A stretch of DNA of 54,952 nt, taken from assembly GCA_902825965.1 (NCBI GenBank), contig CADEDA010000001.1:426550-481501 (forward strand), given 5' to 3'. The translations under genes and the position numbers were made by a program. A model generated the notes under the pieces. It ran no database searches and was not told where the DNA came from. It worked only from the letters and a program-made list of their open reading frames with translations. Positions 1 to 54,952 of the stretch are shown one piece after another. How positions within the stretch are numbered: the stretch's first letter is position 1; each line of letters opens with the position of its first letter. This stretch comes from an uncultured Gemmatimonadota bacterium. Lineage in GTDB: Bacteria; Gemmatimonadota; Gemmatimonadetes; Gemmatimonadales; Gemmatimonadaceae.

Positions 1-44
1 TGCTGCGACCGGTGCTGCGACCGGTGCTGCGACCGGTGCTGCGA
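1..44. repeat. 12-bp tandem repeat at the window edge
   Basis: The unit TGCTGCGACCGG occurs three times in a row, followed by a partial fourth copy. It lies directly beyond the stop codon (TAG on the minus strand, 48-50) of the PLP enzyme and runs off the left edge, so the true copy number is unknown. No promoter or hairpin is obvious in it. Confidence 0.8.
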
Positions 45-47
45 CTG

Positions 48-1211
48 CTACCAGCCCCGATGGATCGCCCAGCGATCGACGATGCGGCTGCCCTCGTGCA
101 CGAGGTAGGCCTCGTGCTGCGCGGCGGTGAGACAGGAGTGGTTGACGGCGATGCGCAGCCGCGCGCCCACCGGCAGGCGGTCGAGCAGCGCGGCGTCGGG
201 GACGGGCACCTCGCCGTGCTCCTGCGAGAGCGAGCGGAGGCGCAGCCCGAGGTCGCGTCCGTCGAGGTCGAGCACGCGACCGAAGCCGGCGTCGGGGTCG
301 AGCTCCCGCGCACCCGGGTCCTTGCTCAGTGCGATCGCCCCCGCGTCGAGGATGACCCGGCCCCGCGTGCGGTCCCGGTGCACGACGCTCGCCAGCACGG
401 TGAGCACGCAGTCGTCGAGCGTGCAGGAGCCGATGCGCACCTGCGTCGCGTCGAAGAACGCGTAGTTGCCGGCGCGTACCTCGTGAACGCCGTCGAGATG
501 GTCCACGTGCGTGATGGTGGGGGTGGAGCCCACGCTCACGACCGGCACGGTGACGCCGCTGGCCGCGAGCCAGGCCGTGGCCGCGCGCATGACCTCGCGC
601 TCCTGCGTCGCCACCGCCCGCACCGCGTCGGCTCCGCGCGCGTGGTAGCTGTGCCCCGCGTGGGTGAGCAGCCCGGCGAAGCGCAACTGCGTGCGCTCGC
701 CGATCCGCTGCACCAGCTCGCGCAGCGCCGGTCCCTCGGGGTCCACGCCGCAGCGATGGTAGCCGCAATCCACCTTCACGAACACGTCGACGCGCACGCC
801 GGCCGCGCGCGCCGCCTCGGCCAGCGGTCCCGGCACCGCGGGATCGTCGGTGAGGAGGTGCAGCCGCACGCCGCGCTGCGCGAGCGCGAGGGCCGCCGCG
901 AACTTGCCCGGCTCCACCGGCACCGCATAGGTGATGTCGGTGAAGCCATGTGCGGCGAACGCCGTCGCCTCCGCGAGCGTGGAGACCGTGATGCCGCCGA
1001 ACTGCCCCGCGACCTGCAGGCGCGCGACCTCGACGCACTTGTGCGTCTTGATGTGCGGGCGCAGCCGCGCCCCGAGCGCACGGACCCGGTCGCCCACGCG
1101 CGCGACGTTGCGCGTGAGGCGCTCCGCGTCGAGCAGGAGCGCGGGCGTCGGCGCCGCGCCGAACCCGCTCAGGAGCGCACCGCCGCGATGCAGTCGATCT
1201 CCACCAGGCAC
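48..1211 (-). CDS. D-serine dehydratase / D-threonine aldolase-like PLP enzyme
   Basis: 387 aa, fold type III (alanine-racemase barrel) PLP enzyme of the DSD1/D-threonine aldolase family. The PLP lysine is seen in RPHIKTHK (K55). The C-terminal NHSC motif (H358, C360) matches the His-x-Cys metal site known from eukaryotic-type D-serine dehydratases. The family cleaves D-threonine to glycine plus acetaldehyde or dehydrates D-serine/D-threonine through an enamine. The ATG at 1211 lies inside the ridA gene (43-nt overlap); no better ATG/GTG/TTG start precedes the conserved TPALLLD segment. Co-transcription with RidA, which hydrolyses 2-aminoacrylate-type enamines, favours dehydratase over aldolase activity (inference). 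Cytoplasmic; last gene of a three-gene minus-strand operon. Confidence 0.85.
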   Translation of the reverse strand: MPGGDRLHRGGALLSGFGAAPTPALLLDAERLTRNVARVGDRVRALGARLRPHIKTHKCVEVARLQVAGQFGGITVSTLAEATAFAAHGFTDITYAVPVEPGKFAAALALAQRGVRLHLLTDDPAVPGPLAEAARAAGVRVDVFVKVDCGYHRCGVDPEGPALRELVQRIGERTQLRFAGLLTHAGHSYHARGADAVRAVATQEREVMRAATAWLAASGVTVPVVSVGSTPTITHVDHLDGVHEVRAGNYAFFDATQVRIGSCTLDDCVLTVLASVVHRDRTRGRVILDAGAIALSKDPGARELDPDAGFGRVLDLDGRDLGLRLRSLSQEHGEVPVPDAALLDRLPVGARLRIAVNHSCLTAAQHEAYLVHEGSRIVDRWAIHRGW

Positions 1212-1555
1212 CCGGGCTTGAGGCTGCGCGTCGGAATGACCGCGCGCGCCGGCATCGCGTCCCCCATCACCTCGCGGTAGGTGGCGTTGAACTCGCCCCA
1301 GAGCGCGATGTCGGGCACGTAGACCTGCATCTTGAGCACGTGGGCGAAGTCGCTCCCGGCGGCCTCGAGGATCGCGCGGACGTTGGCGAGGGCGCGCTGC
1401 GCCTGCGCGCGGATGTCGCCGTCGATGAGGGTGCCCGTCGCCGGATCGATCGGCAGCTGGCCCGCGACGTACACCACGCCCTGATGGACCGTCGCCTGCG
1501 AGTAGTGCCCGGCCGGGGTCGGCGCGTCCGGCGTGCGGATGAACTGGATCGTCAT
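1169..1555 (-). CDS. ridA: RidA-family enamine/imine deaminase (canonical, Arg present)
   Basis: 128 aa, the normal size for the YjgF/YER057c/UK114 family, which hydrolyses reactive enamine/imine intermediates released by PLP enzymes. The conserved active-site arginine is present in MPARAVIP (R104), and the C-terminal VEIDCIA matches the family VEIEAIA block. The ATG at 1555 gives the standard N-terminus; an upstream in-frame ATG at 1627 would add residues unlike the family and overlap the HNH gene. It sits 19 nt downstream of the HNH gene and overlaps the PLP enzyme that probably makes its substrate. Compare the second RidA at 9635, which lacks the arginine. Confidence 0.92.
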   Translation of the reverse strand: MTIQFIRTPDAPTPAGHYSQATVHQGVVYVAGQLPIDPATGTLIDGDIRAQAQRALANVRAILEAAGSDFAHVLKMQVYVPDIALWGEFNATYREVMGDAMPARAVIPTRSLKPGCLVEIDCIAAVRS

Positions 1556-1574
1556 GGCGCGGTCGCGGTGGAGG

Positions 1575-2099
1575 TCAGACGTCGAGGTACGGCGAGGGTC
1601 CGTGGTCGTCCGGCCCGAAGAGTTCACGACTCGACTTGCGGCGCGGTCCCTTGTGCTGGCGCGGCGGCGGGAGCACCGGCCACTCGTCGGGTGGCAGCAG
1701 GTCCTTCACCATCTCCACCAGCTGGTGGCTGAGGTGCTGCCCGTACTTGAACAGCGCGACCACCCGCGCGCGGTTGCCGAGCAGGAAGGCGAGGATGGGC
1801 TTGTCCGCCTTGGCGGCGTTGCAGGCGCGGCAGCAGAGCACGAGGTTGTCGCGCCGGTCGTAGGCCGTCTGGCCGCGGCGCGGCGTGACGTGGTCGAGCG
1901 TGACCGTGCGTTCCGGCACCTCGCGTTCGCAGTACGCGCAGACGGGGCCGTGCCGTTCGAGGAGCCAGCGCCGCGTCTCGACGTAGGCGGCGCGTCCCGT
2001 GGGGACGGACGTGAGGGTGACCTGGCCCTTGGCCGGTCCCCCGCGGCCACGTCGGCCGCGCCCGCGGGAGGCACCGCCGCGCTTCGATCGCGCGGCCAT
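1575..2099 (-). CDS. HNH endonuclease (McrA/5-methylcytosine-type fold)
   Basis: 174 aa. A basic, Gly/Arg-rich N-terminus (residues 1-25) is followed by an HNH domain: CxxC zinc knuckle at C54/C57, LDHVTPR with the catalytic His at 70, Asn85 in DNLVLCCRAC, and a second CxxC at C90/C93. This is the classical H-N-H plus paired-cysteine arrangement of small genome-encoded HNH nucleases found in many soil bacteria. Substrate and role are unknown; it is not next to restriction, toxin or phage genes. First gene of the minus-strand operon, divergent from the anthranilate-type operon across a 167-bp regulatory gap. It could be a housekeeping nuclease rather than a defence gene. Confidence 0.88.
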   Translation of the reverse strand: MAARSKRGGASRGRGRRGRGGPAKGQVTLTSVPTGRAAYVETRRWLLERHGPVCAYCEREVPERTVTLDHVTPRRGQTAYDRRDNLVLCCRACNAAKADKPILAFLLGNRARVVALFKYGQHLSHQLVEMVKDLLPPDEWPVLPPPRQHKGPRRKSSRELFGPDDHGPSPYLDV

Positions 2100-2207
2100 C
2101 TATATAGTGGGGTGCGGAGCGTGCATGTCCGGTGAAGATAGCCCCGCCACCCGGAGCCGCACAGGGCCGACACCGACGGGCGCCGCCGGTCCCGGCCCGG
2201 CGGCGAG

Positions 2208-2240
2208 TTGCTTGATATTTGAAGCAATCGGTCGTACTCT
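2208..2240 (+). promoter_or_regulatory. Promoter with overlapping inverted-repeat operator (probable MarR site)
   Basis: A TTGATA -35 (2212-2217), 17-nt spacer and TACTCT -10 (2235-2240) lie just upstream of the monooxygenase operon. The -35 is embedded in the inverted repeat TTGCTT-8 nt-AAGCAA (2208-2227; 8 of 10 positions symmetric). A repressor bound there would block RNA polymerase. The MarR protein encoded third in the operon is the obvious candidate (inference). A GGAGG ribosome site at 2256-2260 precedes the GTG start by 6 nt. Confidence 0.65.
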
Positions 2241-2266
2241 AGGGCATCCCTTCCCGGAGGTCGCGC

Positions 2267-4660
2267 GTGCGCGTGCTGGTCGTCGGTGGTGGCCCCGGTG
2301 GATTGTACGCGGCGCTGCTGCTCAAGCGCCGGCATCCCGCGGCCACGGTCGTCGTCGAGGAACGCAACCGGCCCGACGACACCTTCGGCTGGGGCGTCGT
2401 GCTCTCGGACCAGACGGTGGCCAACCTCCGCGCCGCCGATCCCGAGAGTGCGGCCGCCATCGCCGATGCGCTGCACCACTGGGACGACATCGCCATCCAC
2501 GTCCACGGCACCTGCGTCCGCTCCGGCGGCCACGGCTTCTCCGGCATCGGCCGCAAGCGGATGCTGCACCTGCTGCAGGCGCGCTGTGCCGCCCTCGGCG
2601 TCACACTGCGCTTCGAGACCGAGGACAGCCGCCCGCTCGAGGCGCGCGTCGCCGACGAGCACTGGGATCTGGTGCTCGCGGCCGACGGCATCAACAGCCG
2701 CATCCGCGAGCGCTACGCGGCCTCCTACCAGCCGGACATCGATCTCCGGCACTGCCGCTACACCTGGCTCGGCACCCCGCGCGCGTTCGACGCCTTCACG
2801 TTCGCGTTCGCCGAGACGGCGCAGGGCTGGTTCCAGGCGCACGCGTACCAGTTCGCCGAGGACCTGAGCACGTTCATCGTCGAGACGCCCGACACGGTGT
2901 GGCAGCAGGCGGGGCTCGACGGACTCGATGCGGCTGGGTCGATCGCCTTCTGCGAGACCCTCTTCGCCGACACGCTGCAGGGGGCCCCGCTGCTCAGCAA
3001 CGCGGCCCACCTCCGGGGCTCCGCCCAATGGATCCGCTTCCCGCGCGTCACCTGCGCGCAGTGGGTGCACTGGATCGACACGGCCGAGCGGCGCGTGCCG
3101 GTCGTGCTGCTGGGCGACGCGGCCCACACCGCGCACTTCTCCATCGGCTCGGGCTCCAAGCTCGCCCTCGAGGATGCGATCGCGCTGGACCGCGAACTCG
3201 CGTCGTGGGGCGCCGCGACCGGCGACGACCCGGAGCGGCTCGCAGCCAGCCTGGCGCGGTATCAGGCGGAACGCGCCGTGGAGGTGCTCAAGCTGCAGAA
3301 CGCCGCGCGCAACTCCACCGAGTGGTTCGAACACGTGGAGCGCTACGCCGCATTGGCGCCGGAGCAATTCGCCTACTCGCTGCTCACGCGCTCGCAGCGC
3401 ATCTCGCATGAGAACCTGCGGCAGCGCGACCGCAGCTACGTGGCCGCGTTCGAGCGCTGGTTCGCCCAGCAGGCCGACGGCACGCCGCCGCGAGGTGACC
3501 CGCTGCCGCCGCTGCTCACGCCGTACCGCGTGCGCAACCTCACGTTGCCGAACCGTGTGGTGGTCTCCCCGATGGCGCAGTACTCCGCCCACGAGGACGG
3601 ACGCCCGAGCGACTGGCACTTCGTGCACCTCGGCGCACGCGCCACCGGCGGCGCCGGGCTGGTGATGACGGAGATGACCTGCGTGTCGGCCGACGCGCGG
3701 ATCACGCCCTGGTGCCCGGGGCTGTGGAACACCGCGCAACGCGACGCCTGGACGCGCATCGTGGACTTCGCCCACACCCACGGCACGGCGAAGATGGGAC
3801 TGCAGCTCGGCCACGCCGGCGCCAAGGGGGCGACCAAGAGGATGTGGGAGGGCATCGACCAGCCGTTGCCGGAGGGCGGCTGGCCATTGATCGCACCGTC
3901 GGAGGCGCAGTACCTCACGGGCGTCTCGCAGCGCGCCCGTGCGATGACACGCGCCGACATGGAGCGCGTGCGCGACGATTTCGTCCGCGCGACGCGCCTG
4001 GGCGCCGAGGCGGGCTTCGACTGGCTCGAGCTGCACGCCGCGCACGGATACCTGCTGTCCGCGTTCCTCTCGCCGCTGACGAACCGGCGCACGGACGAGT
4101 ACGGCGGCACGCTCGCGGGACGGGCCCGATTCCCGCTCGAGGTGTTCCGCGCGATGCGCGCCGCCTGGCCGTCCGACCGCCCGATGTCGGTGCGCATCTC
4201 GGCCCACGACTGGGCCGCCGGCGGCAACACCGGTGACGACGCCGTGGCGATCGCGCGCCTGTTCAAGGACACCGGGGCCGACCTCATCGACGTGTCCGCC
4301 GGCCAGGTGGTCAAGGAGGAGCGCCCGGTGTTCGGTCGCATGTGGCAGACACCGTTCGCCGACCGTGTGCGCCAGGAGGCCGGCATCGCCACCATCGCGG
4401 TGGGCGCGATCACCGACGCGGATCAAGCCAATGGCATCATCGCCTCGGGGCGTGCGGACCTCGTGGCCGTGGGGCGCCCGCACCTGATCAATCCGGCGTG
4501 GACACTCACCGAAGCCGCGCGCCTCGGGTACCCGGGCACGGCTGCGTGGTGGCCGCCGCAGTACCGCGCGGCGAAGTCGCAACTCGACCGCCTCATGGAA
4601 CGCGAACGCGCCGTGGCGGGTGCGGGCCAGGCGGCCCCACCGAAGGGAGAACTGACATGA
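2267..4660 (+). CDS. Anthraniloyl-CoA monooxygenase/reductase (fused FAD hydroxylase and Old Yellow Enzyme)
   Basis: 797 aa, cytoplasmic two-domain flavoprotein. Residues 1-400 are a class A FAD monooxygenase: a [10 protein letters not shown] dinucleotide fold at the extreme N-terminus, then the FAD-binding [14 protein letters not shown] segment, like salicylyl-CoA 5-hydroxylase. From about residue 411 follows a complete NADH:flavin oxidoreductase (Old Yellow Enzyme) domain with [26 protein letters not shown] and a C-terminal VGRPHLINP phosphate loop. This fusion is diagnostic of 2-aminobenzoyl-CoA monooxygenase/reductase (ACMR, described in Azoarcus evansii), which hydroxylates and then reduces the ring to 2-amino-5-oxocyclohex-1-ene-carboxyl-CoA. 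Salicylyl-CoA is an alternative substrate. GTG start with GGAGG 6 nt upstream; the stop overlaps the SDR start (ATGA). Confidence 0.9.
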
Positions 4661-5427
4661 CACCTCTCGCCGGACGGCACGCGTTCATCACGGGCGCCAA
4701 CCGCGGCATCGGCGCGGCGATCGCGCGGCAACTCGCGGCCGCCGGGGCCGACGTGACGCTCTGCGTGCGCACGCGCGCCAGTGCGGACGCGGTCGCGGGC
4801 GAGCTCCGCGCGCGCGGGCGGCGCGTGCACGTCGTGCAGGCGGACGTGACCGACCGCGCGGCGCTCACCGCCGCCTGCACCGAGGCCGCGCAGGTGCAGG
4901 GGCCGATCGACCTCCTGGTCAACAACGCGGGTGTGGTGGAGACCGTGCCGTTCCTCAGGAGCGACGCCGGCGTCTTCGACCGCATGCTGGCGATCCACCT
5001 CCACGCGCCGGTGGTCGCGACACAGGCGGTCCTGCCCGCGATGCTCGAACGCGGCCGCGGGGACGTGGTGAACATCGCCAGCATCGCCGGACTCGCGGGC
5101 ACCGCCTACGTCGCGGCGTACGTCGCGGCCAAGCATGCGATGGTCGGGCTGACGCGCGCGCTGGCAGCCGAGTTCGGGCCCAAGGGCATCCGCGTGAACG
5201 CCGTTTGCCCGGGCTACACGGACACCGACCTGGTGGGCGATTCCGTCGGACGCATCATCGCGAAGACGGGTCGCTCCCGGGCGGAGGCCATGGAGATGAT
5301 CCTGCGCGATGCGGGGCAGGCCCGCCTGGTCACCGTGGACGAGGTGGCGGCGGCGACGTTGGCCTTCGTGCTGCCGGAGGCGACGCAGAACGGCGCGGCA
5401 CTGCCGCTGCTCGGGACACCGCGGTGA
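4657..5427 (+). CDS. Short-chain dehydrogenase (SDR) of the anthranilate-type operon
   Basis: 256 aa classical SDR. NAD(P)-binding TGANRGIG lies near the N-terminus, NNAG at the end of beta-4, the catalytic Ser in NIASIAG and the YxxxK motif in YVAAK. The sequence resembles 3-hydroxyacyl-CoA dehydrogenases/3-oxoacyl reductases. In this operon it would oxidise or reduce a hydroxy/oxo group on the alicyclic or ring-opened CoA thioester made after the monooxygenase (inference). The start overlaps the upstream stop by 4 nt, and its own stop overlaps the MarR start by 4 nt, so translation is probably coupled throughout. Confidence 0.93.
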
Positions 5428-5912
5428 TCCTGCGCGCCGAGGACCCCGAGACGAGCCTCCGCGGCGAGGAGCACGAGTCGCTCCGCCTGTGGTTGCGCCT
5501 CTTCACCTGCACCACGATGGTGGAGCGCGAGGTGGACGGCATGCTCAAGCGTGCGTTCGGCTCGTCGCTCGCACGGTTCGACCTGCTGGCGCAGCTGCAT
5601 CGTGCGCCGGACGGACTGCGCATGACGACGCTGTCCGAACGCACGCTCACCACCAACGGCAACGTCACCTGGCTGGTGGCGGCGCTGCAGCGGGAGGGCC
5701 GCGTCTCGCGTCGCGTGGCCAGCGAGGACCGGCGCGCGGCCGTGGTGCGCCTCACCGCGAGCGGGCGCCGGCACTTCACCGCGATGGCCCGCGCGCACGA
5801 ATCACTCATCGAACGCCTGCTCCGACCCCTGGCGCCCAGCGAGCGCCAGACCATGTACACCCTGCTCGGCAGCGTGAAGCAGGGACTCCGCCATGTGAGG
5901 ACCGACCCGTGA
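5424..5912 (+). CDS. MarR-family regulator inside the anthranilate-type operon
   Basis: 162 aa. GTG start overlapping the SDR stop (GTGA). A winged-helix MarR core follows: [24 protein letters not shown] forms the first helices, [17 protein letters not shown] the recognition helix and [23 protein letters not shown] the wing. MarR proteins in aromatic-CoA operons usually repress and are released by the acyl-CoA or aromatic acid. Its position inside the operon implies autoregulation; the inverted repeat at 2208-2227 over the operon promoter is the likely target (inference). No membrane or other extra domain. Confidence 0.9.
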
Positions 5913-6775
5913 AGTCGACCGAGAAGCCCGGCACCCCCGACGCGATGTCCGCGATGCGCCGACCGATGGCCCAGCGCACGCCCCGGCACTTCGAGTGGCG
6001 CGTGGTGGACCACGGCCGCGTGGGCATCGTCACGCTTGCGCGGCCCGAGCGCAAGAACCCGCTGACGTTCGAGTCCTACGCCGAGCTGCGCGACCATTTC
6101 CGCGACCTCGTCTACGCCAGTGACGTGCGGGCGGTGGTGCTCACCGGTGCCGGCGGCAACTTCTGCTCCGGCGGCGACGTGTTCGAGATCATCGAACCGC
6201 TCACACGCATGGCGGTGCCGGAGCTCATGGCCTTCACCCGCATGACCGGGGATCTGGTGAAGGCGATGCGCGCCTGTCCACAGCCGATCATCGCCGCGGT
6301 GGACGGCATCGCGGCGGGTGCGGGTGCGATCCTCGCGATGGCGTCGGACCTGCGCTACGCGACGCCGCGCGCACGGACGGCCTTCCTGTTCACCAAGGTC
6401 GGGCTCGCCGGCTGCGACATGGGCGCCTGCGCGATGCTGCCGCGGCTCATCGGCCAGGGGCGTGCGGCCGAGCTGCTCTACACCGGGCGGATGATGGACG
6501 CCGCCGAAGGGGAGCGCTGGGGCTTCTACAACAGCGTGGTCGCACCCGAGATCCTGCTCGACGAGGCGACGAAGCTCGCCTCGACGCTCGCGCAGGGCCC
6601 GTCGTTCGCCCACGCGATGACCAAGACCATGTTGCAACAGGAGTGGAGCGTCTCGGTCGACCAGGCGATCGAGATGGAGGCCCAGGCCCAGGCCCTGTGC
6701 ATGGGCACCAAGGACTTCCGGCGTGCGTTCGAGGCCTTCGCCAGGAAGGCGGCGCCGCAGTTCGAGGGGGACTGA
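5909..6775 (+). CDS. Crotonase-family enoyl-CoA hydratase/ring-opening hydrolase
   Basis: 288 aa from the GTG that overlaps the MarR stop; an in-frame ATG at 5945 would drop 12 residues of a poorly conserved leader. Two oxyanion-hole segments are visible: [12 protein letters not shown] and [17 protein letters not shown]. The loop that normally carries a catalytic Glu reads AGCDMGA, so plain enoyl-CoA hydration is not certain. Crotonase members such as BadI open 2-oxocyclohexanecarboxyl-CoA rings, and a comparable ring-opening step is needed after the ACMR reaction, so a hydrolytic role is plausible (inference). Fifth-to-last gene of the operon; the acyl-CoA dehydrogenase follows directly. Confidence 0.88.
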
Positions 6776-6778
6776 GTG

Positions 6779-7978
6779 ATGACGGCGCATCTGGCCTGGC
6801 CGTTCTTCGACGACACTCACCGCACGCTGGCGCAGGCGGTCGACGCCTGGTGCGGCACTGCGGCCGCGCGGCCGGCCGGCACCGATGCCGCGCACGGCAG
6901 TGGGCGCGAGGCCAACGACGCGGCCTGTCGGGCCTGGGTGCGCGCACTCGGGGCGGCGGGCTTCCTGCGCCATTGCGTGCCGCAGGCGCAGGGCGGCGCG
7001 CGGGCGCAGCTCGACTCGCGCTCCCTCTGCCTCCTCCGCGAGCGGCTCGCGGGCCACGACGGACTCGCCGACTTCGCGTTCGCCATGCAGGGGTTGGGCT
7101 CCGGCGCCATCACGCTCGGCGGCAGCGACGCGATCCGGCAGGCGTGGTTGCCGCGCGTGGCCCGCGGTGAGGCGATCGCCGCCTTCGCCCTCTCGGAGCC
7201 GGAGGCAGGGTCGGACGCGGGGGCGCTGCGCATGCGCGCCGCGCGCGAGGGCGGGTCGTGGCGGCTCGACGGCACCAAGACCTGGATCTCCAACGGCGGG
7301 ATCGCCGACTTCTACTGCGTGTTCGCGCGCAGCGATGCGGCGAGCACGGGCGGCAAGGGCGTCACCGCGTTCCTGGTGCCCGCCGATTGCGCCGGCCTAC
7401 GCGTGCGGGAGCGCCTCGATGTCATCGCGCCCCATCCGCTCGCGACGCTCGAGTTCGACGGCTGCGTGGTGCCGGACACCCAGCGGCTCGGCGACGAGGG
7501 CAGCGGGTTCGGCCTCGCGATGCGGACGCTCGACATCTTCCGCACGTCGGTCGCGGCGGCGGCGGTGGGATTCGCGCGGGCGGCGCTCGCGGCGACCGTG
7601 ACCCAGGCGCAGTCGCGCGCGATGTTCGGCGCGACCCTCGGCCACCAGCCACTCGCGCAGGCGATCATCGGCGACATGGCCACCGACGTGGACGCGGCAG
7701 CGCTGCTCACCTACCGCGCCGCCTGGCACCGCGACACGCAGCCGGGACGCAGCACGACCGTCGCGGCCATGGCTAAACTCTCCGCGACGGAGCTCGCCCA
7801 GCAGGTGATCGACCGCGCGGTACAGCTGCACGGTGGCCGCGGTGTGCGGGTGGGAGAACGCGTCGAGCAGTGGTACCGCGACATCCGCGCGCTGCGCATC
7901 TACGAAGGGGCGACCGAGGTGCAGCGCCTGCTGATCGGCCGCGAGGTGCTCAAGGCCGCCTCCACCCCCTCCGCGTGA
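6779..7978 (+). CDS. Acyl-CoA dehydrogenase
   Basis: 399 aa FAD enzyme of the acyl-CoA dehydrogenase family. Visible blocks are the substrate/FAD-binding FALSEPEAGSD and WISNG segments, HQPLAQAIIGDMA, the QLHGGRGV loop and the C-terminal IYEGATEVQRLLIGR, whose Glu (about residue 376) is the family's usual catalytic base. It would introduce a 2,3-double bond into an acyl- or alicyclic-CoA intermediate. ATG at 6779 chosen; a GTG at 6776, immediately after the upstream stop, would add one residue. Ten nt separate it from the ligase gene. Confidence 0.93.
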   Translation: MTAHLAWPFFDDTHRTLAQAVDAWCGTAAARPAGTDAAHGSGREANDAACRAWVRALGAAGFLRHCVPQAQGGARAQLDSRSLCLLRERLAGHDGLADFAFAMQGLGSGAITLGGSDAIRQAWLPRVARGEAIAAFALSEPEAGSDAGALRMRAAREGGSWRLDGTKTWISNGGIADFYCVFARSDAASTGGKGVTAFLVPADCAGLRVRERLDVIAPHPLATLEFDGCVVPDTQRLGDEGSGFGLAMRTLDIFRTSVAAAAVGFARAALAATVTQAQSRAMFGATLGHQPLAQAIIGDMATDVDAAALLTYRAAWHRDTQPGRSTTVAAMAKLSATELAQQVIDRAVQLHGGRGVRVGERVEQWYRDIRALRIYEGATEVQRLLIGREVLKAASTPSA

Positions 7979-7988
7979 GGAGCGCGAC

Positions 7989-9635
7989 GTGACGACCATG
8001 TTCGAGAGCGCCAATCGCGACCCTTGGCCGCGCGAGCAACTCCCGCCGGCCGCCGAGTGGCCGCAGTTGCACCAGCGGCCGCCGTACGACTATCCCGCGC
8101 GGCTCAACTGCGTCTCGCGCCTGCTCGACGACGCCGTCGCGGAGGGGCGCGGTGGGCAGGTCGCGCTGGTGACCTCCGACGGCGCCGGCGGCTGGACGGA
8201 GACCACGTACGCCGCACTCGCGGCGCAGGTGGACGCGTTGGCGCAGGTGCTGGTGCAGGATCTCGGGTTGGTGCCGGGGAACCGCGTGCTGCTGCGCGGC
8301 TTCAACGGCCGCTGGCTGGCGGTGGCCTGGCTCGCGACGGTGAAGGCCGGTCTGGTCGCGGTGACCACCATGCCGTTGCTCCGCACCAAGGAGCTGCGGG
8401 TGATCATCGAGAAGGCCCGCTGCGTCGCGGCGCTCTGCGATGCGCGCCTGCTCGCCGAGCTCGAGACCGCGCTGGCGGCACCGACGACGATCGAGACCGT
8501 GCGCAGCTGGGGCAGCGGCGGCGCCGACGCGCTGGAATCCCTCATGGCCGCCAAGCGCGGCGCCTTCGCGCCCTGCCCCACGGCGAGCGACGACGTCTGT
8601 CTCATCGCGTTCACCTCGGGCACCACGGGGGAACCGAAGGGCTGCATGCATTTCCATCGCGACGTGATGGCGATGTGCGACGGGTTCTCCGCACAGGTGC
8701 TGCGCCTGGGCGCCGACGACCGCTGCATCGGCACGCCGCCGCTGGCCTTCACGTTCGGCTTGGGCGGCCTGCTCTGCTTCCCGCTGGCGGCGCGGGGCAG
8801 CGTGGTGCTGCTCGAGAAGGCCACGCCCGAGTCGCTGCTGGAGAGCATCGCGGCGACACGCGCCACGGTGAGCTTCACGGCGCCGACGTTCTACCGCGCG
8901 ATGGCACTCGCGATGCAGCAGGCACCGGCGCGCTTCGACACCACGTCGCTGCGCCAGTCGGTGAGCGCGGGCGAGGCATTGCCCGACGCCACGCGGACGC
9001 TGTGGCGCGACCGCACCGCGATCGAGATGCTCGACGGCATCGGTGCGACGGAGATGATCCACATCTTCATCGCGGCCGCCGGCGCGGCCGTGCGTCCGGG
9101 GGCGATCGGTCGCGCGGTACCGGGCTACGAGGTCGCGATCCTCGACGACGCGCTGCAACCGCTGCCGGCGGGGGCGATCGGCCGCCTGGCGGTGCGCGGG
9201 CCCACGGGTTGCCGCTACCTGGCCGACCGGCGTCAGCGCGACTACGTGCAGGCCGGCTGGAACCTCACCGGCGATGCCGCGATGATGGATGCCGACGGCT
9301 ACGTGTTCTTCAAGGCGCGCACCGACGACCTGATCCTCTCCTCGGGCTACAACATCGGCGCCCCCGAGGTCGAGTCGGCGGTGCTGCAGCACGCCGACGT
9401 GGCCGAGTGCGCGGTGGTGGGCGTGCCGGATCCCGACCGCGGGCAGGCGGTGAAGGCCTTCGTGGTGCTCAAGACCGGCGTCGCCGCGAGCGACGCGCTC
9501 GCGAAGTCCATCCAGGACTTCGTCAAGGCGACCATCGCACCGTACAAGTATCCGCGCGTGGTGGAGTTCGTGAGCGCACTGCCCAAGACCGACACCGGGA
9601 AGCTCCAGCGCTTCCGCCTCAAGGAGACGAGCTGA
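7989..9635 (+). CDS. Aryl-CoA ligase, probably 2-aminobenzoate--CoA ligase
   Basis: 548 aa member of the acyl-adenylate-forming superfamily, benzoate-CoA ligase branch. The ATP loop FTSGTTGEPKG is near residues 208-218, the YNIGAPEVE and TGDAAMMDADGY blocks follow, and the C-terminal adenylation lysine is K538 in TDTGKLQRF. It activates an aromatic acid with ATP and CoA; next to the ACMR fusion the substrate is most likely anthranilate, with benzoate or salicylate as alternatives. The GTG at 7989 is preferred over the ATG at 7998 because GAGGAG at 7977-7982 is 6 nt upstream. Its stop overlaps the next start (TGATG). Confidence 0.9.
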   Translation: MTTMFESANRDPWPREQLPPAAEWPQLHQRPPYDYPARLNCVSRLLDDAVAEGRGGQVALVTSDGAGGWTETTYAALAAQVDALAQVLVQDLGLVPGNRVLLRGFNGRWLAVAWLATVKAGLVAVTTMPLLRTKELRVIIEKARCVAALCDARLLAELETALAAPTTIETVRSWGSGGADALESLMAAKRGAFAPCPTASDDVCLIAFTSGTTGEPKGCMHFHRDVMAMCDGFSAQVLRLGADDRCIGTPPLAFTFGLGGLLCFPLAARGSVVLLEKATPESLLESIAATRATVSFTAPTFYRAMALAMQQAPARFDTTSLRQSVSAGEALPDATRTLWRDRTAIEMLDGIGATEMIHIFIAAAGAAVRPGAIGRAVPGYEVAILDDALQPLPAGAIGRLAVRGPTGCRYLADRRQRDYVQAGWNLTGDAAMMDADGYVFFKARTDDLILSSGYNIGAPEVESAVLQHADVAECAVVGVPDPDRGQAVKAFVVLKTGVAASDALAKSIQDFVKATIAPYKYPRVVEFVSALPKTDTGKLQRFRLKETS

Positions 9636-10027
9636 TGCACAGGATCCTGCAGCCCGATGGGTGGGCGCGACCGCGCGGCTACGCGAACGGCGTCTCCGCG
9701 CAGGGACGCACGGTCTGGGTCGCGGGCCAGATCGGCTGGGACGCCGAGCAACGACTCGTCGCCGGCGGCCTCGTGCCGCAGGCGGAACAGGCGCTGCGCA
9801 ACATCGTCGCGGTACTCGCGACCGACGGGGCGCGGGCCGAGCACGTGGTGCGCCTCACGTGGTACGTCACCGACCGTGCCGCGTACCTCGCGTCCGCGGC
9901 CGCGCTGGGCGACGCGTATCGCCGCGTGATGGGCCGGCACTTCCCGGCCATGTCCGCCGTGGAGGTCTCGGCCCTCATGGAGGCCGACGCGGTGGTCGAG
10001 ATCGAGGCGACCGCCGTCGTGCCCTGA
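9635..10027 (+). CDS. RidA-like protein lacking the catalytic arginine
   Basis: 130 aa YjgF/RidA fold, last gene of the anthranilate-type operon; ATG overlaps the ligase stop. The C-terminal block reads FPAMSAVEV...VVEIEATAVV: Met106 stands where canonical RidA has its essential Arg (FPARSxVEV). It therefore belongs to an Arg-less Rid subgroup and probably does not act as a general 2-aminoacrylate deaminase. Because ACMR makes a ring enamine (2-amino-5-oxocyclohexenyl-CoA), deamination or isomerisation of that intermediate is an attractive role, but this is inference. Only 3 nt separate its stop from the stop of the convergent kinase gene. Confidence 0.9.
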   Translation: MHRILQPDGWARPRGYANGVSAQGRTVWVAGQIGWDAEQRLVAGGLVPQAEQALRNIVAVLATDGARAEHVVRLTWYVTDRAAYLASAAALGDAYRRVMGRHFPAMSAVEVSALMEADAVVEIEATAVVP

Positions 10028-10030
10028 CGC

Positions 10031-11503
10031 TCAGGCCAGGCGCACCGCCGGCAGGACGAAGCGCACCACCGCACCGCCCTCGCGCGCGTTCTCCAGCTCC
10101 AGTGCGCCGCGATGGGCGTCCACGATGCCGCGCGCGATGAACAGCCCGAGTCCCGTGCTGCCGGCGTGCGGTCGTGTCGTCACGAACGGCTCCCCGAGGC
10201 GACGGATGAGTTCGGGCGGGAAGCCGGGGCCGTTGTCCCGCACCTCGATGACGACATCGCCCTTCGCCGAGGTGCGCGTCGCCACGTCGATCGACGCCGG
10301 CCGCGTGGGATCGCCCCGCACGGCGGCGGCCGCATTCACCAGTGCGTTCTCGAGCGCCTGCACCAGTCGGGATTCGTCCCCGACCACGTGCGGGACCGTC
10401 TGCATGCGCAGCCGCGGCGCAGGCAGGTCGCGCAGGCTGGGCGCCGCGGCGGCGACGGCGCGCATGACCAACGCCGTGGGATCCAGCACCTTGAGCTCCT
10501 CCGGCGGCCCCTGCGAGTAGGTGCGCAGTCCCTCGACCACGCGCTGGATGCGCGCACTGGCATCGAAGGCGTTCGTGAACGCCTCGTCGGCACCCGCGAC
10601 CCCGCGCTCCCGCACCGCGTCGCGCAGCTCCTCGAGGCTCAGCTGCAGGTACTGCAGCGGGTTGTTGATCTCGTGTCCCACCCCGGCGGCGATGCGGCCG
10701 AGCGCGGCGAATCGTTCCTGCACCAGCAGCGCATCGCGCGCCTCGTCGCGTTGGGTGGTGGCCGTGCGCACCTCATCGGCCAGGCGCAGCGAGAGGGACT
10801 GCAACCGGCGCGCATCCTCGCCGAAGCGCCGCAGCAGCTGCGCGGTGACCGGGACCACGAGTCCGATGTAGCCGATCTCGGCCACGTAGATGAAGTCCAG
10901 CTGTCCGGCGGCGACGAGCACCTCGAGGGTGCCGCAGGCCACGAAGACCATGAAGCCGACGACGATCGCGGCCGCCCCCGGCACGCCGCGCCGGGCCTGC
11001 TGCCACTGCGCGGAGAGGCTCCAGGCGAGCAAGAGCACCGTGACCGCCGCCGAGAACGTACCGGCGGCGCTGAGTGCGGGGATGACGAACTCGAGCTTGA
11101 GCGCGCTCACGCGCACGGTCTCCACCTGCGTGATGTCCACCGCCGCGCCGGAGAGCGAGCACCAGAGCGTGAACAGCAGGTGTGCGCCGGCCACGAGGCG
11201 CACGGTCGGCGGGATTGAGCGCAGCCGCCCCTCGCTGTCAGCCAGGCTGTACCACAGCCACACGATGGAGTGCAACGCCGCGACCGTCAGGTTGCAGCGC
11301 GTCACCCAGCCGCTGCCCACGTCGGAACTCAGGTAGAGGTAGCCGAGGGCGTCGAACAGGCTGTAGAGGCCGGCCGTCACCGCCAACCACGCGACGATGC
11401 GCACCCGCTCCCAGCCGGGCGCCCGCGCGATCGCGAACGCCGCGATCGCCGCGGCGACCTGCAGGGCGAACGTGACCGACGAGAGGGCGAGGAGGAGGTT
11501 CAC
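10031..11503 (-). CDS. Membrane-bound sensor histidine kinase
   Basis: 490 aa. About seven hydrophobic segments in residues 1-225 form a membrane sensor region (starting LLLALSSVTFALQVAAAIAAF), then a coiled-coil linker rich in Arg/Glu, a HisKA domain with the phospho-acceptor in AAGVGHEINNP (near residue 277) and a full HATPase domain: N box ALENALVNAA, G1 VRDNGPGFP, F box EPFVTT and G2 GSTGLGLF. No response regulator is adjacent, so its partner is unknown. It is convergent with the anthranilate-type operon and divergent from the KAS III gene with only 48 bp between start codons. Confidence 0.92.
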   Translation of the reverse strand: MNLLLALSSVTFALQVAAAIAAFAIARAPGWERVRIVAWLAVTAGLYSLFDALGYLYLSSDVGSGWVTRCNLTVAALHSIVWLWYSLADSEGRLRSIPPTVRLVAGAHLLFTLWCSLSGAAVDITQVETVRVSALKLEFVIPALSAAGTFSAAVTVLLLAWSLSAQWQQARRGVPGAAAIVVGFMVFVACGTLEVLVAAGQLDFIYVAEIGYIGLVVPVTAQLLRRFGEDARRLQSLSLRLADEVRTATTQRDEARDALLVQERFAALGRIAAGVGHEINNPLQYLQLSLEELRDAVRERGVAGADEAFTNAFDASARIQRVVEGLRTYSQGPPEELKVLDPTALVMRAVAAAAPSLRDLPAPRLRMQTVPHVVGDESRLVQALENALVNAAAAVRGDPTRPASIDVATRTSAKGDVVIEVRDNGPGFPPELIRRLGEPFVTTRPHAGSTGLGLFIARGIVDAHRGALELENAREGGAVVRFVLPAVRLA

Positions 11504-11551
11504 GGCGACTCACGGTTGCGCATCGGCCCGGGAGTGGCATCTTCCCCGCCT

Positions 11552-12691
11552 ATGCCGAACACCTATGCGGCGATCACAGGCTGGGGCGCGTGTATGCCGC
11601 CTGCGACGCTCACGAATGACGACCTGTCAACCTTTCTGGAAACCTCGGACGAGTGGATCACGTCGCGCACGGGCATGAAGGAGCGGCGGATCTCGCACGT
11701 GAGTGCCGTGGAACTGTCCACCGTGGCCGCCCAGCGGGCACTCGCCTGCGCCGGCCTTGAGGCCGCCGACCTCGACCTGATCATCTACGGCGGGGTGAGC
11801 AACGAGGAGCTCTGCCCCAACAGCGCCTCCGGCGTGCAACTCGCCCTCGGTGCCCGGAAGGCCGCGGCGGTGGACCTCAACACCGCCTGCACCAGCTTCT
11901 GCTACGGCCTCGCGACCGCGACGGCGATGATCCGCACCGGGTTGATCCGCAATGCCGTCGTGATCGGCGTGGAGCTGATCTCGCGCTACATGGACTGGAG
12001 CAACCGCAACGTCGCGGTGCTGTTCGGGGACGGCGCCGCCGCCGTGGTGCTGCAGGCCAGCGATGTCGAGCAGGGCATGCTCGGCGCGGTGCTCGGATGC
12101 GACGCCGAGGCACGGCAGACACTGCGGGTGCGCGGCTTCGGCTGCGGATACTCCGGGTACGGCATCACGTTCGGCGACACGCTGTGGGACTTCGACGGCC
12201 AGGTGATCTTCAAGCGAGCCGTCCAGGCGATGTCGCAGGCCTCCGTGCAGGTGCTCGCCGACCATGGCGTGCGCGCGGACGACGTGAGCCTCGTGATCCC
12301 GCACCAGGCCAACCTGCGCATCATCGAGAGCGTGGCCAAGCACGCAGGCATCCCGATGGAGAAGGTGATCGTCACCGTACAGAAGTACGGGAACATGAGC
12401 GCGGCGACCGTGCCGGTCGCCTTGGTCGAGGCGCTCGACGCCGGGCGCGTGCAGCCCGGCAGCTGGATCCTCATGCCTGCCTTCGGCGGCGGGCTCACGT
12501 ACTGCTCGCTGCTCGTGAAGTGGGGTGACCGCATCACGCCGCGCGCGACGAGCAGCGCCGCGCTCCCGCCCGTGACCGAATCGGCCCTCGCGATGGTCAA
12601 CCGCATCCGGGCCAACCAGGACCCGCATGGGCGCTCCTTCGCCGGACTCATGGCCCCCGTGTTCACCGAGGCGCGACTCGGGATGTCGTGA
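11552..12691 (+). CDS. 3-oxoacyl-ACP synthase III (FabH-like, C-terminally extended)
   Basis: 379 aa thiolase-fold condensing enzyme. The KAS III triad is complete: Cys113 in LNTACTSFCYG, His251 in PHQANLRI and Asn281 in YGNMSAATVP; the C-terminal GGGLTYCSLLVKW also matches. The last 50 or so residues after SLLVKWGDR go beyond the usual ~320-aa FabH length and match no feature I recognise. It may start fatty acid synthesis or act in a secondary chain-building reaction; no other fab genes are adjacent. The ATG at 11552 starts the conserved YAAITGWG strand. A TTGCGC-N16-CATCTT promoter-like pair at 11516-11543 would give a very short leader. Confidence 0.9.
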   Translation: MPNTYAAITGWGACMPPATLTNDDLSTFLETSDEWITSRTGMKERRISHVSAVELSTVAAQRALACAGLEAADLDLIIYGGVSNEELCPNSASGVQLALGARKAAAVDLNTACTSFCYGLATATAMIRTGLIRNAVVIGVELISRYMDWSNRNVAVLFGDGAAAVVLQASDVEQGMLGAVLGCDAEARQTLRVRGFGCGYSGYGITFGDTLWDFDGQVIFKRAVQAMSQASVQVLADHGVRADDVSLVIPHQANLRIIESVAKHAGIPMEKVIVTVQKYGNMSAATVPVALVEALDAGRVQPGSWILMPAFGGGLTYCSLLVKWGDRITPRATSSAALPPVTESALAMVNRIRANQDPHGRSFAGLMAPVFTEARLGMS

Positions 12692-12722
12692 CGGGTCGCG
12701 CCGTCGCGCATCACCTCCTGCA

Positions 12723-12743
12723 CATGGTGGAAGGTCCACCATG
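12723..12743. repeat. Perfect 9-bp inverted repeat (hairpin or operator)
   Basis: CATGGTGGA, 3-nt spacer AGG, TCCACCATG: a perfect 9+3+9 palindrome between the KAS III stop and the Tat-exported protein's start. There is no T-run after it, so it is not a classic intrinsic terminator. It could be an operator, an attenuating hairpin 19 nt before the start codon, or an mRNA-stability element. Confidence 0.7.
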
Positions 12744-12762
12744 ACATCTCAACGGAGTGAGC

Positions 12763-13440
12763 ATGACTACCCGACGTGACTTCCTGGACACCCTTGCCGT
12801 GGGCTCGCTCGCCCTCGGCGCCTTCCCGCTCGGCTTGGCCGCACAGCCCACCACCCTCACGGCCGGTCGGTCGCGCGCGCACACGGCCGACTGGGACGTC
12901 AACTGGCACACGCGGCTCAACACCAGGTACCGCGCGATCTTCGACGTGCCCGAGGTCGAGAGCGGCTACGGCGTGTGGCGGTCATCGCTGTGGGTGCGGC
13001 AGTACCAGGCCGTGCTCGGGGTCGAACCGCGCGAGACCTCCACGGCGCTGGTGCTGCGCCACAACGCCATCATCCTCGCGATGCAGCAGGGCTTCTGGGA
13101 CCGCTACGACATCGGCATGGGGCACAAGGTGACGCATCCGCTCACCATGGAGCCCACCAAGCGCAACCCGGCGCTGCTCGATGCCGGCGACGGCCTGCCC
13201 GACCCGTACGCGACGTTCGCGCTGCCGGCGTTCCTGCAGCGCGGCGGGATCGTGCTTGCCTGCGACCTCGCGCTGCAGGACCTCGTCGCCGTCGTGAAGC
13301 GGGCCGAGGGATTGAGCGATGCGGCCGCCACCGAGCGCACGCGCGCCTGGCTGGTGCCCGGCGTGATCCTGCAGCCCTCGGGCGTGTTCGCCGTGCTGCG
13401 GGCGCAGGAAGCGGGCGCGCGCTACATCCGCGCGAGCTGA
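12763..13440 (+). CDS. Tat-exported protein of unknown function (DsrE-like fold suspected)
   Basis: 225 aa. The N-terminus TTRRDFLDTLAVGSLALGAFPLGLAAQ is a twin-arginine signal sequence, so the mature protein should be periplasmic and may fold before export. The rest has no metal-binding cluster that I recognise. RHNAIILAMQQGFWDRY and the C-terminal PSGVFAVLRAQEAGARYI resemble DsrE/DsrF-like sulfur-relay folds, but this is a weak impression. ATG at 12763 chosen because GGAG lies 5 nt upstream; GTG at 12757 is possible. Its stop abuts the pbpC stop with no gap. Confidence 0.8.
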   Translation: MTTRRDFLDTLAVGSLALGAFPLGLAAQPTTLTAGRSRAHTADWDVNWHTRLNTRYRAIFDVPEVESGYGVWRSSLWVRQYQAVLGVEPRETSTALVLRHNAIILAMQQGFWDRYDIGMGHKVTHPLTMEPTKRNPALLDAGDGLPDPYATFALPAFLQRGGIVLACDLALQDLVAVVKRAEGLSDAAATERTRAWLVPGVILQPSGVFAVLRAQEAGARYIRAS

Positions 13441-15798
13441 TCACTCCACGCGGATCCTGACCTCCGCCACCGCGCCGTTGCCCGCAACGGCGCGGATGGT
13501 GTGGGCACCGGCGCGCAGTGCCCAGCGCGACTGCATCCACGGCTGCCCATCCACGAACCAGCGGACCGCCCCCGCATCGCCGGCCGCGCGCAGGGCCACG
13601 GTCGCATAGTCGCCGGGCACCCCCGGCGGCATCCGGTACACGTCGCCATCCGCCGGCGAGACGATGCGGAACCCGCGCGGCACGTCGTCCCGTGCCACGG
13701 ACCCCGCGCTCGCGCCCGCGCTCGCGCCTTCTCTCGCGTCGCGCGTGTCGAACAGCGGCTCCGATTCCGCTGCCGCGTGCGCGCGGGCGTCGTAGCGCAG
13801 GTCGCCCTGCGTCACCCAACTCGCGAAGCGTTCCGGCAAGCGCACCCGACCGCCACGCACCCACGTGTCCGCCACGGTGGGCGCGGTGCCCGGGACGAAC
13901 CACTCGCGTGTGCCCGGGCAATCCCGCGTCGGCAGCAGGCCGGACACCGCACACACGTCCACGGCCTCGAGCCCGACCGCGTCCGGCGCCGGCAACACGC
14001 CGGGTGCGTACCGGGCGGCGGTGATGGCGACCGCGCGATGCAGCAACGGTCCCGCACCCGTCACGCCGCTCACGCCTTCCATCGGACGTCCGGTCACGTC
14101 GCCGGCCCACACCGCGACGGTGAAGCTGCCGGTCACGCCGATCGCCCAGTTGTCCGTGAAGTGCCGCGAGGTCCCCGTCTTCACCGCGACCGGGAACGGG
14201 AAGTCGAACGGCGTGCGCACGCCGAACCCCGGGATGCGCGCTGCGGGATCCGCGAGCACGTCGAGCACCAGCGCGGCCGCCTGCGCGGAGACAACGCGGC
14301 GCCCGTCGCCCGGCGCGGGATCGTTCCGCGTGCGGTCCCAGCGCCATGCACTGTAGCGCCCGCCGTTCGCGAAGGTGCGATACCCGTTGGCGAGCTCGAG
14401 CAAGGTCACGTCCCCGTTGCCGAGCGCGAGTCCGAGCCCATAGTGGTCCGCCGTGCGATGCAGCGAGCGGAACCCCGCGAGATGCAACGTGTGCAGGAAC
14501 GGTCCGGTGCCGACCTGCTCGGCCAGCAGCACCGCGGGCACGTTGTACGAGCTCGCCAGTGCCTCGCGCGCGCGCACGGGACCATGGAAGCGACGGTCGT
14601 AGTTGCGCGGCTCGTACGGCCCCGAGACGGTCGCGAAGGACGTGGGCACGTCGGCGAGGATGGTCGCGGCGGTCACGCCGGCGTCGAACGCCATCGCGTA
14701 CAGGAACGGCTTGAGCGCCGAGCCCGGCTGTCGCGCGGCGGTCACGACATCGGTCTGTCCATGGCGCGGCTCGTAGAAGTCCGGCGAACCGACCCACGCG
14801 CGGACCGCACCCGTGGCATTGTCCAGCACGACCGCGGCCGCCTGACGCACCCCGCGGCCGGCGAGCTGTTCGACGGTCTGCCGTACCTCCGACTCCAGTT
14901 CGGCCTGCAATCCGGCGTCGAGTGTCGTCGCGAGGACCACGTCGGTGTTGGCCTGCGTGCGGACCTCGGCGAGCAAGCGCGTCGTGAAGTGCGGCGCGAG
15001 GAACGGATCGCGTGAGCGGCGCGTGAGCGGCGGCTCGCGACGCGCCCGCGCGGCGACCTCCTCCGACACGGCGCCCAGCCGCTGCATGCGGTCCAGCGCC
15101 ACGCCACGCCGCCGCGCCGCCCGCCGCGGCGCGGTGATCGGATTGTCGCGCGACGGCGCGTGGGCGAGTCCGGCGAGCATCGCGGCCTCCCCGACACTCA
15201 TCTCGTCCGCCGACGCGCCCATGTACAACGCGGCCGCCGCGCCCACGCCCACGGTGCTCTGCCCGAGGTGCACGCGGTTGAGGTACTGCTCGAGGATCTC
15301 CGTCTTCTCGAGGTGCCAGTCGAGCCGGAAGGCCCAGGCGGTCTCGGACAGCTTGGAGCGCCAACCGCGTGTCCCCGGACGGAGCAGGCGTGCGAGCTGC
15401 ATGGTGATCGTGGACGCACCCGAGACGATCCGGCCCGACTGCAGGTTGTCACGGGCGGCGCGCAGCGCCGCGGCCGCATCGACGCCGGGATGGTCCCAGA
15501 AGCGACGGTCCTCGGTCGCGACGAACGCGGCGATCACGTCCGGATCCATCTGCGGGTAGGGAATCCAGCGCGCGCGTTCGCCGTCCGCACCACGCGTCGC
15601 GCGCAACAGCACCCCGTGCCGGTCGGTGATGCGCACGCCCGTGCCGGTGGGCACCGACACCAAGCCGTCGGGCAACGGCAGGCAGACCCACACCGCCAGC
15701 ACCGCGGTCGCGGCCAGCGCACCCGTGAGCACGGCAAGCGCCGCCACGCGCAGCGCGCGCCACACACGCCGGAGGCGCGGCCGCCATCGCTCGTGCAT
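13441..15798 (-). CDS. pbpC: Penicillin-binding protein 1C (bifunctional)
   Basis: 785 aa inner-membrane peptidoglycan synthase. One transmembrane segment (about residues 17-40) is followed by the glycosyltransferase domain with the catalytic Glu in ATEDRRFWDHPG and the GASTITMQLARLL block, then the transpeptidase domain with SALK (Ser near 360), SYN (near 418) and KTG (near 540). The region from about 690 onward is the PbpC-specific C-terminal domain. The ATG overlaps the alpha-2-macroglobulin stop (TGATG); GTG at 15801 is also possible. The alpha-2-macroglobulin/pbpC pair is conserved in E. coli, where it is thought to link protease defence with wall repair. An Ala/Ser/Gly-rich repeat (ASAGASAG) lies before the C-terminal domain. 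Confidence 0.95.
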   Translation of the reverse strand: MHERWRPRLRRVWRALRVAALAVLTGALAATAVLAVWVCLPLPDGLVSVPTGTGVRITDRHGVLLRATRGADGERARWIPYPQMDPDVIAAFVATEDRRFWDHPGVDAAAALRAARDNLQSGRIVSGASTITMQLARLLRPGTRGWRSKLSETAWAFRLDWHLEKTEILEQYLNRVHLGQSTVGVGAAAALYMGASADEMSVGEAAMLAGLAHAPSRDNPITAPRRAARRRGVALDRMQRLGAVSEEVAARARREPPLTRRSRDPFLAPHFTTRLLAEVRTQANTDVVLATTLDAGLQAELESEVRQTVEQLAGRGVRQAAAVVLDNATGAVRAWVGSPDFYEPRHGQTDVVTAARQPGSALKPFLYAMAFDAGVTAATILADVPTSFATVSGPYEPRNYDRRFHGPVRAREALASSYNVPAVLLAEQVGTGPFLHTLHLAGFRSLHRTADHYGLGLALGNGDVTLLELANGYRTFANGGRYSAWRWDRTRNDPAPGDGRRVVSAQAAALVLDVLADPAARIPGFGVRTPFDFPFPVAVKTGTSRHFTDNWAIGVTGSFTVAVWAGDVTGRPMEGVSGVTGAGPLLHRAVAITAARYAPGVLPAPDAVGLEAVDVCAVSGLLPTRDCPGTREWFVPGTAPTVADTWVRGGRVRLPERFASWVTQGDLRYDARAHAAAESEPLFDTRDAREGASAGASAGSVARDDVPRGFRIVSPADGDVYRMPPGVPGDYATVALRAAGDAGAVRWFVDGQPWMQSRWALRAGAHTIRAVAGNGAVAEVRIRVE

Positions 15799-18700
15799 CA
15801 CTTCCGTTCCGTCACCACGAAGCGACCGCCGTCGCTTCGCCCGTTCACCCCCGGGTTGTACATCTCCTCGGCCTGCGCCGGCAGCCGCAGGAACGAGCCC
15901 GGCGTGGTCGCCCGCGCCACGTAACTCACGTTCCAGGTCCCCGCCCAGAGCACGGCCGCCGAGTAGACCACGCGGTCGTCACGGATCTCGCGGAAGTCCC
16001 AGGGTGTCCACCAGCCGGAATCCCAGCGACCCAGGCCGTAGCTCGAATCGAGGGTCCCCTGGTCACTGTCCGCTTCCTCCTCCGACGGACGCTCGAGTTG
16101 CCGCGGTGCGCCACCCAGGGTCGTCTCGGTGCGGAGAGAGAGGTCCACGGCCTCGAGTCCGGCCGGCAGCGGGTCGTCGAGCACCACGAAGCGCCGGAGG
16201 TTCTTGGTGCTCACGCGGAGGCGCACGCGCACGAGTTCGCCCTCGGCGATCGACGTGATCGGTGTGCCGTCACTGAAGCGCTCGTACCAGCGTTCCACCT
16301 GGATCCCAGCGTCGGCCGGCCGCTGCGGCGGGGCATTGGGCACCTCGGTCACTGTCACGTGGTAGAACGACGGCAGCGCCGAGGCACCGGTCGCGGCAAG
16401 CGAGAGCCGCAGTGGTCGCGTGTCGCCGTTCACGGGCCCGAGCATCGGCCCGATGGCGGAGGAGGTGTCGCGCAGCGGCCCGGTGGTGCCCGCGACCACG
16501 CGCCGGCCGCTGCGGATGACGATCGAGCGCGGAGGCTGCGCGCGCGCCGCCTGCGTGAACTGCGCCAGCGCGCGCGCCGTGTAGGCCATGTCCTGCGTCG
16601 AGAAGTAGGGATTGCGCTCGATCAGCACGAGGCGTTCCACGAGCGGCCCGAGCACGGGCGACTCGGGATCCACCGTGAGCAGCACGCGCAGCAACTGCGC
16701 GTAGTCGCGCGACTCCGAACGGAAGTACCAGCCCGTGGAGTCCACCGGCAGCGAGGCCACGTAGCCCTCGACCTTCACCGATTCCGTGATGGGTGCGAGG
16801 ATGCGCCGCGATTCGGACACGGCCTCGCGACGGGCGAAGGTCTCCGCCAGGCGCAGGCGGTCGGCGCGCCGCATCAGCGCGACGGAGCGCAGCAGTTCGT
16901 TCTCGGCGGCGACGTCCGGCTCGCCGAGCCGGCTCAGCACGTCGGCCGCCGCGACCTGGTCGGCGAGCCGAGTCCCGCGCGCGTCGTACCAGTCGCGCAA
17001 CGCCGCCGCCTGCTGCGCGGGCGTCTGTCGCAGCGCGGTGCGCAGGTACTCCGCGAGCCGTGACAGCGCCGCACTGTCGACGGCGATCCCGAGGGCCCGC
17101 GCCTCCACCATGGCCCCAGCCGCGTAGGCACTCAGCCACGGCGACGTCCAGTCGCCGCTGCCCCAGTAGCCGATCCCGCCGTCGGCGCGCTGCCGGCTCA
17201 GCAGAATCCCGATGCCGCGCGCCACGCCGGCGCGCGTCTGCGCGACCTCGGTGGGCGACAACGCGCTCTCCGTCTGCAACAGGGCGAGCGCCGGGTGCAG
17301 TTGGCTGGAGATCTGCTCCGTGCACCCATAGGGATAGAGCCGGAACCGCCGCTCGATGCCGCGCATCACCACCGCGGGCGTGGGCCCGACGGCGATCGTG
17401 ATGCGCGAGCGCGCCGGGTCGATGTTCGCCGGCAGCTGGAACTCGATCGTCGCCGTGTCGCGCAGCGCACCGGCGATCGTCTTGGCGCGCGCCTGATGGT
17501 CCGGCTTCACGGGGATGCTCAGGCGGACGGCATCGACGTCCGTGCCCGACCGCACGTCGAACCGGAACGTCGCGCTGTCACCCGGTTGGGCGATGAAGCG
17601 GAACCGCGACTCGCTCCCCGTGCCTGCGGCGAGGGTGAGCGTGCGCTCCTGGGGACCGAGGGCGCGGATGCCCTGCGACTGCGCCTTCACGTTCACCGGC
17701 ACCGCGCGTCCATCACGCCGATTGATCACCGTGCCGGCCGACAGCGTGTCACCCGGTCGCACGAAGCGTGGGAGCGCCGGTCGCGCGACCACCGGACGTG
17801 TCACGAGCATCGGCAGTTCCGCATGCCCGAACCGGTCGCCGGCGGTGATCGCCACCGCCATCACGCGGAACGTCGTGAGGTTGTCCGGCAGCTTGGCCTT
17901 CACAGTCGCCGCGCCGGAGGAATCCGTCGCCACCGTCCCGAGGTAGAATGCGGTCGTCTTGAAGCGTGAACGCAGCACCTCGGAGCCGTCCGCACCGCCC
18001 CCGCCTCCCGGTGCGCGCCGTCCCTTCTCGCCTTCCGCCACCTGCGGCGTCACCGACACGAGGTTGGAAGCGAGACGCAGCCCCAGCCCGCGCGGCTCGT
18101 AGATCAGGTCCATCGGGTTCGGGGTCTTGTAGCCGGTGAGGGCCAGCACGCCCTCGTCCACCGCCCAGAGCGCCACCTCGGCGCGTTGCCCGCGGCCGCG
18201 CTGGTCGTGCACGGCGAGCGACACCTGCGCGCTGTCACCGGGACGATACTCAGGCTTGGAGAGGGCCAGCGCGACGCGCAGCCGCTTCACCTCGGGTGTC
18301 ACCTTCAACTCCACGTAGCCCACGCGCATCGTCGGGCGCCCCGGGTCGTCCAGCGACCCCGGCGCGGCGGAGCGTCCGCGCACCATCACGATCGACACGA
18401 ACACGTTGGGCGCGTGTGCCTCGGTGATGGGGATCTTGATCGTCTGTGACCCGCTCGTGATGCGGATCCGCCGCTGCTCGATCACCTGCTCGCGCTCCAC
18501 CGTGAGCCAGGCCTCGGCGTCGGTGAAGGGTGCGGCGAGCAGCACCGTCGCCGTGTCGCCGACATCGTAGCGCTCCTTGTCCGCGAACAGGTCCATCTTG
18601 AACTGCGACTCGTCGCTCCAGGGCACGAAGCCGGGCCCCGTCACCCATCGGCTGAAGCTCGTCGTGGCCACCCGTCCGTCGGCATCGGTCGCCGTGAACT

Positions 18701-21509
18701 CGACCTTGTGTGTGCCGCCGCCGGTGGGCGTGAAGTCGCAGCGCACCGGTGTCGCCGCGGTGACCACCGTGCAGCTGCTCACGGTGTCCGTCACCCACTC
18801 GCCGATCATCTGGGCCACACCGTCGCGCTCGCGACGCACCCGGTGCCAGGAGCGTCGGATGAGCCGCGCGGTCACCCGCGCCCCGATCTCCTCGCCACCG
18901 TCGGTGCGGATCGCACGCACGCGCACGGCCTGCGCCACACCCGTGCGCCAGAACCAGTCCGTGCCTTCGGTGCGCGCACCGATGTAGAAGCGCGCCGGAT
19001 GCACCAGCGCACTCGTCACCGCGCCCACCGACTGTCGGTTCACGTCCGTCACCGCCGCGGCCACCACCAGCCGCGCCGCGCCGCTGGCCTCGCGTTGCGG
19101 GACCCGCACCGTGAGGCGGCGCTCCCCGGCGGCGTCGAGTGTATCGACGCCGCTGGCGAAGTTGCCCAGTCCCTCGCCGTTGTCGGCGTTCCAACCCCAG
19201 TCGTTGCGCCCGATCGTCCAGCCGTCGGTGTTCGGAATCCGCAGGTCCCACGGCGACACGTGTTCGAGCCGCGCCTCCCAGTTCACCGCGGCCCGCCCCA
19301 TCGGCGCCCCGAAGAGATAACGCGCCGCGACACGCACCTGCGCGTCCGCACCCGGACCCGCCGGCGGCTGCGCCATGCCGACATCGATCAGGAACTCCGG
19401 CGGACGGAACTCGCCCACGCGGAAGTTGGTGTAGGCCACCGCGCGCCACTGCCCGCGGCGCCACACCTCGATGCTCACCGACTGCGTGCCCACCGGCGCA
19501 GTGGCCGCGAGCGGCAGCGTGAGCTGCGCACTGCCGAACGCACTGAGCGGCATGACACGCGTCAGCGTCTGCTCCCCCTCGCGGTCCCGCACGATCCAGC
19601 GCAGCGAATCACCGGCCGCCGGGGCACGCAACGCACCGAGCGGGCCGCTGCGCACGATCGCCTTGAGGAACACCTCCTCGCCCGGGCGATAGATGCCGCG
19701 CTCGGCGAACACCGCTCCGGCGACGGGGAACCGGTCCGCGCCCCAGGCGGACGCGACCCCGAACGCCCACGAACTCAGGTCCGGGTCGTACTCGTTGACG
19801 GCGACCACCGCCCGGTCCGCGCCCTGGCGTACCACGAGGTAGCCGCCGCTGCTCTCGTCCGGTGCCTCGTCCTCCGCATCCGGCGTCCGGGCGAGCGGCG
19901 CCGCGAACTCCCGCAGCGTCGCCAGCCCCTGTGCATCGCTGCGGGCCGAGGCCAATGGGCGCCCCTGCGCGTTGAACAGCACCACCTCGGCACCGGCGCG
20001 CGGCCGGCCGTCACTCAGCCCGGTGACCCAGACGTAGCCCTCCTGCGCACCCATGCGCGTGGTCACACCGAGGTCGGTGACCTGCACCAGCGCGAGAGGC
20101 GACCGCGAGAGCGCGGAGTCGGGCTTGAGCCCCACACCGCTCACCTTCACGGCGAAGAGCGTCGGCGTGCCCGTCTGTGTCGCATCGGGCAGCGGCATCG
20201 CCAGCCCGGTCAGCGCCCCGCGGTCGCGCGCCGCGCGCACGGGGATGCGGCGCTGCATCGCGCCGGCGGCGACCGAGTCCCACAGGCCTTCATAGCCCCA
20301 TTCGTAGCGCGAGAGGAACTGCGCCTCGAGTCGCGTGGGGATCGGCGCGATGAGGGCGATCAGCGTGTCGGCGTTGCTGTGCTCGATGGGCAACGTGCGG
20401 AATCCCACGCGCTCCACCGTCTGCTTGCCGAACGGGAAGTTGACGTAGGGCTCGAAGCCGGTGGTCGACACCACGCGTGCGGGGACGCGGCCGAGGCGCT
20501 GGCCGAACACGTCACGCAGCGCACTGTCGATGCTGACGGCATACCCGGTGCGCGGTGCGAACTTGCCCTCGAGGCTCCATGCCGTGGACACCGCGCCGCT
20601 GTCGCGGACGGTGAACGGCACGACCGGCGTCACGCGCACGCGGCGCAGGATCTCCCCACCCGACACCGGGTTGTTGAACTCGATCCGGAGTGGTCCGCGC
20701 GGACACCCCGCGTCACCCGCGCACTCCGTCTGCACGAGGCGCAGCGGGCCGTACGTGCGGAACCCCCAGAACTGCATGCCACCCTCACCGCTCGCGGTGA
20801 CCTCCGCCGGCAGCGCGAGCGTGGCGGCGCAATCCAGCGGCAGCGGCGAACGCGGGAACAGCGACAGCACGCGCCGCAACGAATCGCGCGCGGCGTTCCG
20901 CTGCCAGCCGCCCGCGCTGCGCAGCTCCCACCCGTCGGTCGCGGTGATGGCGCGCTGCTCGCCCACGCGCACTGCGATGCGTCGCGGCGCGCAGGGCGCC
21001 ACGATGTCCACGTACGCGGACGTGCCGAGCAGCGCCGCGTCGACGGGCGAGGAGTAGACCACGTCGAATCGCTGCGACGGCGTGGCCACCGTGAACCCGC
21101 CGCCGGCACGCAGCGGCGTGCCGCCCAACAGCCGCGGGCCGCGCACCCGGAACGTGAACACATACGGCTCGGCCAGCGACTCGCCGTCCATCGCCGCGAA
21201 GTCGGTGGTCACCGTGACTGACACCCGCGTGTCCGGCGCCAGCGGTTGGGCCGGACGGAATCGCAGCGTCACGGGATCGCGCCACTCGAACTTCCCGGCG
21301 ATCGCGGGCACGAGACGCATGACCTTGGTGGGATCCACCGAGCGCTCGAGCGAACCGGCCACCGGCCGATCGAAGCTGACGCTGATCTCGGTGTCGCCCT
21401 CGGCCTCGCCGGTCGGGGTCGAGCGGATCACACGCAGCGGGGATGAGGAGGTCGCGAGGACCGTCGCGGCACCGGCCGCGAGCAGGGGCAGGAGGCGGGG
21501 GAGCGTCAT
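15798..21509 (-). CDS. Bacterial alpha-2-macroglobulin (protease trap)
   Basis: 1903 aa, larger than the ~1650-aa E. coli protein. A signal-like hydrophobic N-terminus (PRLLPLLAAGAATVLA) lacks a lipobox Cys, so it may be soluble in the periplasm or N-terminally anchored. Many macroglobulin beta-domains follow; the ERGIYRPGEEVFLKAIVR block is typical of the family. The thioester motif CTEQ is present (Cys1396; bases 17313-17324), preceded by the usual LYPYG, so covalent trapping of proteases is predicted. The bait region cannot be located by eye. Encoded between a secreted creatininase-like gene and pbpC. Confidence 0.95.
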   Translation of the reverse strand: MTLPRLLPLLAAGAATVLATSSSPLRVIRSTPTGEAEGDTEISVSFDRPVAGSLERSVDPTKVMRLVPAIAGKFEWRDPVTLRFRPAQPLAPDTRVSVTVTTDFAAMDGESLAEPYVFTFRVRGPRLLGGTPLRAGGGFTVATPSQRFDVVYSSPVDAALLGTSAYVDIVAPCAPRRIAVRVGEQRAITATDGWELRSAGGWQRNAARDSLRRVLSLFPRSPLPLDCAATLALPAEVTASGEGGMQFWGFRTYGPLRLVQTECAGDAGCPRGPLRIEFNNPVSGGEILRRVRVTPVVPFTVRDSGAVSTAWSLEGKFAPRTGYAVSIDSALRDVFGQRLGRVPARVVSTTGFEPYVNFPFGKQTVERVGFRTLPIEHSNADTLIALIAPIPTRLEAQFLSRYEWGYEGLWDSVAAGAMQRRIPVRAARDRGALTGLAMPLPDATQTGTPTLFAVKVSGVGLKPDSALSRSPLALVQVTDLGVTTRMGAQEGYVWVTGLSDGRPRAGAEVVLFNAQGRPLASARSDAQGLATLREFAAPLARTPDAEDEAPDESSGGYLVVRQGADRAVVAVNEYDPDLSSWAFGVASAWGADRFPVAGAVFAERGIYRPGEEVFLKAIVRSGPLGALRAPAAGDSLRWIVRDREGEQTLTRVMPLSAFGSAQLTLPLAATAPVGTQSVSIEVWRRGQWRAVAYTNFRVGEFRPPEFLIDVGMAQPPAGPGADAQVRVAARYLFGAPMGRAAVNWEARLEHVSPWDLRIPNTDGWTIGRNDWGWNADNGEGLGNFASGVDTLDAAGERRLTVRVPQREASGAARLVVAAAVTDVNRQSVGAVTSALVHPARFYIGARTEGTDWFWRTGVAQAVRVRAIRTDGGEEIGARVTARLIRRSWHRVRRERDGVAQMIGEWVTDTVSSCTVVTAATPVRCDFTPTGGGTHKVEFTATDADGRVATTSFSRWVTGPGFVPWSDESQFKMDLFADKERYDVGDTATVLLAAPFTDAEAWLTVEREQVIEQRRIRITSGSQTIKIPITEAHAPNVFVSIVMVRGRSAAPGSLDDPGRPTMRVGYVELKVTPEVKRLRVALALSKPEYRPGDSAQVSLAVHDQRGRGQRAEVALWAVDEGVLALTGYKTPNPMDLIYEPRGLGLRLASNLVSVTPQVAEGEKGRRAPGGGGGADGSEVLRSRFKTTAFYLGTVATDSSGAATVKAKLPDNLTTFRVMAVAITAGDRFGHAELPMLVTRPVVARPALPRFVRPGDTLSAGTVINRRDGRAVPVNVKAQSQGIRALGPQERTLTLAAGTGSESRFRFIAQPGDSATFRFDVRSGTDVDAVRLSIPVKPDHQARAKTIAGALRDTATIEFQLPANIDPARSRITIAVGPTPAVVMRGIERRFRLYPYGCTEQISSQLHPALALLQTESALSPTEVAQTRAGVARGIGILLSRQRADGGIGYWGSGDWTSPWLSAYAAGAMVEARALGIAVDSAALSRLAEYLRTALRQTPAQQAAALRDWYDARGTRLADQVAAADVLSRLGEPDVAAENELLRSVALMRRADRLRLAETFARREAVSESRRILAPITESVKVEGYVASLPVDSTGWYFRSESRDYAQLLRVLLTVDPESPVLGPLVERLVLIERNPYFSTQDMAYTARALAQFTQAARAQPPRSIVIRSGRRVVAGTTGPLRDTSSAIGPMLGPVNGDTRPLRLSLAATGASALPSFYHVTVTEVPNAPPQRPADAGIQVERWYERFSDGTPITSIAEGELVRVRLRVSTKNLRRFVVLDDPLPAGLEAVDLSLRTETTLGGAPRQLERPSEEEADSDQGTLDSSYGLGRWDSGWWTPWDFREIRDDRVVYSAAVLWAGTWNVSYVARATTPGSFLRLPAQAEEMYNPGVNGRSDGGRFVVTERK

Positions 21510-21557
21510 TCTATAGGATGTGCTGCGCCCCGCGACCCGTCCATACCGCCGGCGTCA

Positions 21558-22388
21558 CTATCTGCGCGCGCGCAGGGCCTCGATCTCGCGGAGCATCCCT
21601 TGCACGGTCGCTTCGACGATCACGCGGCCCTTCTCGCGCGTGGCCAGGGTGGCGTCACCCCAGACGCCGGACGGCGAGTAGGTCTTGCCGTTCCCCGGCG
21701 TTCGCGAAAGCCCCCCGACCCCCTGTGGCGCATCATCCTTCACCGCCTTCGACATGTCCACGCGGTCGGGATACATGTAGAGCATGGCCGAGGTCTCGCT
21801 CTCGTCCGCGTGCGTGCCGCGCAGCTGCTGCGAGACCTGCTTCTCCGCCTCGCCCGCGACCTCGATGATGTTGGTGTACGCGAAGTGGAGACCTTCGGCG
21901 GCGAGGATCTCGGCCGCCGCCGCGAGTGGACGCGCCGTCGAGACGCCTGTGTTCAGGACGTAGAACTTGCGCGGACCGTAGGCCGCCAGGCTGCGCACGA
22001 TGTCCAGCACGAGGTCGCGCGCCGTCTCGAACCGGAGGTGCGTGGAACCCGGGTATTCCACGAAGCTCGGGTAGAAGTGGTAGTTGATCGTGGGGGCGAT
22101 GATCACGTCCGCCGCCTCGAGCACCCGCTGCCGGTAGTACTGGGCCAGCTTGAGGTCGTTGTCGAGCCGGAGATGCGGCCCGTGCTCCTTGGCCTCCGCA
22201 CCCAGCGGGATCACGATCACTGCGTCCGCGGTCAGCCGACGCTCGGCTTCGATCCAGGTGAGGTCGGCGAGCACGGTGCCGCGCGGCGCGACCCGGACGG
22301 CGCCCTGGATCGGCGCCTGGGCCGCAGCCGTCATCGGGGTGCCGAACAGCGCAAGCGCGCACGAGAGTCGGACGAGTCCTGACCGCAT
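21558..22388 (-). CDS. Secreted creatininase-family protein with altered metal site
   Basis: 276 aa. The signal peptide MRSGLVRLSCALALFGTPMTAAAQA implies export. Creatininase-family amidohydrolase blocks are seen: PLGAEAKEHGPHLRLDND (Glu, His and Asp metal ligands) and GTHADESETSAML. The segment that normally reads NGHGGN or NGHYEN is NTGVST here, so one conserved metal-ligand His is missing. Substrate unknown; the family cleaves creatinine, N-formyl or cyclic amides and mycofactocin precursor. ATG at 22388 has GGAG 6 nt upstream and a possible TAACTT -10 at 22417-22422. Probably first gene of an operon with alpha-2-macroglobulin (48 nt downstream) and pbpC. Confidence 0.87.
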   Translation of the reverse strand: MRSGLVRLSCALALFGTPMTAAAQAPIQGAVRVAPRGTVLADLTWIEAERRLTADAVIVIPLGAEAKEHGPHLRLDNDLKLAQYYRQRVLEAADVIIAPTINYHFYPSFVEYPGSTHLRFETARDLVLDIVRSLAAYGPRKFYVLNTGVSTARPLAAAAEILAAEGLHFAYTNIIEVAGEAEKQVSQQLRGTHADESETSAMLYMYPDRVDMSKAVKDDAPQGVGGLSRTPGNGKTYSPSGVWGDATLATREKGRVIVEATVQGMLREIEALRARR

Positions 22389-22416
22389 CGAAGTCTCCGG
22401 GAGGGCGATGGGAGTG

Positions 22417-22422
22417 AAGTTA
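22417..22422 (-). promoter_or_regulatory. Candidate -10 element for the creatininase/alpha-2-macroglobulin/pbpC operon
   Basis: TAACTT on the minus strand, about 30 nt before the creatininase ATG, giving a short leader with a GGAG ribosome site. No good -35 is visible. The same TAACTT word precedes the M28 peptidase gene at 54389. Confidence 0.35.
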
Positions 22423-22452
22423 CGCCCCATCGGCGGCGCGAGCATCCCGCGT

Positions 22453-22481
22453 TTGACCCACCCCCGGGACCCCGTCATCTT
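22453..22481 (+). promoter_or_regulatory. Candidate sigma-70 promoter of proline dehydrogenase
   Basis: TTGACC (22453-22458), 17-nt spacer, CATCTT (22476-22481). Predicted start near 22488, leaving a leader of about 55 nt. It shares the 154-bp divergent gap with the creatininase operon. Confidence 0.45.
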
Positions 22482-22542
22482 TCGCGGTGGCGACACGCTG
22501 CACCCGCGGCGGTGGCGCCCTCCCCCCGACTCGAATCCTCCG

Positions 22543-23469
22543 ATGCCGATCGGTCGTTCCCTCCTGCTCGCTGCCGCCAAGAGCGAGGCACTCAACCAGT
22601 TCGCGCTCAAGAGCCGCGTGGTGAAGCGCGCCACCAAGGCCTTCATGCCGGGCGAGAAGCCCGAGGATGCGCTCGACGCCGGCGCGCAGCTGGTCAAGGA
22701 CGGGCGCCGCATCATCTACACCAAGCTCGGCGAGGCCCTCACGCAGCTGAAGGACGCCGACGCGGTCCGCGACCACTACCTGTGGTTGTTCGATCAGATC
22801 AAGGCGCGCGGCCTCCCGGCACAGGTGAGCATCAAGCCCACGCAGCTCGGCCTGGACCAGTCCGAGTCGGCCTGCCTCGCGCATTGCCTGACGCTCGCGG
22901 CCAAGGCGGAGTCCGTGGGGTCGGCCCTCTGGCTCGACATGGAGGACTCCACGTACGTGGACCGCACGCTGGTGTTGTACGAGGCGGTGAAGGCGAAACA
23001 CCCGAGCACCGGACTCGCGCTGCAGTCGTATCTGTTCCGTACGCCCAAGGACCTCGAGCGCCTGCGGCCGCTCAAGCCGGTGATCCGTCTGGTCAAGGGT
23101 GCCTACGCGGAGCCGGCGAGTGTCGCCTTCCCCAAGAAGGCGGACACCGACGAGGCCTACTATCGGATCGCGGGCACCATGCTCGAGATGGCCAAGACGG
23201 GTGAGTGCACCCCGATCTTCGGCACGCACGACGTGCCCCTCGTCGGTCGCATCATCGCGCGGGCGGAGCAGCTCGCACTCGCCAAGGGGCGCTACGAGGT
23301 CCACATGCTCTACGGCATCCGGAGCAAGGAACAGCAGCGGCTGCGCGCCGAGGGACACGCGATCACCGTGCTCATCAGCTACGGCGACGCCTGGTACCGC
23401 TGGTACATGCGTCGGCTCGCGGAGCGGCCGGCGAACGTCTGGTTCGTCGCGAAGTCGATCTTCGGCTGA
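22543..23469 (+). CDS. Proline dehydrogenase (monofunctional)
   Basis: 308 aa, the size of stand-alone Thermus/Deinococcus-type PRODH rather than bifunctional PutA. It oxidises L-proline to 1-pyrroline-5-carboxylate with FAD, feeding electrons to quinone. Barrel blocks visible: SIKPTQLGLD, LWLDMEDSTYVD, the family-typical IRLVKGAYAEP, HMLYGIR and the C-terminal YGDAWYRWYMRRLAERPAN, whose paired arginines bind the proline carboxylate in the family. The ATG at 22543 begins the family-like leader. No P5C dehydrogenase gene is adjacent; the ALDH homologue at 46518 is P5CDH-like but lacks its Cys. Convergent with the receiver-kinase gene. Confidence 0.94.
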   Translation: MPIGRSLLLAAAKSEALNQFALKSRVVKRATKAFMPGEKPEDALDAGAQLVKDGRRIIYTKLGEALTQLKDADAVRDHYLWLFDQIKARGLPAQVSIKPTQLGLDQSESACLAHCLTLAAKAESVGSALWLDMEDSTYVDRTLVLYEAVKAKHPSTGLALQSYLFRTPKDLERLRPLKPVIRLVKGAYAEPASVAFPKKADTDEAYYRIAGTMLEMAKTGECTPIFGTHDVPLVGRIIARAEQLALAKGRYEVHMLYGIRSKEQQRLRAEGHAITVLISYGDAWYRWYMRRLAERPANVWFVAKSIFG

Positions 23470-23471
23470 CC

Positions 23472-23507
23472 TGCGGCGCGCCATGCGGCGCGCCATGCGG
23501 CGCGCCA
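23472..23507. repeat. 12-bp tandem repeat between convergent genes
   Basis: The unit TGCGGCGCGCCA occurs three times exactly, followed by a degenerate fourth copy to about 23519. It starts 3 nt after the proline dehydrogenase stop, in the 116-bp gap shared with the convergent kinase gene. The repeat at 1-44 has the same period and also sits directly behind a stop codon. The rest of the gap shows no clear terminator. Confidence 0.8.
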
Positions 23508-23585
23508 CGAGGCGTGCCGTCGTGAGGCGCGACTCCGTGGGTGCCGGGTCGGGCGCGCCGGTGCGCGCTGCTCAGGGCGGGACGA

Positions 23586-24791
23586 TCAACTCGCGCGCGC
23601 CAACGCCCCGCGCGCGGGCCGCACGGCCGATTGCGGCATCGGCAGGTCGAGTCGGAACGTCGCGCCGTTGGGGGCCTCGTCGTCGAGCGTGAACGTCCCG
23701 CCCAAGGTGTCGGCCGCCATCGACGCGAAGGCCAGCGCCAGCCCGACCTCGCTCGCGAGCTGCTCGCCGGCCGCGGGTGCCGTGCCCGCCGCAAGCTGAT
23801 CCCGCAGCTCCGCTGCGAGCTCCCCGCCGAAGTCCAGCAGCGTGATGCGCACGAAGGGCGGCGTGTGCGCCGTCACGCGGAGGATCACCGAGGAGTTCCG
23901 CGGCGCACGCTTGAGCGCGAGGGCGAGGAGGTTGTCGATGACGCGCCGCAGCATGCCGGGGTCGAAGCGCACGCGCAGCGGGGATTCGGGTGCGTGCAGC
24001 ACCAGTTGCACCTGCTTGGTGTCGGCCGTGAACTGCTGCGCCTCGATACAATCCCGCACGACGTCGAGCGGATCGCCGTCCTCGTGCTCGGGCAGCAGCG
24101 CGCCGGTGTCGAGCCGGGAGAAGCGGCCCAAGGTGTCGAGGATGCTCTCGATGCGCTGCGCCGCGCCCTGCAGCAACTGCACGCGCCGCTTCGCCTCGGG
24201 GCTGAGCGTGTCACCCGACAGCAGGTCGGCCGCGAGCATGATGGTCGCGAGCGGATTGCCAAGGTCGTGTACGGTGATGGCGGCCATGTCCTGCCGCGCG
24301 CGCAGCGCACGCTCGAGTGCGACGATCGCCTCGTCGGGCGCCAGCGCGGACGCCCGCCGCGGCAGTTCGGTGGCCGAGAGCGGGATGGGCGTGGCCGACG
24401 CCGCCTCGATGATGGGCGCGACACCGGAACGGACGGCGAGCAACTTGGCCTCGAGCACACCGAGGTCCAGCGGCAGGCGCACCAGGTCGCGGACGCCGGC
24501 CCGCAGCGCGCGACGACGCGTCTCGACGTCGCTCGCTGTGAGCATCAGCATCACCGGGATGTGCTTCCACGCCGGATGTGTCGCGAGGCGCTCGACGAGC
24601 GCGAACCCGTCGATGCCGCGCAGCGCCGCATCGACGAGGATGACATCGGGCAGGTGGTGTTCGAGTCGATCGAAGAGGTCGAGCCCGTCCGCGACGTGTT
24701 CGGCGCGCATTCCAAGGGAGTTCGCCACGCGTTCCACCGCGTGGTACGCCATCAGTTCGTCATCGACCACCCACACCACCTCTCGCCGCAT
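23586..24791 (-). CDS. Receiver-histidine kinase hybrid
   Basis: 401 aa, soluble. Residues 1-120 are an N-terminal receiver domain (acidic pair after VVDDE, phospho-Asp54 in VILVDAALRG); the usual conserved Lys is Arg105 (VRLPL). A linker leads to a HisKA-like helix pair with His175 in AAITVHDLGNPLATIM and an ATPase domain (DNLLALALKRAP). The G1 motif DxGxG is LDFGGE, so ATP binding may be weakened. The ATG at 24791 has GGAGG 4 nt upstream and is preferred over the ATG at 24809. No membrane segment: signal input must come through the receiver or a partner. Divergent from tonB across 205 bp. Confidence 0.87.
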   Translation of the reverse strand: MRREVVWVVDDELMAYHAVERVANSLGMRAEHVADGLDLFDRLEHHLPDVILVDAALRGIDGFALVERLATHPAWKHIPVMLMLTASDVETRRRALRAGVRDLVRLPLDLGVLEAKLLAVRSGVAPIIEAASATPIPLSATELPRRASALAPDEAIVALERALRARQDMAAITVHDLGNPLATIMLAADLLSGDTLSPEAKRRVQLLQGAAQRIESILDTLGRFSRLDTGALLPEHEDGDPLDVVRDCIEAQQFTADTKQVQLVLHAPESPLRVRFDPGMLRRVIDNLLALALKRAPRNSSVILRVTAHTPPFVRITLLDFGGELAAELRDQLAAGTAPAAGEQLASEVGLALAFASMAADTLGGTFTLDDEAPNGATFRLDLPMPQSAVRPARGALARAS

Positions 24792-24996
24792 CCTCCCTCC
24801 ACTGAGCATGACACTCGATCAACCGGTGGAGGGAATGAAAACGCGACAGTGACGTGTTTCCAGTCAGTCCGTCACCAAGTGTTAATGCGAGTGATCCCGA
24901 TCCCTCATCCAGCCGCCATGGGGACGTTCGGTTGCCGCGGTATGCTCTTGGCAGGTCAGTCGATAGCAGGCCTCCCATAGCACGCCGAGGTGTCCC

Positions 24997-25716
24997 ATGC
25001 TGGGTCGTCTCCTGGAGTCGCGCCCCGAGCGCAGCCGCACCACCGGTGCCGCCGTCCTGAGCAGCATCATGCATCTCGCGATCATCGGCACCGCGATCGC
25101 GGCGACCGTTGCTGCGCCCCCCGAGCCGGTGTCACCGCCGACGACGCCGAAGGCACCGATCTACATCCCGACCACGGAGCCGACGCCGCCCCAACCCCGT
25201 GCGCCCAGTCGTCCGCGCGCGCCGGAGACGCCGGCCGTGCCGGTCCCGCCGGAAACCCCGGTGGTCCTGCCGCCCACGGACGTCCCCGTCGGACTGCCGC
25301 CGCTGCCGTCGGCGCCATCGCCGTTGCTGGGCGAAGCGGTGATCGGATCGCGCGTCACGACCGGAATCCCCGAAGGACTGGGCGACTCCACCACCACCGG
25401 CCTCATCCCCACGACCGCCTTCGGCAGCGACGAGGTGGAGAAGGTCGCGCGCGTGGTGGGCGCCCAACGGCAGCCGCGGTATCCCGAACTGTTGCGGCAG
25501 CAGAAGCTCGAAGGCGCGGTGCTCGCGAGCTACGTCGTCGGCGTGGACGGTCGCGTCGAACCCGACTCGTACCGCGGGATCGATGCCACGCACCCGCTGT
25601 TCGACATCGCGGTGAAGCAGGCGCTGCTCGCGACGCGCTTCCGGCCGGCCGAGGTCGGGGGGAAGAAGGTCCGTCAGCTGATCGAGCAGCGCTTCGTGTT
25701 CTCACTCACGCGCTGA
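24997..25716 (+). CDS. tonB: TonB-family energy transducer
   Basis: 239 aa. A short cytoplasmic N-terminus is followed by one membrane segment (about residues 18-40, AAVLSSIMHLAIIGTAIAATVAA), a Pro-rich periplasmic stretch of about 70 residues and a C-terminal TonB domain (about 150-239; QPRYPELLRQQKLEGAVLASYVVGVDG is the typical start). It would pass proton-motive energy to outer-membrane receptors. No exbB/exbD or receptor is adjacent. A GAGGTG ribosome site lies about 8 nt before the ATG. The 205-bp upstream gap shared with the kinase holds AT-richer sequence but no promoter I can defend. Confidence 0.9.
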   Translation: MLGRLLESRPERSRTTGAAVLSSIMHLAIIGTAIAATVAAPPEPVSPPTTPKAPIYIPTTEPTPPQPRAPSRPRAPETPAVPVPPETPVVLPPTDVPVGLPPLPSAPSPLLGEAVIGSRVTTGIPEGLGDSTTTGLIPTTAFGSDEVEKVARVVGAQRQPRYPELLRQQKLEGAVLASYVVGVDGRVEPDSYRGIDATHPLFDIAVKQALLATRFRPAEVGGKKVRQLIEQRFVFSLTR

Positions 25717-25722
25717 TGGCGC

Positions 25723-25728
25723 TACATT
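25723..25728 (+). promoter_or_regulatory. Candidate leaderless promoter (-10 TACATT)
   Basis: TACATT ends 6 nt before the ATG of the cupin gene, so transcription would start at or next to the A of ATG. No ribosome-binding site is present in the 18-nt gap after tonB, which supports a leaderless start. Confidence 0.45.
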
Positions 25729-25734
25729 CGGCGG

Positions 25735-26112
25735 ATGACCACTCCATCCGCCGTCACCTTCTCGCGCTGGGAGGAGATCCCGCGCGAGAAGGTCACCGAC
25801 CAGATCTCGCGCCGGCTGATCACCGGGCAGGCCATGATGCTCGCGCACGTCTTCCTCGCCAAGGGCGCGGTGGTGCCCAAGCACCAGCATCACAACGAGC
25901 AGTTCACCTACATCCTCGAGGGCGCGCTGCGCTTCTGGATCGGTGATGACCAGCAGCAGGTGGTGGATGTGCGGGCCGGCGAGGTACTGCACATCCCGTC
26001 CAACGTCTGGCACAAGGCCGAGGCGCTCGAGGACACGCTCGACATGGACATCTTCAGCCCGCCGCGCGAGGACTGGCTGAACCACACCGACAGCTACTTC
26101 CACAAGAAGTAG
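25735..26112 (+). CDS. Cupin-domain protein
   Basis: 125 aa single-domain cupin. Motif 1 (KHQHHNEQFTYILEG: two His, one Glu) and motif 2 (PSNVWHKAEA: His) provide the four usual metal ligands, so a metal-bound beta-barrel is expected. The family includes small dioxygenases, isomerases and sensors; function here is unknown. It is followed 2 nt later by an atypical SDR, suggesting a two-gene unit that handles one metabolite. A leaderless start is suggested by TACATT 6 nt upstream. Confidence 0.9.
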   Translation: MTTPSAVTFSRWEEIPREKVTDQISRRLITGQAMMLAHVFLAKGAVVPKHQHHNEQFTYILEGALRFWIGDDQQQVVDVRAGEVLHIPSNVWHKAEALEDTLDMDIFSPPREDWLNHTDSYFHKK

Positions 26113-26114
26113 CC

Positions 26115-26903
26115 GTGGACCTCGGACTGCAGGGCCGCACGGCGTTCGTGGCGGCGTCGAGCCAGGGGCTCGGCCGCGCGATCGCCGAGGCGTTGGCCGC
26201 GGAGGGTGTGCGGCTGGCGCTCTGCGCGCGCAGCGACCGCATCGAGCGTGTGGCGAACGAGATCGCGGCGACCTACCAAGTGGAGACCATGGGGGTCGTG
26301 GCCGATGTCTCCGTGCTCGCGGATGTGTCGCGGGCGGTGGAGATGGCGGCCGAGGCCTTCGATGCGATCGACATCCTGGTCACCAACGCCGGCGGACCGC
26401 CACCGGGCCCCTTCGAGTCGCACACCACCGAGGCCTGGCAGCACGCGGTGGACCTCAACCTCATGAGCGTGGTGAACCTCTGTCGTGCCGTGGTGCCGGG
26501 CATGAAGGAGCGGCGCTGGGGGCGGATCCTCAACGTCACGTCCATCGCCGTGAAGCAGCCGGTGGACGGGCTGATCCTCTCCAACAGCGTCCGGGCCGCC
26601 GTCACGGGTTTCGCACGCACCCTCGCGAACGAGGTCGCGCCGTTCAACATCACGGTGAACAACCTGCTGCCGGGCTACACCCGCACCGAACGCCTGGTGC
26701 AGCTGGCGGAGAACGCGTCCACGACCAAGGGCATCCGCGTCGAGGAGGCGTACGCCGCGTGGGAGCGCCAGATCCCGATGGGCCGGGTCGGCGAGCCCGA
26801 GGAGTTCGCGGCGCTGGCGGCGTTCCTCGCCAGCGAACGCGCCGGCTACATCACCGCGCAGAACATCGCGGTGGACGGCGGCTGGATCAAAGGGTTGGTG
26901 TAG
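26115..26903 (+). CDS. Atypical SDR lacking the YxxxK catalytic motif
   Basis: 262 aa Rossmann-fold short-chain dehydrogenase. The N-terminal ASSQGLGRAIA replaces TGxxxGIG but keeps the glycine pattern; TNAGGPPPGPF and NVTSIAVKQP follow. Where classical SDRs have Tyr-x3-Lys it reads SNSVR (Ser-x3-Arg), a known divergent subgroup often annotated as 3-oxoacyl-ACP reductase. Ordinary ketone reduction is therefore uncertain. GTG start 2 nt after the cupin stop. Its 3' end overlaps the 3' end of the convergent MarR gene by 17 nt. Confidence 0.88.
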   Translation: MDLGLQGRTAFVAASSQGLGRAIAEALAAEGVRLALCARSDRIERVANEIAATYQVETMGVVADVSVLADVSRAVEMAAEAFDAIDILVTNAGGPPPGPFESHTTEAWQHAVDLNLMSVVNLCRAVVPGMKERRWGRILNVTSIAVKQPVDGLILSNSVRAAVTGFARTLANEVAPFNITVNNLLPGYTRTERLVQLAENASTTKGIRVEEAYAAWERQIPMGRVGEPEEFAALAAFLASERAGYITAQNIAVDGGWIKGLV

Positions 26904-27327
26904 CGCGCTCGGCCAAGGCGGCGAGCACCGCCCGGGCCGCCGCGGTGCTGCTCGCGCCCAACCGCTGCGTGAGGTCACGCTCCACCCGCGCGTGATGGCG
27001 CCGCGCCGCGCGCAGCGCGGCCGTGCCCCGGGCCGTCAGGTGCAGGCGTTTCACGCGCTGGTCCTCCGCATCGTCCCGCCGCACCACGTAGCCGCGCTCG
27101 ACCATCTCCGCGACGGTCTTGAGCGCCCCCTGCGGCGTGATCCCCAACCGCTCGGCGATCTCGGCCAGGCTGTGCGGACGCGCCGCGAGCGCCCGGAAGA
27201 TCACACCGTAGTGCGTCCCGATGTCCGGGTACCCCGCCTCGGCGAGGTGGCGATGCAGTCCGTGCTTGAACCCGTCCAAGGCACGGACGAGCAGGAGCCC
27301 CAGGTCCTCAGGCGCCGCGGTTGACAT
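26887..27327 (-). CDS. MarR-family regulator, probably autoregulated
   Basis: 146 aa. MarR winged helix: THYGVIFRALAARPHSLAEIAERLGITPQGALKTVAEMVERGYV carries the helix-turn-helix, and RRDDAEDQRVKRLHLTARG the wing. The ATG at 27327 is preferred over the ATG two codons upstream because the AAGGTG site then has about 7 nt spacing. The perfect inverted repeat at 27328-27365 begins at its own start codon and covers the promoter of the divergent cupin gene, so control of both is likely. Overlaps the SDR 3' end by 17 nt. Confidence 0.9.
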   Translation of the reverse strand: MSTAAPEDLGLLLVRALDGFKHGLHRHLAEAGYPDIGTHYGVIFRALAARPHSLAEIAERLGITPQGALKTVAEMVERGYVVRRDDAEDQRVKRLHLTARGTAALRAARRHHARVERDLTQRLGASSTAAARAVLAALAERATPTL

Positions 27328-27350
27328 TTTCATTCACCTTGGTTTATAAT
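27321..27350 (+). promoter_or_regulatory. Consensus sigma-70 promoter of the cupin gene
   Basis: Exact TTGACA (27321-27326), 18-nt spacer, exact TATAAT (27345-27350), the best match to consensus in the window. Predicted start near 27357, with a leader of about 50 nt before the ATG at 27407. The -35 overlaps the MarR start codon on the opposite strand. Confidence 0.75.
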
Positions 27351-27365
27351 CTGTGGTGAATGAAA
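27328..27365. promoter_or_regulatory. MarR operator: perfect 11-bp inverted repeat
   Basis: TTTCATTCACC (27328-27338), 16-nt spacer containing the TATAAT, then the exact reverse complement GGTGAATGAAA (27355-27365). The half-sites flank the -10 and the predicted start, so binding would shut the cupin promoter and block MarR initiation. Confidence 0.75.
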
Positions 27366-27406
27366 GATAGCGCCACCGGCGCCCGTCCACCACCGCTGAG
27401 CCTCCC

Positions 27407-27784
27407 ATGCCTTCGCCGCATCTCGCCGCCGCCCACGCCCCCGTCTTCACGCTGCCGGGCATCACCTTCACCGGACTCGCCGCACCCAGCCGCGGCGCGA
27501 CCGAATCCGCCGTGTGGTTCGTCGAGCTGGCGCCCGGGACCGCCGGCAGCGTGCACCGCCTGACGCGCGAGGAGGTCATCGTGGCGCTCGCGGGCGAGGC
27601 AGTGGCGACGGTGGATGGGCGCCGCTTCACGCTCGCGGCCGGTGACGCGCTCACGGTGCCGGCGCACACGGACTTCGCGCTCGCCACCGGGGCCGCGGCC
27701 GGGTTCCGGGGGATCGCGGTCCTGCCCGTGGGTGGTCAGGCGATCGTCGGCGCGGAGTCGTTCACGCCACCGTGGGCGGCCTGA
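27407..27784 (+). CDS. Cupin protein under MarR control
   Basis: 125 aa single cupin barrel. Motif 1 reads SVHRLTREEVIVALAGEA (His and Glu ligands, one of the usual His pair missing) and motif 2 AHTDFALATG (His). Such small cupins often accompany MarR repressors and may bind or detoxify the inducer. No catalytic assignment is possible by eye. Only 10 nt separate its stop from that of the convergent kelch gene. Confidence 0.87.
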   Translation: MPSPHLAAAHAPVFTLPGITFTGLAAPSRGATESAVWFVELAPGTAGSVHRLTREEVIVALAGEAVATVDGRRFTLAAGDALTVPAHTDFALATGAAAGFRGIAVLPVGGQAIVGAESFTPPWAA

Positions 27785-27794
27785 GCCAGTCGCG

Positions 27795-28895
27795 TCAGCG
27801 TCCCGGCGGGCCGCGGTACCGCCATGCCTCGGCGCGCGGTCCGGTTCCGTTGCCGTATCCGCCGCTGATCAACGCACCACCGTCGGGCGTGCCGGCGACG
27901 GCCGAGAACTGCCCGGCCATGCGCGGTGCGCCGTCCACGAGCGAGAAGTGCTGCCGCAGGGGGTCGTAGACTTCGGCCTGTGGGGCACCGCCACCCAACA
28001 GCACACGCCCGTCGGGGAGCCGCAGCATCGACCCGCTGTGTTTGTAGCGGCCGAGGGCCAGCCGCGGCCCGTCGCTGAACCGGCCGCTGCGGGGATCGTA
28101 GAGTTCGCTCGTATCGTAGACTCCACGGTTGTCGCGCTCGTCCGACCCGCCGGTGACGAGCACGCGCCCATCGGCGAGCAGCACGGCGGCGTGTTTGTGT
28201 CGGCGCACACGCATCGCACCGGTCGGCGTGAACGTCCCGCGTCGTGGGTCGTAGAGCTCCGCCGACGCGTACAACGTGATCGCCTCCCGCCGGTCGCGAT
28301 GCCCGCCCACGACCAGCACGCGCCCGTCCTGGAGCTTCACGGCCACGTGGCTCTCGCGTTCCACCGACATCGACGCCGTCCGGGTCGAGCGTCCGGTGGC
28401 GGGATCGTAGCGTTCCGCGGTCTCGAGGAAATCCCAGTCGGGACCGAGGCCGCCGGCGAACAGCACCGTGCCATCGTCGAGCAACACGGCGACGTGGTCC
28501 GCGCGTGCCCCAAGCAGCGAGCCGGCGGGGGTGAAGGTCCCGTGTCGCGGGTCGAAGATCTCCACACGATCCGTGGTGCCGCCGGCGACGTATCCCCCCG
28601 CCAAGAGCACGCGCCCGTCGGGCAGCAGGGTCGCCGTGTGACTGTGCCGCGTCGCCTGCATGGGTGGCAGCGCTGTGAAGCGGTCGGTGCGCGGGTCGTA
28701 CAGTTCCGCCCCCGTGGCCGCACCCGGCGTGACGAAGCCGCCGGCGATGAGGATGCGGCCGTCGGGGAGCGCGGTGGCCGTGTGCGACGAGCGCGCGGCG
28801 CCCATCGACGCGGTGGACTCGAGCGTGCCGTTGCCGCGAAGCAGCAACGGCACCGACGACAGGATCAGCAGGCGCAGAGGGGCGGCGAATGGCAT
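27795..28895 (-). CDS. Secreted kelch-repeat beta-propeller protein
   Basis: 366 aa. A signal-like N-terminus (APLRLLILSSVPLLL) precedes about six kelch repeats of ~50 residues, each with a DGRVLLAGG core followed by AELYDPRTDRF-type strands, as in galactose-oxidase-like propellers. No catalytic Cys-Tyr copper centre is evident, so a binding rather than an oxidase role is more likely. GGAG is 8 nt before the ATG. Divergent from the S9 peptidase gene across 120 bp. Confidence 0.88.
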   Translation of the reverse strand: MPFAAPLRLLILSSVPLLLRGNGTLESTASMGAARSSHTATALPDGRILIAGGFVTPGAATGAELYDPRTDRFTALPPMQATRHSHTATLLPDGRVLLAGGYVAGGTTDRVEIFDPRHGTFTPAGSLLGARADHVAVLLDDGTVLFAGGLGPDWDFLETAERYDPATGRSTRTASMSVERESHVAVKLQDGRVLVVGGHRDRREAITLYASAELYDPRRGTFTPTGAMRVRRHKHAAVLLADGRVLVTGGSDERDNRGVYDTSELYDPRSGRFSDGPRLALGRYKHSGSMLRLPDGRVLLGGGAPQAEVYDPLRQHFSLVDGAPRMAGQFSAVAGTPDGGALISGGYGNGTGPRAEAWRYRGPPGR

Positions 28896-29015
28896 GGCGG
28901 GGCTCCGGTGAGTGGCCGAGGCGCAGGTCGTCCCTTCGATGCCGGCCGGAGGTCAGGTGTGTATTGTATGGGCATCGGCCCCACCGATCGGCCCACTTCC
29001 TCCCCTTCGACCGCC

Positions 29016-31394
29016 ATGCCGCACTTCCGCTCGCTCGTCCGCTGCGCCCTCGTCACGCTCGCCGGCACCGCCGCGTCGCTCCAGGCGCAGGTCGCGGCGG
29101 CACCCCCGGGCAAGCCGTATCAGTTCACCATCGAGGACTATGCGCGCGCCGAGCGCTTCCTCACCGCGAACGCCGGACCGCTGGTGAGCGGTGTCGCCGG
29201 CCGGCCGATGTGGATCGGCAACAGCGGACGCTTCGCGTATCGGGTGGGCGGCGTGGGCGGCACGGCGCAGTTCCTTGTGGTGGATCCGGCCAAGCGGACG
29301 CGGGTGCCGGCGTTCGATCATGCACGGCTCGCGACCGCCCTCGCGGCGGCGACGAACACCCGCGTCGAGGCCGACCGACTCCCGTTCCAGACGTTCGCGC
29401 TCACCGAGGACGGCAAGTCGATGACGGTCACGGTGCGTGGCGCGGGCTGGCGCTGCGACCTCACGGCCTACCAGTGCACCGGCACCGGCACCGGCGCGGC
29501 GCGCAGCGTCAGCCCGCCACCCAACTCCAGTGTCTCGCCCGACGGCGCGTGGGCGGTCTTCATCCGCAATCACAACCTCTGGGCGAAGGCGCTGGACGCG
29601 TCGGCGCGTGAGGTGCAGCTCACCACCGACGGGATCGCCGACTTCGGCTACGCGACCGACAACGCCGGGTGGACACACAGCAACAACCCCATCGTGAGTT
29701 GGTCGCCGGACGGCAAGCGCCTCGCGACGTACCAGCACGACGGCCGTGGCGTGCGGGACATGCACCTGGTGAGCACCAACGTCGGCGTGCCGCGCCTGGA
29801 ATCGTGGAAGTACCCGATCCCCGGCGACTCGGTGATCTTCCGCATCTCGCGTGTGGTGATCGACCTGCCGGTGGACGGCGCCGCCCCGCGGGTGGTGCGC
29901 TTCGACATGCCGGTGGACCAGCACCGCTCCACGGTGAGCGACCACATCGCCTGCGGCGGCACGATCTGCGACGTGCAGTGGACGGAGGACGGCACGCAGG
30001 TGGCGTTCATCTCGAGCTCGCGCGACCACAAGCAGGCCTGGCTGCGCCTCGCCGACGCGGCGACCGGCACGGTGCGCACCGTCCTGCACGAGACCAGCAG
30101 CACGCAGATCGGCGATGCCTCACACCCCGAGGACCTCTGGCGCGTGTTGCCCGCCACCAAGGAGTTCATCTGGTGGTCGGACCGGGACGATTGGACCCAC
30201 CTCTACCTGCATGACCTCGCGACGGGCCGGTTGAAGAACCGCATCACGACCGGCACGGGGAACGTCTCGGCCATCGTGAGGATCGACGAGAAGGCGCGGC
30301 AGATCTGGTTCATGGCCCAGGGACGCGAGCCGGACCGCGACCCGTACTTCCAGCACTTCTATCGCATCGGGTTCGACGGCAAGGGCCTCACGCTGCTGAC
30401 GCCCGACGTGGGCAACCACACGGTCTCGCTCTCGCCCGACGGGCGCTACTTCACCGACACGTATTCGACGCCCAGCACGCCGCCGGTGACCGTGCTGCGC
30501 GACCGGAACGGGAAGCTGGTGCAGGCGCTCGAGCGGGCCGATGTGACCGCGCTACTCGCAAGCGGCTGGCGTGCGCCGATCCCGGTGACGGTCAAGGCGC
30601 GGGACGGCCAGACCGACCTGCACGGGCTGATGTACGTGCCCACGCACCTCGACTCGACGAAGAAGTACCCGATCATCAACCACATCTACCCGGGCCCGCA
30701 GGCGGGCAGCGTCGGCACGCGCAGCTTCGTGCCGGCCCGCGGCGACAACCAGGCACTGGCGGAGCTGGGCTTCGTCGTGGTCGAACTCGACGGCATGGGC
30801 ACCCCGGGCCGCTCGAAGACCTTCCGCGATTTCTACTACGGCCGGATGAACGACAACACCATCCCCGACCAGGTCGCCGGGATGAAGGAGCTCGCCCAGC
30901 GGCACCGGTTCATCGACATCGACAACGTGGGCATCTGGGGCCACTCGGGCGGTGGGTTCGCCACGGCCGCCGCGATGTTCCGCGCGCCGGACTTCTTCGA
31001 CGTTGGCATCTCGGAGAGCGGCAACCACGACAACCGCAACTACGAGGACGACTGGGGCGAGCGGTACCAGGGCCTGCTGGTCAAGAACGGCAACAGCGAC
31101 AACTACGCCGCCGAGGCCAACCAGACGCACGCCGCCAACCTCAAGGGCAAGCTGTTCCTGATCCACGGCATGATGGACGACAACGTGCCACCCTACAACA
31201 CCACGCTGGTGGCGGACGCCCTGATGAAGGCGGGCAAGGACTTCGACATGCTCATGCTGCCGCAGGCCCGCCATGGCTTCGGCGCGGACTCGCCGTACAT
31301 CATGCGCCGGCGCTGGGACTACTTCGTGCAGCACCTGCGCAAGGACGTGCCGCCCAAGGAGTACCGCATCGGGCAGCCACGCGTACAGCCGTAG
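29016..31394 (+). CDS. S9 prolyl oligopeptidase-family peptidase (DPP-IV-like)
   Basis: 792 aa. Signal peptide (RSLVRCALVTLAGTAASLQAQ) then a DPP-IV-type beta-propeller (about 60-500; SPDGKRLATYQHD and SPDGRYFTDTYS blades) and a C-terminal alpha/beta-hydrolase. The triad is visible: Ser644 in GHSGGGFA, Asp in MMDDNVPP (near 721) and His in QARHGFG. It probably trims X-Pro or other N-terminal dipeptides in the periplasm for peptide nutrition. ATG at 29016 begins the signal peptide. The 120-bp upstream gap contains TATTGT at 28972, a possible -10 without a clear -35. Confidence 0.93.
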   Translation: MPHFRSLVRCALVTLAGTAASLQAQVAAAPPGKPYQFTIEDYARAERFLTANAGPLVSGVAGRPMWIGNSGRFAYRVGGVGGTAQFLVVDPAKRTRVPAFDHARLATALAAATNTRVEADRLPFQTFALTEDGKSMTVTVRGAGWRCDLTAYQCTGTGTGAARSVSPPPNSSVSPDGAWAVFIRNHNLWAKALDASAREVQLTTDGIADFGYATDNAGWTHSNNPIVSWSPDGKRLATYQHDGRGVRDMHLVSTNVGVPRLESWKYPIPGDSVIFRISRVVIDLPVDGAAPRVVRFDMPVDQHRSTVSDHIACGGTICDVQWTEDGTQVAFISSSRDHKQAWLRLADAATGTVRTVLHETSSTQIGDASHPEDLWRVLPATKEFIWWSDRDDWTHLYLHDLATGRLKNRITTGTGNVSAIVRIDEKARQIWFMAQGREPDRDPYFQHFYRIGFDGKGLTLLTPDVGNHTVSLSPDGRYFTDTYSTPSTPPVTVLRDRNGKLVQALERADVTALLASGWRAPIPVTVKARDGQTDLHGLMYVPTHLDSTKKYPIINHIYPGPQAGSVGTRSFVPARGDNQALAELGFVVVELDGMGTPGRSKTFRDFYYGRMNDNTIPDQVAGMKELAQRHRFIDIDNVGIWGHSGGGFATAAAMFRAPDFFDVGISESGNHDNRNYEDDWGERYQGLLVKNGNSDNYAAEANQTHAANLKGKLFLIHGMMDDNVPPYNTTLVADALMKAGKDFDMLMLPQARHGFGADSPYIMRRRWDYFVQHLRKDVPPKEYRIGQPRVQP

Positions 31395-31476
31395 GACCGC
31401 GGATGGCGGACGGCGGGACGGAGACGTATCCTGAGTCCATCGTCATCCGCCGTCCACCCTCCGACATCCCCGCCCC

Positions 31477-31899
31477 ATGATCACCCGTCATTCCGCCGCC
31501 CGCTGGACCGGTCCACTCAAGGAAGGCAGCGGCCACATCCGCCTCGGCAGCGGCGCGTTCGAAGGCAAGTACTCCTTCACCACGCGCTTCGAAGGCGCCC
31601 CCGGCACCAACCCCGAGGAGCTGCTCGCCGCGGCACACGCGGGATGCTTCTCCATGGCGTTCAACCTCAAGCTGACGACCGCCGGCTTCACGCCCAAGAG
31701 CGTGGACACGAAGGTCGAGGTGCACATGGACAAGGTGGGCGCCGGCATGGCGATCACCGGCGTCACCATCACCACGGTGGCGGACGTGCCCGGCATCGCC
31801 GCGGCGCAGTTCCAGGAGATCGCGGAGGATGCGAAGGCCAACTGCATCATCTCCAAGGCGATCGCGGTGCCGATGACGTTGAAGGCCTCGTTGGCCTGA
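31477..31899 (+). CDS. OsmC-type peroxidase
   Basis: 140 aa, normal length for OsmC. The two redox cysteines are present in AAHAGCFSMA and AKANCIISKA, and the N-terminal RWTGPLKEGSGHIRLGSG block is typical. It reduces organic hydroperoxides in the cytoplasm with lipoylated or thiol partners. No OhrR regulator is adjacent. The 82-bp gap before it contains a weak inverted repeat (31405-31416 with 31447-31458) that may be a terminator for the peptidase gene. Confidence 0.93.
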   Translation: MITRHSAARWTGPLKEGSGHIRLGSGAFEGKYSFTTRFEGAPGTNPEELLAAAHAGCFSMAFNLKLTTAGFTPKSVDTKVEVHMDKVGAGMAITGVTITTVADVPGIAAAQFQEIAEDAKANCIISKAIAVPMTLKASLA

Positions 31900-31923
31900 C
31901 CGTCCCGGCGCGCGCCGCACCCC

Positions 31924-32436
31924 TCAGCGGTCGAGTGCGGCGCGTGCCAGGCGCTTGAGCAGCGACACCTGTCCCGAGTGATAGATGTCGTGCTCGGCGA
32001 GCGAGAGCAGCATGGTGCGGTAGCTCACCCCGCTTCCCGCCGGGTTGCCGGGTGTGGCCGCGACGCGGCGCGCAAAGGTCGCCTCGGGCGTCGCCAGGAC
32101 CGCGTCCACGAGACTCGCGTGCGCGGCATCGAGCGAGGCGAGCGCCTCGCGCCAGGCCGCGGCGGTCGCGGCCCCCGTGGCGGGCCAGTCCCCGTCCACC
32201 GGTTCGGCCGGCGCACCGCCGCGCAGTCGACGCTCCACCTCACGGGTCCAGCTGCGCATGTGGAGCACCGTCTCCCAGATGCTGTGTGCACCGGCACCCG
32301 GATGCCAGGCGGCGATCTCGGGACCGACGTCGTCGAGCAGCATCGCCCGCGACGGGCCGTGCCAGGGATCGCCGTCGTGCGCGCGCCGGAGCGCCGCCAC
32401 GATCTGGTCCGCCACGCGCGGCTCGACCGGTGTCAT
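31924..32436 (-). CDS. DinB-family metalloprotein
   Basis: 170 aa four-helix DinB/YfiT-like protein. The metal triad is visible: His in ETVLHMRSW and the pair in AEHDIYHSGQ. Members are thiol-dependent transferases or enzymes of unknown role, often on bacillithiol or mycothiol. The ATG overlaps the upstream fucosidase stop (ATGA), so it is translated with the glycosidase operon although a link to sugar metabolism is unclear. Last gene of that operon, convergent with osmC. Confidence 0.9.
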   Translation of the reverse strand: MTPVEPRVADQIVAALRRAHDGDPWHGPSRAMLLDDVGPEIAAWHPGAGAHSIWETVLHMRSWTREVERRLRGGAPAEPVDGDWPATGAATAAAWREALASLDAAHASLVDAVLATPEATFARRVAATPGNPAGSGVSYRTMLLSLAEHDIYHSGQVSLLKRLARAALDR

Positions 32437-33854
32437 CGCTCCCCCGCGTACGCGTGCAGCGCGACCGGCAGCGGCAGCTCCACCGCGTCCTCGATCACCA
32501 CGCGCAACGCGGTCAGCCGCGTCGCATCGATCCACCCCAGCCGTCGATAGCCGATGGTGCTGCCGTGCTGGAGGACACGCCAGCTGCGACCATCGGATCC
32601 CTCGACGTAGTATCGCGCCACGCGCTGCCCCTGCGTGATGTCCTCGCGCAGGTCGAGCACCGCGACGGTGGCCGGCTCCCGCAACGTGACCTCACCGACC
32701 GCGCCGGTGGCGCCGAGCATGCGCCACTGGACGCGCGCGCCGGCGGCGGCGTCGGTCGCGAAGATCCGATCGAGCCGCGCGCGCATGCCGGCCAGGTTGG
32801 CCGCGTCGGTGGCGTGGATGAGCCCGTCCCGCGTGGGCGGCACGTTCAGCAGCAGCTTGGAGTTGCGGCCGACCGAGGAGAAGTACAGCCCCACGAGGTT
32901 CTCGGCACTGCGCACCTTCGCGTCCTCCGCAGGATGGTAGAACCAACCCGGCCGGATGGAGACGTCGGTCTCGCCCGGTCGCCACACCGTGCCGTCGCGG
33001 TCGCCGTGCGTGAGCGAGCGCATGACCTCGTCGCCGCCCATGCCCGGGACGGTCACGATCTCCGGGCGCACGACGGACCAGTTGGTCGCCCCGGCATAGC
33101 CGGCTTCGTTGCCGATCCAGCGCACGTCGGGCCCGGCATCCGAGAACATCACCGCGTCGGGCATGAGCCGGCGGACCAGGCCCCAGACGCGAGGCCAGTC
33201 GTAGACCTGCCGCTTGCCGTTGGGGCCCTCGCCGTTGGCCCCGTCGAACCACACCTCGTGGATGGGACCGTACCGCGTGAGCAGTTCCGTGAGCTGCGCC
33301 GCGTACACGTCGTTGTACGTCGGGGAGTCGCCGTAGGTCGGGTGATTGCGGTCCCATGGCGACAGATAGAGCCCCGCGCGCAGGCCTTCGAGGCGGCAGG
33401 CGTCCACGAACTCGCGCACGACGTCGCCGTGGCCACCGCGGAACGGACTCGCGGCGACACTGTGCCGCGTCGTCGCCGTGGGCCAGAGGCAGAATCCGTC
33501 GTGATGCTTCGCGGTGAGGATCATCGCCTTGAAGCCGGCCGCCTTCGCGCTGCGCGCCCACTGCCGTGCATCGAGCGCCCGCGGGTCGAACGAGCGGGGG
33601 TCCTCCTTGCCGTCGCCCCACTCGCGGTCGGAGAAGGTGTTCACGCCGAAGTGGAGGAAGCAGGCGAGCTCGTCGCGCTGCCAAAGCAGTTGCGACGCCG
33701 ACGGTCGTGGACGCGGCGCGCGGGCGGCGCGCCGCATGGCGCCGTCCGGTGTGACAGGACCCGCGCCCGAGGACAGCCAGGCGCGCCCTCCAGCGGCCGC
33801 GCCGCCGATCGCGCCGCCGATCGCGCCGATGAACCCGCGTCTCGACATGCTCAT
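32433..33854 (-). CDS. GH29 alpha-L-fucosidase, Tat-exported
   Basis: 473 aa. Twin-arginine signal SMSRRGFIGAIGGAIGG, then a GH29 barrel: HFGVNTFSDREWGDG, TAKHHDGFCLWP, LSPWDRNHPTYG and the nucleophile Asp in HEVWFDGANG (near residue 203). A beta-sandwich of about 100 residues closes the protein. It removes alpha-L-fucose from glycans in the periplasm or outside. The ATG overlaps the GH3 stop by 4 nt; an internal ATG two codons later is also possible. Encoded with the GH3 enzyme, implying joint breakdown of a fucosylated beta-glycan. Confidence 0.93.
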   Translation of the reverse strand: MSMSRRGFIGAIGGAIGGAAAGGRAWLSSGAGPVTPDGAMRRAARAPRPRPSASQLLWQRDELACFLHFGVNTFSDREWGDGKEDPRSFDPRALDARQWARSAKAAGFKAMILTAKHHDGFCLWPTATTRHSVAASPFRGGHGDVVREFVDACRLEGLRAGLYLSPWDRNHPTYGDSPTYNDVYAAQLTELLTRYGPIHEVWFDGANGEGPNGKRQVYDWPRVWGLVRRLMPDAVMFSDAGPDVRWIGNEAGYAGATNWSVVRPEIVTVPGMGGDEVMRSLTHGDRDGTVWRPGETDVSIRPGWFYHPAEDAKVRSAENLVGLYFSSVGRNSKLLLNVPPTRDGLIHATDAANLAGMRARLDRIFATDAAAGARVQWRMLGATGAVGEVTLREPATVAVLDLREDITQGQRVARYYVEGSDGRSWRVLQHGSTIGYRRLGWIDATRLTALRVVIEDAVELPLPVALHAYAGER

Positions 33855-36574
33855 CGCAGTGTGAACTCCCCTCGCAGTCGGATGTCCTTGGAGGACGCGC
33901 CCACCAGGACGCGGAAGACGCCGGGCTCGACCACCCAGCGCAGGTCCGCATCGAGCAGCTGCAGCGCGCCGTCGCCCAACGTGAACTCCACGTCGCGGCC
34001 CTCGCCCGGCTGCAGCGCAACGCGGGTGAACCCCTTGAGCGCGATCAACGGTTGCGACACGCTCGTGAGCACGTCGCGGAGGTACAGCTGCACCACCTCA
34101 CTGCCGGCGCGGCCGCCGGTGTTGGTGACGCGCAGCCGCACGCGGACGCGCGGACGGGCGGGCGCCGCCGTGCCAGGCGCCCGCGGGGTCGACGCCGCCA
34201 CGCTGTCGAGCACCTCGATGCGCAGGTCACTGTAGCGGAAGTCGGTGTACGAGAGTCCGTGCCCGAACGGGAACAGGGGTTGGCCGCTGAGGTCCAGGTA
34301 GTCATCGCCGCGACCCGTGGGCTTGTGATCGTAGGTCAGCGGCAACTGCCCCTCCTCCAGCGGGAACGTGATCGGCAGGCGACCGGACGGCGACGTGTCG
34401 CCGAACAACGTCGCGGCGACGGCGTGCCCTCCCTCCTCGCCCGGGTACCACGCGAACAGCACCGCCCCGACCTCCCCGAGCCAACGCGACATGGTCACGG
34501 CGCTGCCGCCGACGATCACCACTGTGGTGGGTGTGCCCGTGGCGGCGACCGCGCGGATCAGCGCCTCCTGGTGCCCCGGCAGGGACAAGCGCGCGCGATC
34601 GCGGAACTCGCCCTCCTCGATGCCCACGACCACGATCGCGGCCTCGCTCGCCCGCGCTGCCTCGACCGCCGCGGCGATCTGCGCAGCCTGGTCGCGCCGC
34701 GTGCCGCGATCCCAGATCAGCTTGAGCCGCGCATTGCCCGTGCTCTCGAAGTACTCGAGCCGGATCAGGTGCGGGCCCGGCGCGAGGGTCGCCTCGGCGA
34801 ACGCGGCGCCATACGAGCGCTTGTACCAGCGGTCGAGCACGAGCCGGCCATCGACCCAGAGGCGATAGCCGTCGTTGCCCTCCACACCGATGCGCCACCC
34901 GCCCTCGGGCACGGTGAGCGTGCCGCTCCAGCGCCCGGAGTACCAATCGTACGGGATCCCGGGACCGGGCGAGTTCAGTGTCCACCCGAAGTCGATCCGC
35001 GGATCGATGCGCGCGAGCCGCGGGTCCCCCTGCAGCGTGTTGTTGTCCCAGTACTCGGCGCGCAGCCCGGGACGGCGCCCGTCCGCCGCGTCGTGCGAGA
35101 GGAACGAGTCCGGCACCACGCGATGCGGCTCCGACGTGCGCCCCGGGCCCGGCGCGTGGCGCACGGTGACCCGTTGGCCCGCGCGGGCGCGGATCCCGGC
35201 GAGGATCGTCGTGCCCGCGATGCCGCTGCCCGAGTAGCCGCCGTAGCGCAGCGTGTCGGCCTCCGCGCCGATCACGGCCAGGCGCGTGAGGTCGCGGCGC
35301 AGCGGGAGCGTGGCCGCCTTGTTCTCGAGCAGCACCAGCGACGCGAGTGCCGCGTCCCGTGCGAGGGCACGGTGGTCGGCGTGCCCGTTCCAGTGGGCGG
35401 CGCTGTCCGGGAAGATGCGCGCATCATCGAAGAGCCCGAGGTGGAACTTCGCCCGCAGGACCCGGGCGACCGACGCGTCGATCACCGAGTCCGGCACGGC
35501 GCCGGCCTCGAACGCGCGCCAGTACGGACGATGCTCCGGCCACGACGATTGGAACACCACGTCGAGCCCCGACGCGAACGCATGCCGGGTCGCGGTCTGC
35601 GTCGATGCCTCGGTGCGATGCAGCACCGTCGCGCCACCGGTCGCGGCGGCATCGGAGATGATGAACCCCGGGAACCCCCAGGTCCGCTTGAGCACCTCGC
35701 GGAGCAGGTATCGGCTCTGCGTGGCCGGCGAGCCATCGACCGAGTTGTACGCGGTCATCACCGCGCGGGCGCCGGTCTCCTGCAGGAGCGACTGGAAGGG
35801 CAGGAAGTGCTTCTCCGTCAGCGCGCGCGGGCTCAGGTCGATGGGATAGCTGTCCCGTCCGCCTTCACCGACGTTCACCGCGAAGTGCTTCGGTGTGGTG
35901 ATGATCCCCGCGCGCTCGAACGCCCGCACGTGCGCGCGCCCCATCACGCTGCTGAGGTGCACGTCCTCGCCGAACGTCTCCTCGACGCGCCCCCAGCGCG
36001 CGTCGGTGGCGAGGTTCACCGCCGGCGAGAGCACCATGCGGATGCCGCGCGAGCGGGTCTCGCGCGCCGCGGCCGCATGCACCCGTTCCACGAGGACCGA
36101 GTCGAAACTCGCCGCCAGGCCGATGGCCTGCGGGAAGACCAGCGCGCCCTCGCGCATGAGGCCGTGCAGCGCTTCGTCGAACGGGATGATCGGGATGCCG
36201 AGCCGCGTGCCCGTGGTGAACCACCGCTGGATGGAGTCCACGCGGGCCGCATGCGCGCGGGCCGCGGCATGGACCGGGAGGCCGGGCCGGGCCGCGATCT
36301 GCAGACCGAAACTCCCCTGTGAATAGTCGAACGATGGAGTATCGAGGTCGCCGGGGCTCATGAACAACTGCCAGAACTTCTCGGCCCGCGTCATGCGCGC
36401 CAGGAGGTCGTCCACCCGGCGATCGATCGGCAGCGCGGCATCACGGTACGGCGGCTGCGACACCGCCGCGGGTGCCACTGGCATCACTGGTGCCGCACCC
36501 TGCGCGCCGACGGCGCAGGCGCAGAGTGCCGCAAGCGCGCACTGGTGGACCACGGACCTGGAACGGATTCGCAT
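33851..36574 (-). CDS. GH3 beta-glycosidase with inserted PA14 domain
   Basis: 907 aa. Signal sequence (VVHQCALAALCACAVGAQG), GH3 barrel (about 45-370; nucleophile Asp in GFIISDAAATG, near 306), alpha/beta sandwich interrupted by a PA14 domain (about 505-650; AEYWDNNTLQGDP start and GNDGYRLWVDG), and a C-terminal fibronectin-III-like domain. Inserted PA14 domains shape the substrate pocket in this group. Likely beta-glucosidase or beta-xylosidase acting on plant or fungal oligosaccharides outside the cytoplasm. First gene of the GH3/GH29/DinB operon; a GACATT 6 nt before the ATG hints at a leaderless start. Confidence 0.93.
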   Translation of the reverse strand: MRIRSRSVVHQCALAALCACAVGAQGAAPVMPVAPAAVSQPPYRDAALPIDRRVDDLLARMTRAEKFWQLFMSPGDLDTPSFDYSQGSFGLQIAARPGLPVHAAARAHAARVDSIQRWFTTGTRLGIPIIPFDEALHGLMREGALVFPQAIGLAASFDSVLVERVHAAAARETRSRGIRMVLSPAVNLATDARWGRVEETFGEDVHLSSVMGRAHVRAFERAGIITTPKHFAVNVGEGGRDSYPIDLSPRALTEKHFLPFQSLLQETGARAVMTAYNSVDGSPATQSRYLLREVLKRTWGFPGFIISDAAATGGATVLHRTEASTQTATRHAFASGLDVVFQSSWPEHRPYWRAFEAGAVPDSVIDASVARVLRAKFHLGLFDDARIFPDSAAHWNGHADHRALARDAALASLVLLENKAATLPLRRDLTRLAVIGAEADTLRYGGYSGSGIAGTTILAGIRARAGQRVTVRHAPGPGRTSEPHRVVPDSFLSHDAADGRRPGLRAEYWDNNTLQGDPRLARIDPRIDFGWTLNSPGPGIPYDWYSGRWSGTLTVPEGGWRIGVEGNDGYRLWVDGRLVLDRWYKRSYGAAFAEATLAPGPHLIRLEYFESTGNARLKLIWDRGTRRDQAAQIAAAVEAARASEAAIVVVGIEEGEFRDRARLSLPGHQEALIRAVAATGTPTTVVIVGGSAVTMSRWLGEVGAVLFAWYPGEEGGHAVAATLFGDTSPSGRLPITFPLEEGQLPLTYDHKPTGRGDDYLDLSGQPLFPFGHGLSYTDFRYSDLRIEVLDSVAASTPRAPGTAAPARPRVRVRLRVTNTGGRAGSEVVQLYLRDVLTSVSQPLIALKGFTRVALQPGEGRDVEFTLGDGALQLLDADLRWVVEPGVFRVLVGASSKDIRLRGEFTLR

Positions 36575-36621
36575 CGCGGAAATGTCGCGCGGCGCGGCTC
36601 ACCTTGCGAGGCGTTGTACCG

Positions 36622-36632
36622 ACACTCAGTGT
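36622..36632. repeat. 11-bp palindrome in the divergent GH3/GGDEF-EAL gap
   Basis: ACACT-C-AGTGT, in the 90-bp region between the divergent GH3 and GGDEF-EAL genes. It could be an operator but is short enough to occur by chance. Confidence 0.4.
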
Positions 36633-36664
36633 AGGACCATCGTCCCCGGAGGAGGGCAGGTCAG

Positions 36665-39600
36665 GTGAGTGCACGACGGGAGCCAGAGGCAGCGCGCCCA
36701 CGCGCGGTGGGGCCTCGGACGATTCCGCTCGTCTACCTGGCCTTCGGTGCGACGTGGATCGTGGCCTCGGACCTCGTGCTGATCGGTTGGCGCTGGCCCG
36801 CCACGTTCATCGAGATCGCGAAGGGTCTGCTCTTCGTCGTCGCCTCGGCCCTGCTCATCGCGCTGCTGCTGCGCCGGAGCGCGCGCGAGGTCGCCGCCGG
36901 CGCCACGCTGGTGGACACCATCTCCGAGGCGGTCCCCAGCGGGGTCCTCGTGCTCGATGCGGACGGGCAGGTCCAGTACTGGTCGCGGTCGGCCGAGCGG
37001 CTGCTGGGCTGGACCGCGGAAGAGGTGCTGCACGCGCCGCTGCCGGCGGACGATGACGAGCGGCAGCATCGCCACGCGATGATCCGCCGGGTGATCGCGA
37101 CGCAGTCGCCGGGCCGCATGACCACCTGGCAGCGTCGGCGCGACGGCAGCGCCTTGTCGGTGGTGCTCGAGTTCGCGGCCCTGCCCCAGCGCGACGGGGC
37201 CGCACCCGCCGTCATCGTCGCGATGACCGACGTGACTGAGCTCGACACCCTGCGTGCGGACCTCGCGATCGCAGCCGAGCGCTGGCGGCTTGGCGTGGAG
37301 GCGATCGGCGAGGGTGTGCTCGACTGGGACCTGCGCTCGGACACGATGGTCCTGTCGCCCCGGTTCCTCGAGTTGCTGGAGGACCCGACGCTCGACGCCA
37401 CGGTGCCCAGCGATGCACTCTGGCGCTTCGTGTGGCCGGCGGACGCCGAATCGCTGCGACGGTCCGCGGACCTGACGACGCAGACCGGTCGCGCCGACCA
37501 GGTACGGTTCCGCATCCGCACGCCGCGTTCGGGGTTGCGCTGGCTGCGCCTCACGTCCATCGCGACCCATGACAGCGGCGGTCGTCCGGTGCGTGTGGTC
37601 GCCTCGGTGCGCGAGGAAACCGGCGAGGTCTTCACCGAGACGACGCGTGCCCTCGCCTCGGCGATGCACCAGGGCGTGTTGTCGGGCGAGATGTTCACGG
37701 TGCTCGCCCGCCGGCTCTGCGAGGGGGTGCTGCGCCCGTTCGGCCTCCTGCGCGCGTCCGTGCACCTCGGCAGCGGGACCACGGGCAGCGTGGTGGCCGT
37801 GGCGACGGCTGACACGGCGCCGGATGGCCGCGCACCGCGCGGCGACGCCGTGCCGCCCGAGGTCTCCCCGGCGATCTCGGCCACCATCCTGGTGGGCAAT
37901 CTCGCGGCGGGGGCACTGGTGGTGGAGCCGGCCTGGGCCGGCACGCCGGACGTGCGGCTGGTGGGCGCGCTCGAGCACCTCGCGGCCGCACTCGGCGCCA
38001 TCGAGCAGCTCACCACCGCGCGCGAGCGGTTGCTGCTGCAGGATGCGGCGTTCGAGGGTGCGGCCAACGGCATCGCGATCCTCGACGCCCAGGGCCGGAT
38101 CGAGCAGGCGAACCTCGCGTTCGCGACGCTCACCGGTCGCGAGCGCGCGGAGTTGCCGGGGCAGTCGTTCTCCGCGCTGTTCGAGTACATCGAAGGGCCG
38201 AGCGCGGAGCCCGGCGGCCCGGTGCAACGCGTGGAACGCATCGTCCGCGGCACCGATCCGCCGCTGCACGTGCACATCACGCGTTCCCCGGTCCACGATC
38301 GCCGGGAGCGCACGCCCCACACGATCGCCGTGGTGGAGGACCTCACCGAGCGCCGGGAGCAGGAGGCCCGCATCGCGCGGATGGCGCGCTACGACGCCCT
38401 CACGGAGCTGCCCAACCGCCAGCTGTTCTTCGACCAGGCGCGCCCCCTGCTCGCACGCGCGGCCCGCAGCGGGCAACCGATCGCCGTGCTGTTCCTCGAC
38501 CTCGACCACTTCAAGCACGTGAACGATGCGCTGGGGCACGCCGTGGGGGACGCCGTGCTGCGTGCGGCGGCGCAGCGGCTGGGCGCGGCACTGCGACCCA
38601 CCGACCTGCTCGCCCGGTTCGGCGGCGACGAGTTCGTGATCCTGCTCGACGCCCTGCGGGACCCGCAGGAGGCCAGCGCACTCGCGCACCGTCTGCTCAC
38701 GCTGCACCAGGAGCCGATCAGCGCGAGCGGCATCCTGCACCACGTGGGCGTCAGCATCGGCATCGCGCTGCATCCCGAGGACGGCGTCGAGCTCGACGAC
38801 CTGATCCAGCGCGCGGACCTCGCGATGTACCGCGCCAAGGCCGGCGGACGGCACGCGGTGCAGTACTACTCCGCCTCCATGGATGAGCGTGCGCTGCGGC
38901 GCGGCGCGATCGAGCGGGCGCTGCACTCCGCGCTCGCGCATGACGAGTTCCGGCTCGTGTATCAGCCGCAGCTGCGCCTCTCGGACGGCGCGCTGGTGGG
39001 CTGCGAGACGCTGCTGCGCTGGCGTTCCCGCGAGCTGGGCGACGTCTCCCCCGGCGACTTCATCCCGGTGGCCGAGGAGATGGGCCTCATCCGGCCGGTG
39101 GGCGCGCAGGTGCTCGAGCGCGCCTGCGCGCAGGCGTTCCGCTGGGCGGAGCACGGCCTGGTGGACCTGCGCATGGCCGTCAACCTCTCGATGGCGCAGT
39201 TCCGGTCGACCACCCTCGCCGACGAACTCGCCGCGATCGTCGCCGCGAGCGGACGGCGAGCGGCGCAGGTGGAGCTCGAGATCACCGAATCGATGCTCGC
39301 GGCGGACAAGGAGCGCGCGGAGACCACCGTGCGCGCCCTCGCCGATGCGGGATTCGACCTGGCGATCGACGACTTCGGCACCGGGTACTCGTCGATGTTC
39401 GCCCTGCAGCGCTATCCGTTGGCGCGCCTCAAGATCGACCGCTCGTTCGTGATGGGTGTCGCCACCGACGCCAACTCCCAGACGATCGTCCGCGCCACCG
39501 TGGAGCTGGCCCATGCGCTGCACCTGAGCGTGATCGCCGAGGGCGTGGAGACGGCGGACCAGGAGGAGTTCCTCCGCGGCGTGGGCTGCGACGAGGTGCA

Positions 39601-39691
39601 GGGTTATCGGTACGGCAAGCCCATGGCACCGGACGCGTTCGAGGCCTGGGTGCGGGAACATCGGGCAGCGCGCGGGGATTCCACGTCTTGA
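36665..39691 (+). CDS. PAS/GAF-GGDEF-EAL cyclic-di-GMP protein
   Basis: 1008 aa. Two membrane helices (about residues 17-77) precede PAS (85-200), a second PAS (205-320), a GAF-like region (330-455), a third PAS (460-570), GGDEF and EAL. The cyclase motif is intact (RFGGDEF, near 652) with the inhibitory RxxD site RPTD five residues before it. The EAL signature is ETLLRW, with later metal/catalytic blocks VNLSMAQF, ELEITES, IDDFGTGYSS and EGVET retained, so both activities are plausible. GTG start, with a GGAGGAGGGCAGG purine tract upstream. The multiple PAS domains suggest redox or small-molecule control. Confidence 0.93.
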   Translation: MSARREPEAARPRAVGPRTIPLVYLAFGATWIVASDLVLIGWRWPATFIEIAKGLLFVVASALLIALLLRRSAREVAAGATLVDTISEAVPSGVLVLDADGQVQYWSRSAERLLGWTAEEVLHAPLPADDDERQHRHAMIRRVIATQSPGRMTTWQRRRDGSALSVVLEFAALPQRDGAAPAVIVAMTDVTELDTLRADLAIAAERWRLGVEAIGEGVLDWDLRSDTMVLSPRFLELLEDPTLDATVPSDALWRFVWPADAESLRRSADLTTQTGRADQVRFRIRTPRSGLRWLRLTSIATHDSGGRPVRVVASVREETGEVFTETTRALASAMHQGVLSGEMFTVLARRLCEGVLRPFGLLRASVHLGSGTTGSVVAVATADTAPDGRAPRGDAVPPEVSPAISATILVGNLAAGALVVEPAWAGTPDVRLVGALEHLAAALGAIEQLTTARERLLLQDAAFEGAANGIAILDAQGRIEQANLAFATLTGRERAELPGQSFSALFEYIEGPSAEPGGPVQRVERIVRGTDPPLHVHITRSPVHDRRERTPHTIAVVEDLTERREQEARIARMARYDALTELPNRQLFFDQARPLLARAARSGQPIAVLFLDLDHFKHVNDALGHAVGDAVLRAAAQRLGAALRPTDLLARFGGDEFVILLDALRDPQEASALAHRLLTLHQEPISASGILHHVGVSIGIALHPEDGVELDDLIQRADLAMYRAKAGGRHAVQYYSASMDERALRRGAIERALHSALAHDEFRLVYQPQLRLSDGALVGCETLLRWRSRELGDVSPGDFIPVAEEMGLIRPVGAQVLERACAQAFRWAEHGLVDLRMAVNLSMAQFRSTTLADELAAIVAASGRRAAQVELEITESMLAADKERAETTVRALADAGFDLAIDDFGTGYSSMFALQRYPLARLKIDRSFVMGVATDANSQTIVRATVELAHALHLSVIAEGVETADQEEFLRGVGCDEVQGYRYGKPMAPDAFEAWVREHRAARGDSTS

Positions 39692-39782
39692 CGCGGCGCT
39701 GACCTGTCGCGTGCGGCGTCCCACTTGCACATCACGCCCGCACCCGCGAGCGTGAAGGCTCAACCTCCCGCTGGAGTCTCCG

Positions 39783-40466
39783 ATGCGTTCCCGTACCCTT
39801 CCGCTGTTCGCTGTGCTCGCGGCCCTCATGGCCACCGCCCCCGTCGCCACGGCGCAGGACGCCGACCGGTCCGTGAAGGACGGCGGCATCAAGGTCGCCG
39901 GCTGGAAGGGCCGCATCGACCGCCGCGCCATGACGCAGGGCAAGACGGTGAACGATTCCAAGTTCACCAGCGAAGGCAGCGCGCTCCGGCTCTCGGTGGG
40001 CCCGGCGGGCAACTTCTGGAACCCCGCGCATACGGCCACGGGGGACTACGAGGTGATGGGCACCTTCAAGGAACACAAGATGGCCGCCTCGCACCCGCAC
40101 TCGTACGGCATCTTCATCGGCGGCAACGACCTCGAGTCCGACACCGAGACGCTCATGTACTGCATCGTCTACGGGAACGGCACCTACTCCATCAAGACCT
40201 TCCATGGCGCGAAGGTGACGACGCTCGTGAACGCCGAGGCGACGCCGGCGCTCAAGAAGGCCGACGCGAACGGTGAGTCCACGAACTCGGTCGCTTGGCG
40301 CGTGAAGGGCGGCAAGGCCTCCTGCGTGCTCAACGGCACCGTGGTGAAGACGCTCGATGCCGCGGAGTACGCGGGCGCCGACAAGCTCAAGTCGCTCGAC
40401 GGCAACTACGGCCTGCGCGTGAGCCACAACGTGGAGCTCACGGTCACGGGCTTCATGAAGCACTGA
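39783..40466 (+). CDS. Secreted jelly-roll-like protein of unknown function
   Basis: 227 aa. Signal peptide RSRTLPLFAVLAALMATAPVATAQ with an AxA cleavage site. The mature part has alternating short strands (DYEVMGTFKEHKM, YGIFIGGNDL, LMYCIVYGNGTYSIKTFHG, YGLRVSHNVELTVTGF) like concanavalin/DUF1080-type jelly rolls that bind or cut carbohydrate; no catalytic pair can be named. GGAG 6 nt before the ATG. Convergent with the BNR-repeat gene; the 19-nt gap holds a 5-bp GC hairpin (40467-40480) that may help termination. Confidence 0.82.
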   Translation: MRSRTLPLFAVLAALMATAPVATAQDADRSVKDGGIKVAGWKGRIDRRAMTQGKTVNDSKFTSEGSALRLSVGPAGNFWNPAHTATGDYEVMGTFKEHKMAASHPHSYGIFIGGNDLESDTETLMYCIVYGNGTYSIKTFHGAKVTTLVNAEATPALKKADANGESTNSVAWRVKGGKASCVLNGTVVKTLDAAEYAGADKLKSLDGNYGLRVSHNVELTVTGFMKH

Positions 40467-40485
40467 GCGCCGCAGGGCGCGGGGC

Positions 40486-41508
40486 TCAGGGAAGCGGGAA
40501 GCGCCGCACGCGACCCTGTGTCCCCGCACCCCACACGGCGCGCGGAGACGAGGCACCCACGGTCCAGTAGTTGAGCGTGTCGAGTACGGTCCAGGACCGT
40601 CCCTCGTCGCTCGAGACCGCCGCACCACTCGGGCCCACGGCGACCACCGTGGGCCGTTGTGCGCCCGGCACCCAGGTGCCGCCCCAGCTGCCGACCTTGA
40701 ATGCCGGCGCCGTCCGCGGCTCCCACGTATCGCCGCCGTCGGTCGTCACGGCGATCAGGGTGTCGCCCGGCTGGCTCGCGTAGCCGCCGCCCAGGACCAT
40801 GCCGTGCATCGCATCGCGGAAGATGACCGACTGCGGACCACTGCCTTCGTGCGTGGTGATCGGCAAGGTCTCGAGGGCCCAACTCCGCCCGTAGTCGCTG
40901 GTTCGCAGCAATCGCGCGCGCGTCGGCGTGCTCATCACGATCCACGCACGGCCGCCAGGACCGGTCTCCACGCAGGTCCCGCTCGCCGCGAAGCTGCCTT
41001 CGCCCGGCTGCGCGGCCGGCAGCTGCGCCGGGTCCACGCGCTGCCATCGACGGCCGCCGTCCTCCGTGCGCAGCAGGGCCATCCGGTCGCCGATCGCATC
41101 CCCGATCACGAGGCCGCGCTGCGCATCCCAGAAGTCCATGCAGTCGTAGAAGCCCGCCGAATCGGCGTTCACGAACTGTCGCTCCCAGGTCGCGCCACCG
41201 TCCCCGGTGTGGTAGATGCGGCTCTGCGCGCCGTTCCCGATGCTCAGCACCCACGCCGAGCGGGCGTCGAGTGCGTGCACATCACGGAACTGCAGCGACT
41301 CCGCGCCCGCCACGGGATGCCGGCTCCACGTGCGGCCGCCATCCACGGACCGCAGCACGGTGCCGCGTGCACCGGCGGCCCAGAGCACGTCGTCCGAGAC
41401 CACGTGGATGCCGATGAGCAGCGCCGTGGTGCCGCTGCCTTGGAGGAACGGCGCGGCCGCGAGGGTGCACATCGCGCCGAGCAGGACGAGACGGGGGATT
41501 CGGGGCAT
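40486..41508 (-). CDS. Secreted BNR/YCF48-like beta-propeller
   Basis: 340 aa. Signal sequence (RLVLLGAMCTLAAAPFLQ), then repeated Asp-box (BNR) motifs: SVDGGRTWSR, TGDGGATWER, TEDGGRRWQR, TSDYGRSWAL, TTDGGDTWEP and SSDEGRSWTV. Such six- or seven-bladed propellers occur in sialidase-like and YCF48/photosystem-assembly-like proteins; here a binding or assembly role is more likely than sialidase because no catalytic Arg triad is evident. A TACCCT element 5 nt before the ATG (41514-41519) suggests its own leaderless transcript, 24 nt downstream of the HD-type gene. Confidence 0.88.
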   Translation of the reverse strand: MPRIPRLVLLGAMCTLAAAPFLQGSGTTALLIGIHVVSDDVLWAAGARGTVLRSVDGGRTWSRHPVAGAESLQFRDVHALDARSAWVLSIGNGAQSRIYHTGDGGATWERQFVNADSAGFYDCMDFWDAQRGLVIGDAIGDRMALLRTEDGGRRWQRVDPAQLPAAQPGEGSFAASGTCVETGPGGRAWIVMSTPTRARLLRTSDYGRSWALETLPITTHEGSGPQSVIFRDAMHGMVLGGGYASQPGDTLIAVTTDGGDTWEPRTAPAFKVGSWGGTWVPGAQRPTVVAVGPSGAAVSSDEGRSWTVLDTLNYWTVGASSPRAVWGAGTQGRVRRFPLP

Positions 41509-41513
41509 GGCGT

Positions 41514-41519
41514 AGGGTA
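41514..41519 (-). promoter_or_regulatory. Candidate leaderless promoter (-10 TACCCT)
   Basis: TACCCT on the minus strand ends 5 nt before the ATG of the BNR propeller gene; no ribosome site lies between. No recognisable -35. Confidence 0.35.
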
Positions 41520-41532
41520 GCACGTCCGGGCC

Positions 41533-42162
41533 TCAGCCGCCCAGCGCCACGATCGACCGACGCAGGTTGGCGCGCGCCGCCGACTCGAACCGCTCCCGCA
41601 TCACCGGCGTGGCATACAGGGCCGGTCGCGCGAGGAACGCTTCGAGGACCGCGCGTCGCTTGGCGCGGAAGATCGGCCCCGGCACCCAGGCGTACTCGGC
41701 CCGCACCTGGTGCTCGTACGCGTCGAACCGCGCCTCGCTCGCCCCGAGGATCGCGAGGTCGATGTCGACCACCAGTGCGATGTCGCCGGCGGCTGGTGCG
41801 GCCGCGTGTGTGGTGGCGAGGATCATCGCCTCCACGCGCGCGATCCGGTCCGGCGCCGCCCCCGCCGACGCCAGCACCTGGGCGGCGAGGTCGGCGCTGC
41901 GGCGTTCGTTGTCGGATGCGAGCGCGGCGTACACGGCGTCATGGTACCACAGGGCGAACTCGCACTCCGCGACGCGCGCCGCCGCACCGCGCACGTCGTC
42001 GAGGTGGGCGAGACACTCGTCGAGGTGCTGCGCCGTGTGGTAGTGGCGGGTCGGCTCCGCGTAGCGCGCGAGCAGGTCCGCGTAGTGCTGACTGCGCTCC
42101 TGCTCGGACGCGCGGAGGCCGAGTGCCTGCCACAGCAGCTCCCAGCGCGCCCGGCCGGGCAT
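41533..42162 (-). CDS. Predicted HD-superfamily metal-dependent phosphohydrolase-like protein
   Basis: 209 aa, matching the size of a widespread HD-like family. Visible: HYHTAQHLDECL (first His ligands), ALWYHDAVY (the His-Asp pair) and VDIDLAILGA (later Asp). Substrate unknown; relatives are annotated as N-methyl-D-aspartate receptor NMDAR2C-like proteins by historical error. The ATG overlaps the TPR gene stop by 1 nt (TGATG). Last gene of the IclR/DDAH operon, which gives no clear clue to its job. Confidence 0.88.
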   Translation of the reverse strand: MPGRARWELLWQALGLRASEQERSQHYADLLARYAEPTRHYHTAQHLDECLAHLDDVRGAAARVAECEFALWYHDAVYAALASDNERRSADLAAQVLASAGAAPDRIARVEAMILATTHAAAPAAGDIALVVDIDLAILGASEARFDAYEHQVRAEYAWVPGPIFRAKRRAVLEAFLARPALYATPVMRERFESAARANLRRSIVALGG

Positions 42163-43442
42163 CACGCCGACTCGTGGCTCTTCGACGCCCACCAGCGGCC
42201 CACCCACGTGGCGAGCACCGCGAGCAGCAGGCCGACCGTCGACGCCACGGCCGACGGCTGCGTCTCCGTTGCCGCACCGACGAGCGCGAGCCCGACCACG
42301 ATCGCCGCCCACCAGAGCATCCGCGTGCGGTACTTGCCCGGCTCGCACTGATACGCGGCCGTGATCGCGAACGCCGCGAGCCCCATCACCAAGCCGGAGA
42401 ACCCCATGTTCGAGCGGTCGAGCCCCCACCCGGCGAGGAAGAGCAGCACACCCGCGGCGAGCACGGCGCCCACCCGCTGGGCCGCGACCCGCTTGTCCCC
42501 GGTCACCAGGCGACGGCCTTCGGGCGTGGTGAGCAGCAGCAGGTTCAGCAGCGGATCGGCCAGCCAGCTGAGCACCACGAACGCCACGTACGCGGCGAGC
42601 ACCGGATAGATCAGATAGCGCATGGACGGGTTGTCGCGCGCCACGCCGCGCAGGACCCGATACCCGAAGAGGCCGCCGAACACGATGAGCATCTGCGTGC
42701 CCGGCGTGAACGACTGCATCCAGAAGAAGAACCGCAGCAGCAGCCCGTAGCCGGGGTACCGCGCCTTGAGGGTGAGCAGCAGGCCCTCGCGCGCCCAATC
42801 GGCCCCGGGGTCCAGCGCCAAGGCATCGCGGAACTCCGCCTCGGCGTCGCCGCGGCGCCCGCCCCGCAGGAACGACCAGCCGCGACCGGCGCGCCCGAAC
42901 GCGTTGTGCGGGAAACGCTCGGCGAACGCGTCCCATTCCTTCTCCGACAGCCGCGCCCGCTCGCCCAGCGCGATCTGCGACGCGAGCAGCTTGAGCTGCG
43001 CTGCCTCCTCGTTGTCGGGATCGCCGGCCAGGATGTACTCGGCGCGCGCCTTCACCTCGTCCCAGCGCCCGAGCAACGCGCGCCCGCGTGCGTCGAGCAG
43101 GATGGCTGCTTCGTCGGACGGGTCCGCGTCGAGGATCTGCGCCGTGTACGCGAGCACCCGGTCCGGTTCGCGCAGCGCCAATGCCACGGTGGCCGCGACG
43201 ATCAGTGCGAAGCGCGGGTCCTCGTTGTCCGGCTGCGCGAGTGCCGCACGTACGTCCGCGTCGGCGTCGGCGAGGTGCTGCAGGTCGATGAGCATCCACG
43301 CGCGCAGCGCGAGCAGGAACCCCGAGTCGGGATAGTCCTCGCGCAGCGCGTCGAGTTCTTGGATCGCCCCCTCGATATCGCCGTCCTCGGCGAGGTCGAG
43401 GATCTGGCGGATCGGATCGGGCGAGACGGATTCTTCAGACAC
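42162..43442 (-). CDS. TPR-repeat membrane protein
   Basis: 426 aa. Residues 1-210 carry five or so tetratricopeptide-like helix pairs (AIQELDALREDYPDSGFLLALRAW and DAEAEFRDALALDPGADWAREG are clear). From about 215 there are five or six membrane helices (FFWMQSFTPGTQMLIVFGGLF, LIYPVLAAYVAFVVLSWL and others). The TPR part should face the cytoplasm. Function unknown; perhaps a scaffold. GTG start overlapping the DDAH 3' end by 8 nt, so it is translated with DDAH. Confidence 0.87.
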   Translation of the reverse strand: MSEESVSPDPIRQILDLAEDGDIEGAIQELDALREDYPDSGFLLALRAWMLIDLQHLADADADVRAALAQPDNEDPRFALIVAATVALALREPDRVLAYTAQILDADPSDEAAILLDARGRALLGRWDEVKARAEYILAGDPDNEEAAQLKLLASQIALGERARLSEKEWDAFAERFPHNAFGRAGRGWSFLRGGRRGDAEAEFRDALALDPGADWAREGLLLTLKARYPGYGLLLRFFFWMQSFTPGTQMLIVFGGLFGYRVLRGVARDNPSMRYLIYPVLAAYVAFVVLSWLADPLLNLLLLTTPEGRRLVTGDKRVAAQRVGAVLAAGVLLFLAGWGLDRSNMGFSGLVMGLAAFAITAAYQCEPGKYRTRMLWWAAIVVGLALVGAATETQPSAVASTVGLLLAVLATWVGRWWASKSHESA

Positions 43443-44229
43443 GGGACGGCGCGGTGAGCGTGAGGAGCAAGGAGCAGCAGGTCACCGCCCCCTCGGCCTT
43501 GGCGAGTTCGTCCGCCGGTACCGGATGCACCTGATACCCACGGGCTCCCAACAAAGTACACGTCTGCACGTGCTCGGCGGACATGACCAGTGCGGTCCCG
43601 ATGCGCAGCACGTTGGCGGCCGCCGGTTCGTCCGGGGCGATGCGGACCGTGCGGAGCGGCGCGAAGTCCGCCGGGTCCACCCACTCCGGGTTCAGCAGCA
43701 CCGTGTCGTCGTTGAGGGCGGTGGCCGCACTCTTGAGGTGCAGGCAGCCGGTGACCGCGACCGGGACGACCTCGTAGCCGTGCATCGCGAGCAACCCCGC
43801 GAGTTGCGCGATGCCCGCCTCGTTGCTGCGCGGCGTGCGGCCCACGAAGACCCGCCGCCCGACCACACACACGTCGCCGCCGTCCAGCGTGCCCGGGGCG
43901 CGGATCTCCGCGAGCGGCCGATGTGCCACGAGTGCCGCGCGCACGGCCGGCAGCTCACCACGGCGCGAAGCGGCGCCGGGTCGCGTGAGCACCGCGAGTT
44001 CATCGAACACCACGGCCGTGTCCTCGATGAACACGCTGTCGGGATGCGCGGGCGCGGGGGCGACCCGCTCGACGCGGACGCCGATCGTGCGCAGCAGCGC
44101 CTCATACGCGGCGTGCTGCTGCTCGGCGCGCGCGACATCGATTGGCGTGCGCGCGAGGTGCGTGAGCTCGCACTCGACGATGCGCGGCGAGACGGCCCGG
44201 GTGAGGGCGAGCAGGGTCGGCGTGGTCAT
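43435..44229 (-). CDS. Dimethylarginine dimethylaminohydrolase (DDAH)-like amidinohydrolase
   Basis: 264 aa, the length of bacterial DDAH. The amidinotransferase-superfamily catalytic set is present: DSVFIEDTAVV (Asp/Glu), GCLHLKSA (His) and the nucleophile in EGAVTCCSLLL (Cys251). DDAH converts N-methylated arginines to citrulline plus mono- or dimethylamine; related arginine deiminases give ammonia instead. It lies 9 nt downstream of the IclR gene and overlaps the TPR gene, so it is co-transcribed with the regulator that faces the aminotransferase/Fe-S flavoprotein operon. Dimethylamine would be a plausible substrate for that flavoprotein (inference). Confidence 0.88.
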   Translation of the reverse strand: MTTPTLLALTRAVSPRIVECELTHLARTPIDVARAEQQHAAYEALLRTIGVRVERVAPAPAHPDSVFIEDTAVVFDELAVLTRPGAASRRGELPAVRAALVAHRPLAEIRAPGTLDGGDVCVVGRRVFVGRTPRSNEAGIAQLAGLLAMHGYEVVPVAVTGCLHLKSAATALNDDTVLLNPEWVDPADFAPLRTVRIAPDEPAAANVLRIGTALVMSAEHVQTCTLLGARGYQVHPVPADELAKAEGAVTCCSLLLTLTAPSRV

Positions 44230-44238
44230 GGGCCGGTG

Positions 44239-45099
44239 CTAGCGTGGCGTGCGGGACGTGGGGCGCGCCTCGACCCGCACGGCGGGCCGCGAGGCGGGGT
44301 TGGCCGCGAGCCAGGCCGTCATGACCTGTGAGGCGGTCGCGCGGAGGGCGGGCAGGATGGTGCGCTGCACGCGCTCGCGCGCATCGGCGCGGAACGGCAT
44401 GCCCACGTTGAGCGCCGCCACGGTGACGCCGGCGCCATCGCGGATGGGGACCGAGATCGAACAGAGTCCGATCTCGAGCTCCTGCTCGACATAGGCGTAC
44501 CCCTCGGCCCGCACCTGCCGGATGATGCGCTCCAGCGCGTCGCGGTCGGTCACCGTGTACGGCGTGATGGCCGCGAACCTGCGCCCGGCGAGCCAGGCGT
44601 GCAGCGCGGCATCATCGAGTCCGCCCAGCAGCACGCGACCCATGGACGCACAGAACGCCGGCAGCCGCGCCCCGACGCCGAGCGCCACGGTCATCACCTT
44701 GCGCACGGTGATGCGCTGCACGTAGACGATGTCGCGCCCGTCGAGTACGGCGAGCGAGCAGCTCTCGCCGACGTGGTCTGCCAGCGCGCGCATGAACGGG
44801 TGGGCGAGTTCGGGCAGCGTGAGCGAGGCGAGGTAGCGGTAGCCGAGGTCGAGCACGCGCGGCGTGAGATGGAAGCGGCGGTCACGACGCGCCACGTAGC
44901 CCAGGTGCTCGAGTGTGTGCAGCAGGCGTCGCACGACGGCGCGGGCGAGTCCGACGTGGTCGGCCAGCTCCGAGAGGGTCATCTCGGGGCGGTCGCGGTC
45001 GAAGGCGCGGATGACGTCGAGTCCGCGCGAGAGGGTCTGGACGAAGTCGGGGCTGTCCTCGAACCGGGCCTGTCCCGGCAGGGCGGAGCGCGTGGGCAT
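44239..45099 (-). CDS. IclR-family regulator (PcaR/PobR-like branch)
   Basis: 286 aa. N-terminal winged helix (VQTLSRGLDVIRAFDRDRPEMTLSELADHVGLARAVVRRLLHTLEHLGYV) and C-terminal IclR effector domain (SCSLAVLDGRDIVYVQRI, LPAFCASMGRVLL, YAYVEQELEIGLCSISVPIRD). Such regulators control catabolic operons and are often both activators and self-repressors. ATG at 45099; a TTGCGA-N17-TAGGAT promoter 7 nt before it overlaps the palindrome at 45128-45142, so autorepression is predicted. DDAH follows after 9 nt. Confidence 0.93.
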   Translation of the reverse strand: MPTRSALPGQARFEDSPDFVQTLSRGLDVIRAFDRDRPEMTLSELADHVGLARAVVRRLLHTLEHLGYVARRDRRFHLTPRVLDLGYRYLASLTLPELAHPFMRALADHVGESCSLAVLDGRDIVYVQRITVRKVMTVALGVGARLPAFCASMGRVLLGGLDDAALHAWLAGRRFAAITPYTVTDRDALERIIRQVRAEGYAYVEQELEIGLCSISVPIRDGAGVTVAALNVGMPFRADARERVQRTILPALRATASQVMTAWLAANPASRPAVRVEARPTSRTPR

Positions 45100-45106
45100 G
45101 GCGGCA

Positions 45107-45135
45107 ATCCTAGCCCCGGCCTCCGGGGTTCGCAA
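45107..45135 (-). promoter_or_regulatory. Promoter of the iclR/DDAH operon
   Basis: On the minus strand: TTGCGA -35 (45130-45135), 17-nt spacer, TAGGAT -10 (45107-45112), 7 nt before the IclR ATG, so a leaderless or near-leaderless transcript. The -35 lies inside the GTTCGC-AAT-GCGAAC palindrome. Confidence 0.6.
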
Positions 45136-45142
45136 TGCGAAC
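45128..45142. promoter_or_regulatory. IclR operator: perfect palindrome
   Basis: GTTCGC-AAT-GCGAAC in the 85-bp gap between the divergent iclR and aminotransferase genes, of the form recognised by IclR-family proteins (GTTCG half-sites in PcaR/PobR-type sites). It covers the iclR -35 and is centred about 50 bp upstream of the aminotransferase start, a position suited to activation of that operon. Confidence 0.7.
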
Positions 45143-45172
45143 GCTCGTGCGCGGGACGAACGGGACGACCGA

Positions 45173-45178
45173 TATTCT
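45173..45178 (+). promoter_or_regulatory. Candidate leaderless promoter of the aminotransferase operon (-10 TATTCT)
   Basis: TATTCT ends 6 nt before the ATG at 45185. The -35 position (45150-45155, CGCGGG) does not match consensus, which would fit a promoter that depends on an activator such as the divergent IclR protein. Confidence 0.5.
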
Positions 45179-45184
45179 ATATCA

Positions 45185-46510
45185 ATGGCGACGCGCCCCG
45201 AACGCGACACGGTGCTCCACTCCTGGACCGTCCAGGCCCGATGGGACGCACCGACCGTCGTCGGCGCCAGCGGTGCCTACTTCGTCCTCGCCGATGGACG
45301 CCGGATCCTCGACTTCTCGAGTCAGTCCGAGTGCTCCAACCTCGGCCACCAGCATCCGGCGGTCGTCGCCGCCATCAAGGCCCAGGCTGACCGGCTCTGC
45401 TACATCGCCAACGCCTGGGGCGCCGAGCCGCGCGCCGCACTCGCGGACCGCCTGCTCGAGCGCAGCGGATTCCAAGGCGGACGCGTCTTCTTCACGCTCG
45501 GCGGTGCCGACGCGAACGAACATGCCGTGAAGTTCGCGCGCCTCGCCCGCGGCCTGCCCCTCGGCCGCGTGTTCACGCGCGATCGCTCCTACCATGGCGC
45601 GACCTATGCCACCATGGCGCTCTCCGGCGACGCCCGCAGCGGCGACGCCGCACGCCCCGCCGCGTACGGCGTCGAGCATGTCCCGCCGCCCTACGCGTAC
45701 CGCTGCCCCTGGGACAGCCGCGACGCCGAGGACTGCGGGCGCCGCGCGGCGGAGTACGTCACGCAGCGCATCAAGGCGCACGGCGCGGCGCAGGTTGCCG
45801 CAGTGCTCATGGAGCCGAATGCCGGCACCAACGGCATCGTCGCGCCGGACTCGTACTGGCCCGCCTTGCGCGCGGGCACCCGGGCGCACGGTGTGCTGCT
45901 CATCGCGGACGAGGTGATGAGCGGATTCGGGCGCTGCGGCGAATGGTTCGCCTGGCAGCGGTACGGCGACGCCGGTCGTCCGGACGTGATGACGCTGGCC
46001 AAGGGACTCACCGGCGCGCACCTGCCGCTCGGGGCGGTGGTGCTCTCGGCCGAGGTCGCGGCGGCGCTCGAGCACGAGATGCTCCAGACAGGGCTCACGT
46101 ACTGCGGACATCCCTTGTCCTGCGCCGCCGGCCTTGCCGCGGTGGAGGCGTACGCGGCTGAGGATCTCATCACCCGCTCGCGGACGCTGGGGCGCGAGAT
46201 GTTCACGACGCTGCAACTGCTGCAGGAGCGGCATCGCGTGATCGGGGAGGTGCGCGGCGGGCATGGCCTGTTCGCGGTGGTGGAGCTCGTGCGCGACCGC
46301 GCGACGCGCGAACCGCTGGCACCCTGGCCGCAGCTGGCGCCGGCCCTCGCCGCCCTGCTCCGCGATGCGCTGGACGCCGGCGTCTCGCTCGCCGCGCGCG
46401 GGAACTTGCTCCTGCTCGCGCCGCCGCTCATCATCGAGGAGCGGGCGCTCGCGGACACGCTCGGCCTGCTCGACCGCCTGCTCGCGCGCCACTTCCCCTC
46501 CCGGTCCTGA
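45185..46510 (+). CDS. Class III aminotransferase, first of the IclR-linked operon
   Basis: 441 aa PLP enzyme, omega-aminotransferase fold. Visible: FFTLGGADANEHAVKFAR (phosphate/PLP loop), RDRSYHGATYATMALSGD, AVLMEPNAGTNG, LIADEVMSGFGRCG (PLP-pairing Asp) and TLAKGLTGAHLPLGAV with the Schiff-base Lys. Overall it resembles taurine/beta-alanine:pyruvate and alanine-glyoxylate 2-type transaminases, but the substrate cannot be read from sequence. Gap of 7 nt to the ALDH homologue. The start is probably leaderless. Confidence 0.92.
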   Translation: MATRPERDTVLHSWTVQARWDAPTVVGASGAYFVLADGRRILDFSSQSECSNLGHQHPAVVAAIKAQADRLCYIANAWGAEPRAALADRLLERSGFQGGRVFFTLGGADANEHAVKFARLARGLPLGRVFTRDRSYHGATYATMALSGDARSGDAARPAAYGVEHVPPPYAYRCPWDSRDAEDCGRRAAEYVTQRIKAHGAAQVAAVLMEPNAGTNGIVAPDSYWPALRAGTRAHGVLLIADEVMSGFGRCGEWFAWQRYGDAGRPDVMTLAKGLTGAHLPLGAVVLSAEVAAALEHEMLQTGLTYCGHPLSCAAGLAAVEAYAAEDLITRSRTLGREMFTTLQLLQERHRVIGEVRGGHGLFAVVELVRDRATREPLAPWPQLAPALAALLRDALDAGVSLAARGNLLLLAPPLIIEERALADTLGLLDRLLARHFPSRS

Positions 46511-46517
46511 GGCTCCC

Positions 46518-48086
46518 ATGAGCGTCTCCCGGCTCTACTCGTCGTTGATCGACCTGCCCGAGGCGCGGCACGTGGAGTTCGACGCGGCGCTGGCCCGGAT
46601 GAAGGAGCGGATGGGCGAGACGCATGCGCTGCACATCGGCGGCGGCGACATCCTCTCGCGCCACGCACGCGCCAAGCACTCGCCGATCGACCGTGGCCTG
46701 GTGCTCGGGCACTTCGGTGCCGCCACGGAGCATGAGGTGCACCTCGCGATGGCCGCGGCCGCCGGAGCGTATCCCTGGTGGCGCCGCACGCCGGCGACGG
46801 AACGCATCGCCCTGCTGCGTCGCGTCGCGGCGCTCATCGAGGAGCGGCGTGCGGACTTCGCGGCGGTGCTCTCCATGGAAGTCGGGAAGAACCGCGCCGA
46901 GGCCCTCGGCGAGGCGCACGAGGCGGCGGAGTTCTTCTCGACGTACTGCGACGAGTGGGAGCGCAACGACGGTGTGCTGTACGACCTCCCCAGCGGACCG
47001 TCGCTCGGCGCGCACACGCACAGCCGGCGCGTGCTCAAGCCCTACGGCCCGTGGGTGGTGCTCGCCTCCTTCAACTTCCCGCTCGCGTTGCTGGCCGGCC
47101 CGAGTGCGGCGGCCCTGCTCGCCGGCAACACGGTGGTGGCGAAGGGTGCGGTCGACACGCCGTGGAGCGGACGATTGCTCGCGGACGTGTTCCGCGACGC
47201 GGGCGCACCGCCGGGCGTGTTCAACTACCTGAGTGGGGCCTCCGGCGACATGGGCGACGCGCTGCTGCAGCATCCATCGCTCGGCGGCCTCACCATCACC
47301 GCGTCGCAGGGCACCGGCCTGGAGATCATGCGCAAGGTCGGCGGTGCGGCGCACCTGCGGCCCTGCGTCGCGGAACTGGGCGGCCTGAACGCCTGTGTGG
47401 TCACCGCCAACGCGGACGTCGAGCGCGCCGTGATGGGCATCCTGCACTCCGCGTTCGGGATGTCGGGCCAGAAGCATTCCTCGCTCTCGCACCTCTATGT
47501 GCACGGCACCGTCGCGCAGCGGGTGGTCGACCTCCTGGTGAGCCGCATCAAGCTCATGCCGATCGGCGATCCCACCAAGCGCGGCAACTACCTCGGGCCG
47601 GTGACCAAGTCGAGCTCCTATTCGGACTACCGCACCTTCATCCATGAGCTGCGCGAACACGGGTCGCACGTGCTCGTGGGCGGCGAGGTGTTGACCGAGC
47701 GGGGACTGGGCCACGGCCAGTTCGTGGCGCCCACGCTGGCGGAGGCGCCACTCGGGCACCCGCTCTGGAAGACGGAGATGTTCCTGCCGATCCTGCTCGT
47801 GCACCGCGTGCCCTCGCTCGAGGACGCGACCCAGCTCATGAACGCGCAGCCGTCAGGCCTCACGGCCGGCATCTACGGCGACAAGGAGGAGGTCGCCTGG
47901 TTCTTCGAGCACGTGGATGCGGGCCTCGTGTACGCCAACCGCCAGCTGGGCTCCGCGTCCGGGACCTGGCCGGGCTACCACCCGATCAGCGGCTGGAAGG
48001 ATTCCGACGCGTCGGGCAAGACGATGGGCCCGTTCAACTACCTGGCGCAGTACCTCCGCGAGCAGTCGCAGACCTCGGTCGAGTGA
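46518..48086 (+). CDS. Aldehyde dehydrogenase homologue with catalytic Cys replaced by His
   Basis: 522 aa, P5C-dehydrogenase/PaaN-like ALDH fold. NAD-site features are kept: SFNFPLALLAG (oxyanion Asn), NTVVAKGAVDTPWSG (Lys) and VAELGGLNACVV (general-base Glu). But the nucleophile motif that reads GQKCSA in relatives is GQKHSS; His320 is encoded by CAT at 47475-47477, two base changes from a Cys codon. The protein is otherwise full length and uninterrupted, so it is not an obvious pseudogene. It may bind aldehyde/NAD non-covalently, catalyse another reaction, or be structural. Between the aminotransferase and CoA-transferase genes; the stop overlaps the next GTG by 4 nt. Confidence 0.9.
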   Translation: MSVSRLYSSLIDLPEARHVEFDAALARMKERMGETHALHIGGGDILSRHARAKHSPIDRGLVLGHFGAATEHEVHLAMAAAAGAYPWWRRTPATERIALLRRVAALIEERRADFAAVLSMEVGKNRAEALGEAHEAAEFFSTYCDEWERNDGVLYDLPSGPSLGAHTHSRRVLKPYGPWVVLASFNFPLALLAGPSAAALLAGNTVVAKGAVDTPWSGRLLADVFRDAGAPPGVFNYLSGASGDMGDALLQHPSLGGLTITASQGTGLEIMRKVGGAAHLRPCVAELGGLNACVVTANADVERAVMGILHSAFGMSGQKHSSLSHLYVHGTVAQRVVDLLVSRIKLMPIGDPTKRGNYLGPVTKSSSYSDYRTFIHELREHGSHVLVGGEVLTERGLGHGQFVAPTLAEAPLGHPLWKTEMFLPILLVHRVPSLEDATQLMNAQPSGLTAGIYGDKEEVAWFFEHVDAGLVYANRQLGSASGTWPGYHPISGWKDSDASGKTMGPFNYLAQYLREQSQTSVE

Positions 48087-48937
48087 GGCCGCCGCTCCTC
48101 TCCCTCCGTGAGGCCATCGCGACCCATGTCCGGGACGGGGCGCAGGTCGCGCTCGAGGGATTCACGCACCTCATCCCGTTCGCCGCCGGGCACGAGATCA
48201 TCCGGCAGCGCCGTCGTGACCTCACGCTGCTGCGGATGACCCCGGACCTCATCTACGACCAGATGATCGGCATGGGTTGCGCCCGCGCGCTGGTGTTCTC
48301 CTGGGGCGGCAATCCCGGCGTCGGCTCGCTGCACCGCCTGCGCGACGCGGTGGAGCACGGCTGGCCGCACACGCTCGAGCTCGACGAGCAGACGCACGCC
48401 GCCATGGCCGCGCGCTACTGCGCCGGCGCCAGCGGCCTGCCGTTCGCGGTGCTGCGCGCCGCGACCGACACCGACCTGCGCCGCGCGAACACCGCTCACA
48501 GCGCCGCGGTCGCCTGCCCCTTCACCGGCGAGATCCTCACCGCCGTGCGCGCGCTCACGCCCGACGTGACCATCCTCCACGCGCAACGGGCGGACCACGA
48601 CGGCAACGTCCTCATGGAGGGCATCGTGGGCGCGAGCCGCGAGGCCGCACTCGCCGCGCGTACGCTGCTCGTCACCGTGGAGGAGATCGTGCCCGCACTC
48701 GGCGCTGGTCCCAACGCGTACGTGATCCCGGGATGGCAGATCGCCGCGATCGCCCACGTCCCCGGCGGCGCCTACCCCTCGTACGCGCTCGGGCACTACG
48801 AACGCGACAACCGCTTCTACCAGGACTGGGACGGCATCGCACGCACACGCGACTCCTTCCTCGCCTGGATGACGCAGCACGTGCTCGGCAGCGCCGACCA
48901 CGCCGCGTTCCTGCGCAGCCTCGGGGTGGCCGCGTGA
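48083..48937 (+). CDS. CoA-transferase subunit A (glutaconate/3-oxoadipate type)
   Basis: 284 aa. Strong family blocks: EGFTHLIPFAAGHEIIRQ, LLRMTPDLIYDQMIGMGCARALVFSWGGNPGVGSLHRLRDAVEHGWPHTLE (the CatI/glutaconate CoA-transferase A signature) and HAQRADHDGNVLMEGIVG. With the next gene it forms an alpha2beta2 enzyme moving CoA between carboxylic acids. IpdA-type ring hydrolases share this fold, so hydrolysis is an alternative. GTG start overlapping the ALDH-homologue stop; the stop overlaps subunit B. Confidence 0.92.
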   Translation: MRPPLLSLREAIATHVRDGAQVALEGFTHLIPFAAGHEIIRQRRRDLTLLRMTPDLIYDQMIGMGCARALVFSWGGNPGVGSLHRLRDAVEHGWPHTLELDEQTHAAMAARYCAGASGLPFAVLRAATDTDLRRANTAHSAAVACPFTGEILTAVRALTPDVTILHAQRADHDGNVLMEGIVGASREAALAARTLLVTVEEIVPALGAGPNAYVIPGWQIAAIAHVPGGAYPSYALGHYERDNRFYQDWDGIARTRDSFLAWMTQHVLGSADHAAFLRSLGVAA

Positions 48938-49683
48938 CCGCACCGGCCTACAGCGCCGACGAGATGATGACGGTCGCCGCGGCGCGGCGCCTGCGCGACG
49001 GGGCGGTGTGCTTCGTCGGCATCGGACTCCCCAGCGCGGCCTGCAACCTGGCCCGCCTCACCCACGCGCCGGACCTCGTGCTCATCTACGAGTCCGGCAC
49101 CGTCGGCACGCGACCCACGGTGCTGCCGCTCTCCATCGGTGACGGCGAGCTCGCGAGCACGGCGACCAGCGTGATCCCGCTGCCGGAGATCTTCGCACAC
49201 TACCTCCAACGCGGCCGCGTCGATGTCGGCTTCCTCGGTGCGGCCCAACTCGACCGCCTCGGCCGGCTGAACAGCACTGCCATCGGCCCCTATGCCAAGC
49301 CCAGCGTGCGGCTGCCGGGGTCGGGCGGTGCGCCCGAGATCGGTGCCGCCGCGCGCGAGGTGTTCGTGGTGATGAAGCAGAGCGCCCGGACCTTCGTCGA
49401 GCGCCTCGACTTCGTGACGACGCGGGCGCGCCCGGCCGCCGTCATCACCGACCTCGGCGTGCTCGAGCCCGATCCGCACTCGCGGGAACTCCGCGTCTGC
49501 GCCACCTTCGCGGGCGTGACGGTGGACCAGATGCGCGCCGAATGCGGTTGGCCGTTGCAGGCCGCAGCCACGGTGCAGCGCATCACCCCGCCGACGGACC
49601 ATGAACTCGAGGTCCTGCGGGCCCTCGGGGCGCGCACCGCCGCCGCGCACGGTCGCCCCGTCCGCATCTCCCTCCCCACCTGA
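48934..49683 (+). CDS. CoA-transferase subunit B (glutaconate/3-oxoadipate type)
   Basis: 249 aa. The likely catalytic Glu53 lies in LIYESGTVG, the position of the glutamyl-CoA residue in glutaconate CoA-transferase. FVGIGLPSAACNLA at the N-terminus and VDVGFLGAAQLDRLGRLNSTAIG are typical. Retention of the Glu favours true CoA transfer over the hydrolase activity of IpdB-like relatives. GTG start with 4-nt overlap to subunit A. It implies that the pathway passes through a free carboxylic acid that needs activation. Confidence 0.92.
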   Translation: MTAPAYSADEMMTVAAARRLRDGAVCFVGIGLPSAACNLARLTHAPDLVLIYESGTVGTRPTVLPLSIGDGELASTATSVIPLPEIFAHYLQRGRVDVGFLGAAQLDRLGRLNSTAIGPYAKPSVRLPGSGGAPEIGAAAREVFVVMKQSARTFVERLDFVTTRARPAAVITDLGVLEPDPHSRELRVCATFAGVTVDQMRAECGWPLQAAATVQRITPPTDHELEVLRALGARTAAAHGRPVRISLPT

Positions 49684-49690
49684 TCCACCC

Positions 49691-51013
49691 ATGCCCACGC
49701 CGCACCGCAAGACCGCGCTGCCCGGCCCCAACGCGCTGGCGATGATCGCCCGCGACGCCGCGGTCATCTCGCCCTCGTATCCGCGCGACTACCCGTTCGT
49801 GATGTCGCACGGGCGCGGCGCCGAGGTGTGGGACGTGGACGGGAACCGCTTCCTGGATTTCGCGGCGGGGATCGCGGTCTGCGCCACCGGCCACGCACAC
49901 CCCGAGGTGGTCCGTGCGATCACCGAGGCCGCGCAGGGGTTCCTGCATATCTCCAGCGACTACTGGCACGAGCGCCAGGTGCGGCTGGGCGAGCGCATCC
50001 GCGACCTCAAGCCGATGGGCGATGTCCCGGTGCTCAGCTTCATGTGCCAGAGCGGCACCGAGAGCGTGGAGGGTGCGCTCAAGCTCGCGCGCTACGTCAC
50101 CGGGCGGCAGCGCTTCATCGGATTCCTCGGCGGGTTCCATGGACGCACCATGGGCGCGCTGGCCTTCACCTCGAGCAAGTACACGCAGCAGGCAGGGTTC
50201 TTCCCGACCATGCCCGGCGTCACGCACGTGCCGTATCCCAACAACTACCGACCGATCTTCGCGGGCGCGGACCAGGGCCAGGCGGTGCTCGACTACATCG
50301 AGCACGTGCTCTTCCAGCACAACGTCCCGGCCCGGGAGGTCGCGGGGATCCTCGTGGAACCCGTGCAGGGCGAAGGCGGATACCTCGTGCCGCCCGCCGG
50401 CTTCCTCGAGGGCCTGCGGGCCCTCTGCGACCGGCATGGCATCCTGCTGATCTTCGACGAGGTGCAATCCGGCGTGGGACGCACCGGCCGGATGTTCGCG
50501 GCCCACCACACGGGCGTGGTGCCCGACATCATGACCCTCGCCAAGGGCCTCGGCAGCGGCATGCCGATCGGCCTGGTCGTCGCGCAGAAGCGGCACATGG
50601 AGCTGTGGAAGCGCGGTGCCCACGGCAACACCTACGGCGGCAACCCGGTGTGCTGCGCCGCGGCCATCGCCACGCTCGACCTCGTGGAGCGCGAGTACAT
50701 GGCGAACGCGGCGAGCGTCGGGCAGTACTTCATGGAGCGCTTGCGCGAATGGCAGCAGCGCCGGCCGCAGATCGGCGAGGTCCGTGGGCTGGGCCTGATG
50801 ATCGGACTCGAACTCGTGCAGGGCGCGGGCGACCGCACCCCGGCACGCGAGCTCTGCGATGCCCTCATCACGCGTGCGTACCACAACGGGCTCCTGCTGC
50901 TCTCCTGCGGCGTGAGCACCGTGCGCTTCATGCCCCCGCTGCTCATCACACGTGCCGACGTGGACGAGGCGATGGCGATCCTCGACCAGAGCCTCACCGA
51001 GGCCCTGCGATGA
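49691..51013 (+). CDS. Class III aminotransferase (GABA/ornithine type)
   Basis: 440 aa. Visible: DGNRFLDFAAGIAVCATGHAHP, QSGTESVEGALKLAR (PLP phosphate), GGFHGRTMGAL, VEPVQGEGGYLVPP, FDEVQSGVGRTG (Asp) and TLAKGLGSGMPIGLV (Lys). Closest in style to 4-aminobutyrate and archaeal-type ornithine aminotransferases, so a distal (omega or delta) amino group is a likely target. Together with the first aminotransferase it suggests removal of two different amino groups from one substrate. The stop overlaps the permease start (ATGA). Confidence 0.92.
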   Translation: MPTPHRKTALPGPNALAMIARDAAVISPSYPRDYPFVMSHGRGAEVWDVDGNRFLDFAAGIAVCATGHAHPEVVRAITEAAQGFLHISSDYWHERQVRLGERIRDLKPMGDVPVLSFMCQSGTESVEGALKLARYVTGRQRFIGFLGGFHGRTMGALAFTSSKYTQQAGFFPTMPGVTHVPYPNNYRPIFAGADQGQAVLDYIEHVLFQHNVPAREVAGILVEPVQGEGGYLVPPAGFLEGLRALCDRHGILLIFDEVQSGVGRTGRMFAAHHTGVVPDIMTLAKGLGSGMPIGLVVAQKRHMELWKRGAHGNTYGGNPVCCAAAIATLDLVEREYMANAASVGQYFMERLREWQQRRPQIGEVRGLGLMIGLELVQGAGDRTPARELCDALITRAYHNGLLLLSCGVSTVRFMPPLLITRADVDEAMAILDQSLTEALR

Positions 51014-52329
51014 CCGGACGCCGCCGACGGTTCGGCTTCTGGACCGCGACCGCCCTCGTGGTGGGCAACATCATCGGTGCGGCGATCTTCATGCAGCCCG
51101 CGTCGCTGGCGCCGTACGGGTGGAACGCCATCACCGCGTGGCTCATCAGCCTCGCCGGGGCCCTCTGCCTCGCGTGGGTCTTCGCGCGGCTCGCCGCGAC
51201 CTTCCCCGATGCCGGCGGCGCCCACGGCTTCATGGAACTCGGGGTGGGGGAAGGCGCGGCCTTCCTCGGCTCCTGGGGATACCTCGTCTCGGTCTGGGCG
51301 GCGAACGCCGCCATCACCATCACCGGCGTCAACTACCTCACGCGGCTCCTCCCGGCCTTGCGCACCGTGCCCGGCGCCGAGCCCGCTGCGGCGCTGCTCG
51401 TCATCGCGCTCATCACGTGGGGCAACCTCCGCGCGATGGGCGGCCAGGTCCAGCTCGTCTCCTCGGTGATCAAGCTGCTGCCGTTCACCGCCGTCATCGC
51501 CCTCGCGGCCTGGGTGCTGCTGCGCGACGGCACCGCCGCGCTCGCGCCCATCGACGCCGTGCCGCTGAGCGCCGCCACCACGCTCTCGGCCATCGGCATC
51601 ACCTTCTACGCGATGCTCGGCCTCGAGAGCGCCGCGATGCCGGCCGACGCGGTGGAGGATCCCGAGCGCACGGTCCCGCGCGCGACGATGGTCGGCACCA
51701 CCCTGAGCGGGGTCGTGACGATCTTCTCCACCTGCGCCGTCGCACTCATGATGCCGATGGAGGTCGTCTCGCAGTCCAAGGCGCCCGTCGCCGACTTCAT
51801 CGGGGGCTTCTGGGGCAACGGTGCCAGCCTCTTCGTCGCGTTCTGCGGCGTGGTCAGCTGCTTCGGTTGCCTCAACGGCTGGATCCTCATCGGCGGCGAG
51901 CTGCCGTCGGCGATGTGCTCGCGCGGGGCGCTCCCGTCCTGGTTCGGCGTGCGCAACCGTTTCGGGGTGCCGGCCCGTGCCCTGGTGCTCGGCGCACTCA
52001 TCACCAGCGTGCTGGTGCTGGCCGCGAGTTCGCGCGTGGGCGTGGCCGCGTTCAACTTCGCGGCCCTCATCGCGACCGCGACCAACCTCGTGCTCTACCT
52101 CCTCTGCACGCTCGCGGCCATCCGCTTCATGCGCGACGGGCGCCTCGCGCGCACGCCGGGATTGGTACTCTGCAGCCTCGGCGCGCTGGTGTTCGCCCTC
52201 TACGCGTTCTACGGCAGCGGCCGGGAGCCGTTGCTCTGGGGCCTGGCGCTCCTCGCCCTCGGCTGGCCGCTGCGCCACGTCGCGCGACGGGCCGCCGCCC
52301 GTGCCCGCCTGGTCACCCACGGGGCCTGA
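51010..52329 (+). CDS. APC-family amino acid permease (AdiC/PotE-like)
   Basis: 439 aa, about 12 membrane helices. The N-terminal helix GNIIGAAIFMQPASLAPYG matches the substrate-binding GxG(I/A)IF motif of the AdiC/PotE basic amino acid/polyamine antiporter branch; GITFYAMLGLESAAMPADAVEDPERTVPRA is the helix-6 block with the usual Glu. It probably imports the operon's amino acid or amine substrate. The AdiC-like branch favours arginine, ornithine or related cations, consistent with, but not proof of, a guanidino substrate. Confidence 0.92.
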   Translation: MTGRRRRFGFWTATALVVGNIIGAAIFMQPASLAPYGWNAITAWLISLAGALCLAWVFARLAATFPDAGGAHGFMELGVGEGAAFLGSWGYLVSVWAANAAITITGVNYLTRLLPALRTVPGAEPAAALLVIALITWGNLRAMGGQVQLVSSVIKLLPFTAVIALAAWVLLRDGTAALAPIDAVPLSAATTLSAIGITFYAMLGLESAAMPADAVEDPERTVPRATMVGTTLSGVVTIFSTCAVALMMPMEVVSQSKAPVADFIGGFWGNGASLFVAFCGVVSCFGCLNGWILIGGELPSAMCSRGALPSWFGVRNRFGVPARALVLGALITSVLVLAASSRVGVAAFNFAALIATATNLVLYLLCTLAAIRFMRDGRLARTPGLVLCSLGALVFALYAFYGSGREPLLWGLALLALGWPLRHVARRAAARARLVTHGA

Positions 52330-52331
52330 CG

Positions 52332-54386
52332 GTGCGCGACCCGCGCTACGACGTGCTCTTCGAGCAGGTGCGCATCGGGCCGGTCACGGCGCGCAACCGC
52401 TTCTTCCAGGTGCCGCACTGCAACGGCATGGGACACCAGATGCCGGCCGCACACGCCGCGATGCGCGAGGTGAAGGCGGAGGGCGGCTGGGCCGTCGTGT
52501 CCACCGAGGAGTGCGAGATCCATCCCAGCGGCGACGTGACGCCGTATGTCGAGGCGCGCCTCTGGGACGACGCCGACATCCCGGCCCTCGCGCTGATGTG
52601 CGACGCGGTCCATCGCCATGGCGCGCTCGCTGCCGTGGAGCTCACGCACAACGGGCCCACCGCCAGCAACCTCTACTCGCGCGAGGTCGCGCTGGCGCCG
52701 TCGCACCAGCCGCTCAAGTACGGCTATCCGCACCAGGCGCGTGCGATGACCAAGGCGGACATCCGCGACTACCGGCGGTGGCATCGTGACGCGGCCCTGC
52801 GCGGCCGCCGGGCGGGGTTCGACCTCATCTACGTCTACGCCGGGCACGACCTGTCGCTCGCGATGCACTTCCTGCAGCGGCGGCGCAACCACCGCAGCGA
52901 TGAGTACGGCGGCAGCCTCGAGAACCGCGTGCGCCTCTTCCGCGAGATCATCGAGGATACCAAGGAGGCCGTGGGCGACCACTGCGGCGTGGTCGTCCGT
53001 TTCGCGGTCGAGGAGCTGCTCGGCGATGCAGGCGTGACCGTCGCCGAGGCGCAGGAGGTCGTGCACATGCTCGGCGAGCTCCCCGACCTCTGGGACGTGA
53101 ACATCGCCGCCTGGTACAACGATTCCATCCCTTCGCGCTTCGCCCGCGAGGGCGCGCAGGAGCCCTTCACGCACTGGGTGAAGCGGTACACGTCCAAGCC
53201 GGTCGTCGGCGTCGGCCGCTTCACCTCGCCCGACACGATGGTCGACCAGGTCCGCCGCGGCGTGCTCGACATGATCGGTGCGGCCCGACCGAGCATCGCG
53301 GACCCCTTCCTGCCGCACAAGATCGAGACCGGCCGTCTCGACGAGATCCGCGAGTGCATCGGGTGCAACATCTGCGTCACGGGCGACATGACGATGACGC
53401 CGATCCGTTGCACGCAGAACCCGTCGATGGGCGAGGAGTGGCGGAAGGGCTGGCACCCCGAGCGCATCGCGCCCGCACGGACGCGGGAACGTGTGCTCGT
53501 CGTCGGCGCAGGCCCGGCCGGGCTCGAGGCCGCTCGGGCGCTCGGCCAGCGCGGCGTGGAGGTCCACCTCTCCGAGGCGACGCGCGAACTCGGTGGGCGC
53601 GTGAGCCGCGAAGCGCGCCTGCCGGGACTGGCCGAGTGGGGGCGCGTGCGCGACTGGCGCGTGGGCCGCATCGAGGCGATGCCGAACGTCACCGTGTACC
53701 GCGAGTCGCCGATCAGCGCCGACGAGGTGCTGGAGTTCGGTGCCGCGCACGTCGCCGTCGCCACCGGCTGCCACTGGCGCCGCGACGGATACGGGCGGAC
53801 GAACGGCGACGGCATCCCCGGCTTCGGCACGGACACACACACCCCCGACGACCTGCTCGACGGCCGGGTCCCCACCGGACACGTGGCGATCTTCGACGAC
53901 GAGTCCTTCTACCTCTCGAGCGTGTTGGCCGAACTGGTGGTCCGCGCGGGCGGACGGGTGAGCATCATCACGCCCGAGGAGACGGTCGCCTCGTGGAGCA
54001 CGAACACGCTCGACTACCGGCACATCCAGGCCCGGCTCCACTCCCTCGGCGTCACACAGGTCGTCGCCCACAACGTGCGCGCCGCCGCACCCGGGCATCT
54101 GCGCCTCGTGCACGTCTGGTCGGGCGCTGAGCGGGAGCTCGGCTGCGATGCGGTGGTGAGCATCACCGCGCGGCTCCCGGACGACGCGCTGCACGGCGCG
54201 CTGCTCGCGCGGGAGGCGGAGTGGGCGGCGGCCGGCCTGCGCTCGGTGCGCTGCATCGGCGACGCCCACGCCCCGGGGCTCATCGCCCACGCGGTGTACG
54301 CGGGCCACCGCTACGCCCAGGAGTTCGGCGAGCCCGCGCGCGGGGACGTACCGTTCCGGCGGCATCTGCCCGTCGCGCAGGGCTGA
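52332..54386 (+). CDS. Trimethylamine/dimethylglycine dehydrogenase-like Fe-S flavoprotein
   Basis: 684 aa, like DgcA and slightly shorter than trimethylamine dehydrogenase. Residues 1-350 form the FMN barrel; Cys in NRFFQVPHCNGMG lines up with the covalent 6-S-cysteinyl-FMN Cys of trimethylamine dehydrogenase. A [4Fe-4S] cluster motif follows (CIGCNIC...CTQNPSMGEEWRKGWHPE, near 340-375), then an FAD/ADP-binding Rossmann domain from VLVVGAGPAGLEAARALG (near 390). The family oxidatively N-demethylates methylamines or N,N-dimethylglycine, giving formaldehyde and passing electrons to ETF. The substrate here is unknown. GTG start 2 nt after the permease stop. Confidence 0.9.
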   Translation: MRDPRYDVLFEQVRIGPVTARNRFFQVPHCNGMGHQMPAAHAAMREVKAEGGWAVVSTEECEIHPSGDVTPYVEARLWDDADIPALALMCDAVHRHGALAAVELTHNGPTASNLYSREVALAPSHQPLKYGYPHQARAMTKADIRDYRRWHRDAALRGRRAGFDLIYVYAGHDLSLAMHFLQRRRNHRSDEYGGSLENRVRLFREIIEDTKEAVGDHCGVVVRFAVEELLGDAGVTVAEAQEVVHMLGELPDLWDVNIAAWYNDSIPSRFAREGAQEPFTHWVKRYTSKPVVGVGRFTSPDTMVDQVRRGVLDMIGAARPSIADPFLPHKIETGRLDEIRECIGCNICVTGDMTMTPIRCTQNPSMGEEWRKGWHPERIAPARTRERVLVVGAGPAGLEAARALGQRGVEVHLSEATRELGGRVSREARLPGLAEWGRVRDWRVGRIEAMPNVTVYRESPISADEVLEFGAAHVAVATGCHWRRDGYGRTNGDGIPGFGTDTHTPDDLLDGRVPTGHVAIFDDESFYLSSVLAELVVRAGGRVSIITPEETVASWSTNTLDYRHIQARLHSLGVTQVVAHNVRAAAPGHLRLVHVWSGAERELGCDAVVSITARLPDDALHGALLAREAEWAAAGLRSVRCIGDAHAPGLIAHAVYAGHRYAQEFGEPARGDVPFRRHLPVAQG

Positions 54387-54388
54387 GC

Positions 54389-54394
54389 TAACTT
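54389..54394 (+). promoter_or_regulatory. Candidate -10 element for the M28 peptidase gene
   Basis: TAACTT just after the flavoprotein stop, with a leader of about 40 nt that contains GGAG (54428-54431) 6 nt before the ATG. No clear -35. Confidence 0.35.
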
Positions 54395-54437
54395 TCGGGG
54401 CGTCGTCCCATCCGCACCCCTCCTCGTGGAGCCCTGC

Positions 54438-54952
54438 ATGTCGTCCGGTCCCTCGGTCCGCCCGTCCACCCGCCGCACGCTCGGCGCGCTGCTCATCCTG
54501 CCCGCGCTGGCGAGCCTCGCCGCCGCGCAGGGCGCGCCGAAGGTCAATCGCTACGGCAACCCGCCGGTCGTGAAGCCCGCACCCACCAAGGCGGGCATCG
54601 ATGTCCGGGACCTGCAGATCCGGCTGTATCAGTTCGCCGATGACTCCATGCAAGGGCGCCAGGTCGGCCGCTTCGGCAACAAGAAGGGCACGGACTACAT
54701 CGCGGCGGAGATCAAGCGCCTCGGGCTCATCCCCGCGGGAGACAACGGGACCTACTTCCAGACGCTGCCCTACCACCTGCGCAAGTTCACGACGAGCTCG
54801 CGCGTCTCGGTGAACGGCAACCCGCTCGCCTGGAACGTCGACATCGTCGCGATCCCGGGGCAGCGGGCGCCGCGGCCGGTGGCCGGCGCCGAGGTGGTCT
54901 TCGGCGGCACGGCGGGCGACACCACCACGCAGATCTCCGCGGCGGACGCGGC
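54438..54952 (+). CDS. Secreted M28-family metallopeptidase, 5' part
   Basis: 171 codons seen; the gene runs off the right edge. A signal peptide (TRRTLGALLILPALASLAAAQG; the Arg pair resembles a Tat motif) is followed by DLQIRLYQFADDSMQGRQVGRFGNKKGTDYIAAEIKRLGLIPAGDNGTYFQ, the N-terminal block of M28 aminopeptidases with a PA insert. The catalytic zinc domain lies beyond the window, so activity cannot be checked. GGAG is 6 nt before the ATG. Probably independent of the upstream operon. Confidence 0.85.
   Translation, partial: MSSGPSVRPSTRRTLGALLILPALASLAAAQGAPKVNRYGNPPVVKPAPTKAGIDVRDLQIRLYQFADDSMQGRQVGRFGNKKGTDYIAAEIKRLGLIPAGDNGTYFQTLPYHLRKFTTSSRVSVNGNPLAWNVDIVAIPGQRAPRPVAGAEVVFGGTAGDTTTQISAADA

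Follow-up and report, generated by a model that had tools for sequence, protein, structure and literature searches.

An aldehyde dehydrogenase homologue with histidine at the catalytic cysteine position in two Gemmatimonadaceae species

The operon and its His-type ALDH gene

The window, i.e. the whole 54,952-nucleotide stretch of DNA that was analysed, carries an operon in which one gene encodes a homologue of aldehyde dehydrogenases (ALDH) with histidine in place of the catalytic cysteine. The features of the locus are as follows.

43435 to 44229, minus strand: dimethylargininase (DDAH)-like amidinohydrolase, a conserved neighbour of the IclR gene
44239 to 45210, minus strand: IclR-family regulator (PcaR/PcaU-like), divergent from the operon
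45185 to 46510, plus strand: class III aminotransferase (AT1); closest solved relative, taurine:2-oxoglutarate aminotransferase (6jix)
46518 to 48086, plus strand: ALDH-superfamily protein, His-type; 522 aa, one open frame on translation
47475 to 47477, plus strand: codon CAT for His320, at the catalytic Cys position according to translation and alignment
48083 to 48937, plus strand: CoA-transferase subunit A (CtfA); closest solved relative, glutaconate CoA-transferase (1poi)
48934 to 49683, plus strand: CoA-transferase subunit B (CtfB), by homology
49691 to 51013, plus strand: class III aminotransferase (AT2), PRK05769-like
51010 to 52329, plus strand: APC-family amino acid/polyamine permease, for which, of the genomes compared, only the other His-type one has a close orthologue
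52326 to 54386, plus strand: histamine/trimethylamine dehydrogenase-like flavoprotein (OYE family, CIGCNIC motif)

The operon thus reads AT1, ALDH(His), CtfA, CtfB, AT2, APC permease and amine dehydrogenase-like flavoprotein, with the IclR and DDAH genes divergent from it. The product of the last gene matches histamine dehydrogenase (3k30) with 816 bits and is also related to trimethylamine dehydrogenase; its VPHCNGMG segment aligns with the VPHC segment of these enzymes. Together, the flavoprotein, the DDAH-like protein and the permease suggest the catabolism of an amine or of a methylated arginine derivative.

The ALDH frame (translation of 46518-48086, plus strand) reads ...SAFGMSGQKHSSLSHLYV... 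and was described in a preliminary account of this DNA as open and translationally coupled. This proved correct: its ATG follows the AT1 stop at 46510 by 7 bases, and its own stop codon (48084-48086) overlaps the GTG of CtfA (48083). Translation and alignment also confirmed the replacement of the catalytic Cys reported there, the protein having GQKHSS where its relatives have GQKCSA. By fold and homology it belongs to the ALDH superfamily. The Pfam Aldedh domain (PF00171) gives a single, full-length match over residues 53-514 (E=3.4e-104), and the AlphaFold2 model adopts the ALDH fold (pLDDT 84.7, with a low-confidence loop at residues 481-504, pLDDT <50). In a Foldseek search with this model, structures of P5C dehydrogenase (P5CDH) came on top, with a TM-score of 0.88 to 3qan. 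The P5C dehydrogenases 3qan and 1uzb were likewise the top PDB matches by sequence, and His320 aligns with the Cys of their GQKCSA motif. No near paralogue is present in the same genome, where the next ALDH is only 31% identical; takeover of the function by a nearby paralogue is thereby ruled out. Should oxidation of the operon's aldehyde take place at all, it would presumably fall to another ALDH encoded in the genome.

Distribution of the Cys-to-His change

The change is also present in a second Gemmatimonadaceae metagenome-assembled genome (MAG; L038, JADYYN010000096.1) from the same genus, whose protein is 76% identical and likewise has GQKHSS, but with His encoded by CAC. This MAG appears in our genome sets as G395 and, via its locus, as G491; two further hits (L048 and L051) fall at the same place and were counted as the same genome. 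The catalytic Cys of competent ALDHs (Cys302 of ALDH2) is therefore His320 in the proteins of both species. In the alignment, the same column holds Cys in all 38 Cys-type relatives that cover the site, and also in the split gene of genome G492. Searches of 288 genomes of the order, 394 sampled genomes of the class, GTDB contigs and IMG/VR revealed His-type members in these two species only, the contig scan relying on short exact peptide patterns that more distant His-type proteins may escape.

The preliminary description had proposed that homologues carrying Cys in the same context would point to a local mutation or an error. Such homologues do exist. The locus of GEM1 (L039), from the same genus, has the order IclR/DDAH, ALDH(Cys), CtfA, CtfB, AT2 and amine dehydrogenase, and that of G492, which is split over two contigs (L047 and L065) with the break inside the ALDH gene, has IclR/DDAH, AT1, ALDH(Cys), CtfA, CtfB, AT2 and amine dehydrogenase. 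These Cys-type homologues are what would be expected if the Cys codon had been misread in sequencing or had mutated in this genome alone, but the conclusion drawn from them does not hold, since a separate MAG has His through a different codon, about 20 further near-invariant sites are altered along with it, and the genes are under purifying selection (see below). The second species refutes this explanation, which retains practically no probability.

The locus of the second MAG (4266-8955) has the same left flank as the window region 43435-54386, while its operon is reduced to ALDH(His) and the permease, the five other genes of the window operon being missing. No aminotransferase lies beside the His-ALDH at this locus, and the genome, which is 83% complete, has no close amine dehydrogenase (best 27%) or CtfA (best 34%). 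The permeases of the two His-type genomes are 76% identical, whereas the Cys-type genomes G197 and G492 have no close orthologue (29-32% at best). With two genomes on each side, it is suggestive that the His-ALDH persists where the catabolic genes of its locus are lost and that it accompanies the permease, because these are the two operon genes that the second MAG keeps and because the Cys-type genomes have no close permease. The earlier proposal that the protein serves the transaminases as a structural partner loses weight: a dedicated role of this kind is disfavoured by a genome that retains the His-ALDH with no transaminase at the locus.

Other genomes of the class (L015-L035 and L050) have Cys-type ALDHs of lower identity, about 41-45%, beside two class III aminotransferases, followed in some by a CtfA homologue; judging from these loci, ALDH and two class III aminotransferases form what appears to be a widespread operon. 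In Chloroflexi/Anaerolineae (L042-L044), Cys-type relatives are followed directly by CtfA and CtfB homologues (45-51%), without aminotransferases or amine dehydrogenase. A contig labelled Rubrivivax (L040, 2670-4235) encodes a Cys-type ALDH that is 76% identical to that of GEM1, without the operon; this contig reflects either horizontal transfer or mis-binning.

Remodelling of the active site and selection on the gene

The oxyanion Asn, the Lys192-type Lys and the general-base Glu, expected in a competent ALDH, are retained as N186, K209 and E286, as the preliminary description had stated. The cofactor Glu399-type residue (E420) is also present, and the NAD-site residues S263 and F422 are unchanged. 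The active site is not otherwise intact. Among the 123 columns with at least 95% invariance, 20 are changed in both His proteins. Near-invariant positions that differ include N169S, P184S, G262A, K290L, C320H, A322S, R325H, A483T, Q488H, F490I, G495D, G497D and S498A. The changed columns are clustered along the sequence (permutation p=0.0013) and are enriched within 10 residues of catalytic or cofactor anchors (odds ratio 4.5, p=0.005), narrower windows giving weaker support (p about 0.04-0.05). We rely on these boundary-free and anchor-based tests rather than on a clustering by motif segments (p=3.7e-6) whose boundaries were set after the data had been seen. From the structures of ALDH4/P5CDH, we take residues 479-483 to be the substrate anchor loop and F490 to be an aromatic residue of the substrate pocket, so that the pocket is probably altered as well as the nucleophile. 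No Cys has been gained in common by the His clade, which rules out a migrated nucleophile.

The tree places the two His proteins together as one clade next to the Cys-type orthologues, with a stem of 0.66 substitutions per site and tips of 0.14 and 0.24. Between the window and GEM1, identity is 57% for the ALDH as against 84% for AT2, 79% for the OYE-family flavoprotein and 76% for CtfB; between GEM1 and G492, the Cys-type ALDHs share 85-90% identity. The stem, long compared with the tips, and the identity of the ALDH, lower than that of its neighbours, show that the His lineage changed rapidly for a time and then became stable.

The two His genes have no stops and differ by a dN of 0.14. Their dN/dS is far below 1 by pairwise codon likelihood, dS being saturated and the exact ratio therefore not meaningful, and the likelihood ratio against omega=1 is 443. 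Columns conserved across the Cys-type relatives differ between the two His proteins at 17 of 141 positions, compared with 109 of 362 elsewhere (p=2e-5), and the two His-ALDHs are about as similar to each other as the products of the adjacent DDAH, IclR and permease genes are. The pair is thus under strong purifying selection. This bears on the idea that function was lost in the common ancestor and that a pseudogene is slowly eroding. The long, accelerated stem and the loss of the adjoining catabolic genes in the second MAG would fit such decay, but frames that stay open at saturated synonymous divergence with dN/dS far below 1, conserved columns that are still protected and an interspecies divergence like that of neighbouring genes disfavour it. 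Decay is already largely refuted by these selection results and seems very unlikely. As far as sequences can tell, the protein shows what is expected of a pseudoenzyme, in that an essential catalytic residue is lost although the protein is selectively maintained.

Possible roles and relation to known ALDHs

Taken together, these features are best explained, with fairly good probability for the explanation as a whole, by a lineage-specific ALDH that is kept by selection and has lost thiol-dependent aldehyde oxidation. The His-ALDH would derive from the Cys-type enzyme of an amine-catabolism operon in Gemmatimonadota. With the thiol the thiohemiacetal step would be removed, while NAD(P) and/or a semialdehyde or amine metabolite of the pathway may still be bound non-covalently. 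Its role would be other than that of a dehydrogenase, more likely that of a binding or regulatory pseudoenzyme and less likely that of a His/Glu acid-base catalyst, and it would work together with the permease and the IclR/DDAH pair, not with the transaminases. Since the nucleophile is gone from an intact and constrained gene, the protein probably no longer oxidises aldehydes and has changed its role; the preliminary claim that ALDH chemistry is lost without Cys is supported to this extent. A changed chemistry of the kinds named there (hydratase, carrier or hydride transfer to an imine) is conceivable. A pseudoenzyme or an enzyme of changed acid-base chemistry is the simplest reading of the thiol loss, and sequence cannot separate the two. 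The explanation is drawn from two sequences of one genus. The window gene is still coupled within a full catabolic operon, which is a point against it. The retained Asn, Lys and Glu could also be read as a sign of continuing catalysis; they carry little weight, about 84% of invariant columns being kept anyway.

The enzymatic branch of this explanation supposes that His320 and Glu286, perhaps with H325, H488, D495 and D497 as a possible metal site, support non-covalent catalysis such as aldehyde or imine hydration, or imine reduction or hydrolysis. It is a possible but unlikely reading. The new His and Asp residues at near-invariant positions are kept in both species, the NAD-site residues and the Asn, Lys and Glu are retained, and constraint is strong. 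However, the model gives no structural proof that the new residues sit together, the 481-504 loop being poorly predicted, the presence of all five new residues in both sequences carries no statistical significance when these are 76% identical, and the literature searched holds no precedent. That the ALDH fold has become a non-covalent catalyst in which His320, Glu286 and the gained His and Asp residues drive another reaction on the semialdehyde or imine of the operon is accordingly rather doubtful; if true, nature would here have exchanged a thiol for an imidazole in a protein that can still be recognised as an ALDH. A residual dehydrogenase is less probable still. Here the substrate oxidised would be the hydrated aldehyde: His320 or Glu286 would act as the general base, and the hydride would pass directly to NAD(P). 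The retained Asn, Lys, Glu and NAD-contact residues and the unchanged operon position in the window agree with this, but the changes in the substrate-anchor loop, Phe490 and the Gly of FTGS imply that the pocket that places the aldehyde is altered, and Cys is present in every catalytically active ALDH structure reviewed (PMC8160307). The selection-kept protein without thiol-dependent oxidation remains our preferred reading.

ALDHs without the catalytic Cys have rarely been documented. The thiohemiacetal step through the Cys thiol is described for the catalytically active enzymes (PMC8160307). Human ALDH16A1 lacks the whole catalytic triad and has been termed a pseudoenzyme (PMC10650815); human ALDH16, lacking the catalytic Cys, is reported to have no activity, and a function as a binding protein has been proposed for it (PMC8160307). 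It shares with the window protein an ALDH fold without this Cys (PMC10650815, PMC8160307). ALDH16 has an additional C-terminal ALDH-like domain and has lost the triad, whereas the window protein is single-domain (Aldedh at 53-514 of 522 aa), without such an addition, and keeps Asn and Glu. In GRM1 microcompartment loci, one of two AldDHs has Ser or Pro for Cys, and a scaffolding or regulatory role was suggested for it (PMC4207490). Like the window protein, it is bacterial, operon-encoded and has its catalytic Cys replaced (PMC4207490); it differs in having Ser or Pro and an active AldDH in the same locus, the window protein having His and being the sole ALDH of its operon. Cys-less ALDHs are thus already known, and replacement of Cys by His in an operon's sole ALDH has no direct precedent in the literature searched, on limited evidence.

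Compared with P5C dehydrogenase (L-glutamate gamma-semialdehyde dehydrogenase, PRK03137/TIGR01237; 3qan, 1uzb), the window protein has the same full-length ALDH fold at about 29-30% identity, but its nucleophile Cys is His, the conserved Phe490 is Ile and the anchor loop is rewritten. Its NCBIfam scores lie well below the family cut-offs (302.3 versus 648 bits for NF002852 and 274.3 versus 659.65 for TIGR01237). A homologue without the catalytic Cys is also a caution that the family name alone does not justify assigning aldehyde oxidation to an operon. The Cys-type ALDHs of GEM1 and G492 are nearer, at 55-59% identity and in a common locus, with IclR and DDAH divergent and CtfA, CtfB, AT2 and amine dehydrogenase downstream. 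Unlike the window protein, these ALDHs and that of L040 keep Cys at position 320 and the other near-invariant residues, and unlike the window operon, the Cys-type operons have no APC permease. Since a congeneric species (GEM1) has a Cys-type orthologue at the same locus, with 57% identity, direct comparison of the two can be used to test what the changes brought about and what the new role is.
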